NCBI RefSeq assembly: GCF_000429645.1
Contig: NZ_KE386935.1
Location: 1 to 64,000 of the forward strand
Reading direction: 5' to 3'
Origin: Niveispirillum irakense DSM 11586
GTDB lineage: Bacteria; Pseudomonadota; Alphaproteobacteria; Azospirillales; Azospirillaceae
DNA length: 64,000 bases
Shown here: positions 1 through 64,000 of the stretch, one piece after another
Layout of the letters: each line of letters begins with the position of its first letter
How positions within the stretch are numbered: position 1 is the first letter of the stretch
Position numbers and translations under genes: made by a program
Notes under the pieces: generated by a model
Database searches by the model: none
What the model saw: the letters and a program-made list of their open reading frames with translations, nothing else
What the model was told of the DNA's origin: nothing

Positions 1-529
1 TCCAAGAACCCGGCTAAAAGCCGATAATCCATCGCCCCGATCTCCATCAGAAGACCGAAACCGGCACCCACAAAAGCAGGAGGATCTCGCCGTTGCAATC
101 CCCATCCAGCGCATAACCGCCAAACTCAGAGACTGCGAAACCATCGCCCGGCAGCTTGTCGCCGCCGCGTCGGTGGAGCGCTTTCTAGCCAACCCCAACC
201 AACCAGTCAACCAGTTTTTTTCATCCGCTCGCTTTTTTATTCAGCAGCAACCAAACCGCTAAACCCAAGCAAACCAAAACCCGGCCAACCATCCCGCCTA
301 ATCACCAGAACCCAGATCTAAATCCAGACACCAGCAACCCAACAGGGGCAATAGTCAATTCCACTTGTCCGAAGGGACAGACCCTTCAAAGAACCTCGGC
401 AATACTGAGAAATCCCAGAACCACCAATCCCAACAACTGCGAAACCATCAGGCACCGCCGTCGTGGGAGGCGCTGTATAGGCGCACAAGAACAGAAGGGC
501 AAGCGGTTTTTTCAAGGGACGGAGATTTT
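1..529. other. Gene-poor AC-rich stretch with a diverged direct repeat
   Basis: No gene can be supported here. The stretch is AC-rich and less GC-rich than the rest of the window. The 13-mer CTGCGAAACCATC occurs at 133-145 and 437-449. Each copy is followed by a similar block: a CCG/GTCG-rich segment, a GGCGCT-like core with TAG, then a run of six or seven T. This suggests an old duplication of about 90 bases. A plus-strand frame is open from base 2 to a stop at 260-262, but it uses rare codons and is low in complexity, so I do not call it. No clear hairpin terminator for the pca operon was found downstream of pcaC. Confidence 0.4.
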
Positions 530-916
530 TTATGCAGCCCCATCCAGTTCCTTGAACACGTGCGACGCGGCATGGAAGGCGCTGTTGGCTGCCGGTACGC
601 CGCAATAGATGGCGGCCTGGAGGATCACCTCCTTGATCAGGTCGCGCGACACGCCGTGGGTCACGGCCGCGCGGACATGCATCATGAATTCCTCTTCCCG
701 GTTCAGGGCGATCATGGTGGACAGCACCATCAGCCGGCGGGTCGTATGGTCGATGCCGGGCCGCGTCCAGATCTCCCCCCAGGCATAGCGGGTGATGAGG
801 TCTTGGAATTCGGCGGTGAAGTCTGTGGTGTTGGCGATGGCACGATCGACATGTGCATCGCCCAGGACGGAACGGCGGGCTGTGAAGCCCAATGCCTTGC
901 GGTCGGCTTCATCCAT
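530..916 (-). CDS. pcaC: 4-carboxymuconolactone decarboxylase PcaC
   Basis: PcaC decarboxylates gamma-carboxymuconolactone to beta-ketoadipate enol-lactone in the cytoplasm, the step between PcaB and PcaD. The 128-residue protein is the normal length for a stand-alone PcaC. It matches the family along its length: an RRSVLGDAHVDRA block near the N terminus, the GEIWTRPGIDHTTR segment in the middle, and the helical EEFMMHVRAAVTHG and AIYCGVPAANSAFH segments in the C-terminal half. It is the last gene of the minus-strand pobA-pca operon and starts four bases after the pcaD stop codon. In some bacteria PcaD and PcaC are fused as PcaL; here they are separate. The identification is secure from both sequence and position. 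Confidence 0.96.
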   Translation of the reverse strand: MDEADRKALGFTARRSVLGDAHVDRAIANTTDFTAEFQDLITRYAWGEIWTRPGIDHTTRRLMVLSTMIALNREEEFMMHVRAAVTHGVSRDLIKEVILQAAIYCGVPAANSAFHAASHVFKELDGAA

Positions 917-920
917 GATC

Positions 921-1706
921 TCAATCCTTCAGGAAAGACAGCAGGGCGGCGGTGAAAGCCTCTGCCTGCTCCACATTCGATAAATGCGCCGCGTCCAGTT
1001 CCACCAGCCGGGCGCCAGGGATGGCATTCGCCAGTTCATGGCTCTTGGCAAGCGGGGTGGCAGGATCCTGGCGACCGCCAATGACCAGGGTGGGCACCGG
1101 AATGCGCGGCAACGAGGCACGCTGGTCCATGTCGCGCACCGCGGCACAGCAGGCCGTATAACCCTCCACCGGCGTCGCATGCAGCATGGCGGCGATAGGG
1201 GCGATGGCTTCCGGATGGGTGGCGCGGAAGCCATCGGTGAACCAGCGTTCCACGACGCCATTGACGATGGCGCCCATGCCCTGCGCCCTCACCAAGGCGA
1301 TCCGGGCGTTCCACGGTTCCGCCGGGGCCATTTCAGCGGCCGTGTTGCACAAGACCAGATGTGACAGCCGGTCGGCTGCATTGGCCCCCAGCCATTGCCC
1401 CACCATGCCGCCCTTGGACAGGCCGACGAAGCGCACCTTCTCAATCCCCAGCGCATCCAGCAGGCCGACAGCATCGCGGCCCAGCAGATCAATGCTGTAA
1501 GGACCGGCGGGCGCATCGGACAGGCCATGGCCGCGACTATCATAGCGCAGGACGCGGAAATGCTGGGTCAGGGCGGGCATCTGCGGCGCCCACATCTCCA
1601 TATTGGTGCCCAGCGAGTTGGACAGCAGCAGGATGGGCGCACCCTCCGGCCCATCCAGGCGCCAATGCAGGCGGGTCCCGTCGGCCAGGGTTACGAACTG
1701 GGCCAT
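921..1706 (-). CDS. pcaD: 3-oxoadipate enol-lactonase PcaD
   Basis: This alpha/beta hydrolase of 261 residues hydrolyses beta-ketoadipate enol-lactone to beta-ketoadipate in the cytoplasm. The nucleophile elbow is GLSKGGMVGQ, in the usual place near residue 100. The acid is in GGRQDPATP and the catalytic histidine in AAHLSNVEQ near the C terminus. The N terminus (VTLADGTRLHWRLDG) is typical of the family. The gene overlaps the pcaB stop codon by one base and is followed four bases later by pcaC, so the three are almost certainly translated from one message. Other alpha/beta hydrolases look alike, but placement between pcaB and pcaC settles the assignment. Confidence 0.95.
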   Translation of the reverse strand: MAQFVTLADGTRLHWRLDGPEGAPILLLSNSLGTNMEMWAPQMPALTQHFRVLRYDSRGHGLSDAPAGPYSIDLLGRDAVGLLDALGIEKVRFVGLSKGGMVGQWLGANAADRLSHLVLCNTAAEMAPAEPWNARIALVRAQGMGAIVNGVVERWFTDGFRATHPEAIAPIAAMLHATPVEGYTACCAAVRDMDQRASLPRIPVPTLVIGGRQDPATPLAKSHELANAIPGARLVELDAAHLSNVEQAEAFTAALLSFLKD

Positions 1707-3058
1707 TACATCATCTCCCGCTCATAGGTTTTCAGCACACGGGAAATGAAGTCCGTGGCCGATCCCAGGTAATTTTCCGGTCGCATCAACGCCGCCAGCC
1801 GTTCAGGCGGCAGGTGCGGGGTGATAGCAGCATCGGCAATCAGTTCTTCCAGCAAGCCATGGCCGGCGGCGACGGCGCGCTTGCAGGCCGCTTCCACAAG
1901 CTTGCCCGCATCATGACGGCCCGATGCCTCGGCCAGAGCCTGGGTCACGGCTTCCGCCATCATCAACCCGTCGGTCAGGTTCAGATTGGCGCGCATGGCA
2001 TCCGGGTCCAGTTCAAGGCCGGACAGGGTCTCCGCCATATGGGCCATGGCACCGGATGTCAGGGCGAAAAGCTCTGCCAGCACCGGCCATTCGGCATGCC
2101 AGCCGCCGACACCGCGCTCCTGTTCCTGCACCATGGCGGTGAACAGGGTGGCGACCAGGCCGGGCGCGCGATTGGCCGCCGATAAGGCAATGGTGGTGCC
2201 GACGGGGTTGCGCTTGTGCGGCATGGCGGATGATCCGCCCTTGCCGGCGGCGGCCGGCTCGAACGCTTCTGCCACTTCCGACGACATCAGATGGGCGATG
2301 TCGCGCGCGATCTTGCCAAGACTGCCGGTGAGCAGGCCCAGGGCCGCACCTAGATCGGCGATCCGGTCGCGCTGGCTGTGCCAGGGCGTGTCGGGCAGGG
2401 TCAGTGACAGGGTGATGGCCAGGGCCTTGGCGACATCCAGTCCCTGCCCGCCCTGGCTGGCCAGCGTGCCCGCCGCCCCGCCAAATTGCAGGACTGACAT
2501 CGCCTTGCCGGCATCGCCCAGGCGGGTACGCACACGCAGCAGCATGGACAGCCAGCCGGCGGCCTTCAGCCCGAACGTGATGGGCAAAGCCTGCTGCCAC
2601 AGGGTGCGACCGGCCATGGGGGTCGTGGCGTGGCGCCGCGACAGGTCGGCCAGCGCATGGATGGCGCGGTCCAGATCGGTCAGCAGCAGCGCCACGGCGT
2701 CGCGGGCGCGCAGGACAAAGCCGGTATCGATAATGTCCTGGCTGGTGGCGCCGCGATGCACATGGCGGGCAGCGGCTGGATCGGTCGCCGCCACCTTGGC
2801 GGTCAGCGCCTTAACCAGCGGGATGGCCGGATTACCTGCCAGCGCCGTGGCCCGGCCCAGTTCCGCGATATCATAGAGATCAGGATTGCAGGCGGCATGG
2901 ATCGGGGCCAAGGCGGATGCCGGTACCATGCCGATGCTGGATTGGGCCGACGCCAAAGCTGCTTCCACCCGCAACATGGCGCCCAACACCACCCGGTCAT
3001 CGAACAGGGAAGCCATGGCGGGCGTCTGGAACAAAGGCGTGAACAGGGTGGAAGTCAT
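1706..3058 (-). CDS. pcaB: 3-carboxy-cis,cis-muconate cycloisomerase PcaB
   Basis: PcaB lactonises 3-carboxy-cis,cis-muconate to gamma-carboxymuconolactone in the cytoplasm. At 450 residues it has the length of bacterial PcaB. It carries the fumarase/aspartase superfamily signature GSSAMPHKRNP in the middle of the protein, plus the GATSQDIIDTG segment that distinguishes PcaB/adenylosuccinate-lyase-like members. It lies downstream of pcaHG in the same direction, separated by 189 bases that contain a dispersed palindromic repeat (3099-3237). The repeat could lower or stabilise expression of the pcaBDC part relative to pcaHG. The stop codon overlaps the start of pcaD. Confidence 0.96.
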   Translation of the reverse strand: MTSTLFTPLFQTPAMASLFDDRVVLGAMLRVEAALASAQSSIGMVPASALAPIHAACNPDLYDIAELGRATALAGNPAIPLVKALTAKVAATDPAAARHVHRGATSQDIIDTGFVLRARDAVALLLTDLDRAIHALADLSRRHATTPMAGRTLWQQALPITFGLKAAGWLSMLLRVRTRLGDAGKAMSVLQFGGAAGTLASQGGQGLDVAKALAITLSLTLPDTPWHSQRDRIADLGAALGLLTGSLGKIARDIAHLMSSEVAEAFEPAAAGKGGSSAMPHKRNPVGTTIALSAANRAPGLVATLFTAMVQEQERGVGGWHAEWPVLAELFALTSGAMAHMAETLSGLELDPDAMRANLNLTDGLMMAEAVTQALAEASGRHDAGKLVEAACKRAVAAGHGLLEELIADAAITPHLPPERLAALMRPENYLGSATDFISRVLKTYEREMM

Positions 3059-3098
3059 GCGATAACCATATGATGGAAGAGCGGCAGCTTACTCCCTT

Positions 3099-3237
3099 CC
3101 GTCATCCCGGCGAAAGCCAGGACCCAGGGGCCCCAGGATCAAACCGCAACATTGTCTGATCAAAGCAGCCGAAAGGTCGGGCGGTCCCGGCTTTCGCCGG
3201 GTGGGTCCTGGGTCCCGGCTTTCGCCAGGATGACGGG
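3099..3237. repeat. Dispersed palindromic intergenic repeat between pcaG and pcaB
   Basis: The left arm begins CGTCATCCCGGCGAAAGCC (3100-3118). The right arm is its imperfect reverse complement (GGTCCCGGCTTTCGCC, then AGGATGACGG, ending at 3236), with an extra copy of GGTCCCGGCTTTCGCCGG at 3183-3200. This kind of CGTCATCCCGGCGAAAGCCGGGA palindrome is widespread between genes in many Alphaproteobacteria. It can form a long hairpin inside the pca transcript. Confidence 0.8.
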
Positions 3238-3247
3238 GGCGGAAGCA

Positions 3248-3889
3248 TCAAATGTCGAAGAATACCGTCTCCCCTTCGCCCTGCAGGCGGATATCGAACA
3301 GGTACTTCCCCTCCCCCGCCGGCACCGCCAGCAAGGTGGCGCGGCGATCCGCAGGAACGAGGTCCAGGATTGGATCTTCACCGTTGCTGGGCTCATCCGC
3401 GAAATAGATGCGGCTGACCATGCGCTTGATGATGCCGCGTGCCATGACGGAAATGGCGATATGCGGTGCCTGCAGGCTGTTGCCGGGGCCAGGAACACGG
3501 CCGGGTTTCACCGTACGGATGGTGAAGACGCCGTCCGCATCGGTCGCGGCGCGGCCGAAACCAATGAAATCCTGGTCCAGCGCCACTTCCACGCGGGTAT
3601 CATCAGGGCTGTCATAGCGACCGGCAGCGTTAGCCTGCCACAGTTCCACGAACCCGTCGGGGATGGGCACGCCATCGCCATCGAACAGGGTGCCGGTGAT
3701 GGTCACCACCGCGCCCTTCGCGGCCCCGCGCGGCTGGTCGTTCGGGTTCAGCGTGTAATGGCCATCGGGCAGCAAATCCATCCGCGCGCCGGCTTCGCCC
3801 TTGCCTTCCACCAGATCGGCACCGCCCTTCCAGGGCAGGGCATAGTGGAAATAGGGGCCGACAGTCTGCCAGGGTGTTTGTCCGCTCAT
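3248..3889 (-). CDS. pcaG: Protocatechuate 3,4-dioxygenase alpha subunit PcaG
   Basis: PcaG is the non-iron subunit of the intradiol ring-cleaving dioxygenase that converts protocatechuate plus O2 to 3-carboxy-cis,cis-muconate. The 213-residue protein begins with the family pattern TPWQTVGPYFHYAL. It carries the intradiol dioxygenase beta-sandwich segments GTLFDGDGVPIPDGFVELWQANAAGRY and an RRATLLAVPAGEGKYLFDIRLQGEGETVFFD-type C terminus. It starts three bases after the pcaH stop codon, the usual order for the two subunits, which assemble as an alpha-beta oligomer with PcaH providing the iron site. Confidence 0.96.
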   Translation of the reverse strand: MSGQTPWQTVGPYFHYALPWKGGADLVEGKGEAGARMDLLPDGHYTLNPNDQPRGAAKGAVVTITGTLFDGDGVPIPDGFVELWQANAAGRYDSPDDTRVEVALDQDFIGFGRAATDADGVFTIRTVKPGRVPGPGNSLQAPHIAISVMARGIIKRMVSRIYFADEPSNGEDPILDLVPADRRATLLAVPAGEGKYLFDIRLQGEGETVFFDI

Positions 3890-3892
3890 GGA

Positions 3893-4597
3893 TCAATCCT
3901 CCATCGGCGTGGCATCGCGACCGCGCAGCACAATATCGAAAATGAAAGAAAGCGCGAAGGCTTCCTGCGTCGTTTCGATATCGAACCGGCTGATCATGCG
4001 CGGCAAGGCAGCGGCGGGCACGGCATTGGCAATCGGGTCCAGCGGGATCAGCGGATCGCCGGGGAAATACATCTGTGTTACCAGCCGCGTGGCGAAGGCC
4101 GGCCCCATCAGCGAGAAATGGATATGGGCCGGGCGCCAGGCATTGTAATGATTGCCCCAGGGGTAAGCACCGGGGCTGATGGTCAGGAAGCGATAGCGTC
4201 CCTGATCATCAGTGATGACCCGGCCCGACCCGGTGAAGTTCGGGTCCAGCGGGGCGTTCCACTGGTCCTTTTTATGGATGTAACGACCGGCGGCATTGGC
4301 CTGCCAGACCTCGACAATCGTGTTGGGCACGGGCCGTCCATCCTCGTCCAGTACGCGACCGGATACGACGATACGCTGGCCGATGGCCTCCCCCTTGCCA
4401 ACCTTGGTCAGGTCGGCCAGGGCCGGCCCCATCAGCCGGTCCCAGCGACCGGCAGGGCCGGTCAGTTCCGTCAGGGTCTGAGGAATGGAGATCAGCGGCT
4501 GATGCGGTGACCGCTTCACCGTGGATTTATAATCGGGGGACAGCAACGCTGGATGCGCGCCCTCCTCCTCCCTGTTATAGGGCAGGATCAAAGTCAT
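3893..4597 (-). CDS. pcaH: Protocatechuate 3,4-dioxygenase beta subunit PcaH
   Basis: PcaH carries the non-haem Fe(III) site of protocatechuate 3,4-dioxygenase. In this family iron is held by two tyrosines and two histidines. The segments expected to supply them are present: NAAGRYIHKKDQW, and the HxH pair in WRPAHIHFSLMG. The 234-residue length is typical. A strong Shine-Dalgarno sequence (GGGAGGAA) precedes the ATG. The gene lies 14 bases after the pcaF stop codon and immediately before pcaG in one operon. The N-terminal extension (YNREEEGAHPALLSPDYKST) is the normal PcaH leader, which contacts PcaG. Confidence 0.97.
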   Translation of the reverse strand: MTLILPYNREEEGAHPALLSPDYKSTVKRSPHQPLISIPQTLTELTGPAGRWDRLMGPALADLTKVGKGEAIGQRIVVSGRVLDEDGRPVPNTIVEVWQANAAGRYIHKKDQWNAPLDPNFTGSGRVITDDQGRYRFLTISPGAYPWGNHYNAWRPAHIHFSLMGPAFATRLVTQMYFPGDPLIPLDPIANAVPAAALPRMISRFDIETTQEAFALSFIFDIVLRGRDATPMED

Positions 4598-4611
4598 TCA
4601 CCGTTCCTCCC

Positions 4612-5817
4612 TTAAATTTTTTCAATGGCGAGTGCCAGCCCCTGGCCGACGCCGATGCACATGGTGACCAGGGCGCGCTTGCCGCCCGTCTTTTCCAGCC
4701 CCCGCAGCGCCGTCAGGGCCAGCCGCGCGCCGCTTGCCCCCAACGGATGGCCCAACGCGATGGCGCCGCCATGCGGGTTGACATGAGGGGCCATCGGGTC
4801 GACGCCCAGCGTGCGCAAGGATGCGATCACCTGCGCGGCAAAGGCCTCGTTCAATTCGATCAGGTCGAAATCACCGATGGTCAGGCCCAGCTTGTCCATC
4901 AGCTTCTGTGAGGCCGGCACCGGGCCGACGCCCATGACACGCGGTTCCACGCCGGCCGTGGCCATACCCAGGATGCGGCCACGCGGGGTCAGGCCATGGG
5001 TTTTGACGGCAGTTTCCGAGGCGATCAGCAAAGCCACCGCCCCGTCATTAACGCCGCTGGCATTGCCGGCCGTGACACTGCCGCCGGGGCGGACCACGGG
5101 TTTCAGCTTAGCCAATGCCTCCGCCGTCGTATCGGCACGGGGATGTTCATCCACGCTGACGATGGTCGGCTTGCCCTTGGCGTCCAGAACAGTCACCGGG
5201 GTGATTTCGCCTTCGAAATAACCCTCAGCCTGGGCCTTGGCGGTCCGTTGCTGGCTGGACAGGGCGAAGGCGTCCTGATCGGTGCGGCTGACCCCATGTT
5301 CGACGGCCACATTCTCTGCCGTTTCCGGCATGCTATCGGTACCGTAACGTTCCTTCATCGCCTTGTTGATGAAGCGCCAGCCGATGGTCGTATCCTCGAT
5401 CTGGGCGCTGCGCTGGAAGGCGCTTTCGGCCTTGCCCATGACCAGGGGTGCGCGGGTCATGCTTTCCACGCCGCCGGCGATGACAAGGTCGAGCGCGCCT
5501 GCAGTGATGGCACGCGCCGCCGTACCCACGGCATCGGCACCCGACGCGCAGAGACGGTTGATGGTGGTGCCTGGGACTGACACAGGCAGGCCTGCCAGCA
5601 ATGCGGCCATACGGGCCACATTGCGGTTATCTTCGCCGGCCTGATTGGCACAACCGAGGAACACTTCCTCAATAACGGCCGGGTCGAGGCCGGGATGGCG
5701 GGCCAGCAGGGCCTGGATCACCTGGGCCGCCATGTCATCGGGCCGCAGGCGGGAGAGCGCGCCGCCGAAGCGGCCGATGGGGCTGCGGATGCCGTCGCAG
5801 ATATAGGCGTGGCTCAT
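4612..5817 (-). CDS. pcaF: 3-oxoadipyl-CoA thiolase PcaF
   Basis: PcaF cleaves beta-ketoadipyl-CoA with CoA to acetyl-CoA and succinyl-CoA, the last step of the pathway. The start was placed at the ATG at 5817 ([19 protein letters not shown]), giving 401 residues, the usual thiolase length. The reading frame is open further upstream, but that part overlaps pcaJ and has no thiolase character. Active-site elements are visible: the nucleophilic cysteine in [11 protein letters not shown], the histidine in [16 protein letters not shown], and the second cysteine in TMCIGVGQG. The start overlaps the pcaJ stop in an ATGA, so the two are translationally coupled. Confidence 0.96.
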
Positions 5818-6464
5818 GCTGCCACCTCCACCCGGAAGGCAGCACCCGTGGCCGCCGTGATCTGTTCCACCGTGACGCCGGGCGCCAGTTCGATCAGGGC
5901 CATGCCGCCATCGCCATCCTTGTCGATGGTGAAGACGCCGAGATCCGTGATGACCATATCCACCACACCGGCACCGGTCAGCGGCAGGGTGCATGCGGGC
6001 AGCAGCTTGGAGCCGCCATTCTTGTCCTGATGGTCCATGACCACGACGACCTTTTTGACCCCAGCCACAAGGTCCATGGCACCACCCATGCCTTTTATCA
6101 TCTTGCCGGGAATGGTCCAGTTGGCCAGATCACCATTGCCGGCCACCTGCATGGCACCCAGCACCGTCAGGTCGATATGGCCGCCGCGGATCATGGCGAA
6201 ACTGTCCGCGCTGCTGAAATAAGAGGAGGTGGGCAGTTCCGTAATGGTCTGCTTGCCGGCATTGATCAGGTCGGCATCCTCCTCCCCCTCAAACGGGAAC
6301 GGCCCGATGCCCAGCATGCCATTTTCCGACTGCAGCATCACCTGCATGCCGTCGGGGATATAGTTGGCGACCAGCGTCGGGATGCCGATGCCGAGGTTCA
6401 CATAGAAGCCGTCGCGCAATTCACGCGCCGCGCGGGCGGCCATTTCATCACGGGTCCAGGGCAT
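5814..6464 (-). CDS. pcaJ: 3-oxoadipate CoA-transferase subunit B PcaJ
   Basis: This is the beta subunit of the enzyme that moves CoA from succinyl-CoA to beta-ketoadipate. The 216-residue protein has the family I CoA-transferase catalytic glutamate in [11 protein letters not shown]. It also has the [12 protein letters not shown]-type N-terminal pattern (here [19 protein letters not shown]) and the [16 protein letters not shown] segment. The gene follows pcaI by three bases and overlaps the start of pcaF by four, the conserved pcaIJF order. SCOT-type acetoacetate transferases are close relatives; the setting in the pca operon points to beta-ketoadipate as the substrate. Confidence 0.95.
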
Positions 6465-6467
6465 GGG

Positions 6468-7190
6468 TCAGACCTCATTGCTGGCGGCCGGACGCGGCCG
6501 CGTGGTGCGCTTCTCGATCAGCTTGGCATAGGCCGCGCCCTGGATGACGCGATCGACATAGATACCGGGCGTATGGATATGGTCGGGATCGAAGCTGCCC
6601 ACGGGCACGATCTCCTCCACCTCCGCTACCGTCACCTTGCCGGCGGTCGCCATCACCGGGTTGAAGTTGCGCGCCGTCTTCCGATAGATCAGGTTGCCTT
6701 CCGTATCGGCCTTCCAGGCCTTGACGATGGACAGGTCAGCGCGCAGCCAGGTCTCACGCACATAGCGCTTGCCCTCAAATTCCTCCACCGGCTTTCCTTC
6801 CGACACGACGGTACCGACACCGGTGGCGGTGTAGAAGGCGGGGATGCCGGCGCCGCCAGCGCGGATGCGCTCGGCCAGCGTGCCCTGCGGGTTCAGTTCC
6901 AGTTCCAGTTGGCCGGAGATGTAAAGCTGTTCGAACAGCTTGTTCTCCCCCACATAAGAACTGATCATCTTCTTGATCTGGCCATTATTCAGCAATTGCC
7001 AGAGGCCGAAACCATCAGCACCGCAATTATTGGAAATGATGGTCAGCCCCTTGACGCCCGCCTCTTTGATGGCGGGGATCAGGTTTTCCGGGTTGCCGGA
7101 CAGGCCGAAGCCGCCCGACATGATGGTCATGCCGTCAAACAGCAGACCGTCCAGCGCCGACTTGGCGTCGGGATAAATCTTGCCAGCCAT
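6468..7190 (-). CDS. pcaI: 3-oxoadipate CoA-transferase subunit A PcaI
   Basis: This is the alpha subunit partner of PcaJ. The 240-residue protein carries the family I CoA-transferase alpha pattern: an MSGGFGLSGNPENLI glycine-rich segment around residue 25, LTIISNNCGADGFGLWQLL, then GTLAERIRAGGAGIPAFYTATGVGT. Shine-Dalgarno-like AGGAA precedes the ATG by about seven bases. The gene lies 39 bases downstream of pobA in the same direction, so the whole set from pobA to pcaC is probably a single transcription unit. Confidence 0.95.
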   Translation of the reverse strand: MAGKIYPDAKSALDGLLFDGMTIMSGGFGLSGNPENLIPAIKEAGVKGLTIISNNCGADGFGLWQLLNNGQIKKMISSYVGENKLFEQLYISGQLELELNPQGTLAERIRAGGAGIPAFYTATGVGTVVSEGKPVEEFEGKRYVRETWLRADLSIVKAWKADTEGNLIYRKTARNFNPVMATAGKVTVAEVEEIVPVGSFDPDHIHTPGIYVDRVIQGAAYAKLIEKRTTRPRPAASNEV

Positions 7191-7229
7191 TTCAATAGGT
7201 TCCTGACTTGTAATGGATGGGGGCCTTGC

Positions 7230-8552
<1,323 letters not shown>

Positions 8553-8568
8553 TCATCGCCACTTTGCC

Positions 8569-9462
8569 ATGCTGCACCGCATGGTCAGAAAAGCCCGCAA
8601 TCCCGTGCCCCGCTTCTTCCTGTACGGGGAGGCAGAGGCCAAGGCAGATGAACATTTCATCCACGCCGAAACCCTGGAACGGCGCAGTCAGCCCAATGGT
8701 TGGCAAATCCAGCCGCATGCCCATGCCGACCTGAACCATGTCTTCGTCATTTCCAGCGGCGGCGGGGAGTTGCTGGCCGGCGGGGAGCGGGAGAGCTTTA
8801 CCGCCCCTTGCCTGCTGCTGATCCCGGCAGGTGAAGTGCATGGATTTTCCTGGGATGCCGCCAGCCAGGGGCACGTCGTCACCTTCGTCGATCCCATCCT
8901 GCGCGGCCTGGCGCGGCGGGAGGCCGGGTTGGCCGATCTGTTCAGCAATGCCGCCGCCGTGCCCTTGAACGAGGGCGGCGCTGATTGCCTGCGCCTTGCC
9001 CGGCTGCTGGAAGGGGAAATGACGGGCGGTCGCGTGGGCCGGTCGCTGCTGGTAGAAGCTGCACTGACGGCCCTGCTGGTCCATGCCTGGCGGGCGGCCC
9101 GCCTGTCAGCGGGCGGCAGCGGCGGCGCACGGGGGCCGCGTGCTGCCCTGGTGGCGCGCTATCGTGATCTGATCGAAGCGCATTGCCGTGCCGGCTGGGG
9201 CATCGCCCGCTTCGCAGAGGAACTGGGCGTGACCCCTGGCCGGCTGCGGGCGGCCTGCATGGCGGTGACCGGCCATCCGCCTATTGATCTGCTGCATGAC
9301 CGGCTGCTGGCAGAGGCCAAGCGCAGCCTGCTTTACAGCGACCTGGGCGTGGCAGAGGTGGCATTCGACCTGGGCTTCACCGATCCCGCCTATTTCAACC
9401 GCTTCTTCACCAGCCGGGTCGGCTGCTCCCCCGGCCGCTTCCGCCAGGGGGCAGCGGGGTAA
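8569..9462 (+). CDS. pobR: AraC-family transcriptional regulator, PobR type
   Basis: This is a likely activator of pobA in response to 4-hydroxybenzoate. An N-terminal cupin-like sensing domain (HAHADLNHVFVISSGGGELL, then LLIPAGEVHGFSWD) is followed by a C-terminal AraC DNA-binding domain: LGVTPGRLRAACMAVTGHPPIDLLHDRLL, then LGFTDPAYFNRFF and VGCSPGRFR. Two helix-turn-helix units are visible. The start is uncertain. A TTG at 8515 would add 18 residues, but neither start has a convincing Shine-Dalgarno sequence. The ATG at 8569 gives 297 residues and leads directly to the FFLYGE motif common near the N terminus of PobR proteins. The gene is divergent from pobA. Confidence 0.85.
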   Translation: MLHRMVRKARNPVPRFFLYGEAEAKADEHFIHAETLERRSQPNGWQIQPHAHADLNHVFVISSGGGELLAGGERESFTAPCLLLIPAGEVHGFSWDAASQGHVVTFVDPILRGLARREAGLADLFSNAAAVPLNEGGADCLRLARLLEGEMTGGRVGRSLLVEAALTALLVHAWRAARLSAGGSGGARGPRAALVARYRDLIEAHCRAGWGIARFAEELGVTPGRLRAACMAVTGHPPIDLLHDRLLAEAKRSLLYSDLGVAEVAFDLGFTDPAYFNRFFTSRVGCSPGRFRQGAAG

Positions 9463-9464
9463 GC

Positions 9465-10238
9465 TTACGGCTCCACCCTGATATCCACCCGTCGGCGGGA
9501 GGTTTCGGTCAAGCCGTCAAAGGCGGGGTCGGCCAGCGGGGCGGGGTTTTCCCGCCATTCCAGGCTCACCTTGTCCGCCGGCACCCCCAGCCCAACCAGC
9601 CAGAGCCGGGCCTTTTCCGCCCGGCGCCGGGCCAGATCGGCTGGTTCCGCCAGGGTTTGGCCGGACAGGGTGAAAGGCTGGGTCTCGGCATAGCCGATGA
9701 TCCGCACCGTGCCCCCGGCCGCCTTGGCATAGGTGGCGGCATTGACCAGCATCCAGTCGCTTTGCTGATACACGGCGAAGTCACGACCGAAATCGAAGGG
9801 GATGGGAAACAGCTTGGCCGTGTAAGGCGGCGGCGGCGCCGGGTCCGGCGCATAGAGCGGACGGATATTGCGCGGCGGCAGCACGAAGCGCCGACCGGGG
9901 AACCCTTCCGCCGGGATCATGGCGCGGGTGCATGCCATCTCCGGCAGGACGGACACGCGCACCGGCTCCAGCAATGGGGCGCCACAGGCATTATCTTGTT
10001 TCTCGGCGATGCGCCCTTCCACCAGCACCCCCATGGACCAGTCGGGTTTGGTGGCCGATGGGGTTATGTCGAACCGGCGGCCGGTTTCCCGTTCTTCCGC
10101 CAGCCAGCAGCCGGATTTACGCCCGGCATCGGTGTCACGATAGACCGGGCAACTGACAAAGCGCACCGCTTCTGCGGCAGAAATAGCGGGGGTGAGCGCC
10201 AGAAGGGCCAGCAGGGAAGGGATTAATCGCCGCATCAA
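9465..10238 (-). CDS. Secreted protein with C-terminal OmpA-like domain
   Basis: The 257-residue protein starts with a signal peptide (about residues 1-21, ending TPAISAAEA). A middle region with several cysteines (VSCPVY, SGCWLAEE, NACGAPL, MACTRAM) and no recognised domain follows, then a proline-rich linker (PDPAPPPPYTAK). The C-terminal third resembles an OmpA/MotB peptidoglycan-binding fold (RIIGYAETQPF, LARRRAEKARLWLVGLGV, ending SRRRVDIRVEP). It is probably periplasmic or outer-membrane-linked and attached to peptidoglycan. Its start overlaps the stop of the cytochrome gene in an ATGA, so the two are made together and probably work with the upstream TonB receptor. Substrate and exact role are unknown. 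Confidence 0.7.
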   Translation of the reverse strand: MMRRLIPSLLALLALTPAISAAEAVRFVSCPVYRDTDAGRKSGCWLAEERETGRRFDITPSATKPDWSMGVLVEGRIAEKQDNACGAPLLEPVRVSVLPEMACTRAMIPAEGFPGRRFVLPPRNIRPLYAPDPAPPPPYTAKLFPIPFDFGRDFAVYQQSDWMLVNAATYAKAAGGTVRIIGYAETQPFTLSGQTLAEPADLARRRAEKARLWLVGLGVPADKVSLEWRENPAPLADPAFDGLTETSRRRVDIRVEP

Positions 10239-11725
10239 AGCGCCCCCATCAGATTGACCAGATCGCGCTTTTCCTGCTCGGTATAGCCGATATTGTAGCG
10301 CCGCTCGTAATAATCGATCACGGCGCGCAGGTCGCGGGCGGAACCGTTGGCGAAATAGGGCGCCCGACCGGTCAGCCCGCGCAGGGTCTGCAAGGTGATT
10401 TTGCCCACATCGGCACAGAGTCCCGTGGTCAGGGCATAGCCCGGATCATGGGTATGGATGACGCGGCCATAATGGGGATGCGGTTCGCCCTTGCAGGTGA
10501 CGCGGAACAGCGGCAGATGCGGCTGCGGGTCGGCGAACGGCATGTTGGTGGTGCCCAGATCGACCTGACCGGGGGCCACATCCATGCCCATCTGGCTCAT
10601 ATTATGGCAGAAGACGCAGGAATTGCGGACCGGGTTGCCGAACCCGACGGGGGAATTGATGCCGGCGCTGTCGGTGATCAGGAACATCTTTTCCCGGAAG
10701 ATGCGCGCCCCGCGCGCCACGGATTCCCGATAGGCCCGCTGTTCCGGACTGATATCCGCATCAGCGGGGATTTTCTCCCAGGCGGCAAACTCGCTGAAGA
10801 CCGCCATGCCCTGGCTGCCCAGGCGCCCCGGTTCCGACCGGGCCAGGGTTTCCGGTCCGCCCCTGGCGCCGCCTTCATCCAGGTCACCGCCGATACGGTC
10901 CTGCTGCCGCGCCACGAACAGCCGCAGCTCAAAATCCAGGATCTGCCGCTGTTCCTCGGCCGTCAGCCCCTGACGCAGCCCCAGATGGGTATGGGCGGCA
11001 TCCTGCATCTGCGCTTCCAGCGACAAAACCCGGCGGTCGGACAGCAGGTTGCCCGACACCATCTGGCCGGTGGCAGGATCGATGGGCAACGGCTCCCCCA
11101 CCTTGGGATCAATGGCGAAACCCATGGCCAGGATATATTTGAAATTGGCCACCGGACGCGGCCGGCGGAAGACGGAGACGCGCGGCGCCTCCGCCGCCAT
11201 GCCCCAGCTCTTGGAAGCGTTGCAGCCGGTCGGGTCGCGCACCAGTTCCAGGGTAAAGTCAGGCTCCACCCGCTGGCCGGCGGCATCCACCGGCGGCCAG
11301 GGCCGGGCGATACGGATCAACCCATGATCCAGCAACAGGGAATGGGAGGCGCGCTCCCCCTGCGGCAGATCGGGACAGTTGCTGCCATCATAGGCGGCGA
11401 ACAGCGGGTCCTTTCCGTCCGTCTCCGCCCAGCGCCGCCGGGCGGTTTCGGCAGACAGGCTCATCCCGTCGGAAGGCTGGTGGCAGGTGACGCAGGCACG
11501 GCCATCGTCACCCTTCGGCTCGAAGAACGGGTGGCCCTTCGTCTGCATCGGCCCGCCCTCCAGCAACAGGCGGGTGGTGCCATCACCGTCCACATCATCC
11601 AGTTGCGCGGGGAACGGCGTACCGTCACCCGGCGACCACCAGACAGCCCCCTGCCCTGCCGCCGGAAGGCTGAGCGCCCCCAGCATCAGCAGGGACAGGA
11701 ACGCCCCGACAGAACTGCCTCGCAT
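10235..11725 (-). CDS. Two-haem cytochrome c peroxidase-like protein
   Basis: This is a secreted c-type cytochrome of 496 residues with a signal peptide (about 1-25). It has two CxxCH haem sites, C78-V-T-C81-H82 and C370-V-F-C373-H374. This spacing, with a long insert and the C-terminal LTGRAPYFANGSARDLRAVIDYYERRY segment, is that of the di-haem cytochrome c peroxidase/MauG superfamily. The protein is longer than classical CcpA (about 330 residues) because of a large segment between the haem sites. It lies in an operon between a TonB receptor (15 bases upstream) and an OmpA-like protein (4-base overlap). A periplasmic oxidation of an imported compound is conceivable but unproven. Confidence 0.8.
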   Translation of the reverse strand: MRGSSVGAFLSLLMLGALSLPAAGQGAVWWSPGDGTPFPAQLDDVDGDGTTRLLLEGGPMQTKGHPFFEPKGDDGRACVTCHQPSDGMSLSAETARRRWAETDGKDPLFAAYDGSNCPDLPQGERASHSLLLDHGLIRIARPWPPVDAAGQRVEPDFTLELVRDPTGCNASKSWGMAAEAPRVSVFRRPRPVANFKYILAMGFAIDPKVGEPLPIDPATGQMVSGNLLSDRRVLSLEAQMQDAAHTHLGLRQGLTAEEQRQILDFELRLFVARQQDRIGGDLDEGGARGGPETLARSEPGRLGSQGMAVFSEFAAWEKIPADADISPEQRAYRESVARGARIFREKMFLITDSAGINSPVGFGNPVRNSCVFCHNMSQMGMDVAPGQVDLGTTNMPFADPQPHLPLFRVTCKGEPHPHYGRVIHTHDPGYALTTGLCADVGKITLQTLRGLTGRAPYFANGSARDLRAVIDYYERRYNIGYTEQEKRDLVNLMGAL

Positions 11726-11740
11726 CCCATCCCCTCCCGA

Positions 11741-13864
11741 TCAGAACCGATAGGTCAGGCGGCCGCCATATTGCCGGCGGGCGCCATAGATGAGACCGCC
11801 ATCAGCGGAGGAAGAGTTCTGAAGCTGGCTGGCAATATAGGTTTCATCAAACAGGTTGGTGACAAACAGTTCCAGGCGCACGCTGTCCGTCGGGTCGATG
11901 GACAGACGCGCATCCACGACATCGCGCGACGGCAGGATCGTCACCGCGCTGGGGAACGGCGTCGCGTGGCTCTGGCCCGTATGCGACCATTGCAGGCGCG
12001 GCGTGATGGCTGTGTCGCCGGCCAGGAACTCGTACTGGATGCCGGCATTGATCGTCCATTCGGGGGAGAAGGGCAGCGTGCTGCCTTTGGTCACCAGTTC
12101 ATTCCGGTTGGCGACCGTGTTCTGCAGCACCGTATCCTCGGCAAATTCGGCATTGAGATAGCCAAGGCCGAGATTGAAGCCCAGGCCACCGAAGCGGCCT
12201 TCCAGTTCCAACTCACCACCCATGGATTCACCCGAAGCCGCGTTCTGCGTCAGGGGCAGGCCATTGGCCAGCGAGGCAAGCTGGATATCCTTGTAATCGG
12301 CATAGAACAGCGAACCATTCAGCCGCAGCCGGCGGTCCAGCAGGGTTGTCTTCCACCCGGCCTCATAAACCAGGTTGGTTTCCGGGCCGAAGGAGGGGCT
12401 GGAGGCCGGCAGATTGCCGCCGCCCGCCTTGTACCCCTTGGACAGGCTGGCATAGAGCATCGTGTTGTCGCTGAGATGGTAATTGGCGCCCAGCTTGCCG
12501 GTCAGTTCCTTGGAGCTGAGCTTGCTGACGCCGGTGCCGCCGGCGGACACGATGCGGTCATAGGTCTGATCATCCCAGGAGTGACGACCACCGACGATCA
12601 GTTCCAACTGCTCCGTCGCGAAGTAATTCACCTGCCCGAAGACAGACTGGGACTTGTTCTCCACCTTGGAGACGATGGTGGAGGTGGAGGAGACGAAATC
12701 CACCGTGTTGTTATTATCGCGCAGCACGGACAGGGGAATATCTTCATCCATCCGGAAGGCGCCCACCACCCAACTGAGCGGCCCGTCATCGGTGGAGACC
12801 AGGTTCACTTCGTTGATCAGGGTGCGGATGGTGGTGTCGGTGAAGCCGATACGCCCGACATTGCCAGCCGGCGGGCGCGGGCGTGCCGTGGCGGTGCGGT
12901 CACCATCGGTCTGGTCGGTGGTGCTGCCATCCTGCCAGGAGGTCAGCGCCCGTAGATCGACACTGTCACTGATCGCCCATTTCACTTCACCTGACAGGCG
13001 ATACCCTTCCTGCTTCAGATAGGATATCGCGTCTTCCTGAATGATGTAGGGATTGCTGCTGACCGTGTCGTTGCGACGCTTGACGGCGTTATTATCGCTG
13101 TCACTGTTGAAATATTCGCCACGCAGATTGATGCGCAGGGTGTTGGCATCATTGCGCAGCGCGATATTGATACGCGCGCCTTCCAGATCAGTAATGCCGG
13201 GGGAACTGGGGCTGGGACCGATATTCTTGGTAAAGCTGTCGCGCTTGTCGCGCACGCCGGCAACGCGGATGGCGACATTGTCGCCGACAGGGATATTGAC
13301 CGCGCCGGTGGTGCGGAACCAGTCAAAGGAACCGATGGTCTGGTCGATGAAGCCGCTGACCTCCCCGAAAACCGGTTCCGGCGTGCGGACATAGATGGCG
13401 CCGCCGGTGGAATTCTGCCCGGTCAGGGTGCCCTGCGGGCCGCGCAGCACTTCCAGCGAGCCGATATCGTAGAAGGACTGGCTGATGAACTGCTCATGCG
13501 GGATCAACTGGCCGTCAATATAATAGGCGACACCGGGGCTGGAACTGGGCGCCGTCTGGGCGATGCCGACACCACGGATATTCACATAGGTCGAGCGGTT
13601 GACCTGATTGATCGAGATCGAGGGCGAAACCTGCTGGATATCGGCCAGATTGGCGACACCCTTGCGCATGATCTCTTCCCCTGACAGGACAGTCGCGGAG
13701 ATCGGCACATCCTGGAGGCTCTGGGTCCGGCGCTCCGCCGTCACCACAATTTCTTCCAGGACAGGATTTGTTTCGGCCTGGGCCCAGGCTGACGGGGTGA
13801 TGGCTCCCCCTGCCAATATCAGGGTAAGCAGCCGCGCTGCCGGACGCGATGCCAGCTTCTTCAT
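11741..13864 (-). CDS. TonB-dependent outer-membrane receptor
   Basis: This receptor transports an unknown ligand across the outer membrane. The start was set at the ATG at 13864, preceded by AAGGGAGAA. It gives a clean signal peptide (MKKLASRPAARLL... to SAWAQA) and 707 residues. A TonB box-like EEIVVTAERR follows, then the plug domain (VPISATVLSGEEIMRKGV, VRGVGIAQTAP, LRGPQGTLTGQNSTGG) and a beta-barrel ending GGRLTYRF. The iron-complex outer-membrane receptor type is clear. The neighbouring cytochrome peroxidase and OmpA-like genes, and the adjacent aromatic genes, suggest an aromatic or lignin-derived ligand rather than a siderophore, but that is inference. A GTTAT-type palindrome variant lies upstream at 13955-13969. 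Confidence 0.9.
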   Translation of the reverse strand: MKKLASRPAARLLTLILAGGAITPSAWAQAETNPVLEEIVVTAERRTQSLQDVPISATVLSGEEIMRKGVANLADIQQVSPSISINQVNRSTYVNIRGVGIAQTAPSSSPGVAYYIDGQLIPHEQFISQSFYDIGSLEVLRGPQGTLTGQNSTGGAIYVRTPEPVFGEVSGFIDQTIGSFDWFRTTGAVNIPVGDNVAIRVAGVRDKRDSFTKNIGPSPSSPGITDLEGARINIALRNDANTLRINLRGEYFNSDSDNNAVKRRNDTVSSNPYIIQEDAISYLKQEGYRLSGEVKWAISDSVDLRALTSWQDGSTTDQTDGDRTATARPRPPAGNVGRIGFTDTTIRTLINEVNLVSTDDGPLSWVVGAFRMDEDIPLSVLRDNNNTVDFVSSTSTIVSKVENKSQSVFGQVNYFATEQLELIVGGRHSWDDQTYDRIVSAGGTGVSKLSSKELTGKLGANYHLSDNTMLYASLSKGYKAGGGNLPASSPSFGPETNLVYEAGWKTTLLDRRLRLNGSLFYADYKDIQLASLANGLPLTQNAASGESMGGELELEGRFGGLGFNLGLGYLNAEFAEDTVLQNTVANRNELVTKGSTLPFSPEWTINAGIQYEFLAGDTAITPRLQWSHTGQSHATPFPSAVTILPSRDVVDARLSIDPTDSVRLELFVTNLFDETYIASQLQNSSSADGGLIYGARRQYGGRLTYRF

Positions 13865-13954
13865 GGAATTTCTCCCTTGGGACGGCCCGCGACGCATGCT
13901 GCGTCGAGCAGGCTCTTTTTTATTGAGCAATCCAATGATACGGCATCAATAACC

Positions 13955-13969
13955 GTAATGCAATATAAC
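13955..13969. promoter_or_regulatory. Possible MarR-type operator upstream of TonB receptor
   Basis: GTAATGCAATATAAC fits the GTTAT-N5-ATAAC palindrome found at 15494-15508 and 24131-24145 with one mismatch in the left arm. It lies about 90 bases upstream of the receptor start at 13864. With one mismatch in a ten-base pattern in AT-rich DNA, it could be chance. Confidence 0.3.
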
Positions 13970-14011
13970 AGGTGATGTTACCAACTATTTTCTGTAGGCG
14001 TCGAACCATAG

Positions 14012-14048
14012 AAAAAGGCCCGTGAAGGGGCACTTCACGGGCCTTTTT
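14012..14048 (-). terminator. Hairpin terminator after the MFS transporter gene
   Basis: A perfect stem of AAAAAGGCCCGTGAAG (14012-14027) with CTTCACGGGCCTTTTT (14033-14048) surrounds a GGGCA-like loop. Read on the minus strand it gives a GC-rich stem with a U tract directly downstream of the transporter stop codon at 14070. The symmetric A and T runs mean it could act in both directions. Confidence 0.9.
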
Positions 14049-14069
14049 CGTTACCGGCTATAACTGATT

Positions 14070-15269
14070 TCAGCCTTCTATATATCGGCCCCGGATCGTC
14101 ATGATCGACACGGACAGCCCGGCAGCGACCACCACCGGCACCATGGACAAGGCCACCCCGGACGGGCCCAGCCCCTGCCCCAGCAGGTGACCCGCCACCA
14201 GGGGGCCGGCGATGGATCCCAGCCGCCCCACGGCGATGGATGCGCCTGTGGCGAGCCCACGCACATTGACCGGATAATAGAGCGGGATCACGCCATAGAG
14301 GGAATATTGCGCGCCCAGCAGGAAGAAGCCCGCCAGTCCGGCCAACACCACCACTGGCACCAGCGTCTCTGCGCCCGCAAGGCCGAACATGGCCAGTGCC
14401 AGACAGGGATATGCCGCGATAATGGGAATGCGGGGCCCCAGACGATCAACCAGAATGCCGATCCCACAGGCACCGATGATGCTGCCGACATTGAAGGCGA
14501 AGGCAGCACCTGCACCGCCGACCGCACCCAGCCCCTTGGCCGCCACCAGGGAAGGCAGCCAGTTCAACAGCAGATACAGCACCAGCAGCGTCATCCCGAA
14601 GGTGAACCAGGCCAGCAGCGTGATCAGCAGGCGCCCCTCACCAAACAAAGCCTGCACCGGGTCCGGCCGTGTCGTGGACACAGCCGCCGGAACCCGGCTG
14701 TCCGGCATCAATTTCGCCATAGCGGGCAACAAGGCCAGCGGCAGCAGGCCGCCAGCCAGGAAGATGCTGTGCCAACCATAGCTTTCCAGCAAAGTACCGG
14801 CGAACAAGGCGGCCAGCGCACCACCGGCCGGCATGCCGCTGAACATCAAGGTGATGGTACGTGTCCGACGTTCCGGCGGCGCGATTTCCAGCGCCACGGC
14901 AATCAGGCTGGGCATGGCCGCGCCCATGCCGGCGCCAGCCAGGAACCGGTAAACACCTAAGGAAACCGGCCCCGTCGCCACCACGGTGGCCAGGGTGAAC
15001 AGGCCAAAAATGGCGACGCAAACCATCAGCAGGCCTTTGCGCCCCATCCGGTCCGCCAGCCAGCCGCCGGTCAGGGCGCCCACCACCAGCCCGGCCATGC
15101 CGCCGCCAAAGACCAACCCGGCCTGCGATGGCGTGAGGCCGAGTTGCGGAATCAGGTAAGGAGCCGCCACCCCAATGGCCTGGATATCGAATCCTTCCAG
15201 CAGGGTGATCAGAAAACAAAGAAACAGGGTGATGCCGCCGCGCGGCGCGGCGTGGGCCGGAACGCCCAT
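14070..15269 (-). CDS. MFS aromatic acid/H+ symporter (PcaK/VanK type)
   Basis: This is an inner-membrane major facilitator of 399 residues with 12 predicted helices. The helix-1 motif LLEGFDIQAIGVAAPYL, with its conserved acidic residue, is characteristic of the aromatic acid:H+ symporter (AAHS) family. The loop 2-3 motif GGWLADRMGRKGLLM is the general MFS signature. It is read away from vdh across a promoter region holding two GTTAT-N5-ATAAC palindromes, so it is probably co-regulated with the ferulate genes. It may import ferulate, p-coumarate, vanillate or a related acid; the exact substrate cannot be read from the sequence. Confidence 0.85.
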   Translation of the reverse strand: MGVPAHAAPRGGITLFLCFLITLLEGFDIQAIGVAAPYLIPQLGLTPSQAGLVFGGGMAGLVVGALTGGWLADRMGRKGLLMVCVAIFGLFTLATVVATGPVSLGVYRFLAGAGMGAAMPSLIAVALEIAPPERRTRTITLMFSGMPAGGALAALFAGTLLESYGWHSIFLAGGLLPLALLPAMAKLMPDSRVPAAVSTTRPDPVQALFGEGRLLITLLAWFTFGMTLLVLYLLLNWLPSLVAAKGLGAVGGAGAAFAFNVGSIIGACGIGILVDRLGPRIPIIAAYPCLALAMFGLAGAETLVPVVVLAGLAGFFLLGAQYSLYGVIPLYYPVNVRGLATGASIAVGRLGSIAGPLVAGHLLGQGLGPSGVALSMVPVVVAAGLSVSIMTIRGRYIEG

Positions 15270-15339
15270 GAATAACCTCCCTTATCCCGCCCCTTTTTGG
15301 GGCTTGTCAGACGATCTGTGGTCAAGCATAAGTTATTTT

Positions 15340-15354
15340 GTTATAAAACATAAT
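15340..15354. promoter_or_regulatory. MarR-type operator candidate upstream of the MFS gene
   Basis: GTTATAAAACATAAT matches GTTAT-N5-ATAAC except for the last base. It lies in an AT-rich segment 71 bases upstream of the transporter start, where its promoter should be. Confidence 0.5.
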
Positions 15355-15493
15355 CATTATTTTTTCGGTTGGTTCACACGCCAGCCGGTTTCCGCCGGCT
15401 CCCCGAAACACAGGCGTCTATCCAGCATTTCCGCCCCGTCGGGGAATTTTCCAAAAGCCGTTCAAAGGCCTCTTGTTGATTCCTCCACGACAT

Positions 15494-15508
15494 GTTATGA
15501 ATCATAAC
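15494..15508. promoter_or_regulatory. MarR-type operator candidate upstream of vdh
   Basis: GTTATGAATCATAAC is a perfect 15-base palindrome 30 bases upstream of the vdh start codon, placed to block or overlap its promoter. The same outer arms recur at 24131-24145 and, with one mismatch, at 15340-15354. Confidence 0.65.
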
Positions 15509-15537
15509 TAATAAAAGTTCATGGGAGGAGAATGGCG

Positions 15538-16998
15538 ATGAACGCCCAGACCGATACCGCCCTGCTGATTGGTGGTGAAAGCCGCCCCGCCCAGGACGGG
15601 CGCAGCTTCGCACGCAACAACCCGCTGACGGGCGACGTGGCAACAATAGCCGCCGCCGCCAGCGCACAGGATGCAGCGGCAGCGGCCGAAGCAGCGGCAG
15701 CCGCCTTCCCTGCCTGGTCCCAGACCGGCCCCAATGCCCGTCGTGCCCTGCTGCTGAAGGCAGCCGACGCACTGACCGCCCGTATGCCCGACTTTATTGC
15801 CGCCATGGCCGCCGAAACCGGCGCCACCGCTGGCTGGGCCGGCTTCAATGTCACGCTCGCCGCCTCCATGCTGCGCGAGGCGGCCTCCCTCACCACCCAG
15901 ATCAATGGCGAGGTGATCCCGTCGGACAAGCCGGGCTGCATCGCCATGGCCGTGCGTCAGCCGGTGGGCGTCATCCTGGGCATCGCCCCCTGGAACGCAC
16001 CCGTCATCCTGGGCGTGCGTGCCATTGCCACGGCACTGGCCTGCGGCAATACGGTGATCCTGAAGGCGTCGGAACTGTGTCCGCGCACCCATGCGCTGAT
16101 CGGCAGCGCCCTGGTGGATGCGGGCCTGCCGCCCGGCACGGTCAATGTCATCACCAATGCACCGGAAGATGCCGGCGCCATTGTCGGCGCGCTGATCGAT
16201 CATCCGGCCATCCGCCGCATCAATTTCACCGGCTCCACCCGCGTCGGCCGCATCATCGCGGAACGGGCCGGCCGCAACCTGAAGCCGGCCCTGCTGGAAC
16301 TGGGCGGCAAGGCGCCTTTCCTGGTGCTGGACGATGCCGATCTGGACGAAGCCGTGAAGGCAGCCGCCTTCGGTGCCTTCTTCAATTCCGGCCAGATCTG
16401 CATGTCCACCGAACGTATCGTCGTGGACAGCACGGTGGCCGATGCGTTTGTTGAGAAATTCGCCGCCAAGGCCGCCACGTTGGTGGCTGGTGACCCCCGC
16501 GAAGGCAAGACGCCGCTGGGCTCCGTTGTTGACCCGCATGCGGTGACCAGCATCCAGGCGCTGATTGATGACGCCATGTCGAAGGGGGCCAAGCTGTACC
16601 AGCCGACCGCCACCAAGGGCACATGCATGTCGGCCGCCATCCTGGACCATGTGACACCCGCCATGCGCATCTATGGTGAGGAAAGCTTTGGTCCCGTCAC
16701 CACCATCGTCCGGGTGGATGGGGAAGAAGCGGCGATCCGTACCGCCAACGATACCGAATATGGCCTGTCGGCTGCCATCTTCACCCGCGATGCCGCACGC
16801 GGCCTTCGGGTGGCGCGGCGCATCCAGTCCGGCATCTGCCACGTCAATGGCGCCACCGTGCATGACGAAGCGCAAATGCCGTTCGGCGGTGTCAAGGATA
16901 GCGGTTATGGCCGGTTCGGTGGCAAGGCCGGCATCGATGCCTTTACCGAGTTGCGCTGGATCACGCTGGAAACACAGCCTGGGCATTTCCCGATCTGA
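15538..16998 (+). CDS. vdh: Vanillin dehydrogenase (aldehyde dehydrogenase family)
   Basis: This enzyme oxidises vanillin (and 4-hydroxybenzaldehyde) to vanillate (4-hydroxybenzoate) with NAD(P)+. It is an aldehyde dehydrogenase of about 486 residues with the cofactor and oxyanion motif GIAPWNAPVILG. The general-base glutamate is in LELGGKAPF and the catalytic cysteine in FFNSGQICMSTER. A second ATG at 15538 is preferred to the one at 15532, because the GGGAGGAG Shine-Dalgarno ends only one base before the first but seven before the second. Twenty bases separate it from ech downstream. The function is assigned from similarity to vanillin dehydrogenases together with ech and fcs in the same operon. 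Confidence 0.92.
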   Translation: MNAQTDTALLIGGESRPAQDGRSFARNNPLTGDVATIAAAASAQDAAAAAEAAAAAFPAWSQTGPNARRALLLKAADALTARMPDFIAAMAAETGATAGWAGFNVTLAASMLREAASLTTQINGEVIPSDKPGCIAMAVRQPVGVILGIAPWNAPVILGVRAIATALACGNTVILKASELCPRTHALIGSALVDAGLPPGTVNVITNAPEDAGAIVGALIDHPAIRRINFTGSTRVGRIIAERAGRNLKPALLELGGKAPFLVLDDADLDEAVKAAAFGAFFNSGQICMSTERIVVDSTVADAFVEKFAAKAATLVAGDPREGKTPLGSVVDPHAVTSIQALIDDAMSKGAKLYQPTATKGTCMSAAILDHVTPAMRIYGEESFGPVTTIVRVDGEEAAIRTANDTEYGLSAAIFTRDAARGLRVARRIQSGICHVNGATVHDEAQMPFGGVKDSGYGRFGGKAGIDAFTELRWITLETQPGHFPI

Positions 16999-17018
16999 CT
17001 TTCATCAGGAACACTAAA

Positions 17019-17831
17019 ATGACCACCGATACTGTTGCTTTCGATGTCGTGGACGGCATCGCCTGGGTCCGTTTCAACCGTCCCGAAAAGCGCAACTGCA
17101 TGAGCCCGACCCTGAACCGCCGCATGATGGAGGTTCTGGACGAGCTGGAATTTCGTGACGATGTCGGCGTGCTGGTCCTGTCCGGCGAGGGCACGGCCTG
17201 GTCCGCCGGCATGGACCTGAAGGAATATTTCCGCGAGACGGAAGCCAAGGGCCTGGGCGCCACACGGCAGGCGCAGCGGGAAAGCTATGGCTGGTGGCGG
17301 CGCCTGCGCTGGTATCAGAAGCCGACCATCGCCATGGTCAATGGCTGGTGCTTTGGCGGCGGCTATGGCCCGCTTTATTCCTGCGATCTGGCGATTGCGG
17401 CGGAAGAGGCAAAGTTCGGCCTGTCTGAGATCAACTGGGGCATCCTGCCCGGCGGCGGCGCCACCAAGGTGGTTGTCGATCTGATCCCGATGCGTGATGC
17501 CATGTATCACGCCATGACGGGTGAAGCGATCGACGGCAAGAAGGCCGCCGAGTGGCGGCTGGTGAATGAGGCCGTGCCGCTGGCCCAGTTGAAGGACCGC
17601 GTGACGGAAATCGCCAAGGTGCTGCTGGAAAAGAACCCGGTGGCGCTGAAGGCGACGAAGGATGCCGTGCGCCGGGTCAAGGAAATGACCTACGACAATG
17701 CCGAGGATTATCTGGTCCGCGCGCAGGAAGCAGCCAATTCCTACGATAATGACGGGCGCAAGGAAGGCATCCGTCAGTTCATCGACGAGAAGAGCTACAA
17801 GCCCGGTCTCGGCGCCTATAAGCGCGGGTGA
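17019..17831 (+). CDS. ech: Feruloyl-CoA hydratase/lyase (p-hydroxycinnamoyl-CoA hydratase/lyase)
   Basis: This crotonase-family enzyme of 270 residues hydrates feruloyl-CoA (or coumaroyl-CoA) and cleaves it to vanillin (or 4-hydroxybenzaldehyde) plus acetyl-CoA. The sequence closely follows characterised HCHL enzymes: SAGMDLKEYFRE near residue 65, KPTIAMVNGWCFGGGYGPL near residue 105, the catalytic glutamate region FGLSEINWGI, and the C-terminal KSYKPGLGAYKR. It lies between vdh and fcs in one direction, completing the CoA-dependent non-oxidative ferulate pathway. A strong hairpin begins seven bases after its stop codon, so the fcs gene 323 bases downstream may be transcribed at a different level. 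Confidence 0.95.
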   Translation: MTTDTVAFDVVDGIAWVRFNRPEKRNCMSPTLNRRMMEVLDELEFRDDVGVLVLSGEGTAWSAGMDLKEYFRETEAKGLGATRQAQRESYGWWRRLRWYQKPTIAMVNGWCFGGGYGPLYSCDLAIAAEEAKFGLSEINWGILPGGGATKVVVDLIPMRDAMYHAMTGEAIDGKKAAEWRLVNEAVPLAQLKDRVTEIAKVLLEKNPVALKATKDAVRRVKEMTYDNAEDYLVRAQEAANSYDNDGRKEGIRQFIDEKSYKPGLGAYKRG

Positions 17832-17837
17832 CCCCAT

Positions 17838-17916
17838 CCTCCCTTGATCGTGATCGATCAAGGGAGGTGTCATCTTCTCTCAGCGCCGGGCGCTGCCATC
17901 CGGCAGGTTGGTATAA
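17838..17916. repeat. Hairpin and inverted partial copy of the structured repeat after ech
   Basis: A hairpin with arms CCTCCCTTGATCG and CGATCAAGGGAGG lies just after the ech stop codon and may act as a terminator. It resembles the last hairpin of the element at 17919-18066. It is followed by CTCAGCGCCGGGC, close to the reverse complement of that element's GCCCGGCGCCTGAG linker, so this looks like a partial copy in the opposite direction. GGTTGGTA at 17907-17914 faces TACCCAACC at the start of the next element. Confidence 0.5.
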
Positions 17917-17918
17917 TA

Positions 17919-18066
17919 CCCAACCGCCAAGGGTTTGACCCTTGGCGGTTGGGAGGTCGGCGACCGCCGACCCGCGCCACATGGCGCGTAGCCAAGGGCG
18001 CGAATGCGCCCGCCCGGCGCCTGAGGGAGCGCAAAATCTCCCTGGATCGGCCACGATCAAGGGAGA
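17919..18066 (+). repeat. Structured intergenic element, copy A (five hairpins)
   Basis: Five consecutive stems fill the ech-fcs gap. P1 is 17919-17933/17939-17953 with loop TTTGA. P2 is GGTCGGC/GCCGACC (17955-17972, loop GACC). P3 is CGCGCC/GGCGCG (17973-17988). The linker TAGCCAA follows. P4 is GGGCGC/GCGCCC (17996-18011). The linker GGCGCCTGAGG (18016-18026) follows, then P5 at 18037-18066. Copy B at 19686-19832 has the same order, loops and linkers and nearly the same length, but different paired stem bases. The strand is arbitrary. Confidence 0.75.
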
Positions 18067-18154
18067 TCAGTATAGCAAGTGGGGATGGCGCGAAGGTCGC
18101 TTCGTCCCGTCCCTGCCCCTCCCGGCCCCCTCCCTATAAGGAAAGTCGGCAGCC

Positions 18155-19699
18155 ATGACCGCGCCTTTCCATTACCAGCCGATGCCTGATCCGGTTGCCT
18201 TCCAGGCCGGGGCGCAGCCGGACAAGCTGGCCATGGTCGATCTGACCAGCGGCCAGCGCTTCACCTATGCCGGCCTGGACCGCGCCATCAACCAATGTGC
18301 CGGCTGGCTTGCCGACCGGCTGGGTGAACCTGCGGGCCAGCGCGTCGCCGTGCTGGGCCGCAATGATGCCGCCATGCCCATCCTGCATCTGGCGGCAGCC
18401 CGGCTGGGTGTGATCTTCGTGCCGTTGAACTGGCGCCTGACCGTGCCGGAACTGGCCTTCCAGATCGGCGATTCCACCCCGACCCTGCTGCTGGCCGACA
18501 GCGATTTTCTGGACACGGCCAAGGCCGCCGCCCAGGACACCGCCACGCAGGTGCTGCATCTGGGTGATGCGGCCTCCCTCTGGGCAACCCTGCCGCCCGT
18601 CCGTCCCGCGCGCATTCCGTCCGCCGATCAGCCTTCCACCCTGCTTTATACATCCGGCACGTCGGGCCTGCCCAAGGGCGCGCTGCTGACGGAAAGCAAC
18701 CTGTTCTTCACGACGGTCAATTTCAGCCTGATGAACCGGGTGACGGCAGCGTCCACCGTGCTGTGCGACATGCCCTTGTTCCACATTGTGGGGCTGGTCA
18801 CCATGGTCCGCACGCCCTTGACCCAGGGCGCCACCCTGCTGCTGTCCCGCGGCTTTGACCCGGCCACCACCCTGTCGCGGCTGATGGACCCGGATCTGGG
18901 CATCACCCATTATATGGGTGTGCCGCAGATGGCGCAGACCCTGCGCCAGCACCCCGATTACCAGGCCGAAAGGCTCCGGGGGCTCGTGGCGCTCTGCACC
19001 GGCGGGGCTCCCATGCCGGCGGCCCTGACCCAGCGTTTCAGCGATGATGGCATCACCATCGCCGATGGCTATGGGATGAGCGAGGCCGGCACCGTGCTGG
19101 GCGTGCCGATCAATGACCGGCAGCGCATCCTTGCCAAGGCCGGATCGGCGGGCATCCCCGGCCCCACCGTCAGCCTTCGGCTGGTGGATGATGAGGGGTG
19201 CGACGTGCCTGAAGGGGCGGTGGGGGAGCTATGGATCAGCGGCCCCAACCTGTCGCCCGGCTATTGGAACCGCCCGGACCTGCCCACCCTGGCCCAGCAG
19301 GGCGGTTGGCTGCGCACCGGCGACGCGGCGCGGCGGGACGCGGACGGCTTCTACTATCTGGTCGACCGCAAGAAGGACATGTACATTTCCGGCGGTGAAA
19401 ATGTCTATCCGGCGGAAATCGAGGCCGCGATCCTGGAATTGGACAGTATCGCTGAAGTCGCGGTGATCGGCGTGCCCGATGAACGCTGGGGCGAAGCGGG
19501 CTGGGCCTATATCGTTGTGCGGGCGGGCCACGCCCTGACAGCGGAACAGGTGACGGCCCATCTGGAAGGCCGTGTTGCCCGCTACAAACGCCCCCAGCGC
19601 GTCATCATCACCGATACGCTGCCCCGCACCGGGTCCGGTAAAGTGCAAAAACATATGCTGGTGCGGCAGGCCCTGGCGGATAATACCAATCCGCCTTGA
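18155..19699 (+). CDS. fcs: Feruloyl-CoA synthetase / hydroxycinnamate-CoA ligase
   Basis: This ANL-superfamily ligase of 514 residues activates ferulate or related hydroxycinnamates with ATP and CoA, supplying Ech. The P-loop is LLYTSGTSGLPKGALL, followed by DGYGMSEAGT, then WLRTGDAARRDADGFYYLVDRKKDMYISGGENVYPAEIE-type adenylation motifs. The C-terminal catalytic lysine lies in RTGSGKVQKHML. The substrate is inferred from the neighbours vdh and ech; a medium- or long-chain acyl-CoA ligase would look similar. The last codons and the stop lie inside the first hairpin of structured element copy B, so the extreme C terminus (NTNPP) is encoded by the element. Confidence 0.88.
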   Translation: MTAPFHYQPMPDPVAFQAGAQPDKLAMVDLTSGQRFTYAGLDRAINQCAGWLADRLGEPAGQRVAVLGRNDAAMPILHLAAARLGVIFVPLNWRLTVPELAFQIGDSTPTLLLADSDFLDTAKAAAQDTATQVLHLGDAASLWATLPPVRPARIPSADQPSTLLYTSGTSGLPKGALLTESNLFFTTVNFSLMNRVTAASTVLCDMPLFHIVGLVTMVRTPLTQGATLLLSRGFDPATTLSRLMDPDLGITHYMGVPQMAQTLRQHPDYQAERLRGLVALCTGGAPMPAALTQRFSDDGITIADGYGMSEAGTVLGVPINDRQRILAKAGSAGIPGPTVSLRLVDDEGCDVPEGAVGELWISGPNLSPGYWNRPDLPTLAQQGGWLRTGDAARRDADGFYYLVDRKKDMYISGGENVYPAEIEAAILELDSIAEVAVIGVPDERWGEAGWAYIVVRAGHALTAEQVTAHLEGRVARYKRPQRVIITDTLPRTGSGKVQKHMLVRQALADNTNPP

Positions 19700-19832
19700 G
19701 TTTGACTCATGGCGGATTGGTATCGGCGGCGACTGCCGCCGCGCGGCTTGTGCCGCGTTAGCCAAGCCAACATATGTTGGCGCCGGCGCCTGAGGCCGTC
19801 GAAGGGTTGACCAAGGGTCAATCATTCGACGG
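19686..19832 (+). repeat. Structured intergenic element, copy B (five hairpins)
   Basis: This element has the same architecture as 17919-18066. P1 is 19686-19700/19706-19720 with loop TTTGA. P2 is CGGCGGC/GCCGCCG (loop GACT). P3 is CGCGGC/GCCGCG. The linker TTAGCCAAG follows. P4 is CCAACATATGTTGG (19767-19780). The linker GGCGCCTGAGG (19785-19795) follows. P5 has arms CCGTCGAA/TTCGACGG with an inner GGTTGACC/GGTCAATC. TACCAATCC at 19684-19692 and GGATTGGTA at 19831-19839 form perfect terminal inverted repeats. The element overlaps the fcs stop codon. Confidence 0.75.
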
Positions 19833-19930
19833 ATTGGTACAACGTGCAAAAAACATCATGATTTTCTCGAAATCAGCGAAGCGGGCGGCTACCCTGTCAC
19901 CCGCAATCCAACAGGCTTACGGAAACGGAC

Positions 19931-20410
19931 ATGGATGACCAGGGGCGCAGCGGCATTGATCTATCGGCCCTTACCGGCTCGGTGGGCTATCGGCTGCGGC
20001 GGGTGCAGATTGCGACCTTCAACCTGTTCACCCAGCATATGGCGGAATTTGACATCAGGCCGACCCAGTTCGCCATCCTGACCGTGATCCGCGACAATCC
20101 CGGCCTGTCCCAATCCCAGGTCAGCAATGCCCTGGGATTGAAACGGGCCAATCTGGTGCCGCTGCTGGACGGGTTGGAAGGGCGGGGGCTGCTGGTCCGC
20201 TCCCCCTCCCCTGCCGACCGGCGCTCCTACTGCCTGCACCTGACCGACCGGGGGCAGGAACAGATGAAGCTGTTCCAGGCCCGGCATGACCAGTTCGAAC
20301 AGGAATTGGCGGCGCCCCTGGGCCCGGCGGGACGCACAGCCCTGCTGGCCCTGCTGGATGGTTTCCACACCAATGGCAGCAGTGACGCGGGTGGCGACGA
20401 TCTGGGCTAA
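19931..20410 (+). CDS. MarR-family transcriptional regulator
   Basis: This is a winged-helix repressor of 159 residues. The recognition region is LSQSQVSNALGLKRANLVPLLDGLEGRGLL (around residues 60-90), followed by the wing SPSPADRRSYCLHLTDRG. MarR proteins of this kind (FerR, CouR, FerC) control ferulate genes and usually respond to the CoA thioester. Its place directly after vdh-ech-fcs makes it a good candidate for that role, but a second MarR gene at 23527-24000 is an equally possible owner of the GTTAT-N5-ATAAC sites. It has its own upstream gap of about 100 bases after copy B of the structured repeat. Confidence 0.88.
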   Translation: MDDQGRSGIDLSALTGSVGYRLRRVQIATFNLFTQHMAEFDIRPTQFAILTVIRDNPGLSQSQVSNALGLKRANLVPLLDGLEGRGLLVRSPSPADRRSYCLHLTDRGQEQMKLFQARHDQFEQELAAPLGPAGRTALLALLDGFHTNGSSDAGGDDLG

Positions 20411-20563
20411 TAGCCGTGGCAGGAAATCATGACCGATGGTCAAGCTTTCCTGCCGCTGGCTAGAGCAGATCGCGGAAAAGCGGAATCGCTTTGGAGCGTG
20501 AATCTGCTCGCTGAACAAGGGCTTAGAGCCGTGTGCGTTTCGGATTAAACGCACACGGCTCTA
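20411..20563. repeat. Three consecutive palindromes, alphaproteobacterial mosaic repeat
   Basis: IR1 has arms AGCCGTGGCAGGAAA (20412-20426) and TTTCCTGCCGCTGGCT (20446-20461), imperfect, directly after the MarR stop codon and possibly its terminator. IR2 is GAGCAGAT (20463-20470) with ATCTGCTC (20502-20509). IR3 is a perfect 17-base stem, 20524-20540 with 20547-20563, starting TAGAGCCGTGTGCG. IR2 resembles the AGAGCAGATC family of mosaic intergenic repeats seen in many Alphaproteobacteria. Confidence 0.7.
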
Positions 20564-20633
20564 GTACCCCCTTATTCTGAATAGGTCCCTTGGGGGTTGG
20601 TGCCGCCAGGGGGTCGATTTTTGCCCAAAAGAC

Positions 20634-20643
20634 CTGTATACAG
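20634..20643. promoter_or_regulatory. CTGTATACAG palindrome, possible VanR operator
   Basis: This perfect 10-base palindrome lies 39 bases upstream of the vanA start codon. FadR-type GntR regulators commonly bind short palindromes with a TATA-like centre, and a VanR gene lies inside the operon. A site of ten bases can arise by chance. Confidence 0.4.
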
Positions 20644-20681
20644 ATATCAAAACCTACAAACAGATCAGGGAGAGATGGACC

Positions 20682-21725
20682 ATGAGCACGAACTTCCCCC
20701 TTAATGCCTGGTATGTCGCCGCCTATGATGTGGAGATCGGCCGCAAGCTGACCGCGCGGACGATCTGCAACAAACATGTTGTTTTATATCGTAAAATTGA
20801 CGGCACCGCCGTTGCCCTGGCCGATGCCTGCTGGCATCGGCTGCTGCCTTTGTCGTTGGGCCGGCTGGAAGAGGACCGCGTTGTTTGCGGTTATCATGGG
20901 CTGAAATATGACGATACCGGGCGATGTGTATACATGCCGTCGCAGCACACCATCAACCCGTCGGCCTGCGTGAAAAGCTACCCGCTGGTGGAACGGTACC
21001 GCTTCCTGTGGATCTGGCCCGGCGACCCCGCCCTGGCTGATCCCGCCCTGATCCCCGATATCCACTGGAACAACGACCCCACCTGGGCCGCCGATGGCAA
21101 GGTGATCCATGCCAAATGCGATTACCGGCTGGTGGTGGATAATCTGATGGACCTGACGCACGAAACCTTCGTGCACGGCTCCTCCATCGGCAATGCCGCC
21201 GTGGCGGAGGCTCCCTTCGTCGCCACCCATGGCGATGACAAGGCCACCATCACACGCTGGATGATCGATATCGAGGCGCCGCCCTTCTGGGCCGACAATC
21301 TGGGCCGCAAGGACCATGTGGACCGGTGGCAGATCATCAATTTCACCGCCCCTTCGACCATCATCATCGAGGTGGGTGTGGCCCCCACCGGCACCGGCGC
21401 ACCGGAAGGCGACCGGTCACAGGGTGTGGATGGCCGCGTGATCAACTGCCTGACGCCGGAAACCGACACGACCTGTCATTATTTCTGGGCCTTTGCGCGC
21501 AATTTCGACATCCATAACCAGGCCCGCACCCACAAGATCCGCGAAGGCGTCGCCGGCATCTTCCGGGAAGATGAACATATCCTGGAAGCGCAGCAGCGGG
21601 CCATCGACGCCAATCCCGGCCATATTTTCTACAATCTGAACATTGATGCCGGTTCCATGTGGGCGCGCCGCCTGATCGACCGGATGATCGCAGCCGAAAC
21701 CCGGCCAGCCCTGGCGGCCGAATAA
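20682..21725 (+). CDS. vanA: Vanillate O-demethylase oxygenase subunit VanA
   Basis: This Rieske non-haem iron oxygenase of 347 residues demethylates vanillate to protocatechuate plus formaldehyde, using electrons from VanB. The Rieske cluster ligands are in CWH (residue about 50) and CGYHG, with the standard 17-residue gap. The mononuclear iron site follows in VDNLMDLTHETFVHG. The N terminus NAWYVAAYDVEIGRK is typical of VanA. A GGGAGAG ribosome-binding site precedes the ATG. It is the first gene of vanA-vanR-vanB. The formaldehyde it releases may be handled elsewhere; a zinc dehydrogenase at 55252-56433 is one possible candidate. Confidence 0.95.
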   Translation: MSTNFPLNAWYVAAYDVEIGRKLTARTICNKHVVLYRKIDGTAVALADACWHRLLPLSLGRLEEDRVVCGYHGLKYDDTGRCVYMPSQHTINPSACVKSYPLVERYRFLWIWPGDPALADPALIPDIHWNNDPTWAADGKVIHAKCDYRLVVDNLMDLTHETFVHGSSIGNAAVAEAPFVATHGDDKATITRWMIDIEAPPFWADNLGRKDHVDRWQIINFTAPSTIIIEVGVAPTGTGAPEGDRSQGVDGRVINCLTPETDTTCHYFWAFARNFDIHNQARTHKIREGVAGIFREDEHILEAQQRAIDANPGHIFYNLNIDAGSMWARRLIDRMIAAETRPALAAE

Positions 21726-21739
21726 AAGGTGGCGGGAGC

Positions 21740-22471
21740 ATGAGCTACAATAAGGACGCGGCCCAGACCGTCCGGGCGCTTGCCGCCATCCGCGACCTGA
21801 TCCTGCGCGGCGGGGTAGAGCCGGGGGAGCGGTTGTCGGAACCGGGACTGGCGGAAAAGCTGGGCATTTCCCGCACCCCCATCCGCGCCGCCCTGGCAAG
21901 GCTGGAACAGGAGGGCTTGCTGGAACGGGTGCCCACCGGCGGCCACATGCCCCGCCGGTTCACCCTGGAAGAAGCCATCGACGCCATTGAACTGCGGGGC
22001 GTGCTGGAAGGAACGGCGGCGCGGCTGGCGGCCGAGCGCGGGGTGGAACCGCGCCGGATGCTGGCGATCAACCGCGTGCTGGAAGCCATCGACGCGCTGA
22101 TGGCACCCAGCCCGACCAACTCGCCGCTGGACCATTATATGGCGTTGAACGCGGAGTTCCACGCCCTGCTGTCCGGCCTGTCGGGCAGCGAGACGATCGA
22201 GCGGGAGATCGACCGCATCACCCGTCTGCCCTTTGCCGCCCCCAGTGCTTTCCTGGAACGGCCGGGCGCCAGCGTGGTGCCCCATTCCCTGGTGCTGGCG
22301 CAGGCCCAGCATCGCGCCCTGGTTGAAGCGATCAGCCTGCGCGAAGGGGCAAGGGCGGAAGCGGTGGCGCGCGAACATGCGCGGCTGGCAAGACGCAACC
22401 TGGAACAGGTGATGGAGGGCGGGGACGAAGCCTTGCGCCGCTTCCCCGCCCTGGCGCTGGTCGCCGGATAA
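21740..22471 (+). CDS. vanR: GntR-family (FadR subfamily) regulator, VanR type
   Basis: This is a 243-residue regulator with an N-terminal winged helix (LSEPGLAEKLGISRTPIRAALARLEQEGLLERVP) and an all-helical FadR-type C-terminal ligand domain (FCD: LNAEFHALLSGLSG and HRALVEAISLREGARAEAVAREH). The start at 21740 is chosen because AGGTGGCGGGAG precedes it and it lies 14 bases after vanA; an upstream in-frame extension would overlap vanA. VanR proteins repress vanAB and respond to vanillate. Here the gene lies between vanA and vanB, so the repressor is made with the enzymes it probably controls. Confidence 0.88.
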   Translation: MSYNKDAAQTVRALAAIRDLILRGGVEPGERLSEPGLAEKLGISRTPIRAALARLEQEGLLERVPTGGHMPRRFTLEEAIDAIELRGVLEGTAARLAAERGVEPRRMLAINRVLEAIDALMAPSPTNSPLDHYMALNAEFHALLSGLSGSETIEREIDRITRLPFAAPSAFLERPGASVVPHSLVLAQAQHRALVEAISLREGARAEAVAREHARLARRNLEQVMEGGDEALRRFPALALVAG

Positions 22472-22499
22472 TCAAAACCCGTTAAAGGGAGGAAACAGA

Positions 22500-23471
22500 A
22501 TGAAAAATGATGCCATCTGGCTGGATGCCAACGTCACCCAGATCGACGATGTCGCCGAAGGCGTGCGCCGTATCGCCTTTGCTGCACCCCAGGCCCTTCC
22601 CGCCTTTGACCCCGGATCGCACATTGCCATCCGGGCGGCCCTGGCGGGTGGTCACGCGATCCGCACCTATTCCTGCCTGCCTGACGCGGCCCCCGGCGAA
22701 GTCGCCGTCGCCGTGAAGCTGCACCCCAACAGCCGGGGCGGGTCACGCTATATGTTCAGCCTGAAACCCGGCGACACGGTACGGATCACGACACCGGAAA
22801 ACCGTTTTGATCTGTCCTGGCGGGCAGCCGATTATCTGCTGCTGGCCGGCGGCATTGGCGTGACGCCGATCTATGGCATGGCCCTGGCGCTGGCGGCGCG
22901 GGGTGCTGCCCTGCGCATGGAATATGGCGGGCAAAGCCTGGGCGCGATGCCCTTCACCGCCCCGTTGCAGGCGGCCCTGGGCGACCGGCTGGCGCTGCAC
23001 CCCCAGGATCAGGGAAGCATGATCGACCTGGACCGCGCCATCGCCGCCCTGTCCCCGCAAGGGGAGCTTTATATCTGCGGCCCCCTGCCGATGCTGGAAG
23101 CGGCAAAGGCCGCCTGGGCGCGGGCCGGGCGCCCGACCAGCCGTTTCCGGTACGAAGTGTTCGGCGATACCGGCCGCTTCACCGAAGCCCCCTTCACCGT
23201 GCGCGTTGCCGGCTATGACCAGGCGGTGACCGTGGCCCCGGACCAGTCCCTGCTGGATGCGCTGGATGATGCCGGCATCCCCATGATTCATGATTGCCGG
23301 CGGGGCGAGTGTGGGCTGTGCGTCGTGGATGTGCTGGATCATGACGCCCCGATCGACCATCGCGACGTCTTCCTGTCAGACGGGGAAAAACAGGAAGGCA
23401 CCCGCCTTTGTGCCTGCGTCTCCCGCTTTTCCGGCGGGGAAGCGGTCATTGATACCGGCTATCGCCCCTGA
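22500..23471 (+). CDS. vanB: Vanillate O-demethylase reductase subunit VanB
   Basis: This is an electron-transfer partner of VanA, 323 residues long. The N-terminal FAD/FMN-binding domain contains IRTYSCLP and the nucleotide-binding segment LLLAGGIGVTPIYGMALAL. A NAD(P)H domain follows, with YICGPLPMLEA. A C-terminal plant-type [2Fe-2S] domain has ligands in CRRGECGLC and a final cysteine in RLCACVS. This domain order is that of the phthalate dioxygenase reductase family to which VanB belongs. AGGGAGGAAA precedes the ATG. It is the last gene of the van operon and converges on the minus-strand MarR gene. Confidence 0.95.
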   Translation: MKNDAIWLDANVTQIDDVAEGVRRIAFAAPQALPAFDPGSHIAIRAALAGGHAIRTYSCLPDAAPGEVAVAVKLHPNSRGGSRYMFSLKPGDTVRITTPENRFDLSWRAADYLLLAGGIGVTPIYGMALALAARGAALRMEYGGQSLGAMPFTAPLQAALGDRLALHPQDQGSMIDLDRAIAALSPQGELYICGPLPMLEAAKAAWARAGRPTSRFRYEVFGDTGRFTEAPFTVRVAGYDQAVTVAPDQSLLDALDDAGIPMIHDCRRGECGLCVVDVLDHDAPIDHRDVFLSDGEKQEGTRLCACVSRFSGGEAVIDTGYRP

Positions 23472-23526
23472 TATCGGCCCATAATATGTAATGTTGCATA
23501 ACTTATATTGGCCGTTTTCGGGGGCA

Positions 23527-24000
23527 CTACCCCCGGAAGCGGCTTTGATAGATACGGTCCAGCAGCCCCAGCAGCAGGGTTCGCTCCTCATCCGACAGGT
23601 CGGATGTCACATCGCGCTCCGTCTCTTCCAGATTGGCGAAGAGTTGCGCCAGCGCCTGCCGCCCCCCCTCGGTTATCACCAGTTCATAAAAGCGCCGGTC
23701 GGTCGATGAACGGCGGCGCTCGGCCCAGCCGCGCCCTTCCAGATCATCCACGATCTGCACCGTGGCGGACTTGTCCAGCCCCACTTCGCGGGACAATAAA
23801 TTCTGCGAAATCCCCGGATTTGCCGCGATGATGGCGAGGGAACTGAACAGGCCGGACCGCAGGTTCAGGTCGGCATTGCGTGCCGCGAAATTACGCGACA
23901 GATGATTTTGAATTCGCCGCAACCGGAACCCGATAAAGTCGCCTAAACGTCCCAGGTCAATCTCAGGCTGCTCGCCACCCTCTTGCTTGTCTTTCGCCAT
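23527..24000 (-). CDS. MarR-family transcriptional regulator
   Basis: This is a 157-residue winged-helix regulator. The recognition region ISQNLLSREVGLDKSATVQIVDDLEGRGWAERR and the wing SSTDRRFYELVITEGG are typical of MarR. It is divergent from the TonB receptor at 24210, and the shared promoter region contains two strong palindromes, one of them the GTTAT-N5-ATAAC motif also found at vdh and the MFS gene. It is therefore the better candidate for a local repressor that links the receptor/TRAP/CoA-transferase operon with the ferulate genes. The ligand is unknown. An imperfect GC-rich hairpin overlaps its stop codon and may end transcription from both sides. Confidence 0.88.
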   Translation of the reverse strand: MAKDKQEGGEQPEIDLGRLGDFIGFRLRRIQNHLSRNFAARNADLNLRSGLFSSLAIIAANPGISQNLLSREVGLDKSATVQIVDDLEGRGWAERRRSSTDRRFYELVITEGGRQALAQLFANLEETERDVTSDLSDEERTLLLGLLDRIYQSRFRG

Positions 24001-24101
24001 GTCTCTTCAATCAGGGGATCGGAAAACCGTCATTCCGGTTTGATACCCCATGCCGGGATGCCTGTCCGCATTTTCTGCGTGGCTTAATCACATTTGGCGC
24101 C

Positions 24102-24130
24102 ATAGATAGTTGTGATCATCAACTATCTAT
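24102..24130. promoter_or_regulatory. 29-base palindrome between marR and TonB receptor
   Basis: The arms ATAGATAGTTG (24102-24112) and CAACTATCTAT (24120-24130) are perfect reverse complements around TGATCAT. The palindrome lies between two divergent starts (24000 and 24210) and directly abuts the GTTAT-type site. It differs in sequence from that site, so it may bind another regulator or another arrangement of the MarR dimer. Confidence 0.6.
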
Positions 24131-24145
24131 GTTATAAACCATAAC
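24131..24145. promoter_or_regulatory. MarR-type operator candidate upstream of TonB receptor
   Basis: GTTATAAACCATAAC has perfect five-base arms GTTAT/ATAAC, 65 bases upstream of the receptor start and 131 bases from the divergent marR start. It shares these arms with 15494-15508 upstream of vdh. Confidence 0.65.
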
Positions 24146-24209
24146 GAAAGGCACAAGAGCCTTCATGCGGGGCAAAGAACCCCGCTCCTACATCCAGGGA
24201 GGATGCCCA

Positions 24210-26603
24210 ATGTTAAGGAAGTGGACGCTTTGCGGTGCCGCGCCCATGGCGCTTGCCGTCGGTTTATGCGCCGTGCCTGCGATCGCCCAGGGCCAGCAGG
24301 CCCCGGCCCCGATCCAGCTTGAAGAGATCATCGTCACGGCGGAGCGCCGTTCCACCAGCCTGCAAGACACGCCCATCGCCATCACCGCGCTGACGGCAGA
24401 AGATTTGCGTGAGCAGGGGGTCGTGGACTTGAAGGGCGTGGCCGATGCGACGCCCAATTTCCAGATGACCACATCGGGCAATGGCTCCGGCGGCGGCAAT
24501 TTCGCCCAGCTTTTCATCCGTGGTGTCGGCCAGCCGGACTTCATCATCACCAAGGATCCCGCCGTCGGCATCTATATTGACGGCGTCTATCTGGCCCGTG
24601 CGCCGGGTGCCGTTCTGGAACTGCTGGATATTGAGCGGGTGGAGGTGCTGCGCGGGCCCCAGGGCACGCTGTTCGGCAAGAACACGTCGGGCGGTGCGCT
24701 CAACATCACGACCCAGGCCCCGTCGGATGATTTCGGTGGCGTCGCGGAAATGCGCATCGGTGAATATGGCCGCCTGGATGTGGGCGGGTCCGTCAGCCTG
24801 CCGCTGGTGGAGGACAAGCTGGCCCTGCGCGTCAGCGCCCTGTCGCGGGATCAGGATGGCTATTACAAGCGCCTGCTGCCATCGACCGACGGGTCCCGTC
24901 GCAATGGCAATGACATCAATGTCCGCAGCGGGCGCGCCACCCTGGCCTGGACACCGACCGACACGCTGTCTGTCACCCTGTCCGGCGATGTCACGCGCGA
25001 ACGTCAGGCGGCCACCGATTATCAGGCCATCGGCATCTTCAACGATGCCGCCAGCGCCCCCAATATCGAGCTTTACAACCGTGTCGTGCTGGCCCCGCAG
25101 GGGCTGGTCTATGATGATCGCTGGATCGCGCCAAAGCCCTGGACCACCTATTCCACCTCCTCATCCTATGCCAATTCCGATGTCTGGGGCGTGTCCGGCG
25201 TCGTGAACTGGAGCCCCGGCGCGGTGAATGTGAAATCCATCACCGCCTATCGCGACCTGGATGTCAGCAGCAAGGCCGACGCCGATGGCACACCTGCCGA
25301 TATCGTGGCCTCCGCCGGCATCAATGTGCAGCAGCACCAGTTCAGCCAGGAATTTCAGTTCAGCGGCGAAGCGTTCGATGATCGGCTGAACTGGCTGGTC
25401 GGCCTCTGGTACTTCAATGAGAAGGCCACCGATACCCAGTCGTCGCGCCAGTTGGTCGGCCTGGTGGATGCGCTGCGCGCCGCACCCAACCGGTCCATCG
25501 CCCCGCCGGGCGTGGCCGCTTCGGTTTGCCCGGCCAATGGCACCGGCCCTGCCTCCTGCCTGGGCGGCGCCAATAACAGTGCCAACCTGCGCTATGATCA
25601 GGCGCGCCTGGGCAATCGCTGGCTGGAAGGGTCCAGCTATGCCGCCTTCGCCCATGCCGGCTTTAAGGTCACGGAAGATTTCAGCCTGACCGCCGGCGGC
25701 CGCATCAGCCGGGAAAAGAAGGATTTCCGCTATTACGAGGTGCGGCCCTCACAGAATAATCTGGTCAGCTTCAATAATGTAACGGCCGGCGACACCTGGG
25801 ATGTGTTCACGCCCAAGCTCGGGGCGGAATACCGGTTCGACCAGAACATGATGGCCTATGTCTCCTGGTCCAAGGGCTTCAAGGCCGGCGGCGTCAATGG
25901 CCGCCCCACCCGTGCCGACCTGTTCAACACCTTCGATCCGGAAAAGCTGACCGCCTATGAGGCCGGCTTCAAGGGCGACTTCTTCGACCGTCGCCTGCGT
26001 CTGAACCTGGCCGCCTATTTCAGCGAATATAACGCCATCCAGATCACCCGGAACACCACCGACGCCACCGGCGCCTTCATCCGCCTGGAAACCAATGGCG
26101 GCGATGGCGAGATCAAGGGGCTGGAAGCCGAGGCCACGGCCCTGCTGGCCGACGGCCTGACCCTGCAGGCGGGCCTTGGCTATACGGATTTCAAGTTCAC
26201 CTCCCTGCTGCCGCAGCAGGCGACACCCGGCACGGTGCTGCTGACGCTGGATAATGAACTGCCCTTCGTGCCGAAATTCACCGCCAATCTGGGCCTGACC
26301 TATGAGGTGCCGGTATCTGCGGACGGCGCCGCCCTGCGCCTGCGCGGCGACTGGCGCCATTCCAGCAGCTATTACATCGATATTGACAATACCGCAGCCG
26401 TGGCCCAGGGCGCCTATGATGTGTTCGATGGCCGCATCACCTTCGTACCGGCCTCGGGCGGCTGGGAACTGTTCGTGGCGATGAGCAACATCACCAACAA
26501 GGCCGTCATCGCCAATGGCGTGGCGTCGCCCGCCAATGGCAACCAGATGGTCACCTACAAGCCGCCGCGCATGACCTATGGCGGGGTGCGGGTGACCTTC
26601 TGA
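24210..26603 (+). CDS. TonB-dependent outer-membrane receptor
   Basis: This receptor has about 797 residues. The ATG at 24210 is chosen because CAGGGAGGATG precedes it; it gives a signal peptide ending AIAQG. A TonB box-like EEIIVTAERR is followed by the plug (TPIAITALTAEDLREQGV, VEVLRGPQGTLFGKNTSGG) and a barrel ending GGVRVTF. It is the first gene in a run of plus-strand genes with a TRAP transporter, four CoA-transferases and a dehydratase-like protein, so it probably brings the same unknown compound across the outer membrane. An inverted repeat 34 bases after its stop may reduce read-through into the TRAP genes. Confidence 0.9.
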   Translation: MLRKWTLCGAAPMALAVGLCAVPAIAQGQQAPAPIQLEEIIVTAERRSTSLQDTPIAITALTAEDLREQGVVDLKGVADATPNFQMTTSGNGSGGGNFAQLFIRGVGQPDFIITKDPAVGIYIDGVYLARAPGAVLELLDIERVEVLRGPQGTLFGKNTSGGALNITTQAPSDDFGGVAEMRIGEYGRLDVGGSVSLPLVEDKLALRVSALSRDQDGYYKRLLPSTDGSRRNGNDINVRSGRATLAWTPTDTLSVTLSGDVTRERQAATDYQAIGIFNDAASAPNIELYNRVVLAPQGLVYDDRWIAPKPWTTYSTSSSYANSDVWGVSGVVNWSPGAVNVKSITAYRDLDVSSKADADGTPADIVASAGINVQQHQFSQEFQFSGEAFDDRLNWLVGLWYFNEKATDTQSSRQLVGLVDALRAAPNRSIAPPGVAASVCPANGTGPASCLGGANNSANLRYDQARLGNRWLEGSSYAAFAHAGFKVTEDFSLTAGGRISREKKDFRYYEVRPSQNNLVSFNNVTAGDTWDVFTPKLGAEYRFDQNMMAYVSWSKGFKAGGVNGRPTRADLFNTFDPEKLTAYEAGFKGDFFDRRLRLNLAAYFSEYNAIQITRNTTDATGAFIRLETNGGDGEIKGLEAEATALLADGLTLQAGLGYTDFKFTSLLPQQATPGTVLLTLDNELPFVPKFTANLGLTYEVPVSADGAALRLRGDWRHSSSYYIDIDNTAAVAQGAYDVFDGRITFVPASGGWELFVAMSNITNKAVIANGVASPANGNQMVTYKPPRMTYGGVRVTF

Positions 26604-26636
26604 GGGCGGTAATCCCCTCCCAGGCCCCTCTCCAGT

Positions 26637-26663
26637 GTCATCCCGGTGACAGGCCGGGATGAC
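26637..26663. terminator. Perfect inverted repeat after the TonB receptor gene
   Basis: The arms GTCATCCCGG (26637-26646) and CCGGGATGAC (26654-26663) surround a 7-base loop. This is a short relative of the palindrome at 3099-3237. No U tract follows, so it may attenuate rather than terminate. The right arm contains the first possible start codon of dctQ. Confidence 0.5.
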
Positions 26664-27195
26664 GAGAGAAGCAATAAGCGGAGACGTGCATTTGGCCCAA
26701 CGTTTTGACAAACCACCGCCAGCCAAGGGCGGTCTTCTGACCCGGATTTCCTTCCTTCTGGGGTCGGCGGGTCTGCTGGTCGCCATGTCCGCCGATGCCA
26801 TCGCCGTGCTGGGCCGGCATGTCGGCTTCACCTTCCTGGGCGCGATTGAGATTGTGCAGGCCAGTGTGGTGCTGGCGGCCTCGGCCGCGATGGTCGGCGC
26901 CACCCTGTCCGGCGCCCATGCCCGCGTTCATATCCTGATCGAGCGGCTGGGCACCCTCTGGCACCGGCGGATGGACCAAGGCGCCGACCTCATCTCCTGC
27001 CTGTTCTTCCTGTTCCTGGCCGCCGGGTCCGCCTGGGTTGCGGCCGATCTGTGGGCGGGGTTCGAGGTGACGGAGATCCTGGGCCTTCCCCTGCGCTGGC
27101 TGCGGCTGGTCTGGATCGGCTCCTGCCTGCTGATCGCCGGCCTGTTCCTGTGGCGCGCCCTGACCCAACCGACGGAGCCCGGTCATGACGCCTGA
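26659..27195 (+). CDS. TRAP transporter small permease (DctQ type)
   Basis: This inner-membrane protein of up to 178 residues has four hydrophobic segments: ISFLLGSAGLLVAMSADAIAVLG, EIVQASVVLAASAAMVGATL, LISCLFFLFLAAGSAWVAADL and LVWIGSCLLIAGLFLW. With DctM it forms the membrane part of a TRAP carrier driven by ion gradients. The ATG at 26659 lies inside a hairpin arm. A TTG at 26692, seven bases after GGAGA, is a credible alternative start and would remove 11 residues. It overlaps dctM by 11 bases, so the two are coupled. The high-affinity substrate is set by the DctP protein encoded two genes on. Confidence 0.88.
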   Translation: MTREAISGDVHLAQRFDKPPPAKGGLLTRISFLLGSAGLLVAMSADAIAVLGRHVGFTFLGAIEIVQASVVLAASAAMVGATLSGAHARVHILIERLGTLWHRRMDQGADLISCLFFLFLAAGSAWVAADLWAGFEVTEILGLPLRWLRLVWIGSCLLIAGLFLWRALTQPTEPGHDA

Positions 27196-28489
27196 ACTCT
27201 GGGGTGCCATAGGCGTCGTTGTTCTTCTGACCATGCTGACCCTGGGCCTGCCCATCGGGGTCGCCCTGGCCGCCGTCGGGGCCGGGGGCATCGCCATCCT
27301 GGTCACACCGGAAGCCGCATTGATCAAGGCCGGCGTGGTGGCGTTTGAGACCATCGCCAAGTACGAGTTGGGCGTGCTGCCCCTGTTCCTGCTGATGGCG
27401 CATCTTTGTTTTGCAGCCGGGGCCAGCCGCGATTTCTTCGACGTCGCCGCGCGCTTCATCGGGCACCGGCCGGGCGGGCTGGCGCTGGCCTCCATCGCCG
27501 GCTGTGCCGGGTTCGGCGCCATCAGCGGCTCCAGCCTCGCCACCGCCGCCACCATCGGTTCCGTGGCCCTGCCGGAGATGCGCAAGCACAACTACTCCCC
27601 CGCCTTCGCCACGGGAGCGCTGGCCGCCGGCGGCACCTTGGGCGCGTTGATCCCGCCATCCGGCGCCTTGATCGTGTTCGGCATCATCGCCGAACAATCC
27701 ATCGGCCGCCTGTTCGCCGCCGCCGTGATCCCGGGGCTGAGCCAGGCGCTGTTCTACATGATCGGCATCTATATCCTGTGCCGCATCTGGCCCGAACTGG
27801 GGCCGAGGACGGCGCGGGTGGCGTGGCGGGACCGGCTGCCGGCCCTGCGGCGGATCATCGACATCCTGGCGCTGGTCATGTTCGTGGTCGGCGGCCTGAT
27901 GGTCGGCTGGTTCACGCCGACGGAGGCCGCATCGGTCGGGGCCGTCGGTTCCTTCCTGCTCTGTGCCATCCGGGGGGCGCTGACGCGGGCCGCCATGACC
28001 AAGGCGCTGGCGGACACATTGCGCACCACCGGCATGATCTATGTCGTCATCATCGGCGCCATCCTGTTTTCCACCTTCGTCAGCCTGACCGGCATTACCG
28101 GCCACATGTCGGCCCTGGTGACCGACCTGGGGGCCGGGCCGCTGGTGGCGGTGCTGGTGATCGCTTTGCTGCTGCTGGTGCTGGGATCATTCCTGGACGG
28201 GTTGGCGCTGATGCTGCTGACAGCACCCATCTTCCTGCCCATCATTGTCGACCTGGGCCTTTCGCCCATCTGGTTCGGCATCTTCCTGGTGCGCACCATG
28301 GAAATCGGCTTTGTGCATCCGCCGCTGGGGCTGAACTGCTACGTCATCCATGGCATCGCCAAGGATATCCCGCTGGGCACCATCTTCCGCGGCATCGTGC
28401 CCTTCCTGGCCATAGATTTCCTGCATCTGGCCATGATCATTGCCTTCCCGGCGGTGACCCTGTGGCTGCCCAAAGTGCTGGGGGCTTGA
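27185..28489 (+). CDS. TRAP transporter large permease (DctM type)
   Basis: This 434-residue integral membrane protein of the DctM family has about 12 hydrophobic helices. Recognisable family features include GAISGSSLATAATIGSVALPEM near residue 115, the GALIPPSGALIVFGIIAEQSIGRLFAAAVIPG block, and the closing VHPPLGLNCYVIHGIAKDIPLGTIFRG. It is the transport channel of the system, overlapping dctQ at its start and followed one base after its stop by dctP. The unusual position, upstream of CoA-transferase genes, suggests an organic acid that is activated with CoA once inside. Confidence 0.93.
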   Translation: MTPELWGAIGVVVLLTMLTLGLPIGVALAAVGAGGIAILVTPEAALIKAGVVAFETIAKYELGVLPLFLLMAHLCFAAGASRDFFDVAARFIGHRPGGLALASIAGCAGFGAISGSSLATAATIGSVALPEMRKHNYSPAFATGALAAGGTLGALIPPSGALIVFGIIAEQSIGRLFAAAVIPGLSQALFYMIGIYILCRIWPELGPRTARVAWRDRLPALRRIIDILALVMFVVGGLMVGWFTPTEAASVGAVGSFLLCAIRGALTRAAMTKALADTLRTTGMIYVVIIGAILFSTFVSLTGITGHMSALVTDLGAGPLVAVLVIALLLLVLGSFLDGLALMLLTAPIFLPIIVDLGLSPIWFGIFLVRTMEIGFVHPPLGLNCYVIHGIAKDIPLGTIFRGIVPFLAIDFLHLAMIIAFPAVTLWLPKVLGA

Positions 28490-28490
28490 G

Positions 28491-29585
28491 ATGATAGGCA
28501 AGCATCTGAAACAGCTTCTCGCCGCCTGCGCCCTGATCGCCCTGTCTGCCTGTGGCGGCAAGGAAGAGCCCGCAAGCGGCGCCATCACCCTGTCCTATGC
28601 CAGCCCCTACCCGCCCAGCCATCCGTTCAGCAAGGCCGACATCGAGTGGATGCAGGCGGTCGCGACGAAATCCGGCGGTCGGCTGGTGATCAAACCCTTC
28701 TGGTCGGGATCGCTGATCAGTTCCGACCAGAGCATGGTGGAAATCCGCCATGGCGTGGCCGATATCGGCCTGATCACGCCCATCTATGCCCGTGGCGGGG
28801 CGCATGCGCTGCGCGGGCAGGCCGGCTTCTATGGCGGCATCAAGGATCTGCCCGATCAGGTTGCCATTTATAAATGCCTGGAACAGGCATTTCCCGTCTT
28901 CCGTGCGGAGTTGGAAGGGCTGCATGTCCTGGCGGTACAGGGCGGCAATTTCCCCGGCGTGCTGACGCGGCACAAGCCGATTGAGCGGCTGGAGGATTTG
29001 CGCGGCCTGCGCCTGCGGGCCCAGACTGAGGCGCTGGGCGTGCTGCGCGACCTGGGTGCTGATCCCGTCAATATGCCGATGGGGGAGGTTTATTCCGCCC
29101 TGGCCAAAGGCGTGATCGACGGGGTCGTAGCCCCGGCGGACACGATCACATCGCTGCATTTCGGGGAAGTGGCGCCTTATTTCACAGCATTGCATTTTGA
29201 TCGCGGCGCCTATCCGGCGCGTGCCATGTCCGACAAGGCCTGGCAGCGGCTGACACCGGAACTGCGCCAGGTGCTGATGGAAACGCAGCCCGTCTGGGAG
29301 GCGGCGCTGGCCCGCCAGATCCTGGTCGCGGAGGAACGCGGGCTGGAAAAGGGCAAGGATCTCGGCATGCGCATGATCATGGCCCTGCCGCCAGCCGATC
29401 AGGAACGGTTCCGCCTCCTTTACGCCGAAAATGCCCGCCGCATCGCCGATGAACTGGCGCATTTCGATGTCGATGGTCACCCGATCCTGACCCATGCCCA
29501 GGAATTGATCGCCGCACGGGCGCGGGGGGAGACCCCGGCCTGCTTCGGCCCCGAAAACCCGCAACAGGCGGAGGTGTCGCCATGA
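28491..29585 (+). CDS. TRAP transporter substrate-binding protein (DctP type), lipoprotein
   Basis: This solute receptor has 364 residues. The lipobox LIALSACGG gives a lipidated cysteine at residue 21, so it is probably tethered to a membrane rather than free in the periplasm, which is less common for DctP proteins. Family features include ITLSYASPYPPSHPFSKADIEWMQAV, a WSGSLISSDQSMVEIRHGVADIG segment, and the LRGLRLRAQTEALGVLRDLGADPVNMPMGEVYSALAKGVIDG core, which carries the carboxylate-binding arginine in DctP proteins. A carboxylic acid ligand is therefore likely; which acid is unknown. It overlaps the first CoA-transferase gene by four bases. Confidence 0.92.
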   Translation: MIGKHLKQLLAACALIALSACGGKEEPASGAITLSYASPYPPSHPFSKADIEWMQAVATKSGGRLVIKPFWSGSLISSDQSMVEIRHGVADIGLITPIYARGGAHALRGQAGFYGGIKDLPDQVAIYKCLEQAFPVFRAELEGLHVLAVQGGNFPGVLTRHKPIERLEDLRGLRLRAQTEALGVLRDLGADPVNMPMGEVYSALAKGVIDGVVAPADTITSLHFGEVAPYFTALHFDRGAYPARAMSDKAWQRLTPELRQVLMETQPVWEAALARQILVAEERGLEKGKDLGMRMIMALPPADQERFRLLYAENARRIADELAHFDVDGHPILTHAQELIAARARGETPACFGPENPQQAEVSP

Positions 29586-30790
29586 CACGCGAGAGCCCCC
29601 TGGAAGCCCCCCTGGCCGGGCTGCGCATCGCCGATTTCAGTTGGGTCGGCGCCGGCCCGCGCGCCACCAAGGATCTGGCCGATTACGGCGCCACCGTCAT
29701 CAAGGTGGAAAGCGCCAAGCGCCTGGACCTCGGCCGCCTGTCCCCACCCTTCAAGGATGGAAAGCGCCACCATGACGCATCCGCCTTTTTCGCCATCACC
29801 AATACCGGCAAGCAGGGCGTGACCATCAACCTGAATGACCCGCGCGGCATCGCGGTGGCGAAAAAGCTGGTCGCCTGGGCCGATGTGGTGGTGGAGAATT
29901 TCGGCAAGGGCTACATGGACCGGATCGGCCTGTCCTGGGACACCCTGAAAGCCATCAAGCCGGATATCATCCTGCTGTCGGTCAGCGTCACCGGGCGCAC
30001 CGGCCCCCTGTCCGACCTGCGCGGCTATGGCAATTCCGCCGCCGCCCTGTCGGGCTTTGCGTCCCTGTCCGGCTGGCCCGACCGGGGGCCGCACATGGCG
30101 CCCTTTGCCTATGGCGACGTGGTGGCGCCGATGATGGCGACAGTGGCGGTGCTGGCGGCGCTGGAACATCGGCGGGTGACGGGCGAGGGCCAGCATCTGG
30201 ACGTGTCGCAGGTGGAACCGATGATGCTGGTCACGTCGGACTGTCTGGCCGACGGGCAGCGCGGGATTGAGCCGCGACGCGGCAATGACGATGCCCGCAT
30301 GGAGCCACACGGCCTGTTCCCCTGCCGCGGCCCCGATCAATGGTGCGCCATCGCCGTGCGCGACGATGGCGATTGGCAAATCCTGGCCGAGCTGGCGGGG
30401 ATTGATGATCAACGTTTTGCCACGCTTGAAGGCCGCAAGACCCATGCGGCGGACCTGCGTGCCTTGCTGTCGGCCTGGACCCGGACACAGGACAAGCACC
30501 GGCTGGCCGACCATCTGTCCGCCGCCGGGGTGCCGGCGGAAGCCGTGAATGATGGGCGCGACGTGTTCACCGACGCCGAACTGGAACGCGCCGGCCATTA
30601 CCATCGCATCCGCCATGAAAAGCTGGGCGATTGCGAGATGCCGGGGCCGCCACTGCGCTTTTCCGATGCCGCCATCCATGTCGGCCCGCCGCCCCTGCTG
30701 GGTGGCGATAACCGCGCCGTCTTTGTCGACCTGCTGGGCATGGACCCAGGCGTGGTCGATGAACTGACCGCCGCCGGCGCGCTGGCGTGA
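29582..30790 (+). CDS. Family III (CaiB/BaiF) CoA-transferase, catalytic type
   Basis: This 402-residue protein of the CaiB/BaiF family moves CoA between carboxylic acids through an aspartyl-CoA intermediate. The N-terminal fold signature LRIADFSWVGAGPRATKDLADYGATVIKVE and the ENFGKGYMDRIGL motif are present. The catalytic aspartate is predicted to be D179 in APFAYGDVVAP, followed by VTGEGQHLDVS. It is the first of four such genes in a row, overlaps the end of dctP, and has a shorter neighbour lacking the aspartate. The pair resembles two-subunit enzymes such as benzylsuccinate CoA-transferase BbsEF, in which one subunit is catalytic. The substrate is unknown. Confidence 0.88.
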   Translation: MTRESPLEAPLAGLRIADFSWVGAGPRATKDLADYGATVIKVESAKRLDLGRLSPPFKDGKRHHDASAFFAITNTGKQGVTINLNDPRGIAVAKKLVAWADVVVENFGKGYMDRIGLSWDTLKAIKPDIILLSVSVTGRTGPLSDLRGYGNSAAALSGFASLSGWPDRGPHMAPFAYGDVVAPMMATVAVLAALEHRRVTGEGQHLDVSQVEPMMLVTSDCLADGQRGIEPRRGNDDARMEPHGLFPCRGPDQWCAIAVRDDGDWQILAELAGIDDQRFATLEGRKTHAADLRALLSAWTRTQDKHRLADHLSAAGVPAEAVNDGRDVFTDAELERAGHYHRIRHEKLGDCEMPGPPLRFSDAAIHVGPPPLLGGDNRAVFVDLLGMDPGVVDELTAAGALA

Positions 30791-30800
30791 GGGGGATGAA

Positions 30801-31793
30801 ATGCTGAACCATCTGACCATCATCGACGCGACGGGCGAGTTGGGTGCCCTGGCCGGCCATATGCTGGCGCAATTGGGGGCGTCGGTCACCCGGCTGGCCC
30901 CGGCGGGGGGCGAGAAGGCGGACCCGGTGTGGAACCGGGACAAGCGTTGCGTTGCGCTGGACGATGCCGATCTGCCTTCCCTGTTGACGGATGCCGACAT
31001 CCTGCTGCGCAACGGGCCGCTGCCGGGCGTGGCGCCGGCGGATTATCCGCACCTGATCGACGTGCTGCTGACACCCTTTGCCTGTACGGACCGCCCGGCC
31101 ACCGACCTGACGCTGATGGCGCGGTCGGGCCTGCTGCATATTGGCGGCGATCCAGACCGGGAACCGCTGCGCCTTCCTGGGCAGCAAGCCTATGCGCTGG
31201 GCGCCATCCAGGCGGTGATCGGGGCGCTGACGGCACTGCATGCCCGCAAGGACAAGGGACAGCAGGTCACCGTGTCGGCCTATCAGGCCGCCGTGCTGGC
31301 CAATTATCGCGAACCGGTGATGTGGGATTGGGCCGGCAAGGTTGGCGGGCGGCAGGGCAATCTGCTGGTGCGCGGCAAGTCGGGGGTCAATCAGGTCTGG
31401 AAGGTGGCCGATGGCTGGGTCACCTGGGCCCTGGTCGACAATCCCGGCATGATGCGCGCCATGGTCGCCCTGATGCAGACCGATGATATGGCGGGGCCGC
31501 TGGCCGGGGTGGAGTGGGAGACTATCCTGGTCGCCGATCTGCCGCAGGAAACGCTGAAGGGTTGGGAAAAGATCGTGGGGGCGTTCTTCGCCACCAAAAC
31601 CCGCGCCTTCCTGGCCGAACAATCCAACCGCCACGGCATGGGCCTGTCTGCCATTGATGAACCGGATGATGTGCTGAACAGCGCGCATCACGCGGCGCGC
31701 GGGGCCTTCGTCCCCTTCGATGATCCCGTGTCGGGCCGCACCCTCCGCGTGCCCGGCCCCCTGTTCCGGACCAGCCGGGAGGATGCGCGATGA
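30801..31793 (+). CDS. CaiB/BaiF-family protein lacking the catalytic aspartate
   Basis: This 330-residue protein is about 70 residues shorter than its neighbours but keeps the family frame: LTIIDATGELGALAGHMLAQLGASVTRL at the N terminus and ALTALHARKDKGQQVTVSAYQ in the middle. The segment that should hold the aspartate reads LPGQQAYALGAIQAV and contains no Asp, and the VENF motif is replaced by LLRNGPLPGV. It is therefore probably not active alone. The likely role is a structural partner of the catalytic protein encoded ten bases upstream, as in BbsEF-type heterodimers. Its stop overlaps the next gene by four bases. Confidence 0.8.
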   Translation: MLNHLTIIDATGELGALAGHMLAQLGASVTRLAPAGGEKADPVWNRDKRCVALDDADLPSLLTDADILLRNGPLPGVAPADYPHLIDVLLTPFACTDRPATDLTLMARSGLLHIGGDPDREPLRLPGQQAYALGAIQAVIGALTALHARKDKGQQVTVSAYQAAVLANYREPVMWDWAGKVGGRQGNLLVRGKSGVNQVWKVADGWVTWALVDNPGMMRAMVALMQTDDMAGPLAGVEWETILVADLPQETLKGWEKIVGAFFATKTRAFLAEQSNRHGMGLSAIDEPDDVLNSAHHAARGAFVPFDDPVSGRTLRVPGPLFRTSREDAR

Positions 31794-32983
31794 ACGGCCC
31801 GCTTTCCGGCCTGAATGTGGTCGATTTTTCCAAGTTCCTGCCCGGCCCCTATTGCACCTGGATGCTGGGCAATCTGGGTGCCGATATCATCCGGGTGGAA
31901 AACCCGCGCGAGTTGGCCAAGCAGGCGCAGGTGTTCGGCTGGGACAAGCTGGATGATGACGCCCGCGCGGACCTGCGCGCCCGTGACATCTATGCCCGCA
32001 ACAAGCGCAGCCTGGTCATCGATCCCGGTCACGCCGACGCCCGGCCGGTGATCGAGGCGCTGGTGGCGAAGGCCGATATATTGGTGGAGGATTACCGGCC
32101 CGGCGTGATGGACAGCATGGGTTATGGTGCCGCCGCTATGCTGGCCCTGAACCCCAGGCTGGTCTATGCGTCGGTCACGCTGTGCGGACAAACGGGGCCC
32201 TATCGGGACAAGCCGGGGCATGATCCGGTGGCACTCGCCATCGCTGGCGCCCTATCGCGCATCGGGGAGGACCCGGCCAAGCCCAGCTTCCCCGGCGTGC
32301 CCGTAGCCGATCTGTTGAGCGGATCGAACGCCGTCATCGGCATCCTGTCCGCCATCATTGCACGGGGCGTAACGGGCCGGGGCCAGCATGTCGATGTCGC
32401 CATGTCCGACGCCTCGCTGGCCCTGATCGCCAGCACCCTTTCCCGCAATCCCGACCTGTCGAAAGCACCCGGACGCGGCAAACGGCGGGCGGATAGCGGC
32501 ATCTGGGAAACCGCGGACGGCCGCTTCATCACCACCACCGACATGGAACCCCGCTACTGGCAGCGTTTCTGCACCGCCGTGGGCCGTCCGGATTTCGCCG
32601 GTTTGCAGATGGATATCAGCCGCCGGACGGAAATCGCCGACACGCTGGCCGGTATCTTCCGCAGCAAGCCCCTGGCCGAATGGCTGGACATCCTGGCGCC
32701 GGCGGATACGCAATTCGCACCCGTGCATGACCTGCAGGGCGCCATGGCAGACCCGCACAACCGGGCGCGCGGCATGGTGTTTGACGTGCCGCTGCCCGGC
32801 GGCGGCACCGCCCCCCATATCGGCCTGCCCATCCGCCTGTCCGATACGCCCGCCGCCCCGCCGCGACCAGCGGCGCCGGCGGGCGGCGACAGCGACACCA
32901 TTCTGGCCGGCATCGGCCTTTCCCCTACCGACATCCAGTCCCTGCGCGACAAGGGCGCCCTGTCCGCCCGTCAAGGATCATGA
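31790..32983 (+). CDS. Family III (CaiB/BaiF) CoA-transferase
   Basis: This is the third member of the series, 397 residues. The N terminus LNVVDFSKFLPGPYCTWMLGNLGADIIRVENP is canonical. VEDYRPGVMDSMGYG corresponds to the VENF motif, and the predicted catalytic aspartate is D174 in VPVADLLSGSNAVIG. It is intact and probably active. Both its start and stop overlap neighbouring genes in ATGA junctions, so translation is coupled along the operon. Why one operon needs several transferases is not clear: successive intermediates, a second substrate, or a further heterodimer with the next gene are possible. Confidence 0.88.
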   Translation: MNGPLSGLNVVDFSKFLPGPYCTWMLGNLGADIIRVENPRELAKQAQVFGWDKLDDDARADLRARDIYARNKRSLVIDPGHADARPVIEALVAKADILVEDYRPGVMDSMGYGAAAMLALNPRLVYASVTLCGQTGPYRDKPGHDPVALAIAGALSRIGEDPAKPSFPGVPVADLLSGSNAVIGILSAIIARGVTGRGQHVDVAMSDASLALIASTLSRNPDLSKAPGRGKRRADSGIWETADGRFITTTDMEPRYWQRFCTAVGRPDFAGLQMDISRRTEIADTLAGIFRSKPLAEWLDILAPADTQFAPVHDLQGAMADPHNRARGMVFDVPLPGGGTAPHIGLPIRLSDTPAAPPRPAAPAGGDSDTILAGIGLSPTDIQSLRDKGALSARQGS

Positions 32984-34239
32984 GCATGAGCATCACCGAA
33001 AACAGCCAGCAGCGCCCCCTGGAAGGACTGCGCGTCCTGGACCTGACCCGCGCTTTGGCGGGCCCTTATGCCACCCTGCTGCTGGCGGGTCTGGGGGCGG
33101 AGGTGATCAAGCTGGAAGACCCGGTCGGCGGTGATCTGGCGCGGGAGAACAGCCCCTATGTCGGGCGCGACGGGGTGGTGGTGGAACGCCGGCACGCGGA
33201 CGATATCTCCATTTCCCACCTGACCCGCGCGCGCGGCAAGCATGGCATCAGCCTGAACCTGAAACACCCCGACGCCAAGGCGGTCTTCGCCGATCTGGTC
33301 AAGGGCTGCGACATTGTGGTGGAGAATTTCACCAGTGGCACCGCCGACCGGCTGGGCGTGGGTTACGCGGCGGCCAAAGAAGCCAATCCGCGCGTGATCT
33401 ATTGTTCCCTCTCCGGCTTCGGCGCCAACGGGTCGGAAGGTGGCAAGGCCATGGATGTGATCATCCAGGCCCTGTCGGGTGCCATGTACACGTCAGGCGC
33501 GCCGGGGGAACCGCCGGTGCGCATGGGTGTGCCCATGGCAGACATGCTGGCCCCCGTCTTCGCCGTTATCGGCATCCTGGCGGCGCTGGAACAAAGACAC
33601 CGGACTGGTGAGGGCCAGCATATCGATGTGTCGATGCTGGGGGCGCTCACCTCCTTCGTCGCTATCGAGAACTGGTCGGCCATGGCCGCCGCCGGCATGC
33701 CGTCGCGCACCGGCCTGACGGTGCAGCGCCTGTCGCCCTTCGGTGTGTTCGAATGCGCGGACGGCTACATCGCCCTGGTCGCGGTGCATGACAAGCTGGC
33801 CGCCGGCCTGTTCCGCGCCATGGGACAGGAGGCGCTGCTGCAGCATCCGCAATTCGCCACCCGCGATGCCCGCGTGGCCAACGCCACCGAGCTGGAAGCG
33901 CGGATCAATGCCTGGTCGCGGCAATTGCCCGTGGCGGAAGTTGTGGCAGCCCTGGAGGCGCAGGGCGTGCCCGTGGCGCCAGTCCGCCATCCGGAGGATG
34001 CGCTGGTCGATCCGCGCGTGGTGGCCCGCAACGAGACGATGCCCATCGCCCATCCCAGCTACAGCTCCGACATTGACCTGCGCACGGCCGGTATCCCGAT
34101 CCTGTTCTCCGGTGCGCGGACGGGCTTCGACCCCGTGTTGCCGGTGGCGATCGGGGAGCATAATGGCGATGTCTATCAACGCCTGACCGGCTACACGCCC
34201 GAGCAATTGCAGCGCCTGAAGCAGCAAGGGGTGATCTGA
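32980..34239 (+). CDS. Family III (CaiB/BaiF) CoA-transferase
   Basis: This is the fourth member, 419 residues, and the most typical of the set. LRVLDLTRALAGPYATLLLAGLGAEVIKLEDP is at the N terminus, VENFTSGTADRLGVGY follows, and the predicted catalytic aspartate is D188 in GVPMADMLAP. The GEGQHIDVSMLGAL segment follows. It carries a 35-residue insert (VGRDGVVVERRHADDISISHL region) seen in many bacterial CoA-transferases. Its stop codon overlaps the start of the dehydratase-like gene by one base (TGATG). Members close to this form often use succinyl-CoA or an acyl-CoA donor; the sequence does not show which. Confidence 0.9.
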   Translation: MSMSITENSQQRPLEGLRVLDLTRALAGPYATLLLAGLGAEVIKLEDPVGGDLARENSPYVGRDGVVVERRHADDISISHLTRARGKHGISLNLKHPDAKAVFADLVKGCDIVVENFTSGTADRLGVGYAAAKEANPRVIYCSLSGFGANGSEGGKAMDVIIQALSGAMYTSGAPGEPPVRMGVPMADMLAPVFAVIGILAALEQRHRTGEGQHIDVSMLGALTSFVAIENWSAMAAAGMPSRTGLTVQRLSPFGVFECADGYIALVAVHDKLAAGLFRAMGQEALLQHPQFATRDARVANATELEARINAWSRQLPVAEVVAALEAQGVPVAPVRHPEDALVDPRVVARNETMPIAHPSYSSDIDLRTAGIPILFSGARTGFDPVLPVAIGEHNGDVYQRLTGYTPEQLQRLKQQGVI

Positions 34240-36599
34240 TGGCCCGCCACCCCGCCCTGGCCACCCTGCTGGCCGCCGCCAATGATCCCGCCGGAACGCT
34301 GGAAACGCTGCGCGGCCAGGGGCATCGGCCCATCCGCCTGCTGGGCATGGACGCGCCCCGCGCCCTGGTGCGGGGGGCGGGACTGCTGCCGGTGCGGCTG
34401 GTGCCCACGCATGAACCGACGCCGATGATGGATGCCATCATGGGCGGCGCCGGCCTGTCGGTGCGCGGCAAGTCGCTGCTGGAACAGATGGTGGGGGACA
34501 GGGCCAAACCCGACCCGGTCCTGATCACCAGTGCCGACAATGAACAGCCCCAGGTCTTCGCCGCCCTGCGCGAACTGGCGCGGCAGGCGGGGGACCGGCT
34601 GGGGCCGGTGCATTTCCTGGATCGTCTCTATGGCGATACCGAAACGGTGGCGCGGTACAATGCCCACCGTCTGGCGCAGGCGCGGGACTGGCTGGCCGAT
34701 ATCGGCGCGCCTTTGGGTGATATGGCCCAGGCCGACACCGATGAAGCCCGGTTGCGCACCCTGCTGGCCCGGGCGCTGGACCTGCGATCGGTCGGCCGGC
34801 TGACGGGGGCCGAGGCGGCGAGGATCGTGGCCGCCGCCGCCATCCTGCCACTGGAACAGGTGGAAGCATCCCTGTCGGCCCTGCTGGCCGATCCCCCGCC
34901 TTTGGTCCCCACAGCATTGCCCCTGTTCCTGACCGGCAGCACGCAGGAGGATTTCCGCACTTATGACGGGCTGGAAGCGGCCGGCGCGCTTGTGGTGGGC
35001 GAGGGACAGGATTGGGGACGCCCCTGGTGCGACATGCAAGCCCCCCTGGCCCGCCGGATCCAAGACGATCCCGCCGCCATCATCGCCATGGCCAAAGGCG
35101 CCGGTGCCGCCGCCCTGGTACATGCCTTGCGCCCCGGTGATGAGGCAGCGCCCTGGGACGCAAAGCCGTTGCGGACCGCCTGCGCCGCCGCCGGCCTGCC
35201 CTTCCTGGCCGTGACCTGGAACGGCAATGGTGAGATGCCCCCGGCGCTCACCCCCTTCCTGGCCGATCCCACGGCCCCGCCGGCACCGCCGGCCCCAAAG
35301 CCCCCCCCCTCCCCCACCCGTGCCGGCGGTGGCCGGGCAGCGTTGAAGCCGCCGACGCGCAGCCGTAAATCGCTGTCCGCCGTCGCCAGTTTCGGGCAGT
35401 TCCAGCGCGACTGGTTCGCGGGCCTGCGGGCACAGGTGGCGGCCGGCGCGCCGCTGGCCGTGGTGAATGCCAATGCACCGCAGGAAATCCTGCGCGCCAT
35501 GGACATTCCCTTTGTCGTGAACCAATGGTGGGCGTCCATCGTGGCCGCGAAACAGCAATCCGGCCGCTATTTCCGCCTGCTGCGCGACCGGGATTATCCG
35601 GCCGATGTGGAAGCCTACAGCGCCCAGGGGCTGGCCGCCGCGTTCGATGAGGATGCGGAGAATGCCCCCTGGGGCGGGTTGCCGAAACCGGATTTCCTGG
35701 CCGCCGTGACCGGCACCGACGCCACCCCCCGCCTTTTCCGCCAGTGGGCGATGGAGACGGGGGCCGACCTTTATCTCTACCAGCGCAGTTTCGACAGCCG
35801 CTGGCAGCTCCCCACCACCTGGTGGGACGATCTGCCCGGCGACTGGGACCAGCATCTGGAACCCGAACGCCTGGACCTGATGGAAGGGGAATTGCGGGCC
35901 CATGTCGCGCGGCTGGAGGCGGCGACGGGCAAACATCTTGATCCGGAGCGTTTCGCCCAGGTGATGGATCTGGTGAATGAGCAGGAGGAATGGTATCGCC
36001 GCACCCGCGACCTGATCGCCGCGACATATCCCGCCCCCGTCAGCATTGTGGATACGATGCCGGCCACCATGGTGCCGCAATGGCATCGCGGCTCCGTCTG
36101 GGCCCGCGACGCCGCCAAGGCGCTGTATGAGGAGGTGGCGGCCCGCGCGGCAGCGGGAGAGGCCGCCTGCGCGAAGGAGCGTGTCCGCCTGATGTGGGTG
36201 GGGCGCGGCCTGTGGAGCGATATGGGTTTCTACCAGCGCTGGGAGGAAAGCCATGGCGCGGTCTTTGTCTGCTCCATGTATCTGTCGCTGGCCGCCGATG
36301 GCTATATCCGCCATCACGACCGGGGGCGCGACCCGATGCGGGCGCTCGCCGCGCGTTTCGTCACCATGGGCGACGAACTGCGCATGCCGACATGGGCCGG
36401 TGCCTGGCATGTGCGTGATGCCCGCCTGCATGGCGTCCAGGGGGCCGTGGCATTGACCGATGCCGACCCGTTTGTACTGCGGGCGCTGGAGGAAGCGGGC
36501 ATCCCCGTGCTGCGGCTGGACCTGGATAATTATAACCAGGAAAGCGCCGACGCGGCCGGCGTGGATGCGGCAGTAACCCGCTTCATTGAGGCATTATAA
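34239..36599 (+). CDS. Fused two-domain 2-hydroxyacyl-CoA dehydratase-like protein
   Basis: At 786 residues this is about twice the length of one HgdA/HgdB-type subunit. The N-terminal half (1-340) follows the HgdB pattern (GAGLLPVRLVPTHEP, ITSADNEQPQVFAALRELA, HFLDRLYGD). A proline-rich linker (about 340-375) separates it from a second half with its own dehydratase-like frame (IPFVVNQWWASIVAAKQQSGRYF, VNEQEEWYRRTRDLIAA, YNQESADAAGVDAAVTRFIEAL). True dehydratase subunits hold a [4Fe-4S] cluster with three cysteines each. Here only C264, C315, C644 and C678 exist, and the early ligand positions are occupied by other residues. No activator ATPase gene is nearby. It ends the CoA-transferase operon. 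The reaction is unknown and may not be a radical dehydration. Confidence 0.78.
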   Translation: MARHPALATLLAAANDPAGTLETLRGQGHRPIRLLGMDAPRALVRGAGLLPVRLVPTHEPTPMMDAIMGGAGLSVRGKSLLEQMVGDRAKPDPVLITSADNEQPQVFAALRELARQAGDRLGPVHFLDRLYGDTETVARYNAHRLAQARDWLADIGAPLGDMAQADTDEARLRTLLARALDLRSVGRLTGAEAARIVAAAAILPLEQVEASLSALLADPPPLVPTALPLFLTGSTQEDFRTYDGLEAAGALVVGEGQDWGRPWCDMQAPLARRIQDDPAAIIAMAKGAGAAALVHALRPGDEAAPWDAKPLRTACAAAGLPFLAVTWNGNGEMPPALTPFLADPTAPPAPPAPKPPPSPTRAGGGRAALKPPTRSRKSLSAVASFGQFQRDWFAGLRAQVAAGAPLAVVNANAPQEILRAMDIPFVVNQWWASIVAAKQQSGRYFRLLRDRDYPADVEAYSAQGLAAAFDEDAENAPWGGLPKPDFLAAVTGTDATPRLFRQWAMETGADLYLYQRSFDSRWQLPTTWWDDLPGDWDQHLEPERLDLMEGELRAHVARLEAATGKHLDPERFAQVMDLVNEQEEWYRRTRDLIAATYPAPVSIVDTMPATMVPQWHRGSVWARDAAKALYEEVAARAAAGEAACAKERVRLMWVGRGLWSDMGFYQRWEESHGAVFVCSMYLSLAADGYIRHHDRGRDPMRALAARFVTMGDELRMPTWAGAWHVRDARLHGVQGAVALTDADPFVLRALEEAGIPVLRLDLDNYNQESADAAGVDAAVTRFIEAL

Positions 36600-36603
36600 A
36601 AAA

Positions 36604-36633
36604 GCTGGCGGCATCACACCCGATGCCGCCAGC
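36604..36633. terminator. Bidirectional hairpin terminator
   Basis: A perfect 12-base stem, GCTGGCGGCATC (36604-36615) with GATGCCGCCAGC (36622-36633), lies between two convergent genes. A run of A precedes it, so it has a U tract when read on the minus strand after the DUF3237 gene, where it should be strongest. Confidence 0.9.
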
Positions 36634-36635
36634 CT

Positions 36636-37148
36636 TCACACCAGCTTGAAGACCCGGATCGTCACGGCATCATCGCGCCCCGCTACGGGGGCCAGGGTAC
36701 CGACAAAGACTGCCTCGTTCAGCCATTGGTGCGGCCCGTTCGGCGCCTCGAACCAGGGGGTGGTGCGACCATAGGCTTTGCCGATCACCCCCTTATTGAC
36801 GATATGGATGATGGCGCCATCCTCCGCCTTCAGCCAGTAATTCGCCTCCACCATTGTAAAGCCATCGGGGCGGATCAATTGCCAATCCTCACCGGAAGGC
36901 AAGATCGTGCCGCGGATGCGGGGGCCCTGGAAAGTACCGCCGGTGATGGGGATGCGGACACGGCTGCCGAACGGCGTCTCCCCCACCTCCTGCACGGCGC
37001 CCAACGTCACCAGCGCCTCATAAACAAACTCGGCCTTCGGCACCTCGAAGGCCGGTGCGGCCACAGCGGCGGGCGAAACCAGCCCCGTAGCCCCAACCAA
37101 TGCCGGAACGGCGGCAAGCGCTGCCCGCCGGCTCACTATCTGCGTCAT
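36636..37148 (-). CDS. DUF3237-family protein with twin-arginine-like signal
   Basis: This 170-residue protein starts with MTQIVSRRAALAAVPALVGATGLVSPAAVAAP, a probable Tat or Sec export signal cleaved near residue 32. The rest is a small beta-rich domain of the DUF3237 type: FVYEALVTLGAVQEVGETPFGSRVRIPITGGTFQGPRIRGTILP, then DGFTMVEANYWLKAEDGAIIHIVNKGVI. The family has no established activity, but its genes often accompany aromatic or steroid degradation genes. It is the last gene of the minus-strand operon with the TonB receptor, SGNH hydrolase and tannase, 56 bases after the receptor, with a GC-rich hairpin between them. Confidence 0.8.
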   Translation of the reverse strand: MTQIVSRRAALAAVPALVGATGLVSPAAVAAPAFEVPKAEFVYEALVTLGAVQEVGETPFGSRVRIPITGGTFQGPRIRGTILPSGEDWQLIRPDGFTMVEANYWLKAEDGAIIHIVNKGVIGKAYGRTTPWFEAPNGPHQWLNEAVFVGTLAPVAGRDDAVTIRVFKLV

Positions 37149-37173
37149 GGCACCACCCCTTCACAGCAGGGAT

Positions 37174-37196
37174 GCCCCCGCCAGACCGGCGGGGGC
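37174..37196 (-). other. Intercistronic GC-rich hairpin
   Basis: GCCCCCGCC (37174-37182) pairs with GGCGGGGGC (37188-37196) around AGACC, between the receptor stop codon and the DUF3237 start. No U tract follows, so mRNA stabilisation or partial attenuation is more likely than termination. Confidence 0.6.
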
Positions 37197-37204
37197 AATC
37201 AGGA

Positions 37205-39550
37205 TCAGAAGCTGGCACCAACCCGCACACCGAGGGTCCGGCCGGGGTTATAGGAAACGGTGGTCGAACTCCACACCACACTGGTCTGGCTGGCGATGCG
37301 CTTATCTTCCAGATTATTGACGAAGCCATTGATGTAATAGGTCTGGTCGGCACTGTCCCAGCGCAGGTTCACATCCGTCTTCGTGTAGCCACCATTGCGG
37401 CCCTGGATGTAATTGCCGCTGTCGCTGTAGGTCTTGGACTGAACGTAGAAATCGACTGCCGGTGTCAGCGTGCTGCCATCGGGCAGATCGACAATATGTT
37501 CATAGCCCAGACGCGCGCTCCAGCGCGGGGAATTGACCAGCCGGTTACCCGAGAAATCCGCCACCGCACTGCCGATGGGCGCATAGCCCAGGATGGGGGC
37601 GAAGATATTATACATCGTGTCGGCGCTGTTCATATTGTCCGACGCGTTGGGGAAGGACCGGTACTTCGCATCCAGGAACGAGACATAGGCCGACAGCCGG
37701 TCATTGCGGGTGGGCCGGAACAGGCTCTCCAGTTCGATGCCCCGGATGCGGGCCTTGGCCGCGTTGGTCGTCACCGCCACCGGCCCGCTGGGGGAATTGA
37801 TGACGCTGGACACCTGCAAATCATTGTAATCCATATTGAAGACAGTGGCCGACAGGAACAGGCGGCGGTCCAGCAGGTTGCTGCGCAGCCCCAGTTCATA
37901 ATTGGTCACCGTCTCTGGCCGGTAGCCGGTATAGGGTTCCGGGTTGGTGCTGGATTCCAGGCCGCCCGCGCGATAGCCGGTGCTGACCGTGGCATAGGCC
38001 ATCGTATCTTCGGTCAGGTCATAATCCAGACCCGCCTTCCAACTGACCTTGCTGAATTTACGTGACGGGCGGTCGGTATCATCGGTAAAGCCAAGGCCAC
38101 CGGCGGGGCAGGTATCATTGTCGATATTCTGCCGCGTGACGGTGCCGCCCAGGCAGACCAGTTCCTGCTGGCCGCCATGGACCGTGTCCCAGGTGGAGCG
38201 CACGCCCGCCAACAGGCGGAACCGGTCCGTCACCCGCCACGTACCCTGGGCGAAGATGGCCTTCGATTCACTGCCCCAATCCGTGTAGGTGTTGACCACA
38301 TCCACGGCATTGATGGTGGAAATCTGGTTGCCCGTCCCGGCCACCAACGGCCCGAACGCATTGAACACGCTGCCGAACGGGGCCGGTGCCGTGTTGCCGG
38401 CATGCAGCAGGCGCTGGCCCGACGGCTTCTCGTCCCAATAATAATAACCGCCGCCAACCAGGGAGATGCTGTCGCTCTCGAAATTAATGTCGATTTCGTG
38501 GGAGCTGCTTTCCTGCCGCTGGTTCAGATATTCTTGGGAGAAGACGCCGGTCGTCGCCTCCACACCGTCATTCTTCAAGACCGAGAAGCCGGCCAGATAG
38601 GTCGCGGTCACGGCGTCAGAAACTTCCCAGGTCAGCCGCGACCGGGCGGCGTATTCCTTGATGTCCTTGACGTTGTCGCGGACATTCTGGATGCCGGGGT
38701 TCGGCTGGTGGGTCTTGATGATCTCCACCGGACCGAAGGTGCCGGTCGTCAGATTGGCATTGGGATAATAATTGTACCTGGACAGGAAGATGAGCGGGGT
38801 TGTCCCCTGGTCCTCGCCATAGTTCAGTGACAGGCGCCAGGTCAGATTATCAGCGGCATTCCAGACAGAGGTGAGGCGCACCCCCGTCTGATCGGTCTTG
38901 TCGAACCGTTCCGACGCCGAATAGCGCGGGTTGCGACCGTCATTGACATGGCGGAAGGCGGAAATGCGGATCGCCAGATCATCGCTGACCGGCAGATCGG
39001 TATTCACCCGGACCTGCAGATCCTGGTTCGTGCCATATTGCACATCGCCGGCCACGGCATACTCATTGCCGGGATCGGCCGTGTTGATATTCACCACGCC
39101 CGCCGTGGCGTTGCGGCCATGCACCGTGCCCTGCGGCCCGCGCAGCACTTCGATGGCACCGATATCGAACATGCCCAGCGTCAGGGTGGTGGGGAACGGG
39201 GCGTAGATACCATCGATCTGGGTGGCGACGGTGGAATAGCCGCTGAAGCCGTTATTGCTGCCGATGCCGCGCATCGAGAAGCCGTTCTGGCTGAATTGCA
39301 GGTTGGGCACGGTGGTGACCAGATCATCAGCCGCCGTGATGTTCTGCCGGTCGAGCATATCCTGGCTCAGCACCGATACGGCGATGGGCGCCTTGGACAG
39401 GTTTTCCTTCACCTTCTGGGCGGTGACGACAATTTCCGCCAGCAGATCATCATCGCTGGCCGTTTCCGCCGCCAGGACGGCAGGCGTCAGCAGCAAGGCG
39501 CTGGCGGACACCATCAGCGCGGCCCTGGTCAGCTTCCATGAGTCTGTCAT
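37205..39550 (-). CDS. TonB-dependent outer-membrane receptor
   Basis: This 781-residue receptor has a signal peptide (to about VLAAETA), the TonB box-like AEIVVTAQKVKENL, and the plug elements APIAVSVLSQDMLDRQN and IEVLRGPQGTVHGRNATAG. The barrel ends LGVRVGASF, a C-terminal phenylalanine as in most outer-membrane barrels. It lies in an operon with two secreted esterases, so it may take up the substrate or products of plant ester cleavage. A 129-base gap upstream separates it from the SGNH hydrolase gene and contains no strong feature. The ligand is unknown. Confidence 0.9.
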   Translation of the reverse strand: MTDSWKLTRAALMVSASALLLTPAVLAAETASDDDLLAEIVVTAQKVKENLSKAPIAVSVLSQDMLDRQNITAADDLVTTVPNLQFSQNGFSMRGIGSNNGFSGYSTVATQIDGIYAPFPTTLTLGMFDIGAIEVLRGPQGTVHGRNATAGVVNINTADPGNEYAVAGDVQYGTNQDLQVRVNTDLPVSDDLAIRISAFRHVNDGRNPRYSASERFDKTDQTGVRLTSVWNAADNLTWRLSLNYGEDQGTTPLIFLSRYNYYPNANLTTGTFGPVEIIKTHQPNPGIQNVRDNVKDIKEYAARSRLTWEVSDAVTATYLAGFSVLKNDGVEATTGVFSQEYLNQRQESSSHEIDINFESDSISLVGGGYYYWDEKPSGQRLLHAGNTAPAPFGSVFNAFGPLVAGTGNQISTINAVDVVNTYTDWGSESKAIFAQGTWRVTDRFRLLAGVRSTWDTVHGGQQELVCLGGTVTRQNIDNDTCPAGGLGFTDDTDRPSRKFSKVSWKAGLDYDLTEDTMAYATVSTGYRAGGLESSTNPEPYTGYRPETVTNYELGLRSNLLDRRLFLSATVFNMDYNDLQVSSVINSPSGPVAVTTNAAKARIRGIELESLFRPTRNDRLSAYVSFLDAKYRSFPNASDNMNSADTMYNIFAPILGYAPIGSAVADFSGNRLVNSPRWSARLGYEHIVDLPDGSTLTPAVDFYVQSKTYSDSGNYIQGRNGGYTKTDVNLRWDSADQTYYINGFVNNLEDKRIASQTSVVWSSTTVSYNPGRTLGVRVGASF

Positions 39551-39679
39551 TTTCCATCCCTCTTGATTTTGTTTGATTGCGCCGACAAGGCGACTGCATC
39601 GGAATTTCAGGCAAGAGGGGGGTGTCCACGCCCTGCGGCATGGTCCTCCCCTTTTCGAGAAAGCTTGGTTCCTGGCGCG

Positions 39680-40936
39680 TTACTTCAGCAGCACGCCCAG
39701 TGCCGTCTCCGCCATGGCGCGATAGCCGGCATCGGACGGGTGCAGCTTGTCGCCGCTATCGAAAGCGGGCTTCAGATGCTGCGGACTGGCGGGATCGCGC
39801 AGGGCGGTGTCGAAATCAATGACGCTGTCAAACTCACCACTGGTGCGGATCCACTGGTTGATCTCCTGCCGGATCGGCTCTTTCACCGGGGTGGCATAGC
39901 CGGGAAACGGCGATCCCAGGAACGGCGTCAGGGTGGCGCCATGGATCTTCAGACCCGCCAGCCGGGCCCGGGCGATCAATTGCCGGTAGCCGGCAATCAG
40001 GTCCGCCGCCGTCACCTCAGGATGGCTGCCAGGGCCCCGCGGGTTGGGCAGCCCGCTCAGCCCCAGATCATTGATGCCTTCCAGCAGCACCACATCGGTG
40101 GCACCGGGTACGGCCAGCACATCACGGTCGAACCGGGCGAGAGCCGCCGCCCCCACCTCGTCCCGCAGGACGCGGTTGCCACCAATGCCGGCATTGGCGA
40201 TGCCGATATGGGTCAGGCCCTTGTCCCGCAGCAAGGCGGCAAACTGGTCGGGCCAGCCGCGCATCAGCGGGTCTTTGGCGCCGGCGCCATCGGTGATGGA
40301 ATCCCCGAAGGTGACGATGGTGCGGGCTTCCTTCGTTGACCGGACCAGGATACCCGTCACGATTTCCCGTCCCGTCTCGATGCGGGAACCGGTCAGGCTG
40401 GCCGCCTTGGTCTGGTCGCCACCGGCCACCACTTCCACCACATGCAGCGGGTCGGCCTGCGGGATCGCCACCGGTTGCGGCAGATGCAGGGTGACATAAA
40501 CGATGCTCCCTGCCTTCACCGCCAGCGGCACCACATCGCTGACCAGCGGGGCGCCAGCCGGGATGCGGGTGGAAGTGGCCCCGCTGAAGGTCAGCGGTTT
40601 CACCGTGGCCCCATCCATCCGACCGGCTTCATCGGCCAGCGCGACAGTGGCAGCACCAATCTGCACATCGGCCGGCAGACCTTCTGCCGACAGCTTGACC
40701 CGCAGCACATCGCCTTCAGCGCTGACGCGCATCTTGTAGCGGGCGGTGCCCTGGATTTCCGCCGGCGGGCGCCAGAAATCAAACGGCAGCTTCGCCACCG
40801 GCAGCGACGGGCTGGAAGCCCAGCTTTGCACCCAGCGCCCATCCGGAGCGGCCCCTGCCAGGGGCGCCTGCCACAGCAGCAGGGCGGCAGCGGCGGCGGA
40901 GACTGTCAGTAACCGTTTGAAATTCATCGTGGTCAT
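39680..40936 (-). CDS. Secreted SGNH/GDSL-type hydrolase
   Basis: This is an esterase-like protein of about 418 residues. The start is set at the ATG at 40936, which follows GGGAGGTAA at good spacing; it gives a signal peptide ending PLAGAAPDG. SGNH motifs are visible: the catalytic serine in FGDSITDGAGA, the glycine and asparagine oxyanion residues in GIANAGIGGNRVL and GINDLGLSG, and the DxxH pair in GDKLHPSDAGYRAMAE near the C terminus. About 170 residues of N-terminal beta-rich sequence precede the catalytic domain. It follows the tannase gene by five bases, so both probably act on the same plant-derived esters outside the cytoplasm. Confidence 0.88.
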   Translation of the reverse strand: MTTMNFKRLLTVSAAAAALLLWQAPLAGAAPDGRWVQSWASSPSLPVAKLPFDFWRPPAEIQGTARYKMRVSAEGDVLRVKLSAEGLPADVQIGAATVALADEAGRMDGATVKPLTFSGATSTRIPAGAPLVSDVVPLAVKAGSIVYVTLHLPQPVAIPQADPLHVVEVVAGGDQTKAASLTGSRIETGREIVTGILVRSTKEARTIVTFGDSITDGAGAKDPLMRGWPDQFAALLRDKGLTHIGIANAGIGGNRVLRDEVGAAALARFDRDVLAVPGATDVVLLEGINDLGLSGLPNPRGPGSHPEVTAADLIAGYRQLIARARLAGLKIHGATLTPFLGSPFPGYATPVKEPIRQEINQWIRTSGEFDSVIDFDTALRDPASPQHLKPAFDSGDKLHPSDAGYRAMAETALGVLLK

Positions 40937-40941
40937 GCTTG

Positions 40942-42705
40942 TTACCTCCCTGTGCATTGGAAGCTCTCGGCGGCTTCCTTGTTTCCCGTGCCATCATAGC
41001 GGGCATAGGTCGGATAGGGGCAGAGCGGGCGGGTGCGACCGGGCCACGGGGTTTGCGCGCCCGCCGTCGCCACCAGCCGGTCGGGGGCCGTCCCCTGCTC
41101 CACCCAGGCCACCATGGCCTGGAAGGCGGGGAAACGGTCGGTGGCCGGGCCATTGCCGCAATGGCCCATGCCCGGCACCGGGAAGACGCGGACAAAATCC
41201 TTGGCCTTGCCGTCATAGCGGGCGTCAAGTTCCCGATACCAGCCCGTGGTGTCATTGACGGAGAAGACCGGGTCCGACACGCCATGCGGCACGATCAGCT
41301 TGGCGCCATGGCGCCGAAACCCATCCATATCCGGGGACCGGGCCGACATCTCATCCCAAGGCGCTGTGTTGAAGGGCGGCGCCGTGCGATAGATCAGGTC
41401 GCCATCCTTGGCGAAATCGAAGGCCAGTTGCTGCTGGAATATTTCCTGCGGGTTCGCGCCCAGGGCGCGCGGGGTGGCAGAGAAGATGCCGTGCAGGGCG
41501 GCCCCGCCGACCACGACATTCAATGCCGGCACCGGCGGTTGCGACAGGCCCAGTTTCCAGACCGACCAATCCTGGGACCCGATCCCGGCATCCCACGGCC
41601 ATTGCGCATAAAGCGGGGTGCCATCACGCCCCTTCGGCCCGGCCAAGGATTCCCTGAGCGCCTTGATCTTCGCACTCTCCACGCAGGCATCCGCGCCGTC
41701 CTGCTGGCACTGAACCTGCGCCAGCGCCTTTTCCAGCCTGGCGCCGGTGCAGGTGCCATAATGGGCGACGATACCATCAGCCAGCCCGTCATCCGCGTCG
41801 CAGGCATCCAGCACCGCCTTGCGGATCAGGCTGAAATCCTGCGCCGTGAAGGTCTTGGCCAGATCGAAGACGGAGCGTTTTCCGTCACCATCCGGCGTCA
41901 GCAGGTGGCTGAACACCTGCACATCCCAATTCTGCGCCAGGGCCGCGCGCGGCAGCGACATGCCCGGCGCACCGGCGACGATCCCGTCAAACGTATCGGG
42001 GAAGCGCTGTGCGAACATCAGCCCTTCCTGACCGCCCTTGGAACAGCCAGCGAAATAGGAGCGATCCGCCGGCTTTCCATAGAAGCGGGCGACCAGCGCT
42101 TTCGCCCCATCGGCCACCGGCTTCAGGGAGGCATAGGCATAGTTGCGCCGCGCCTCCGGGTCCCAGCCAAAGGCCACCTGCCCGCCGCGGGCCGGATCGG
42201 TATTGGTGTCATTGTCATGGCCGGAATCCTGGCTGACCACGGCATAGCCCTGGTTGATCGCCGGCTCCGTCAGGCCCGCACCGGGGACGAACCCCAGCCC
42301 ATTGCCAATATCGCCATTGGTGCCGCCACCGCCCTGGAACAGGAACCGGCCGTTCCAGCTCTCCGGCAGCCGCACGCGGAAGCGGATGGCATAGGATTGA
42401 CCATCCACACCCTTGCGCTCGGCCATCACAGCATCAATCAGGCAATGCGCCTTCAAGGGCTGAACCGGGTCCGGCTTGGCGTCAAAAGGACCGAAGACCG
42501 GCAAGGTGCCCTCTGGCACGCTTTCAGCCTTCTGCACCCGGGTGGAAGGGTCGGGCCAATGGCCCTGCATCTGCTGGGCCAGGGCAGCGCAATGCGCCGC
42601 CAGATCCCCGCCGCTGCCGGTCGTGGTGGCGGCCCCGGCGGCTGGCGTCAACAGCGCCAGCGTGGCGGATGCCGCCAGCATCATGGTCCTGGGCTGTAAT
42701 CCCAT
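40942..42705 (-). CDS. Secreted tannase/feruloyl esterase family protein
   Basis: This enzyme of about 587 residues hydrolyses ester bonds of phenolic acids such as gallate or ferulate. A signal peptide ends near TPAAGAATT. The tannase-family hallmark, a disulfide linking residues beside the catalytic serine and histidine, is visible as GCSKGGQEGL and GMGHCGNGP, with the aspartate in HGVSDPVFS. A calcium-binding-like loop (DACDADDGLADGIV) is also present. The ATG at 42705 is preferred to one six bases upstream because GGGGGAGG then has normal spacing. It is the first gene of the esterase operon. A LacI-type operator lies 53 bases upstream. Tannase and feruloyl esterase cannot be told apart from sequence alone. 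Confidence 0.9.
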   Translation of the reverse strand: MGLQPRTMMLAASATLALLTPAAGAATTTGSGGDLAAHCAALAQQMQGHWPDPSTRVQKAESVPEGTLPVFGPFDAKPDPVQPLKAHCLIDAVMAERKGVDGQSYAIRFRVRLPESWNGRFLFQGGGGTNGDIGNGLGFVPGAGLTEPAINQGYAVVSQDSGHDNDTNTDPARGGQVAFGWDPEARRNYAYASLKPVADGAKALVARFYGKPADRSYFAGCSKGGQEGLMFAQRFPDTFDGIVAGAPGMSLPRAALAQNWDVQVFSHLLTPDGDGKRSVFDLAKTFTAQDFSLIRKAVLDACDADDGLADGIVAHYGTCTGARLEKALAQVQCQQDGADACVESAKIKALRESLAGPKGRDGTPLYAQWPWDAGIGSQDWSVWKLGLSQPPVPALNVVVGGAALHGIFSATPRALGANPQEIFQQQLAFDFAKDGDLIYRTAPPFNTAPWDEMSARSPDMDGFRRHGAKLIVPHGVSDPVFSVNDTTGWYRELDARYDGKAKDFVRVFPVPGMGHCGNGPATDRFPAFQAMVAWVEQGTAPDRLVATAGAQTPWPGRTRPLCPYPTYARYDGTGNKEAAESFQCTGR

Positions 42706-42757
42706 TCCCATCCTCCCCCATCATCGTTTTGTTCTTAAATATAACTATACCCCCACA

Positions 42758-42773
42758 TTACAAACGATTGCAA
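42758..42773. promoter_or_regulatory. LacI-type operator candidate upstream of tannase operon
   Basis: TTACAAACGATTGCAA differs by one base from the TTGCAAACGATTGCAA site at 48248-48263. It lies 53 bases upstream of the tannase start, close to an AT-rich likely promoter. This suggests that the LacI protein at 52215-53225, or a relative, also controls the esterase operon. Confidence 0.65.
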
Positions 42774-42841
42774 TGGCGATTTCAGGCAGGTTTCGGGGAT
42801 TTTTCGATGGGGGAGGGTAGAAAAAGGGGAGCAGGATCGGA

Positions 42842-43726
42842 TCAGGAAAGACGTGCATCTGTATGCTGGGCGCTGACAATGGTCAAGGCGCCCAGCACCC
42901 CCGCCCGGTCACCCAGGCCAGGGGCGACAATGAAATCCCCGGCCAGCACCGGGCTTTGCACATAACCCCCGAGACGCGCGCGGGCAGCGTCCAGCGCTGC
43001 CTTGCGCACATCCGCGCGCTGGCCCACACCACCCCCCAGGATGATACGGCGGGGGGAGGTGACCAGCAGCAGATTGGCGCAAAGCTGGCCGATATAATCC
43101 CCCACCAGCGCCCAGACCGGATGATCATCGGCCAATTCTTCCGCCGGGCGGCCCACCCGCGCGGCGATGGCCGGGCCGGATGCCAGCCCTTCCAGGCAGT
43201 CGCCATGGAAGGGGCAATGGCCCGTGAACGGGTCCTTCACCGGATCACGGCGGACCAGGATATGCCCCGCTTCCGGATGCAGCAGCCCATGGACCGGCGC
43301 CCCATTCACCACCAGCCCGACACCAATACCGGTACCCACGGTGATATAAGCGAAGTCGGCCAGCCCCTGTGCTGCGCCCCAGCGCCCTTCACCCAAGGCG
43401 GCACCATTGACATCGGTATCCAGATAAACCGGCACGCCGAACCGTTGCGCCAGCGGTGCCACCAGCAGGGTCTGTGACCAGCCCGGCTTCGGCGTCTTTG
43501 TGATGCGCAGCCCCTCCGGATCGGCCGGGTCCAGGCACAAGGGGCCAAAGCTGGCGATGCCGATGGCATCAAACGGGCGCAGCCCTTCCAGCGCGCCGAT
43601 GATGGCCGCCATGGTGCTGGCAGGGTCGGTGGTGGGGACACGCACAGGCGGGGTCAGGTCATCCGGGCCAGTGCCCGCCGCGACAACAACCTTGGTGCCC
43701 CCCAGTTCAATACCGGCGATACGCAT
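42842..43726 (-). CDS. ROK-family fructokinase
   Basis: This 294-residue sugar kinase begins with the ATP-binding motif [12 protein letters not shown]. The catalytic aspartate is in [13 protein letters not shown], the [12 protein letters not shown] motif follows, and the ROK zinc site is formed by GHILVRR plus [12 protein letters not shown]. This pattern is typical of bacterial ROK fructokinases. It is directly downstream of amylosucrase (13 bases), which releases fructose while building glucan from sucrose, so fructose 6-phosphate production fits. A glucose or mannose specificity is possible but less likely. Confidence 0.88.
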
Positions 43727-43739
43727 GTTGCGCCTTCCC

Positions 43740-45557
43740 TTATCCGTTCGTCTTCACCAGCCAGCGCAGGCCCCAGGGGCCCAGCGGCACAGCCTGCGCT
43801 GTCACAGCCTTGCCGTCCAGCAGGTCATGCCAATGGCCTTCCCCCAACAGGTCCGACAGGTCGGCAATCCGCGCATCCCCGTTGAAATGGCCCAGGCAAA
43901 CCAGCCGGTCGCCATCCGCCGCCCGCCGGTCAAAGGCCAGCAGGGCGGGATCATCAGTTTTCAGCGGTCGGGCCGGGTTCGCCGCATGCATGCAGGCCCG
44001 GTCCCGGCGCAATTGGGCGAAGCGGGCGATATCGGCATGGATCGCCCCTTCCGGACGGTTCCAGTCCATCACAGGCCGGTGCAGCCAGCGCCCATCCAGG
44101 GCATGTTCGGGATCGGCGGCATAATCAGCATCGTTGGTCAGCGCCCGTTCATCGCCCATATACAGCGCGGGGATACCGTCCAGCGCAAAAGTGACCCCAT
44201 AGAGCAGCCGCAACCGGGCCAGGGCCGCCGCATTATCGGCCCCGTCCCGCCACCCGGCCAGTGACGCCGCCATGCCGTTGGTCGACGGCACCGCCCCCGG
44301 TTCCGCCTGGAACACCCTGCCATCGGCGAAGGAGCCGGGCACCTTCCCGGCATAGAAATCGGAAATCCAGGCCAGCCGCTCCTTGGGGATTACCCCGCCC
44401 AGGGCCGCCCAGATAATATCATCATGGCAGCGGACATAGGTCAGCCAGCCTGCATCCGCCGGACGCGCCAGCGCATCTTCCAGGCAGTGCGCCAACGGCC
44501 GTGCATCGCCCGTGGCAAGGGCCGCCCACAGTGCCGTCATGGCGCTGTTATTATAGGCCAGATGGCATTCCGGCCGTTCGGCATCGCCCAGGAAGGGCAA
44601 TACCTCATCCAGCCCGACGATCGCTTCGGCTTTCAGGGCCACGGCGGGGGCGACGATGGCCAGCAGGGCGCGCCAGGCCCGCACCACCTGATGCGTCTCC
44701 GGCAGGCCCCGGCAATCCGTGCCCGCCCGCTTCCACAAAAACGGCGCGCTATCCAGGCGGAACACCTCCGCACCCTGGTTGGCCAGATAGAACAGCACAT
44801 CCACCATCTCGATAAAGACGGCGGGATTGGCGTAATTCAAATCCCACTGGAACGGGTAGAAGGTGGTCCAGACATGGCCGCCCATTTCCGGCACAAAGGT
44901 AAAATTGCCCGGTGCCGTCTGTGGGAATACCTGTCCCAGATGCGCCTCAAGTGCCGCCACATCCGCCGCATTCTCCACCACATGGTAGAAATCACGGAAG
45001 GCGGGGTCGCCCGCCTTCGCCGCCAGGGCCCAGGGATGGCTGTCTGCCGTGTGGTTACAGACGATATCCAAGCACAGGCTGATGCCGCGCCCGCGCAGGT
45101 CGGCGGCAAGCGCCCGCAGATCATCCATCGTGCCCAGCTTGGGGTCCACCTGGCGGAAATCCGCCACGGCGAAGCCGCCATCACTGTCGCCCTCACAAGG
45201 CCTCAACAGCGGCAGCGGGTGGAAATAGGTGACGCCCAGGCGCGTCAGTTCATCCAGCCTTGATCTTGTGCCGGCCAGCGTGCCGGCGAACCGGTCGATA
45301 TAGGTGCAATAGCCCACCATTTCGGGCCGCTGGAACCAGTCGGGCGCGTCCACGCGCTGCTGATCCAGGGCCCGCAGGTCGGCCGGGCGTTGCCGGGCGG
45401 CGTCGACCAGCCGGGCGGCCAGCAGGCGTTCCCACGCCCCCTGCCCATAAAGCGGGCGCAGGGCGGCCAGCACATGGGGCCAATGCCGGTCGATACGGTC
45501 GGCCAGCCCTGTATCAAGGCTGGCATCATCGGAAAGGGCCAGGGGAAAGGCGGACAT
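43740..45557 (-). CDS. GH13 amylosucrase / sucrose hydrolase
   Basis: This cytoplasmic alpha-amylase-family enzyme of about 605 residues acts on sucrose, releasing fructose and either a glucan chain or glucose. The start [10 protein letters not shown] at 45557 is chosen over an upstream frame without protein character. Features: the helical N domain ([19 protein letters not shown]), [39 protein letters not shown], the nucleophile in [12 protein letters not shown], the acid/base glutamate in ALKAEAIVG and the histidine-aspartate pair in [11 protein letters not shown]. The pattern matches amylosucrases. It lies between the TonB receptor and the fructokinase in one operon; two strong hairpins precede it and may tune its level. 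Confidence 0.9.
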
Positions 45558-45591
45558 CGGCACGGTCTCGCTTTTATTTGAAAGCACAAGA

Positions 45592-45665
45592 ACCCCCGCC
45601 TTGGCAGCGGGGGTCGCATCAGGAAAATCCGGCCGGGGAAACGGGGAGGAAACCGCCCCGGCCGG
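45592..45665 (-). other. Two consecutive intercistronic hairpins
   Basis: The first stem is ACCCCCGC (45592-45599) with GCGGGGGT (45607-45614). The second is CCGGCCGGGG (45629-45638) with CCCCGGCCGG (45656-45665). They fill the gap between the receptor stop and the amylosucrase start. Neither is followed by a clear U tract on the minus strand, so partial attenuation or mRNA protection of the receptor part is the likelier role. Confidence 0.6.
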
Positions 45666-45678
45666 TCGCACCACACCG

Positions 45679-48162
45679 TCAGAACGTGTATTTCAGGGTA
45701 GCGGTGCTGGAGCGGCCATTGATGGACCGGGCGCGGATGATGTTATCCACGCCCTCGACGATGCTGCCTTCCTCGGCTTCCGTCAGGCCCTTGGCATTGA
45801 ACAGGTTGTTGACATTGACCGACAGGGACAGCCCCTCGGTGATGGACACATCGCCGAACAGGTTGACCTGGGCATAGCCGGGCATCACCAGCTCGTTATT
45901 ATCCTGGGCGTAGGATTTGGTGGTGCCGATGATGTTGGCGCCGATGGTGAAGACGTCATAGCTGTAGGATGGCGTCACCTGATAGATCAGCTTGGCCTGC
46001 CGGCGGGGCGTATTGCCCTTGAAGGCGGGCGTCAGCGCATCCTTGGAAATTTCCGCATCCGTCCAGGTGGCGCCACCGGTCAGCAGGAACCCGTCATACC
46101 GGTAAGATGCTTCCAGCTCGATGCCCTTGGCCTCATAGGTGCGGTCAAAGAAGCGCTGGCTGGTGGCCTCGAAATTCTGTTCCTGCGTCTTGGCATAAAA
46201 CGCGGTGGCGAACAGGCTGATCCCGTCACCGCGCCATTTCAGGCCCGCCTCGTACTGGTCCACCATATCGACCGCATCTTCCTTGGCGACGGAGCCATCG
46301 GCCCGCACACGGCCGAATAGCAGCCGGTCCGCATTGGCGCGACCGCCCTGGCTGACGCGGGCAAAGGCCGCCAGATCAGGGTTGATCATATAGTTGGCAC
46401 CAACCGACCAGGACCAATAGCCCCAGTCATAATTCACCAGTTGCGGGTTGGCGCTGTCGATCACGGAGACGGACCGTTCAGGCGCGGAGATCACGCCGTC
46501 GCGGTTCACATCCACCGTCGCCTGACGGCTGGCAGTATAGGTGCCGCGCGCCCTGCCCTCGTCCCGACGGAGAGAGCCGTCCAGGTTCCAGCTTCCCATC
46601 TCCCACGCCGCCGACACATAGGGCGCGTCGATATCGTACTGGGTGTCATAGCGCCTTGTGCAGCAATTGCCCCACAGCGGCACGCCATAGGCCAGCAAGC
46701 CATTGCTGGTCAGCTTCTGCCCGTTGCTGTCATAGACATCCAGCAGCCGACCATCCTGACCCTTCACATCCATCACATAGGTATTCCACAGCCAGTCCAT
46801 CTCGATATTCTGGCGGGCCTTGTAATAGCCGGCGGTCAGGTCGATCACGCTTTCGCCGCTGACAATGCTCTTGGTCAGCTTGAAATCATTGGCAAGGTTG
46901 GAGAAATCATTGATCTCCACATCGAACAAAGCCACCCGTGAGGCGAGCCCGTTGCCATTCAGGCTGGCCGGGTTGCCGATGCTGGTGCCGTCCGTATAGC
47001 GCAGGGTGGCGCCGGCCCCGCCGATGGCGGTGGCCAGGGCCTGGGCGCCCATCACCTCCTGCGGGAAGGGGCTGACGAAACGGCCGCTTGTATCGGCCAC
47101 GCGCAGCTTGTTGGCGACCGACCAGCCATCGGCCAGATCGAACTTGAACTCCGCCCCCACAGCGGTGGAAACCGGGTGCATCCCGTCCTTCAGGCTGCTG
47201 GTGCGGGGGTTATTGTTGCCATCCAGCCCGACATTGGTCAGGAAATTGGGCGTGTGCAAACTGTCATCAAGTATGCTGAAACCGGCGATGGAGCGGATCT
47301 TGGGATCACTGTTGGTGCCGCTGATCAGCACGGGCTGCGGCAGATAGCCTGCGGCACGGTCATTCAGATATTTGAAATAGACCCGCGCATAGCCATTCTC
47401 GAAGTTCCGCGTCAGGTTCGCCTTCACCTGCCCGCCGCTCTCCGCCGTGTAATTGGCGTTCCGCGCGCCCTCACCCTCGCGGTAGAAGCCGCCAATATGG
47501 GCCGTCCAGTCATCGCCCAGCGAGCCGCCAAACTCAAAATCGCCGCGCGTGGTGTCATAATCCAGCCCGCGCGTGATGGCGAAGCTGCCGCCCTCTTTGT
47601 CACCGGTCTTGGAGATGAAGTTGATCACGCCGCCGGGGGAGTTGCTGGCCAGCGTGCTGGCAGAGCCACCCCGGATCGCCTCCACCCGTGCCACATTGGC
47701 ATCGGCGCGCAGGAAGATGTCGGCGTTACCAAAGGCGATATCGCCAAATTCCATGACCGGCAGGCCATCTTCATGCAATTGCAGGAACTTGGCACCACCG
47801 GCGGCCACCGGCAACCCGCGCACGGCGATATTGGCATTGCCTTCGCCACCACTGGATTCCGACCGGATACCGGGAATATTGCGGAAAATCTCGGCTGTGC
47901 TGCGCGGTGCCGATTGCAGCAGATCATCCGCCGACAGGGCGGAGACGGAGACGGAACTGCGCATCTTGGAGGTCTGGCTGACCACGGCGGTCACCACGAT
48001 TTCATCCAGCAGCAGACCGTCATTCACCGGCACCGCATTATCAGCCGCCGGGGCGGCCTGCGCCACCTGAGTGCCCTGGATATCCTGGGCCTGCGCCACG
48101 GAAAGGCCGCACGCGGCCAGCGCTGCGCCCATAGCGGACGCACGCAACAAACTGCTCTTCAT
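45679..48162 (-). CDS. TonB-dependent receptor of the sucrose-type regulon
   Basis: This 827-residue receptor has a signal peptide (ending SVAQAQ), TonB box-like LDEIVVTAVVSQ, and the plug segments RSTAEIFRNIPGIRSESSGGEGNANIAVRG and VEAIRGGSASTLASNSPGGVINF. A barrel ending SSTATLKYTF follows. GGGAG precedes the ATG. It is followed by amylosucrase and fructokinase, and a LacI-type operator lies 86 bases upstream, the layout of sucrose regulons in which such receptors (SuxA type) import the sugar through the outer membrane. Sucrose is therefore the likely ligand, though a glucan or another glucoside cannot be excluded. Confidence 0.9.
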   Translation of the reverse strand: MKSSLLRASAMGAALAACGLSVAQAQDIQGTQVAQAAPAADNAVPVNDGLLLDEIVVTAVVSQTSKMRSSVSVSALSADDLLQSAPRSTAEIFRNIPGIRSESSGGEGNANIAVRGLPVAAGGAKFLQLHEDGLPVMEFGDIAFGNADIFLRADANVARVEAIRGGSASTLASNSPGGVINFISKTGDKEGGSFAITRGLDYDTTRGDFEFGGSLGDDWTAHIGGFYREGEGARNANYTAESGGQVKANLTRNFENGYARVYFKYLNDRAAGYLPQPVLISGTNSDPKIRSIAGFSILDDSLHTPNFLTNVGLDGNNNPRTSSLKDGMHPVSTAVGAEFKFDLADGWSVANKLRVADTSGRFVSPFPQEVMGAQALATAIGGAGATLRYTDGTSIGNPASLNGNGLASRVALFDVEINDFSNLANDFKLTKSIVSGESVIDLTAGYYKARQNIEMDWLWNTYVMDVKGQDGRLLDVYDSNGQKLTSNGLLAYGVPLWGNCCTRRYDTQYDIDAPYVSAAWEMGSWNLDGSLRRDEGRARGTYTASRQATVDVNRDGVISAPERSVSVIDSANPQLVNYDWGYWSWSVGANYMINPDLAAFARVSQGGRANADRLLFGRVRADGSVAKEDAVDMVDQYEAGLKWRGDGISLFATAFYAKTQEQNFEATSQRFFDRTYEAKGIELEASYRYDGFLLTGGATWTDAEISKDALTPAFKGNTPRRQAKLIYQVTPSYSYDVFTIGANIIGTTKSYAQDNNELVMPGYAQVNLFGDVSITEGLSLSVNVNNLFNAKGLTEAEEGSIVEGVDNIIRARSINGRSSTATLKYTF

Positions 48163-48247
48163 GATCGACTCACTCCCTCAAAGACCGGATGGTCAATACG
48201 GGCCCCGTTGCTCGGCGCCCTTTGCTTCGAGAGTGATGATAGGGGGA

Positions 48248-48263
48248 TTGCAAACGATTGCAA
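48248..48263. promoter_or_regulatory. LacI-type operator upstream of the receptor/amylosucrase operon
   Basis: TTGCAAACGATTGCAA has TTGCAA arms around a CG-centred core, the classical LacI/GalR operator form. It lies 86 bases upstream of the receptor start codon. Near-identical sites occur at 42758-42773 and 50522-50536. Confidence 0.8.
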
Positions 48264-48379
48264 GTGTGATTTTGGATAGGTTGGGGTGAGTCGTTATCCT
48301 TTTCATCTCTTTGGGGCCAAACCACCTAAAGCAACGCTCGCTCGCAGCAGTTAACCTCAGGCTCACCATGGGATTAACC

Positions 48380-49027
48380 CTAGAGGAGTGGGGCCAACTG
48401 AGTCGCTGCCTGATCGATAAAATCGTTTATCTTACTTCCATTCACTCCGGCAGGGTATGCCGACGTTGCGCCAACTACGCCGCATGGGAGAAGCTTCTTT
48501 CCCCATGAGTATTCGTAATCCACGAAATTACGCAGGCGCATGGCACGGTTAATGACTTCCTTTCGGAAGAAGCTGGCTGTTTCCGCCGCACTACTTGTCC
48601 AATTAGGATTATTATTTAGGATAATAAAAAGATGGTTTTCGGCATCCATCGAAACCTTCTGCGCCGAACAGAAAACGATTTTCTTGACATAACAGGGATT
48701 TAGCACGCGACCCCAATAGATCGTACCATCTGCACAGTGAGCAAATGTCTCATCGAATATAGTCGCTAGGCCGTTCCAATCGGCAAAGCTGAGAGATTCC
48801 TGTGAGAGATGGTTGTGGTGAACGACGATCGGCGCACCTGCCGCCGCTTTAGCGTGCACATCCTGGCTTGGATCAGCCCCATCCTTCCGCATGAGGGTAC
48901 GAATCTCGATCAACTTGCCTCTTGACGTCTCAAGGAAGGCTGCAAACTCCCAACCCTGCATCAAGCCGAGTTCGACAACGGCCTTTGCAATGGGAGCCTC
49001 GAAATCAGTCAATGGGCGTGGAGGCAT
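48380..49027 (-). CDS. Unknown protein with a RadC/JAMM-like HNH...S..D motif
   Basis: I do not recognise the family. The 215-residue protein contains VVHHNHLSQESLSFADW: H71, H73, S80 and D83 resemble the metal-binding motif of RadC/JAMM (MPN) proteins, though one residue short between H73 and the serine. E41 in KLIEIR could be the matching glutamate. Other features are cysteines at 98, 112 and 120 and no signal peptide or membrane segment. Base composition is richer in A and T than in the surrounding genes. No clear Shine-Dalgarno precedes the ATG at 49027. It is divergent from the HEPN-like gene 97 bases away, and together they form an island inside the sucrose region. A metalloprotease or deubiquitinase-like activity is a hypothesis only. 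Confidence 0.5.
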   Translation of the reverse strand: MPPRPLTDFEAPIAKAVVELGLMQGWEFAAFLETSRGKLIEIRTLMRKDGADPSQDVHAKAAAGAPIVVHHNHLSQESLSFADWNGLATIFDETFAHCADGTIYWGRVLNPCYVKKIVFCSAQKVSMDAENHLFIILNNNPNWTSSAAETASFFRKEVINRAMRLRNFVDYEYSWGKKLLPCGVVGATSAYPAGVNGSKINDFIDQAATQLAPLL

Positions 49028-49124
49028 CTATGCAGGACCAACGGTGCTTGTTCCTGATTATCTTAGCTGATGATGAAGTTGCGGGCGACATGATTATTGC
49101 GCGCTAGGCTGAAGCCGCCGCAAA

Positions 49125-50354
49125 ATGAAGAGTGGAAGACAGCTCAGAAATGAGCGGACATATAGCGTGGTAAAATCAATAGACGTCACGTCCTGGGTAT
49201 GCGCCACACGAAAAGAGATCGCGGCTTTCTATGGTCGGAAGCCTGGGAAAATGAAATCAAAAAATAGCGCCTTTCTGATCGTGCGCACCTATCTCAAACC
49301 TGTCGATGTCTATGCGTACCTACGAGCCCGGTTCGGCCCCCCCAACGGCTTCCAGAGTTTCCTGCGTAGGGACGATAGCGACAACTGGATTCACTGGGAC
49401 TTCAATCTAAAAGCCGATGGCGTCGATGTGTATATCGCTGGCACCTCGCGGGATATCCATTTCCATATCTCTGAATTCTTGCGCGATACTGACTGGCAAA
49501 ACCTTATCCTAGCCCTTAAGGCAGACTTCAGTCGCATCGGTCGTGCAAAATCAGAGGTGATGCGTAGCTTTGAAAAATTTGTTGTATTCCAGAATAAGTA
49601 CTATGCCTTGGCCAATCTTTGTGCCGAGATACACCAAGCAATTCTTGATACCTCTTCAATGCATCCCCTTCCGGCAATCACCAGAAAACGTTCTTTGCGG
49701 CGTTATACTTCAGACATCAAGCGGCTAGGCAAACGGTCAGACAATCTGTATGGAGACTGTTTGAAACTCAAGCTAATGACGCCGGTAATGGCCGAAGCCT
49801 TCATAAACATGATCATTCTTATTTTTTGTAAAGATGAGGTGCGCAACGACCGATCTACCTACGAGGCATTTATACGTTCTAGTATTCCAGAGCGCATCAG
49901 AAACCTTTCAGAGAATTGCCATGGTTTCCGAGAGCCAATAGACCAGACTAGTACTGTTTATGGAGACTTCAAACGTGTGATGGACAAGCGAAATTTTGCT
50001 ATCCACGGCAACATAGATCCTATACGTGAACAAATTGAAACAGTATATTTTGATGGACGTCGACCTCTTTTCGTTGAAGGCGGTGATAATATCGTAAGGT
50101 TTTTTAATAATTTAGAAAATTTAAATGAACCAGCGGTTGTTATTTCCGACTATGAGACGGTCCATATATTCCTGGGCGAAATTGCAAATCGGCTTGAAGA
50201 CCGATATCGTGAATTCTTCGAGCAGGTGATCGATGATCCCTATCCGGGATACGAAGTGAATAAAAAGCGGGTTACCCGCATACTCCCCGAACACAACATG
50301 CAAGCCATCATGCATAAGATACGCTATGACGATGATCTAGATGTAATTTGGTAG
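49125..50354 (+). CDS. Unknown protein with a HEPN-like RNxxxH motif
   Basis: The family is not recognised. The protein has 409 residues, no signal peptide, and an A/T-rich codon use unlike its neighbours. The N-terminal half has alternating strands (AFLIVRTYLKPVDVYAYLRARF, WIHWDFNLKADGVDVYIAG). The C-terminal half is mostly helical and contains DKRNFAIHGNIDP: R289, N290 and H294 match the Rx4H catalytic motif of HEPN ribonucleases, preceded by a helical AFINMIILIFCKDEVR segment as in HEPN folds. HEPN proteins are frequent toxins of toxin-antitoxin and phage-defence systems. The start at 49125 has no good ribosome-binding site. With its divergent neighbour it may form a small defence or toxin module acquired by transfer. 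Confidence 0.55.
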   Translation: MKSGRQLRNERTYSVVKSIDVTSWVCATRKEIAAFYGRKPGKMKSKNSAFLIVRTYLKPVDVYAYLRARFGPPNGFQSFLRRDDSDNWIHWDFNLKADGVDVYIAGTSRDIHFHISEFLRDTDWQNLILALKADFSRIGRAKSEVMRSFEKFVVFQNKYYALANLCAEIHQAILDTSSMHPLPAITRKRSLRRYTSDIKRLGKRSDNLYGDCLKLKLMTPVMAEAFINMIILIFCKDEVRNDRSTYEAFIRSSIPERIRNLSENCHGFREPIDQTSTVYGDFKRVMDKRNFAIHGNIDPIREQIETVYFDGRRPLFVEGGDNIVRFFNNLENLNEPAVVISDYETVHIFLGEIANRLEDRYREFFEQVIDDPYPGYEVNKKRVTRILPEHNMQAIMHKIRYDDDLDVIW

Positions 50355-50521
50355 ATTAGATCCATATAGAATGCTGAACAATTGCCCATCAGAGCATCTA
50401 TACAGTAGCATGCACCGCCCGACAGCGCATATCTTGCTATGTCGACCTCCAGTCGCCATCTCAACTTTCGTAAAGACCCAGATGGCGCGCAAGCAAAAAT
50501 CTGCACGCCATAAAATCTTCA

Positions 50522-50536
50522 TGCAATCGTTTGCAA
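50522..50536. promoter_or_regulatory. LacI-type operator upstream of the SSS symporter
   Basis: TGCAATCGTTTGCAA is the exact reverse complement of 15 bases of the site at 48248-48263. It lies 86 bases upstream of the symporter start codon, the same distance as on the receptor side. Confidence 0.8.
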
Positions 50537-50621
50537 ATCCGCCTCCCCCCGCGTATGATCCACCCTAATACCAGGGCGGAACCCACCGCCCTCTCAAGTC
50601 CATCGGGGGAGAAAACGCGCC

Positions 50622-52214
50622 ATGCCGCAAGGGTTCGGCCAGCTTTCGGGGCTGGATGCCACCATTATCGGGGTCTATCTGGCCGCCATCGTGGCGCTGG
50701 GGCTGTTTGCCTCGCGCCAGTCCAAGACGGCCACAGATTATTTCCTGGCTTCGCGCAGTTCGACATGGCCTACGATCGGGCTGGCGCTGCTGGCGTCCAA
50801 CATTTCCTCCACCACCCTGATCGGGTTGGCGGGTGCGGCTTATGCCACGGGGATTTCCGTCTATAATTATGAATGGATGGCCAGCATCGTGCTGGTCTTC
50901 TTCTGTCTGTTCCTGCTGCCTGTCATCCTGCGTAGTCAGGTTTATACAATGCCGGAATTTCTGGAACGCCGGTTTGACGGGTCCATCCGGCTCTATTTCT
51001 CCGGTCTGACCATCTTCCTCAACATCGTGGTGGATACGGCCGGCACCCTGTTCGGCGGGGCGCTAATGTTCAAGCTGATCTTCCCCGATGTGCCGCTGTG
51101 GCAGATCGCCGGGCTGCTGGCGCTGGCCGCCGGGGCCTATACCGCTGCCGGCGGGTTGAAGGCCGTGCTGGTGACAGAGGTGGTGCAGGCGGTGATCCTG
51201 TGCGGGGCGTCCATCTTCGTGGCCCTGTTCGCCTTTGATAAGGCCGGCGGCTGGGATGCCGTGATGGCCGGCGTGGATGCGCAGAAGATGAGCCTGATCC
51301 GCCCGGCAGGGGATGAGAACCTGCCCTGGACGGGGCTGATTTCCGGCGTGCCGCTGATCGGGCTGTATTTCTGGTGTACCAACCAGTTCATGGTTCAGCG
51401 CGTGCTGTCGGCCAAGGATCTGAACCATGGCCGCTGGGGCAGCCTGTTTGCCGGGCTGTTGAAACTGCCGGTGCTGTTCCTGATGGTGCTGCCGGGTTCC
51501 GCCGCCATCCTGATGTATCCCAATCTGGAACGGGCCGATCTGGTCTATCCGACGCTGATTTTTGATCTGCTGCCCGTGGGCGTGATCGGCATTGTGGTGG
51601 CGGGTTTCCTGGCGGCCATCATGTCGTCCATCGCCAGCACCTTCAATTCCGCCTCCACCCTCGTCACCATGGATTTTGTGCGCCGTTTCAAGCCGGACGT
51701 GTCGCAAACGGCCCTGGTGCGGATCGGGCGCATCACCACGCTCTGCTTCATGGTGCTGTCGGTCGCCTGGGTGCCGGTGGTGGAAAGCATGACCGATACG
51801 CTGTGGCAATATCTCCAGGCCGTGCTGGCCTATGCCGTGCCGCCCGTGGTGGCCCTGTTCCTGGCCGGCATTTTCTGGGACCGGGCCAATGTGGCCGGTG
51901 CCCGTGCCGGCGTGGTGGTGGGGCTGGTGGCCGGCGGTCTGCTGTTCTACGGCATACAGGTGGCAGGCACTATCCATCTGCATTTCCTGCTGGCGGCCAC
52001 GCTGCTGTTCGCCCTGTCGCTGGCCGCGGTGATCCTGGCCAGCCTGTTGACCGCCCCGCCCGACCGGGCCAAGGCCCGCACCCTTATGTGGACCCGCGCC
52101 GATTTCGATGCCGAAACCCAGTCGCTGCGCGGTCAACCGCTCTGGCAGAATTACCGGGTGCAGGGGGCGGCCCTGCTGGTGCTGACGGCTGTGATCGTGT
52201 GGATTTTCCGCTGA
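50622..52214 (+). CDS. Sodium/solute symporter (SSS family), probable sugar transporter
   Basis: This inner-membrane symporter of 530 residues has about 13-14 hydrophobic helices. SSS features include the early YLAAIVALGLFASRQSKTATDYFLASRSSTWPTIGLALLASNISSTTLIGL block and the IGIVVAGFLAAIMSSIASTFNSASTLVTMDF motif, which carries sodium-site serines. Sequence and context suggest the SGLT-like sugar branch. A LacI-type operator lies 86 bases upstream and the LacI gene is adjacent and convergent, so it probably carries sucrose or a related sugar into the cytoplasm for amylosucrase. GGGGAGAA precedes the ATG. Its stop codon directly abuts the LacI stop codon with no terminator visible between them. 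Confidence 0.9.
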   Translation: MPQGFGQLSGLDATIIGVYLAAIVALGLFASRQSKTATDYFLASRSSTWPTIGLALLASNISSTTLIGLAGAAYATGISVYNYEWMASIVLVFFCLFLLPVILRSQVYTMPEFLERRFDGSIRLYFSGLTIFLNIVVDTAGTLFGGALMFKLIFPDVPLWQIAGLLALAAGAYTAAGGLKAVLVTEVVQAVILCGASIFVALFAFDKAGGWDAVMAGVDAQKMSLIRPAGDENLPWTGLISGVPLIGLYFWCTNQFMVQRVLSAKDLNHGRWGSLFAGLLKLPVLFLMVLPGSAAILMYPNLERADLVYPTLIFDLLPVGVIGIVVAGFLAAIMSSIASTFNSASTLVTMDFVRRFKPDVSQTALVRIGRITTLCFMVLSVAWVPVVESMTDTLWQYLQAVLAYAVPPVVALFLAGIFWDRANVAGARAGVVVGLVAGGLLFYGIQVAGTIHLHFLLAATLLFALSLAAVILASLLTAPPDRAKARTLMWTRADFDAETQSLRGQPLWQNYRVQGAALLVLTAVIVWIFR

Positions 52215-53225
52215 TCAGGCCCCGCTGGACTGGCGGACCACCAGTTCTGCCGCCATGGTGGCGGAGGGGGTATCCTCCCCCTCCATCCGGCGGAACAGCA
52301 GGTCAATCATCACCTTGGCCCCACGCGCCAGATCCTGGCGCACGGTGCTGAGGGTGGGGCTGACATAGGCGGCGATGTTGATATCATCGAAGCCGACAAC
52401 AGCCACATCCTCCGGCACCCGCAGCCCGGCGGCGTTCAGCGCCTTGATCGCCGCGATGGCGATCACGTCCGACACGGCGAAGATGGCATCAAACCGGGTC
52501 TTGCTCTCAATCAGGCTGCGCACCGTGTCATAGGCCGTATCCACGGTGAAATGGGCCGGCGCCATCAGGGCCGGATCTTCCGTAATGCCGGCGGCGGTCA
52601 GCGCCCGGCGATAGCCCTCATAGCGCAACCCCACCTCCGGCAGCAGCGGCACGCCCAGAAAGGCGATATGCCGCCGGCCCTTGCGGATCAGATGTTCCAC
52701 CGCCACCCGCGCGCCGCCAATATTGTCCGACCCGACGGAGCAATAGGTCTGGCTGGGCAGATGCGCGCCCCAGACCACCAGGGGCAGATAATCGCGGGCA
52801 ACCTCGTTCAACGCCGCGTGCTGGTCGCTCTGCCCGATGACAATCAGGCCATCGGCCTTGCGGGACTGGATCAACCGGTCCAGCCAGCCCGGTTCCGGCT
52901 TGGCCACCTTGGACAGCAGCACGGTATAATCGCGCGCCGTGATTTCGTCCGCCAGCCGGCCGAACAGCTCGATGAAGAACGGGTCAGAGATCAACTGCCC
53001 CACCTCGTGCCCCAACGGGATCACCACGCCGATGGTACGGGTCTTCTTCAGGCGCAGATTGCGCGCCTGCTCGTTGATGACATAGCCATGTTCATTGGCC
53101 AGCGCCAATATCTCTTCCCGCTTCGCCTCCGGCACCAGCGAACTGCCGGACAGCGCCCGCGACACGGTGGAAACCGACACGCCCGCCAGCCGGGCGATAT
53201 CCGTCATTTTGATATTTGGCGCCAT
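52215..53225 (-). CDS. LacI-family transcriptional repressor of the sugar regulon
   Basis: This 336-residue regulator has an N-terminal LacI helix-turn-helix (MTDIARLAGVSVSTVSRALSGSSLVPEAKREEI) and a hinge helix (INEQARNLRLKKTRTIGVVIP). A periplasmic-binding-protein-like sugar domain follows (DNIGGARVAVEHLIRKGRRHIAFLG, FDAIFAVSDVIAIAAIKAL, VAVVGFDDINIAAYVSPTLSTVRQD). The LacI-type sites at 48248 and 50522, and probably 42758, are its likely targets. It would release them when the inducing sugar is present. Convergent overlap-free contact with the symporter gene supports a local role. Confidence 0.92.
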   Translation of the reverse strand: MAPNIKMTDIARLAGVSVSTVSRALSGSSLVPEAKREEILALANEHGYVINEQARNLRLKKTRTIGVVIPLGHEVGQLISDPFFIELFGRLADEITARDYTVLLSKVAKPEPGWLDRLIQSRKADGLIVIGQSDQHAALNEVARDYLPLVVWGAHLPSQTYCSVGSDNIGGARVAVEHLIRKGRRHIAFLGVPLLPEVGLRYEGYRRALTAAGITEDPALMAPAHFTVDTAYDTVRSLIESKTRFDAIFAVSDVIAIAAIKALNAAGLRVPEDVAVVGFDDINIAAYVSPTLSTVRQDLARGAKVMIDLLFRRMEGEDTPSATMAAELVVRQSSGA

Positions 53226-53368
53226 GGGGATGATCTGACCATTACCATCGACGCGGGCGACAGGGGGCGGGGGCCCCCCTCGCCGCTCAGCGTCGGCATA
53301 CGATAGTCAGATAAGTTAACAGATCATTCCCGCCCCTGCCACCGGGGCGCTGTGGCTTCATCGCTTTC

Positions 53369-54985
53369 TCAACCCGGCTGCTGCTCTGCCGGGGCCAGCG
53401 GTGCCGTGGCCGGGCCGGCCAGCACGGCACCATCAATGGCAAAGCGGCTGCCATGGCAGGGGCAGTCCCAGCTTTTCTCCAGCGGGTTCCATTGCACCGT
53501 GCAGCCCAGATGGGTGCAGGTGGCGGAAACGCAGGTGACCCCGCCTTCCTCATCCACATAGGCCGCCACCTTCTCGCCCCCCATCCGCACCACGGCACCA
53601 GAGCCGGGCGGGATGGCGGCCATGGCCGGCGTCTCAGCGATGGAGCCGGCAATCATCTCCCGCATCGCGTCGAAATTCTCTTTCACCGCGCGCTTCAGGT
53701 TGCGCAGCGGTTTGCGCGACGGGTCGTAAAGGTCCGCCCACGGGTTAGCCCGCCCCTGCAACAGATCGGTCAGCAGCATGCCGGCAATGGTGCCATGGGT
53801 TATACCCATGCCGCTATCACCCGTGGCGATCAGGATGTTGGCCGTGTTGGCGGGATCGCGGCCGATAAAGGCCAGACCGTCAAACGGCTCCAGCACCTGG
53901 CCCGACCAGCGGTGCCGCACCTCCCCCACCTGGGGGAAAAAGTCACGGGCCAGCATTTCCAGCCGGTGGAAGCGGGCATCCATATCATCGGCCTCCCCCG
54001 TCTTATGGTCCTCCCCGCCCACGATCAGCAGGTCTTCCCCCGTTCCCGGCTGCAGGCGGATATAATGATAGGGCTCTGCCGTATCCCACCAAAGGGCCGG
54101 GGTCACCGCGCCCGGCGGCAATGTCAGCGCCACAGCATAGGTACGGTAGGGCGCCTGTTTGGTGTGGATGGCATATTTATCCACGATGGGACTGTTGGTT
54201 GTCACCACACAGGCCCTGGATTTCAACGCCCGGCCATCGGCCAGGCGGATGGTGGCATATTCGCCCCCCTCCACGCCTGTCACCTGCTGCCCGCGCACAA
54301 TCAACCCGCCGCGGTCCTGGATGATACACGCCAGCGCCGCCATGTATTTCACCGGGTGAAACTGCGCCTGCAGCGGGAAGCGGATGGACGGCGCCAGCCT
54401 GCGCCCGCCCAGCACCAGATCATCGCGAAGGCTGGCATCCAACAGGCCCAGCCGGTGGGCCGCCGCCAACTCATCGCGGATATAATCGGCATCCTCCGAC
54501 CTGGCCGGGATCAGCCAGCCATCCACCCGGCGGAAATCACAGTCGATCCCTTCCTCATTCACCAGCCGTTCGATCCGGTCAATGGCGGCGGCGTGGCTTT
54601 GCACGGCCAGCCGCGCCCCCTCTTCCCCGACCTGCCCTTCCAGAAAGACCAGACCATCATCAATCACACAGGAAAGATGCGCCGTGGTACGGGCGCTTTC
54701 CCCCTGGGACGGGCCGTCCTTGTCGATGACCAGAACCTGCCGCCCTTCTCTCAGCAGCAGATAGGCCACTGTCAGCCCAGCCAGCCCGGCACCCACCACC
54801 ACCACATCGGCCACGCGCGCATCCTCCCCCCGTGCCAGGGTGTAAGGCGCAAATGCCAGGGCGGAATCCCGGTCCAGACCGGATGACGTCGGCGGCTCCC
54901 CCGGATGCGGCATGGCGCGCTGGCTGGGCGCCTGCGGGGCGATGGGGTCCATCCAGATGGAAATGCTCTCGCCGGTACCGGTCAT
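53369..54985 (-). CDS. FAD-dependent oxidoreductase with C-terminal Rieske domain
   Basis: This protein of about 538 residues joins a DAO-type flavoprotein to a Rieske [2Fe-2S] domain. The FAD fingerprint is [21 protein letters not shown], with a second site in [21 protein letters not shown]. The Rieske ligands are in [10 protein letters not shown] and CPCHGSRF at the C terminus. The start [11 protein letters not shown] at 54985 is chosen because AGGGAGAG precedes it; an upstream in-frame stretch lacks protein character. The substrate is unknown. It is divergent from a zinc alcohol dehydrogenase gene. The neighbours suggest a stress or detoxification role, but the evidence is weak. Confidence 0.85.
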
Positions 54986-55251
54986 GGGGTCGCTCTCCCT
55001 GCAATAAGGGCGGTCGTGCAACGGCAGATCGGCTGCCGTCGCGGCTGACCGCGTACTGTCGTGATGCCTGGGAAACCCGGCCAACAGCAGCCCCGTTCCC
55101 GCCGCACCCCGTTTCCATCCGGAGCACCCCGCATTCGCCGCCACGCCCTTTTTTGGCCGGCGAGACTTCATTTAATCCGGAACGGACCTGATCTGCCGCC
55201 GTTTCCTTAAAGAAATTCTGTTCAGCCGCTTGGTCACCACCAGAAGGGAAG

Positions 55252-56433
55252 ATGACGATGAAGGCGCTGTGCTGGCATGGCAAAGGCGACATCCGTTACG
55301 ACACGGTTCCCGACCCCAAAATCGAAAATCCGCGCGATGCCATCATCAAGGTGACAAGCTGCGCGATCTGCGGCTCCGATCTTCACCTGTATGATGGCTA
55401 TATGCCGACCATGGAACATGGCGACGTGCTGGGGCACGAAACCATGGGCGAGGTGGTGGAGGTGGGCTGGGAGGTGACCAATCTGCGGCCCGGCGACCGG
55501 GTGGTGATCCCGTTCAACATTTCCTGCGGCGATTGCTTCTTCTGTCGCAAGGGGCTGTTCTCCCTCTGCGACCGCAGCAATCCCAATGCAGAAATGGCGG
55601 CAAAGGCGATGGGCCATTCCCCCGCCGGGCTGTTCGGCTATTCACACATGCTGGGCGGTTATGCCGGCGGGCAGGCGGATTATATCCGCGTGCCCTATGC
55701 CGATGTCGGCCCCATCAAGGTGCCGGACGGGCTGGATGATGAACAGGTGCTGTTCCTGTCCGATATCTTCCCCACCGGCTATATGGCGGCGGAAAATGCG
55801 GAGATTGAGCCCGGCGACACCGTGGCGATATGGGGCTGCGGCCCCGTCGGCCAGTTCGCCATCCAGAGCGCGTGGCTGATGGGGGCGGCCCGTGTCATTG
55901 CCATCGACCGGGTGCCGGAACGGCTCACCATGGCCGCGCGCTATGGCAAGGCGGAGACGCTGAATTTCGCCGAAACCGATATTTATGATGCGTTGATGGA
56001 AATGACGGGCGGGCGCGGCCCCGACCGGTGCATTGATTGCGTGGGCACGGAGGCCCATGCCGGCGGTGCCTTTGATGCCGTGCTGGACAAGGCGAAAACG
56101 CTGGTGGCGCTTGGCACCGACCGGCCGCATGTGCTGCGGGAAATCATCATGTGCTGCCGCAAGGGCGGCACCCTGTCGGTCCCCGGTGTCTATATCGGCC
56201 TGTTGGACAAGGTGCCGTTCGGCGCCCTGATGAACAAGGGCCTGTCGGTACGCACCGGCCAGACCCATACCCACCGCTACCTGCGGCCCCTGCTGGAAAA
56301 GGTGGTGGCGGGCGATGTCGATCCCTCCTTCGTCATCACCCATCGCGCCGGCCTGGATATGGGGCCTGAGCTTTATCGCGCCTTCCGGGAGAAACAGGAT
56401 GGCTGCATCAAGGTGGTGATGCGGCCATCCTGA
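55252..56433 (+). CDS. Zinc-dependent alcohol dehydrogenase, formaldehyde-dehydrogenase-like
   Basis: This MDR-family dehydrogenase of 393 residues has the catalytic zinc ligands in [14 protein letters not shown] and LGHETMG. The structural zinc cluster is [15 protein letters not shown], and the NAD-binding loop is [22 protein letters not shown]. The pattern, including the insertion before [20 protein letters not shown], is that of the glutathione-independent formaldehyde dehydrogenase-like group, which also includes enzymes acting on other aldehydes and alcohols. An ATG two codons downstream is an alternative start. It may help dispose of formaldehyde released by VanAB, but they are about 34 kb apart and the link is only inference. 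Confidence 0.88.
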
Positions 56434-56445
56434 CAGGCTGTCCTA

Positions 56446-56481
56446 CCGGGCGCCTGTCTTAATCTTAAGGCAGGCGCCCGG
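56446..56481. terminator. Hairpin at convergent gene ends, containing the GH2 stop codon
   Basis: The arms CCGGGCGCCTG (56446-56456) and CAGGCGCCCGG (56471-56481) are perfect complements. The structure follows the dehydrogenase stop codon by 12 bases and contains the last codons and TAA stop of the minus-strand GH2 gene. There is no long U tract. Confidence 0.6.
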
Positions 56482-58768
56482 TTGACAGACCTTCCGCCGT
56501 GGCGGTGATGGTGCCCTGCGGGTTCGCCTTCAGAACGCGCACCAGCATGGAGGCAATGCCCCCTTCCGCCACCATCACCCCCGGCCCGATCAGGGCATAA
56601 TCCCCTTCTGCCTGGAAGGTCACGCTATGGCCGGCATCCGGCACCTTGTTACCGGCGGCATCGGTCACTGTGGCGCGCACGAAGATCAGGTCGTCAGCCA
56701 CAGGCGGCACCCCGGCATCATCCAGCGTCACAGCCACGGCGGCTGGTACGCCGGGCGTGGTAACGCTGTGCCGCGCCACCTCCCGCCCGTCGATAAAGGC
56801 AACGGCCAGCAGGGTGCCGGGGGTAAAGCCCCCCGTATCGAAGGTCACGGGCGGATGGGCCAGCCAGCCCGCGGCATCCGGCTTGGCAACACCCAGCGAC
56901 CGGCCATTCAGGAACAGTTCCACACTGTCCGCATTGGTGAAGACACGCACCTGCGGGGCGGAGCCGGGCAGCCAGTGACTGGCAATATGGACCATCGGCC
57001 CGCTTTCATAGCGGGGGGAGGCTTCCGCTGCGTCACGCTGGCTGCGGAAAAACCAGTAAAGGAACTTGGGCAGCCGCTCCAGGCTCATCAGCCCGGACAG
57101 TTCCAGATCTTCGGCATAGCCGCGGTTATAATCATACATCACCCAGTAACTGTCGGCCAAAGCCGGGGTGCCCAGATTATCCGTATGGGCTTCAACCACA
57201 TTGGTCGCCTGCTGCAACAGGCGGGCTTCGCCATCGGCCAGCGACTGGCGGGAGGATCGTTCCGCCGGCTTCAGATCGGCCCAGCCATGCTGATGGAAAC
57301 CGGCATTCTGCGCATAATATTCCCAGTCGCCATATTCGGAGACGAAATAGGGCCGGGGCGAGGGTGTGTAATGTTTCAGCCGGTGCTGGCGGGCCTGGAG
57401 ATAGATGTCATAGCCATCATCCTGCCAGCCGGCTGACCAGCTCTGGTCGCCCGGATATTCCGCCTTCACGATGGCATGGAAATCCCGCACCAGATCAAGG
57501 GGCATCTGCGTTTCATTCAGGGAGCATTCCCAGGCGATGACGCTGGGATGGTTGCGGTCGCGGCGGATCATGTCGCGGCAGGTCTTCAGCACCTGGGCGC
57601 GGAAGGCCGGATCGGGATTGATATATTGCCAGCCGGGAATGGCATCCATCACCACCAGCCCCAACTCATCCGCCGCACGCATGAAGGCGGGAGAATGGGG
57701 ATAATGCGACAGGCGGACATAATCGAACCCCGCCTCCTTGATGCGCTTGGCATCGCGGTAATCGGCCAGGGGTGACAGTGCATAGCCGACATAGGGATAT
57801 TCCTGATGCCGGTTCACCCCGCGCAGGAACAGCTTCTCCCCATTGATCTGCAGACCATCCTTGGCGATGGACAGGCGGCGGATACCGATGCGGGTTTCCA
57901 CCCGCTCCTCCTCCCCATCCGCGCTGATATGGGTAACCAGCCGGTGCAAGTTGGGATGGCGCGGCGACCAGAGCGCCGGCTTTTCCACCCGGATCGTCAC
58001 GGCACTGCGCCGCGTGGCACCGGCTTCCAGCGGCAATGTCTCTACCGCCTCCCCCACCTTGCGCTGACCGTCAAACAACTCGTGCCGCACGGTGGCAATG
58101 CGGGCGGTAGGGGCAATGTTGCGGATATCGGCGGCAATCGCCACCGTCGCTGCCTGTGCATCGGCTTGCGGATAGGTGATGAACAGCCCGCCCCCGGCCA
58201 CCCGGTCGGCCAGCATCTCATCCGTCAGATGCACCGCGGGCTTTACCAGCAGCCGCACCTCCCGATAAAGCCCGCCATAGCTATTGAAATCCAGTTGCTT
58301 CAGCGGCTTCGGCCCGGTGATGGGATTATCGCGGTTATCCAGCCGGACCAGCAGGCGGTTGGGCTGCCCCAGCCGCAGATGCGGTGTCAGGTCCAGCGTA
58401 AAGGGCAGATAGCCGCCCAGATGCCGGCCAATCTGCGTGCCGTTCAGCCAGACCTCGGCCACATTCATCGCCGCCTCGAACCGCAGCAGCACGGCCTTGC
58501 CCTGCCAATCCTGCGGCGCCTCGATATCGCGGCGATAAAAGGCGATGCCCTGCCACTGGTCATTGACGATGCGCGGTTCCAGCCGGGTCGTATGGGGAAG
58601 GGACACTGTCTCCCACTCAGCATTGGCGAGCGGGTGCGCGGCGTTGCGCCCATCCTCCACCCGGGTAAAGGACCAGCCCTTATCCAGCAGCCCGTCCTGC
58701 GCCAGCCCGGCCACCGGTGTCAACGTCATGGCCAGCAGAAAAGCGGCGATCCGCGTCACGGCTTTCAT
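56465..58768 (-). CDS. Secreted GH2-family glycoside hydrolase (beta-galactosidase-like)
   Basis: This extracytoplasmic enzyme of about 767 residues has a signal peptide ending VAGLAQ. The start at 58768 follows GGGGGGA. Domains in order: a sugar-binding jelly roll (FYRRDIEAPQDWQGKAVLLRFEAAMNVAEVWLNGTQIGRHLGGYLPF), an immunoglobulin-like domain, a TIM barrel with the acid/base glutamate in AWECSLNETQMP and the nucleophile in YFVSEYGDWEYY, then C-terminal Ig-like domains. This is the GH2 beta-galactosidase layout, but beta-glucuronidase or exo-glycosidase activity cannot be excluded. The divergent TonB receptor at 59492, 723 bases away, may take up its product. Confidence 0.88.
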   Translation of the reverse strand: MKAVTRIAAFLLAMTLTPVAGLAQDGLLDKGWSFTRVEDGRNAAHPLANAEWETVSLPHTTRLEPRIVNDQWQGIAFYRRDIEAPQDWQGKAVLLRFEAAMNVAEVWLNGTQIGRHLGGYLPFTLDLTPHLRLGQPNRLLVRLDNRDNPITGPKPLKQLDFNSYGGLYREVRLLVKPAVHLTDEMLADRVAGGGLFITYPQADAQAATVAIAADIRNIAPTARIATVRHELFDGQRKVGEAVETLPLEAGATRRSAVTIRVEKPALWSPRHPNLHRLVTHISADGEEERVETRIGIRRLSIAKDGLQINGEKLFLRGVNRHQEYPYVGYALSPLADYRDAKRIKEAGFDYVRLSHYPHSPAFMRAADELGLVVMDAIPGWQYINPDPAFRAQVLKTCRDMIRRDRNHPSVIAWECSLNETQMPLDLVRDFHAIVKAEYPGDQSWSAGWQDDGYDIYLQARQHRLKHYTPSPRPYFVSEYGDWEYYAQNAGFHQHGWADLKPAERSSRQSLADGEARLLQQATNVVEAHTDNLGTPALADSYWVMYDYNRGYAEDLELSGLMSLERLPKFLYWFFRSQRDAAEASPRYESGPMVHIASHWLPGSAPQVRVFTNADSVELFLNGRSLGVAKPDAAGWLAHPPVTFDTGGFTPGTLLAVAFIDGREVARHSVTTPGVPAAVAVTLDDAGVPPVADDLIFVRATVTDAAGNKVPDAGHSVTFQAEGDYALIGPGVMVAEGGIASMLVRVLKANPQGTITATAEGLSTGRLP

Positions 58769-59491
58769 CAGCAATCCCCCCTAACATACCCCTTTTTCCG
58801 CTACGTAAGGCCGCACCGGGATCGGGTCTCTGTCTGTCACCTGTATCAATCTGCCTGGACGAGGACAACCTTATTTGTCATATAATTACCTATTCGTGGC
58901 GAACAAAGCCCAGCCCACCATATGGGATGAAGAGGGTTTTCCGCAGTGCAGCAGGTTTTACATTAACCTTTGAAATAATCGTTCCGATCTTCACTTGGTA
59001 ACCAGAATCGGTAATCTTGTTACAATCACAAACCCTAAAAATTGACTATTGCTCCCGGAAAAAATCATACTTATAATCCCTCGGCGTCCTTGGCAGTAAA
59101 GGACGGTTACGCGCGGCTGTTTGCCTTGAATTGTCAGTCAAATAAGGGGGATTTCTGATCAGGGCGGCTAATATCGGATGGTAGAAACCACCCCATTACC
59201 AGCGCCCGCAAGGCGCGGGCCTTTGGGGCAGGAAATGGACACCGGTGTCTTCATAATCGGGGCTTTGCGTCATCCCGCAATTCAAGAAGGCATCCAGGCA
59301 CCACACACCTGTCACCCGATACCATCCCCTGTACCAGCACGGATGACACACAGATCCTGGCTGACAAGTGGACCACGTTCATCATCGCAACACAGGCACC
59401 GTACCTACGAAGTTACCCTGAGGGGGTCACGCACCTTAAAGTGACTATAAATAATATAATTCGCCGAGAAGTGTGAAGAGAAGGGAAGAGA
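58769..59491. other. Long divergent intergenic region between GH2 and TonB receptor genes
   Basis: No gene is supported in these 723 bases. The segment is AT-rich in parts (58860-59090 and 59440-59465), where promoters for both genes are likely. The TATAAT at 59075-59080 lies 24 bases after a TTGACT, too far for a normal -10/-35 pair. A GC-rich hairpin (GCCCGC/GCGGGC) occurs near 59204-59221, followed by CTTT. No riboswitch or RNA gene was recognised. Confidence 0.5.
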
Positions 59492-62440
59492 ATGCTCAAG
59501 ATGATCCATCGCCAAGCGCGACGCCGGGGTGTGTCGCTGCTGGCCCTGACTGTCGCCCTGTCCGCCGCCGCGACGCCGGCCCTGGCCCAATCGGTCAGCG
59601 GCGAGGCGGAGAGCCTGGACGAAATCGTCGTTACCGGTTTCCGCGCCTCGCTCACCAGCGCGCTGAACCAGAAGCGAAATGAGACCGCCGCCATCGACAG
59701 CATCGTGGCGGAAGATATCGGCAAGTTCCCCGACAGCAATCTGGCCGAATCCATGCAGCGCGTGCCCGGCGTGGCGCTGGCGCGTGGTGATGGCGGCGAA
59801 GGCCGCAACATCTCCGTGCGCGGTCTGGGTGCCGGCTTCACCCGCGTGCGCATCAATGGGATGGAAGGGTCGGCCCAGACCGGTTCGTCGGATATTTACG
59901 GCGCCGGCAATGCGGGCCGCAGCTTCGACTTCAACGTCTTCTCCACGGAAATCTTCTCGGCCCTGTCGGTCCGCAAGACCCCGTCGGCAGATGTGGAAGA
60001 GGGCTCCCTGGGCGCCACCGTGGACCTGAAGGCCCCCAAGCCGTTCGATTTCAGTGAAGACACCATCTTCACCGGCACGGCCAAGGGCATCTACAACACG
60101 GTCTCCAAGGATGTTGACCCCCGCGCCTCGATGCTGGTGAGCCACAAGTTCGGCAGCGACAACCAGTTTGGCGTCCTGGCGTCGCTGGCCTATCAGGATC
60201 GCACCATCCGCGAGGTCGGTTATTCCGCCGTGGATATCCTGTCGGCCAATGCCAACGGCATGTTCTGCACGCCCATCGGCATCACGCCCATCGCCCCCAC
60301 ACCGGGCGCCAAGGGTGCGACCAGCACCATGTGCTCCACCAACAACCCGCGCACGGGCACGGTGGCAGCCTATAACACCATCGCCGCCCTGCGCCGGGAT
60401 GATCTGCCCAACACGCCGGGCAGCGGCGCCTTCCTGCCGCGCCTGCCGCGCTATCTGAATTCCGAACAGGACCAGGAACGCATCGGCGCCACCCTGACCC
60501 TGCAATATAAGCCCAGCGACGATACGGAAATCTCCTTCGACGGGCTTTATTCCCGCTTCGACGTGACCCGTCGCGACAATTACATCGCGGCTGTCTCCTT
60601 CGCCCGCTCCATCACCAATAATGGTCAGCCCATGACCTCGGTGAAGGACATCCAGTTCGACCAGAATGGCTCCTTGGTCTATGGGCTGTTCGACGGGGTG
60701 GATGTGCGTTCCGAAGGGCTGGTGGATCATTTCACCACCACCTTCAAGCAGGCCAATGTCGATTTCCGTCACGCATTCAGCGACAAGTTCGAGATCACCG
60801 GTCTCCTGGGCTTTAACCGCTCCGTCTATGCCGGGAAGAAACGCTTCCAGACCTTCATGGACGCGATCGACACGGATAATTTCTCCATCGACTTCCGCGA
60901 CGGCGGCACCACGCCCAAGCTGGGCTTCGGCTTCGATGTCGCAAACCCGGCCAATTTCGCCTATGGCCCGGCGCTGGCTGACGGCACGGTGACCGGCGGC
61001 TTCAGCCCGCAGGGCATGCCGCTGGAACGCAAGACCGACAATACGACCGTAGAACTGAATGGCGCCTGGTCGGTGGCGGACGGCTATACGTTGAAGGCCG
61101 GCGGCCAGTTCCGGGAAAGCGATTACAGCTTCATCAATCTGCGTCAGTATCTGGCAGACACTGCCGTGCAGTCGCTGCCCGCTGGCACCACGCTTGGCTC
61201 CATCACCCGCCAGATCACTGGCGTGGACAAGCTGTGGGGCGATGGCGCGCCCGGTAGCTGGGCCGCCATTGATTACGAGAAGTTCGCCGACCTGTTTGAC
61301 ACGGACAGCATCCGGTCCTGCGGGATCGAATGCGGCGCTCCTGCCGGCGGCGTGCGCGAACGGGTGAAGAGTGCTTATGTCATGGGCACCTTCGACCTGC
61401 TGCCGACCATGGATTGGCCGGTGCGCGGCGATATCGGCATGCGCTATGTGAAGACCAACATGCTGGCGTCGGGCTATATCGCCGTGGCCCCGCCGACGGG
61501 CACCACCTCGCCCACCAATCTGGTCGGCCAATATGCGGAAGCCAAGAATTCCTATGATGACTGGCTGCCGTCCGCCAATCTGGTGCTGGAAGCGACCGAC
61601 GATGTGCTGCTGCGCGTATCCGGCGCCAAGGTGATGGCGCGGCCGGAACTGGCCTCGCTGACGCCGACCAGCGGCGTCAACCCGGTCACCCGGGTCGGCA
61701 ATGTCAACAACCCCTATCTGGACCCGATCCGGGCCAACACGTTCGATGCGGCGGTGGAATGGTACTTCCGTCCGGGCTCGCTCCTGTCGGTCGCTTATTT
61801 CTACAAAGACATCAAGAGCTTCATCCAGAACGTCAACAGCCAGATCCCGTTCAACCAGTTGGGCCTGCCCGATGCTTTGCTGGAAGGGTCGAACACCGCC
61901 CCGACCGAGCTTTTCACCGTGTCGCAGCCCTTCAACACGCCGGGCGGTCCGCTGAAGGGTTTTGAAATCAACGCCCAGATTCCCTTCACCTTCCTGGAGG
62001 ACAGCTTCTTCTCCAATTTCGGTGTGCTGGCGAACTATACGCGGGTGACCTCGACCATCAATTACATCCTGGCCTCATCCGGCGGGGTGCCGACGGTGAC
62101 GACGACGGCCGATCTGGTCGGCCTGTCCAAGAACACCATGTCCGGCACGGTCTATTATGAGGATGACAAGTTCTCCATCCGCGCGACGGCGAACTTCCGC
62201 GACAGCTTCATCCGCGGCATCCCGGCCTCGCCGGGCAGCGATCTGCAGGGCAACGCTTCCACCCTGTTCGTGGATGCGTCGGCCTCATACAACCTGACCG
62301 ACCAGGTGAAGCTGATCCTGGAGGCCACCAACCTGACGGACGAGCAGAACCGTCTCTATATCGACAGCACCCGCAAGGACACGCTGTTCGAGACGCGGAC
62401 CGGCCGGACCTTCACCACTGGCGTCAATGTCCGCTTCTGA
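59492..62440 (+). CDS. Large TonB-dependent receptor, TonB-Xanth-Caul type
   Basis: This 982-residue receptor is of the subgroup common in Caulobacter, Xanthomonas and sphingomonads. A signal peptide ends TPALAQS, and EIVVTGFRASLTSALNQKR is its hallmark TonB-box region. Plug motifs follow: IGKFPDSNLAESMQRVPGV, RNISVRGLGAGFTRVRINGM and VRKTPSADVEEGSLGATVDL. The barrel ends TTGVNVRF. Members of this group often import oligosaccharides. GGGAAGAGA precedes the ATG. The divergent secreted GH2 enzyme suggests a plant-derived galactoside or similar sugar as ligand, but this is not shown directly. A good terminator follows. Confidence 0.93.
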   Translation: MLKMIHRQARRRGVSLLALTVALSAAATPALAQSVSGEAESLDEIVVTGFRASLTSALNQKRNETAAIDSIVAEDIGKFPDSNLAESMQRVPGVALARGDGGEGRNISVRGLGAGFTRVRINGMEGSAQTGSSDIYGAGNAGRSFDFNVFSTEIFSALSVRKTPSADVEEGSLGATVDLKAPKPFDFSEDTIFTGTAKGIYNTVSKDVDPRASMLVSHKFGSDNQFGVLASLAYQDRTIREVGYSAVDILSANANGMFCTPIGITPIAPTPGAKGATSTMCSTNNPRTGTVAAYNTIAALRRDDLPNTPGSGAFLPRLPRYLNSEQDQERIGATLTLQYKPSDDTEISFDGLYSRFDVTRRDNYIAAVSFARSITNNGQPMTSVKDIQFDQNGSLVYGLFDGVDVRSEGLVDHFTTTFKQANVDFRHAFSDKFEITGLLGFNRSVYAGKKRFQTFMDAIDTDNFSIDFRDGGTTPKLGFGFDVANPANFAYGPALADGTVTGGFSPQGMPLERKTDNTTVELNGAWSVADGYTLKAGGQFRESDYSFINLRQYLADTAVQSLPAGTTLGSITRQITGVDKLWGDGAPGSWAAIDYEKFADLFDTDSIRSCGIECGAPAGGVRERVKSAYVMGTFDLLPTMDWPVRGDIGMRYVKTNMLASGYIAVAPPTGTTSPTNLVGQYAEAKNSYDDWLPSANLVLEATDDVLLRVSGAKVMARPELASLTPTSGVNPVTRVGNVNNPYLDPIRANTFDAAVEWYFRPGSLLSVAYFYKDIKSFIQNVNSQIPFNQLGLPDALLEGSNTAPTELFTVSQPFNTPGGPLKGFEINAQIPFTFLEDSFFSNFGVLANYTRVTSTINYILASSGGVPTVTTTADLVGLSKNTMSGTVYYEDDKFSIRATANFRDSFIRGIPASPGSDLQGNASTLFVDASASYNLTDQVKLILEATNLTDEQNRLYIDSTRKDTLFETRTGRTFTTGVNVRF

Positions 62441-62472
62441 TCCCTGAACACTCCCCCAACTGGCCATTCGCC

Positions 62473-62508
62473 ACGCCGCCGGGTTCATTCCCGGCGGCGT
62501 TTTCTTTT
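62473..62508 (+). terminator. Rho-independent terminator after the TonB receptor gene
   Basis: ACGCCGCCGGG (62473-62483) pairs perfectly with CCCGGCGGCGT (62490-62500) around TTCATT, followed by TTTTCTTTT. It lies 33 bases after the receptor stop codon. Confidence 0.92.
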
Positions 62509-62515
62509 GGCCGGC

Positions 62516-63100
62516 TCAGGCTGCTGCTGTCGGCTTGCCGATGGGGCAGACCTCTTCCCGGTCCACAATGTCGAAGGTGAAAATCCATTTGGCGATGCCG
62601 GTCAGGATGGCAGCGACAAAGCCCAGTTCCACGATCTGGCCATCATCATAATAGGCACGCAGCCTCGCATGGAGATCGGCCGACAAATGCCCTTCCATGT
62701 TCTGGAGCGTCATTTCTTCTGCCAGGGCGATCACGGCCCGGTCCTTGTCATTCCATAACGGGGATTGCGGCTGGTCGATCACATTGATCATCTCTTCCGT
62801 GATCCCGGCCTCGATGGCGGCCAGCGTATTGGACCGGTTGCACAGGCGGCAGCCATGCTGCTTGGACAGCTTGATGCGCAGCAATTCCTTACTGCGCACA
62901 TCCACCCGCATGCCTGGCAGGTTGTTATAAAAAACCCCGCCATAAAACCCGTCGAAGTACCATTTCATGATATCGGGCTGGTGGGCCATCACCTCAATGA
63001 TGGTGCCATCTCCGGTCTTCTCGACACAGCGGTGGAAAGCCTCCGCAATCGGGGGGCTCATCTGTTCCAGTGGAACGCGGGGCATCACCGTATTCGGCAT
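62516..63100 (-). CDS. Carboxymuconolactone decarboxylase-family protein (AhpD-like)
   Basis: This 194-residue protein of the CMD/AhpD superfamily has a CxxC motif in KQHGCRLCNRSNTLAAIEAG and the flanking helices of the fold (MRVDVRSKELLRIKLS, DKDRAVIALAEEMTLQ). The start is placed at the ATG at 63100, because GGGAGGT precedes it with good spacing and the upstream extension has no signal. It is not PcaC: it is longer and has the redox-type cysteine pair. Possible roles are a peroxidase-like or decarboxylase activity; context does not decide. A striking AT-rich palindrome lies directly upstream, and a LuxR-type regulator gene ends just beyond it in the same direction. Confidence 0.8.
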   Translation of the reverse strand: MPNTVMPRVPLEQMSPPIAEAFHRCVEKTGDGTIIEVMAHQPDIMKWYFDGFYGGVFYNNLPGMRVDVRSKELLRIKLSKQHGCRLCNRSNTLAAIEAGITEEMINVIDQPQSPLWNDKDRAVIALAEEMTLQNMEGHLSADLHARLRAYYDDGQIVELGFVAAILTGIAKWIFTFDIVDREEVCPIGKPTAAA

Positions 63101-63118
63101 TTGGCACCTCCCTCTATG

Positions 63119-63148
63119 ATATAATGACATACTATATAGTCATTATAT
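63119..63148. promoter_or_regulatory. AT-rich inverted repeat upstream of the CMD-family gene
   Basis: The arms ATATAATGAC (63119-63128) and GTCATTATAT (63139-63148) are perfect reverse complements around ATACTATATA. The site begins 19 bases upstream of the CMD-family start codon, in the expected promoter region, and probably binds a regulator dimer. Confidence 0.55.
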
Positions 63149-63188
63149 GTTCGGTCAAATGCCGATGACGGGTCACCACACCATTGTT

Positions 63189-64000
63189 TCAGTCCGCCGC
63201 CACGGTGCGGGCCGGGATCAGGCCGCGTTCCGCAGAGATGCGCACGGCATCCCGCCTTTTGCTGACGCCGATCTTCCGGAACAGGGATTTCAGCCGGTAT
63301 TTCACCGTGTCCGGTGACATGCCGATCCGGCGGGCAATCTCCTTGTTGGAATGGCCCTGGCAGAGCAGCAGCAGCACCTCGGCCTCCGCCTCGCTGAACA
63401 GGCCAGAGGCGGTGACATTGTTGCGGCAGGCCAGCAGGGACTTGGCCAGCCCTTTCAGATACTGCGCGCGGAACCGGTCCAGGTGCGCCCCCTCGGCCAA
63501 GGCTTCATCCAGGCAGGGCTGCACGAAGCGGCGCGCCTCCACGAAGGGCCGCACAATGTTCTGGAACATGGCGATGCTGACCGCCTCATCAAAGCAGATG
63601 CGCGCCTGATCAAGCGATCCTTGGGCGCGATGGCCGAAAGCGGTCAGGATATTCACATCAATCAACAGCCGGCCGGCACCGCGCTGGTCGGCCCAGGCCC
63701 GTAACAGCGCCAGTTCCGCCATCGCCGCTTCCACATCCCCCTGCAACAGCCGCAGCTTCACCCGGCAGAGCGAGGCTGCCACCGCCACCGGGCGGTAGAG
63801 CGGGGATTCCGTGGCCATCATGTCGGCCAGCGTATCAATCCCGGCCAGGGCGGCTGCTTCTACCGCCGCATCCGGCACCGCGCCATGGATGATGTGCAGG
63901 TTCACCTCCGCGATACTGACCAGCAATTCCAACTGCTGCAGCCGGCGGCGGGCCGCCGTGCGTTTCGCCCGGGCGAGAATGTCCCACGCCTCGTCAAAAG
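63189..64000 (-). CDS. LuxR-type regulator, N terminus cut by window edge
   Basis: The C-terminal 270 or so residues of a larger regulator are visible. The reading frame is open through base 64000, so the true start lies outside. The C-terminal LuxR helix-turn-helix is clear: LFSEAEAEVLLLLCQGHSNKEIARRIGMSPDTVKYRLKSLFRKIGVSKRRDAVRISAERG. The preceding sequence is helical with repeats resembling tetratricopeptide units (LDQARICFDEAVSIAMFQN, EARRFVQPCLDEALAEG), as in MalT-type large ATP-binding LuxR regulators. The candidate target is the adjacent CMD-family gene with its palindrome at 63119-63148. The inducing signal is unknown. Confidence 0.85.
   Translation of the reverse strand, partial: FDEAWDILARAKRTAARRRLQQLELLVSIAEVNLHIIHGAVPDAAVEAAALAGIDTLADMMATESPLYRPVAVAASLCRVKLRLLQGDVEAAMAELALLRAWADQRGAGRLLIDVNILTAFGHRAQGSLDQARICFDEAVSIAMFQNIVRPFVEARRFVQPCLDEALAEGAHLDRFRAQYLKGLAKSLLACRNNVTASGLFSEAEAEVLLLLCQGHSNKEIARRIGMSPDTVKYRLKSLFRKIGVSKRRDAVRISAERGLIPARTVAAD

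Follow-up and report, generated by a model that had tools for sequence, protein, structure and literature searches.

A fused protein with the 2-hydroxyacyl-CoA dehydratase fold in Niveispirillum irakense lacks cysteines at the tested cluster-ligand positions and is probably a cluster-free acyl-CoA enzyme

Enzymes of the 2-hydroxyacyl-CoA dehydratase/benzoyl-CoA reductase (HAD/BCR) family are prime examples of radical chemistry that is sensitive to oxygen. In the benzoyl-CoA reductase BzdNO (8s02) the [4Fe-4S] ligands of BzdO are Cys95, Cys128 and Cys380, the thioester carbonyl is bound by Tyr97, Tyr298 and the partner Gln274, and Arg53 of BzdN touches the cluster (PMC11971306). The Fld and Had operons combine CaiB transferases with two HAD subunits, and HadA is a class III CoA-transferase, as found in the operon described here. 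Many air-living bacteria carry a HAD/BCR relative in which the cysteines are replaced, including N. irakense, from which a 64,000-nucleotide stretch of DNA (the window) was analysed.

An ATG-started, rightwards-transcribed frame at positions 34239–36599 of the window stays open through 786 codons (Table 1). The initial annotation, made from sequence alone, had read it as a fused double dehydratase-like protein with cysteines at 264, 315, 644 and 678. Both claims held: the reading frame, Pfam match and model fold agree, and the cysteines are exactly these four. A chance or artefactual frame is ruled out by 85–87% identical fused copies in three same-genus genomes and by 40 other aligning fused rows. 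Pfam HGD-D (PF06050) matches residues 412–786 (E 7.1e-43; 147.9 bits, cut-off 28.4), and the model of the whole chain has a mean pLDDT of 92.4. The annotation had also proposed a structural comparison, and both halves match the HAD/BCR fold of HadBC and BzdNO. With VIA-align, the N-half fits HadC of (R)-2-hydroxyisocaproyl-CoA dehydratase (3o3m, 3o3n, 3o3o) with Z 33.4 and rmsd 2.6 Å over 338 residues (3o3n_B), and the C-half fits HadB with Z 36.7 and rmsd 2.2 Å over 380 residues (3o3m_A); matches below Z 9 were common Rossmann-like ones and were left unused. A single chain is thus predicted by the model to carry both subunit folds with a linker between them, and the superfamily homology criterion is met by both profile score and the fold of both halves. 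The N-half also shares the fold of the double-cubane cluster protein (6eno, 7yyl, 7yzm; Z 32.0 for 6eno), from which the window protein differs in having no Cys at the tested ligand columns. It does not reach the NCBIfam equivalog cut-offs for HadB (68.9 of 750 bits), BzdO (45.7 of 448.6) or BzdN (14.7 of 453.8), nor that of the double-cubane protein NF040772 (29.6 bits, cut-off 350).

Table 1. Positions in the window of the fused gene, its parts, residues at ligand and thioester columns, and neighbouring genes.
Feature	Coordinates	Strand	Evidence or conservation
p-Hydroxycinnamoyl-CoA hydratase/lyase (HCHL), same island	17019..17828	+	NF006588 479.1 bits, cut-off 276; operon link inferred
TRAP transporter small permease (DctQ)	26659..27195	+	profile match
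TRAP transporter large permease (DctM)	27185..28489	+	profile match
TRAP solute-binding protein (DctP)	28491..29585	+	profile match
Class III (CaiB) CoA-transferase	29582..30790	+	profile match
Short class III CoA-transferase-like protein, Tyr versus Asp in three companions	30801..31793	+	
Class III CoA-transferase	31790..32983	+	
Class III CoA-transferase, one base shared with fused gene	32980..34239	+	
Fused HAD/BCR-fold protein, 786 aa	34239..36599	+	ORF, Pfam, structural model
N-half, residues 1-345, HadC/BzdN-like fold	34239..35273	+	VIA-align to 3o3n_B, model residues 3-346
D100, Cys column of canonical beta subunits (Cys in 3/3 canonical rows)	34536..34538	+	fused rows D 34, E 2, N 2, Cys 1 of 41
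D301, Cys column of canonical beta subunits (Cys in 3/3 canonical rows)	35139..35141	+	fused rows D 38, E 1 of 41
Pro-rich low-confidence linker, residues 346-378	35274..35372	+	pLDDT 61, 51, 67 in blocks of residues 351-380
C-half, residues 379-786, HadB/BzdO-like fold	35373..36596	+	VIA-align to 3o3m_A; PF06050
Q429, Glu in canonical alpha subunits	35523..35525	+	Q 80/80; Glu in 3/3 canonical rows and HadB
E458, at first [4Fe-4S] Cys (HadB C84; BzdO C95)	35610..35612	+	E 72, D 6, R 2 of 80
Y460, taken as BzdO Tyr97 equivalent (thioester carbonyl)	35616..35618	+	Y 80/80; Tyr97 role from PMC11971306
D494, at second [4Fe-4S] Cys (HadB C117; BzdO C128)	35718..35720	+	D 75, E 3, A 1, P 1 of 80
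C644, conserved non-ligand cysteine, role unexplained	36168..36170	+	Cys 66/80; canonical rows V, L, V
R656, at BzdO Gln274 (thioester carbonyl)	36204..36206	+	alignment; R 80/80
Y681, at BzdO Tyr298 (thioester carbonyl)	36279..36281	+	alignment; Y 80/80
D743, one column before third [4Fe-4S] Cys	36465..36467	+	D 80/80

Of the 361 relatives confirmed by one scan, the analysis covers 80, those of Pseudomonadota being mostly fusions and those of Actinomycetota mostly gene pairs; one 310-residue sequence (L066) was removed before the 80-row count, and the structure alignment omits L024, L032, L050, L065, L066 and 15 of 35 actinomycete C-subunits. The residue mapping over homologues that the annotation had likewise proposed finds the alpha ligand columns free of Cys in all 80 alpha-like halves, and columns 493 and 744 as well. 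Acids stand there instead, at column 458 in 78 halves, at 494 in 78 and at 743 in all 80; the third-Cys column proper is P744 in the window protein and Cys in all three canonical rows, as is column 494, where the HadB register follows from the gap-free stretch behind the PDF motif. The HadB residues are numbered here as C84, C117 and Glu55. The HAD/BCR radical-enzyme criterion of three alpha [4Fe-4S] cysteines is therefore unmet, and the replacement of Cys95, Cys128 and Cys380 sets the protein apart from BzdNO. Given its own acid fraction of 0.125, the probability of at least five acids at six sites is 1.6e-4, with D743 counted in. That E458, D494 and D743 converge in space is inferred from the alignment, in which D743 is one column off the Cys column. 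Neither acid at 458 nor at 494 is strictly required, because Arg occurs at 458 in two halves and Ala or Pro at 494 in two.

The thioester tyrosines are invariant, with Y460 (which we take to be the equivalent of BzdO Tyr97) and Y681 in all 80 halves, and HadB has Tyr at both columns too; in BzdNO, by comparison, Gln274 stands where the window protein has R656. The conserved Glu, which we take to be BzdO Glu65 by the open cluster site (an inferred identity), is Q429 throughout, leaving the HAD/BCR conserved-Glu criterion unmet and marking a further difference from HadBC. The remaining cysteines were considered and rejected as cluster ligands: Cys is found at 264 in 3 of 41 fused rows, at 315 in 4 of 41 and at 678 in 8 of 80, the other 72 having Trp, and C644, conserved as it is, lies away from any ligand column.

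In the N-half, S74, D100 and D301 occupy three columns where all three canonical rows have Cys, and the beta-subunit ligand criterion is also unmet; the test covers these three columns only, without confident placement of the remaining BzdN ligand positions. Column 100 is still Cys in 10 of 11 actinomycete rows, whereas column 301 is Asp in 11/11 of them and in 5/5 other split rows. The annotation had most of the cluster cysteines missing, which is an understatement, as no tested ligand column is Cys in the window protein.

In a tree of 51 of 89 rows (quick method, long outgroup branches), the sequences with R656 and an acid at 458 form one clade (support 100). Six split relatives have neither, with Cys at 458 in four and Pro in two; column 494 is Asp in all six, so D494 predates the clade and arose separately from E458. 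The four Cys-keeping split relatives (Croceicoccus, Novosphingobium, G037; L006, L007, L013 and L018) are 38–41% identical to the window C-half and differ in having separate subunits, Cys at column 458 and no Arg656; L006, L007 and L013 have TRAP and CaiB genes alongside, as in the window operon, and a CapA gene lies beside all four. These are apparent intermediates. Actinomycete proteins encoded as pairs have the same acidic site as the fused ones, and the fusion, considered as the key novelty, was rejected as a side issue because these relatives are two separate genes. The initial annotation is corrected on this point, as well as on the ligands, which are mostly acid-replaced, and on the family, which extends over two phyla.

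The annotation's claim that no activator is nearby held, and extends to the whole genome in PF01869 and activase-model searches. The activase model gives nothing at E <= 1e-10 in the window genome, with genuine activases scoring E 1e-95 to 1e-135. The sole above-cut-off PF01869 match was rejected as an activator, its only NCBIfam match being N-acetylglucosamine kinase (75.9 bits, cut-off 370); its gene adjoins an AgaS-family SIS-domain gene, and two further matches are weaker and below cut-off. HadBC, BzdNO (BzdPQ-type activator) and the phenyllactate dehydratase FldABC/FldI differ in this respect, no such activase being found here, and the ligand cysteines of these systems are gone. No activase turned up in 39 of 41 surveyed genomes or in six of six more, giving 45 of 47 genomes with family or split relatives; the window and the 80 scan loci come from 81 genomes, of which the survey took 41, and in eight of the 41 just 57 of 65–96 first-look candidates were scored. 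Among the Cys-keeping split relatives none was found in three plasmid records or in the L018 genome. The criterion of an ATP-dependent activase is unmet, and neither outcome named at the outset as refuting, enough cluster ligands or an activator elsewhere in the genome, appeared.

It is very unlikely that an iron-sulfur cluster is still held through carboxylates or other residues, with electrons from a non-activase system. A [4Fe-4S] cluster with one Asp ligand is known, and the conservation of Cys644 would fit such a view; cluster use without the known activase type is also conceivable in the four split relatives, because they keep Cys458 and the records searched for them yielded no activase. 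Against it, the window protein is Cys-free at the three ligand columns tested per half, C644 is off the ligand columns, and we know of no [4Fe-4S] cluster with three carboxylate ligands.

The operon comprises eight genes, spaced by -11 to +10 bases, and its CaiB transferases and two HAD folds resemble the layout of FldABC. Upstream of it, at a distance of 7 to 11 kb, are HCHL, acyl-CoA ligase and aldehyde dehydrogenase genes; the downstream side has genes for tannase/feruloyl esterase and GDSL hydrolase. These neighbours, with HCHL above its curated cut-off, and the resemblance to Fld and Had operons speak for a true 2-hydroxyacyl-CoA dehydratase working without a radical, e.g. on aryllactyl-CoA, as a parallel to FldA-FldBC that would supply cinnamoyl-CoA to the hydroxycinnamate pathway nearby. 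Such dehydration is hypothetical and we consider it unlikely: radical-free loss of an alpha-hydroxyl is chemically hard, and the conserved Glu is Gln in every half. The hydroxycinnamate link is not general, because HCHL-like genes occur in only five and tannase-like genes in seven of 85 family loci, of which 64 have CaiB. These neighbour counts come from a home-made gene caller that failed or was short of DNA at some loci, with fewer than six genes called in L023, L040, L041, L045, L049, L076 and L078.

The window protein is most likely an acyl-CoA enzyme that has no cluster, needs no activator and works by polar chemistry, probably with the help of carboxylates or a metal. A different, air-proof chemistry on coenzyme-A esters is probable because the metal-holding cysteines are replaced, mostly by acidic residues, and the invariant thioester-binding tyrosines support a cluster-free reaction on CoA thioesters, as the initial annotation had suggested; activity, metal, substrate and reaction remain inferred, and no activity is known for any member. 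The TRAP system would import a carboxylate, which the CaiB transferases would load with CoA, and the C-half would bind the thioester as BzdO does, although there are no binding data. Y460, Y681 and R656 would stabilise an oxyanion or enolate, and close to the acyl group the carboxylates of E458, D494 and D743 would act in acid/base or Lewis-acid chemistry, either by themselves or together with a divalent metal bound where the cluster used to be, without radical, ATP-driven one-electron chemistry. Candidate reactions are elimination or hydration, epimerisation and C-C cleavage, and the neighbours suggest, as a guess, hydroxy or aryl acids freed from plant hydroxycinnamate esters. S74 in the N-half, Cys100 in actinomycete rows and the unexplained C644 are caveats.

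Alternatively, catalysis has been lost and the protein is an acyl-CoA-binding carrier, chaperone or sensor for the CoA-transferases, with the acids merely filling the empty cluster pocket and pairing with conserved arginines. Every testable known catalytic feature of the HAD/BCR family is gone, N-half arginines R53 (47/52 rows; BzdN has an Arg53 at the cluster, PMC11971306) and R111 (52/52) are kept, and one CoA-transferase of the operon also lacks its companions' Asp. This is nevertheless unlikely, as the C-half is strongly conserved over two phyla and looks like a working active site, because Y460, Y681, R656 and Q429 are invariant and an Arg is placed at the thioester carbonyl.

A bolder version of the cluster-free reading, possible but not one we would favour, is that the [4Fe-4S] radical site was rebuilt on the same fold as a carboxylate-ligated divalent-metal site, the thioester pocket being kept for metal-assisted enolate chemistry in a widespread aerobic family; the metal is inferred from the acidic residues. 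If so, Pseudomonadota and Actinomycetota would have in common an undescribed aerobic CoA-ester pathway. The cluster-free reading, if true, would show a radical site converted for life in air, with fold and thioester pocket kept and ligands and activase lost. The name 2-hydroxyacyl-CoA dehydratase is unsuitable for the window protein, and '2-hydroxyacyl-CoA dehydratase family protein', under which split relatives are listed in the database, would then probably mislead for the branch. No account of the family was found in the open-access literature searched (aerobic or Cys-less HAD, rosmarinate/aryllactate CoA-transfer catabolism, CapA/MslH), which is weak evidence, covering open-licence PMC only. 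A conserved catabolic locus of Sphingomonas, Novosphingobium, Amycolatopsis, Streptomyces and others awaits a pathway. CapA genes occur in 46 of the 85 family loci, and the CapA protein of one of them (L052) weakly resembles the epimerase MslH (87.6 bits, cut-off 700).

The fused protein has 786 residues, with cysteines solely at positions 264, 315, 644, and 678. Its AlphaFold model, built with an input of 72 aligned sequences, has a mean pLDDT of 92.4 and a pTM of 0.92. Structure comparisons of the model pair the C-half with HadB (Z 36.7, rmsd 2.2 Å over 380 residues) as well as BzdO and MbdO, and the N-half with HadC (Z 33.4, rmsd 2.6 Å over 338 residues) as well as the double-cubane proteins. 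The single chain is therefore predicted to imitate the catalytic heterodimer. Pfam detects the C-half alone, and the fused protein scores far under the cut-offs of those NCBIfam equivalogs of the family that it matches. The initial annotation had described a fused double 2-hydroxyacyl-CoA dehydratase-like (HAD-like) chain lacking most cluster cysteines, which is confirmed, and its list of four cysteines held exactly.

Scanning confirmed 361 relatives, 80 of which were returned and analysed. The C-half alignment contains 80 family rows (the window protein and 79 of the 80 returned loci; L066 is too short and was left out), three canonical alpha subunits, six split relatives (two-gene forms outside the acidic clade), and a HadB fragment. 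The BzdO cluster ligands are Cys95, Cys128, and Cys380, with identical coordination in HadB, and those of BzdN are Cys36, 73, 100, 263, 293, and 327 (PMC11971306). Among the 80 family C-halves the first cysteine column (E458) is Glu in 72, Asp in six, and Arg in two, and the second (D494; Cys in 3/3 canonical rows) is Asp in 75, Glu in three, Ala in one, and Pro in one. The aligner places HadB C117 one column before D494, where the family has Ser (34), Gly (29), or Thr (17); the gap-free stretch that follows the PDF motif, however, sets C117 opposite D494 itself. The third cysteine column, again Cys in all three canonical rows, is P744 in the window protein, and the adjoining D743 is invariant (80/80). 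Because the D494 column is already Asp in all six split relatives, the changes that are novel, or almost so, in the acidic clade come down to E458 and D743. Three N-half columns (S74, D100, and D301) hold Cys in 3/3 canonical beta subunits; column 301 is Asp in 38/41 fused, 11/11 actinomycete, and 5/5 split rows, and column 100 is Asp in 34/41 fused rows and Cys in one. With D743 counted in, five of six ligand sites in the window protein are acidic (chance 1.6e-4 at the protein's own acid fraction). The actinomycete beta-like subunits have a lone cysteine at column 100 in 10 of 11 rows (L068, L072, L081, L083, L084, L085, L089, L091, L092, L098, L099).

C264, C315, and C678 are rare across the family. 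The C644 column is Cys in 66/80 C-halves (36/45 Pseudomonadota, 30/35 actinomycete), in two of six split relatives, and Val, Leu, and Val in the canonical rows; C644 is conserved yet lies at no ligand column, and no role is assigned.

The thioester oxygen in BzdO is bound by Tyr97, Tyr298, and Gln274 (PMC11971306), which align with Y460, Y681, and R656, each present in 80/80 family C-halves. Both tyrosines occur in all six split relatives and 2/3 canonical rows; R656 is missing from all six and from all three, respectively. Q429 is also invariant (80/80), where 3/3 canonical rows and HadB carry a conserved Glu that we take to be BzdO Glu65, sitting at the cluster-bound water. The thioester site is kept and gains a positive charge, carboxylates stand where the cluster ligands were, and this Glu is absent; from these sequence features we infer that polar, enolate-type chemistry fits better than radical chemistry. 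The earlier proposal that the protein acts on CoA thioesters without a cluster is supported and is the likely reading; activity, metal, and substrate are only inferred, with no assay data.

The search for the ATP-dependent activator (activase) used a model built from four activases with a threshold of E <= 1e-10, and none was found in 39 of 41 genomes, the window's among them; in eight of the 41 only part of the candidates was scored. The other two, Amycolatopsis (L083, E 8e-111) and Prauserella (L098, E 2e-95), gave true matches, which confirms that the model can detect activases, and three plasmids supplying activases for the model score positive, as expected. The model also finds none in six further genomes (G004, G005, G006, G010, G014, G037), for a total of 45/47 without a detected activase, and none on four plasmids bearing split relatives. 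The window genome has one HGD-D (PF06050) protein, the fused protein itself, and one PF01869 match above cut-off; this gene adjoins an AgaS-family gene, and its sole NCBIfam match is N-acetylglucosamine kinase, with a score under the cut-off of that NCBIfam model. The claim that no activator gene is near held and extends to the whole genome, where no activase was found. Plasmids of Rhizobium leguminosarum, Sphingopyxis macrogoltabida, and Rhodococcus ruber (L009, L010, L011) carry Cys-bearing HAD/benzoyl-CoA reductase pairs with activase genes; these species are usually regarded as aerobes.

Broader and of greater interest than the single protein is its family, which shares a coherent, mostly acidic site across two phyla, with no activase found in 45 of the 47 genomes searched. 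No description of it was found in the open-access literature searched. Among the 80 returned loci the Pseudomonadota include Niveispirillum, Sphingomonas, Novosphingobium, Caulobacter, Povalibacter, Alteromonas, Rubrivivax, and others, nearly all with fused genes; L032 is split into two overlapping frames, and L024 and L066 are truncated by contig ends. Actinomycete relatives are two adjacent genes, except for a fused Klenkia form (L080). Of ten other genomes of the window genus, three carry a full copy and five lack the gene; one has a short remnant, and in one the copy is truncated at contig ends. At L020 (G008, same genus) only residues 732–785 are matched, with an internal stop, probably a gene remnant.

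Support in a quick-method tree of 51 rows is 100 for the acidic clade, 99 for the fused rows together with Klenkia, and 92 for the fused Pseudomonadota. The split alphaproteobacterial forms fall outside the acidic clade; outgroup branches are long and the root is unsure. Column 458 is Cys in four split relatives (L006, L007, L013, L018) and Pro in two (L008, L019). The branching order and this column suggest that cluster ligands may have been lost before a single fusion. The Cys458-keeping forms are possible evolutionary intermediates; L018 also has Cys at columns 493 and 744, and no activase was found in the plasmid records (L006, L007, L013) or genome (L018).

The fused gene is the last of a tight eight-gene run in which adjacent genes are separated by -11 to +10 bases. 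One shortened CoA-transferase-like product has Tyr vs Asp in its three companions, which suggests a possible non-catalytic partner subunit. Upstream of the operon, at a distance of 5 to 11 kb, are genes for HCHL (above its curated cut-off), an acyl-CoA ligase, an aldehyde dehydrogenase, and a VanA-like Rieske oxygenase.

Coordinates of the fused gene, its neighbours, and genes at related loci
Feature	Position	Strand	Remark
Island	14073-23468		MhpT-like transporter (below cut-off), aldehyde dehydrogenase, HCHL, acyl-CoA ligase, VanA-like Rieske oxygenase, ferredoxin-reductase-like gene
MarR gene	23530-24000	-	precedes operon
TonB receptor gene	24165-26603	+	precedes operon
Operon, in order			TRAP DctQ, DctM, DctP, four class III CoA-transferases, fused gene
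Shortened class III CoA-transferase-like gene	30801-31793		
Fused gene	34239-36599	+	
C644 codon	36168-36170		
DUF3237 protein, TonB receptor, GDSL hydrolase, tannase/feruloyl esterase genes		opposite	downstream of fused gene
Cys458-keeping split relative	L006:11965-13263		
Cys458-keeping split relative	L007:11965-13263		
Cys458-keeping split relative	L013:9905-11188		
Cys458-keeping split relative	L018:1501-2769		
CapA protein	L052:11325-12437		
CoA-transferase gene	L006:9866-11968		beside split relative
CoA-transferase gene	L007:9881-11968		beside split relative

Neighbours were counted at 85 gene-called loci (80 scan loci, the window, and four split-family plasmids), and the counts are lower bounds since gene calling was approximate and contigs break off early. 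Class III CoA-transferases occur in at least 64 loci, CapA (PGA_cap) in 46, TRAP DctM in 38, CocE/NonD-type hydrolases in 35, MarR in 33, and TonB (largest cluster) in 30. Only actinomycete loci have PaaX-type regulators (28) or an SBP_bac_3 protein (24). HCHL-like genes are in only 5/85 loci, so that a hydroxycinnamate link is no more than a possible hint. The CapA/PGA_cap protein recurs next to family genes in both phyla, with none called in the window, and that of L052 weakly matches MslH, a metal-dependent epimerase (PMC10406935). The CoA-transferase genes beside two split relatives (L006, L007) encode ~700 residues and look like fusions of two class III units.
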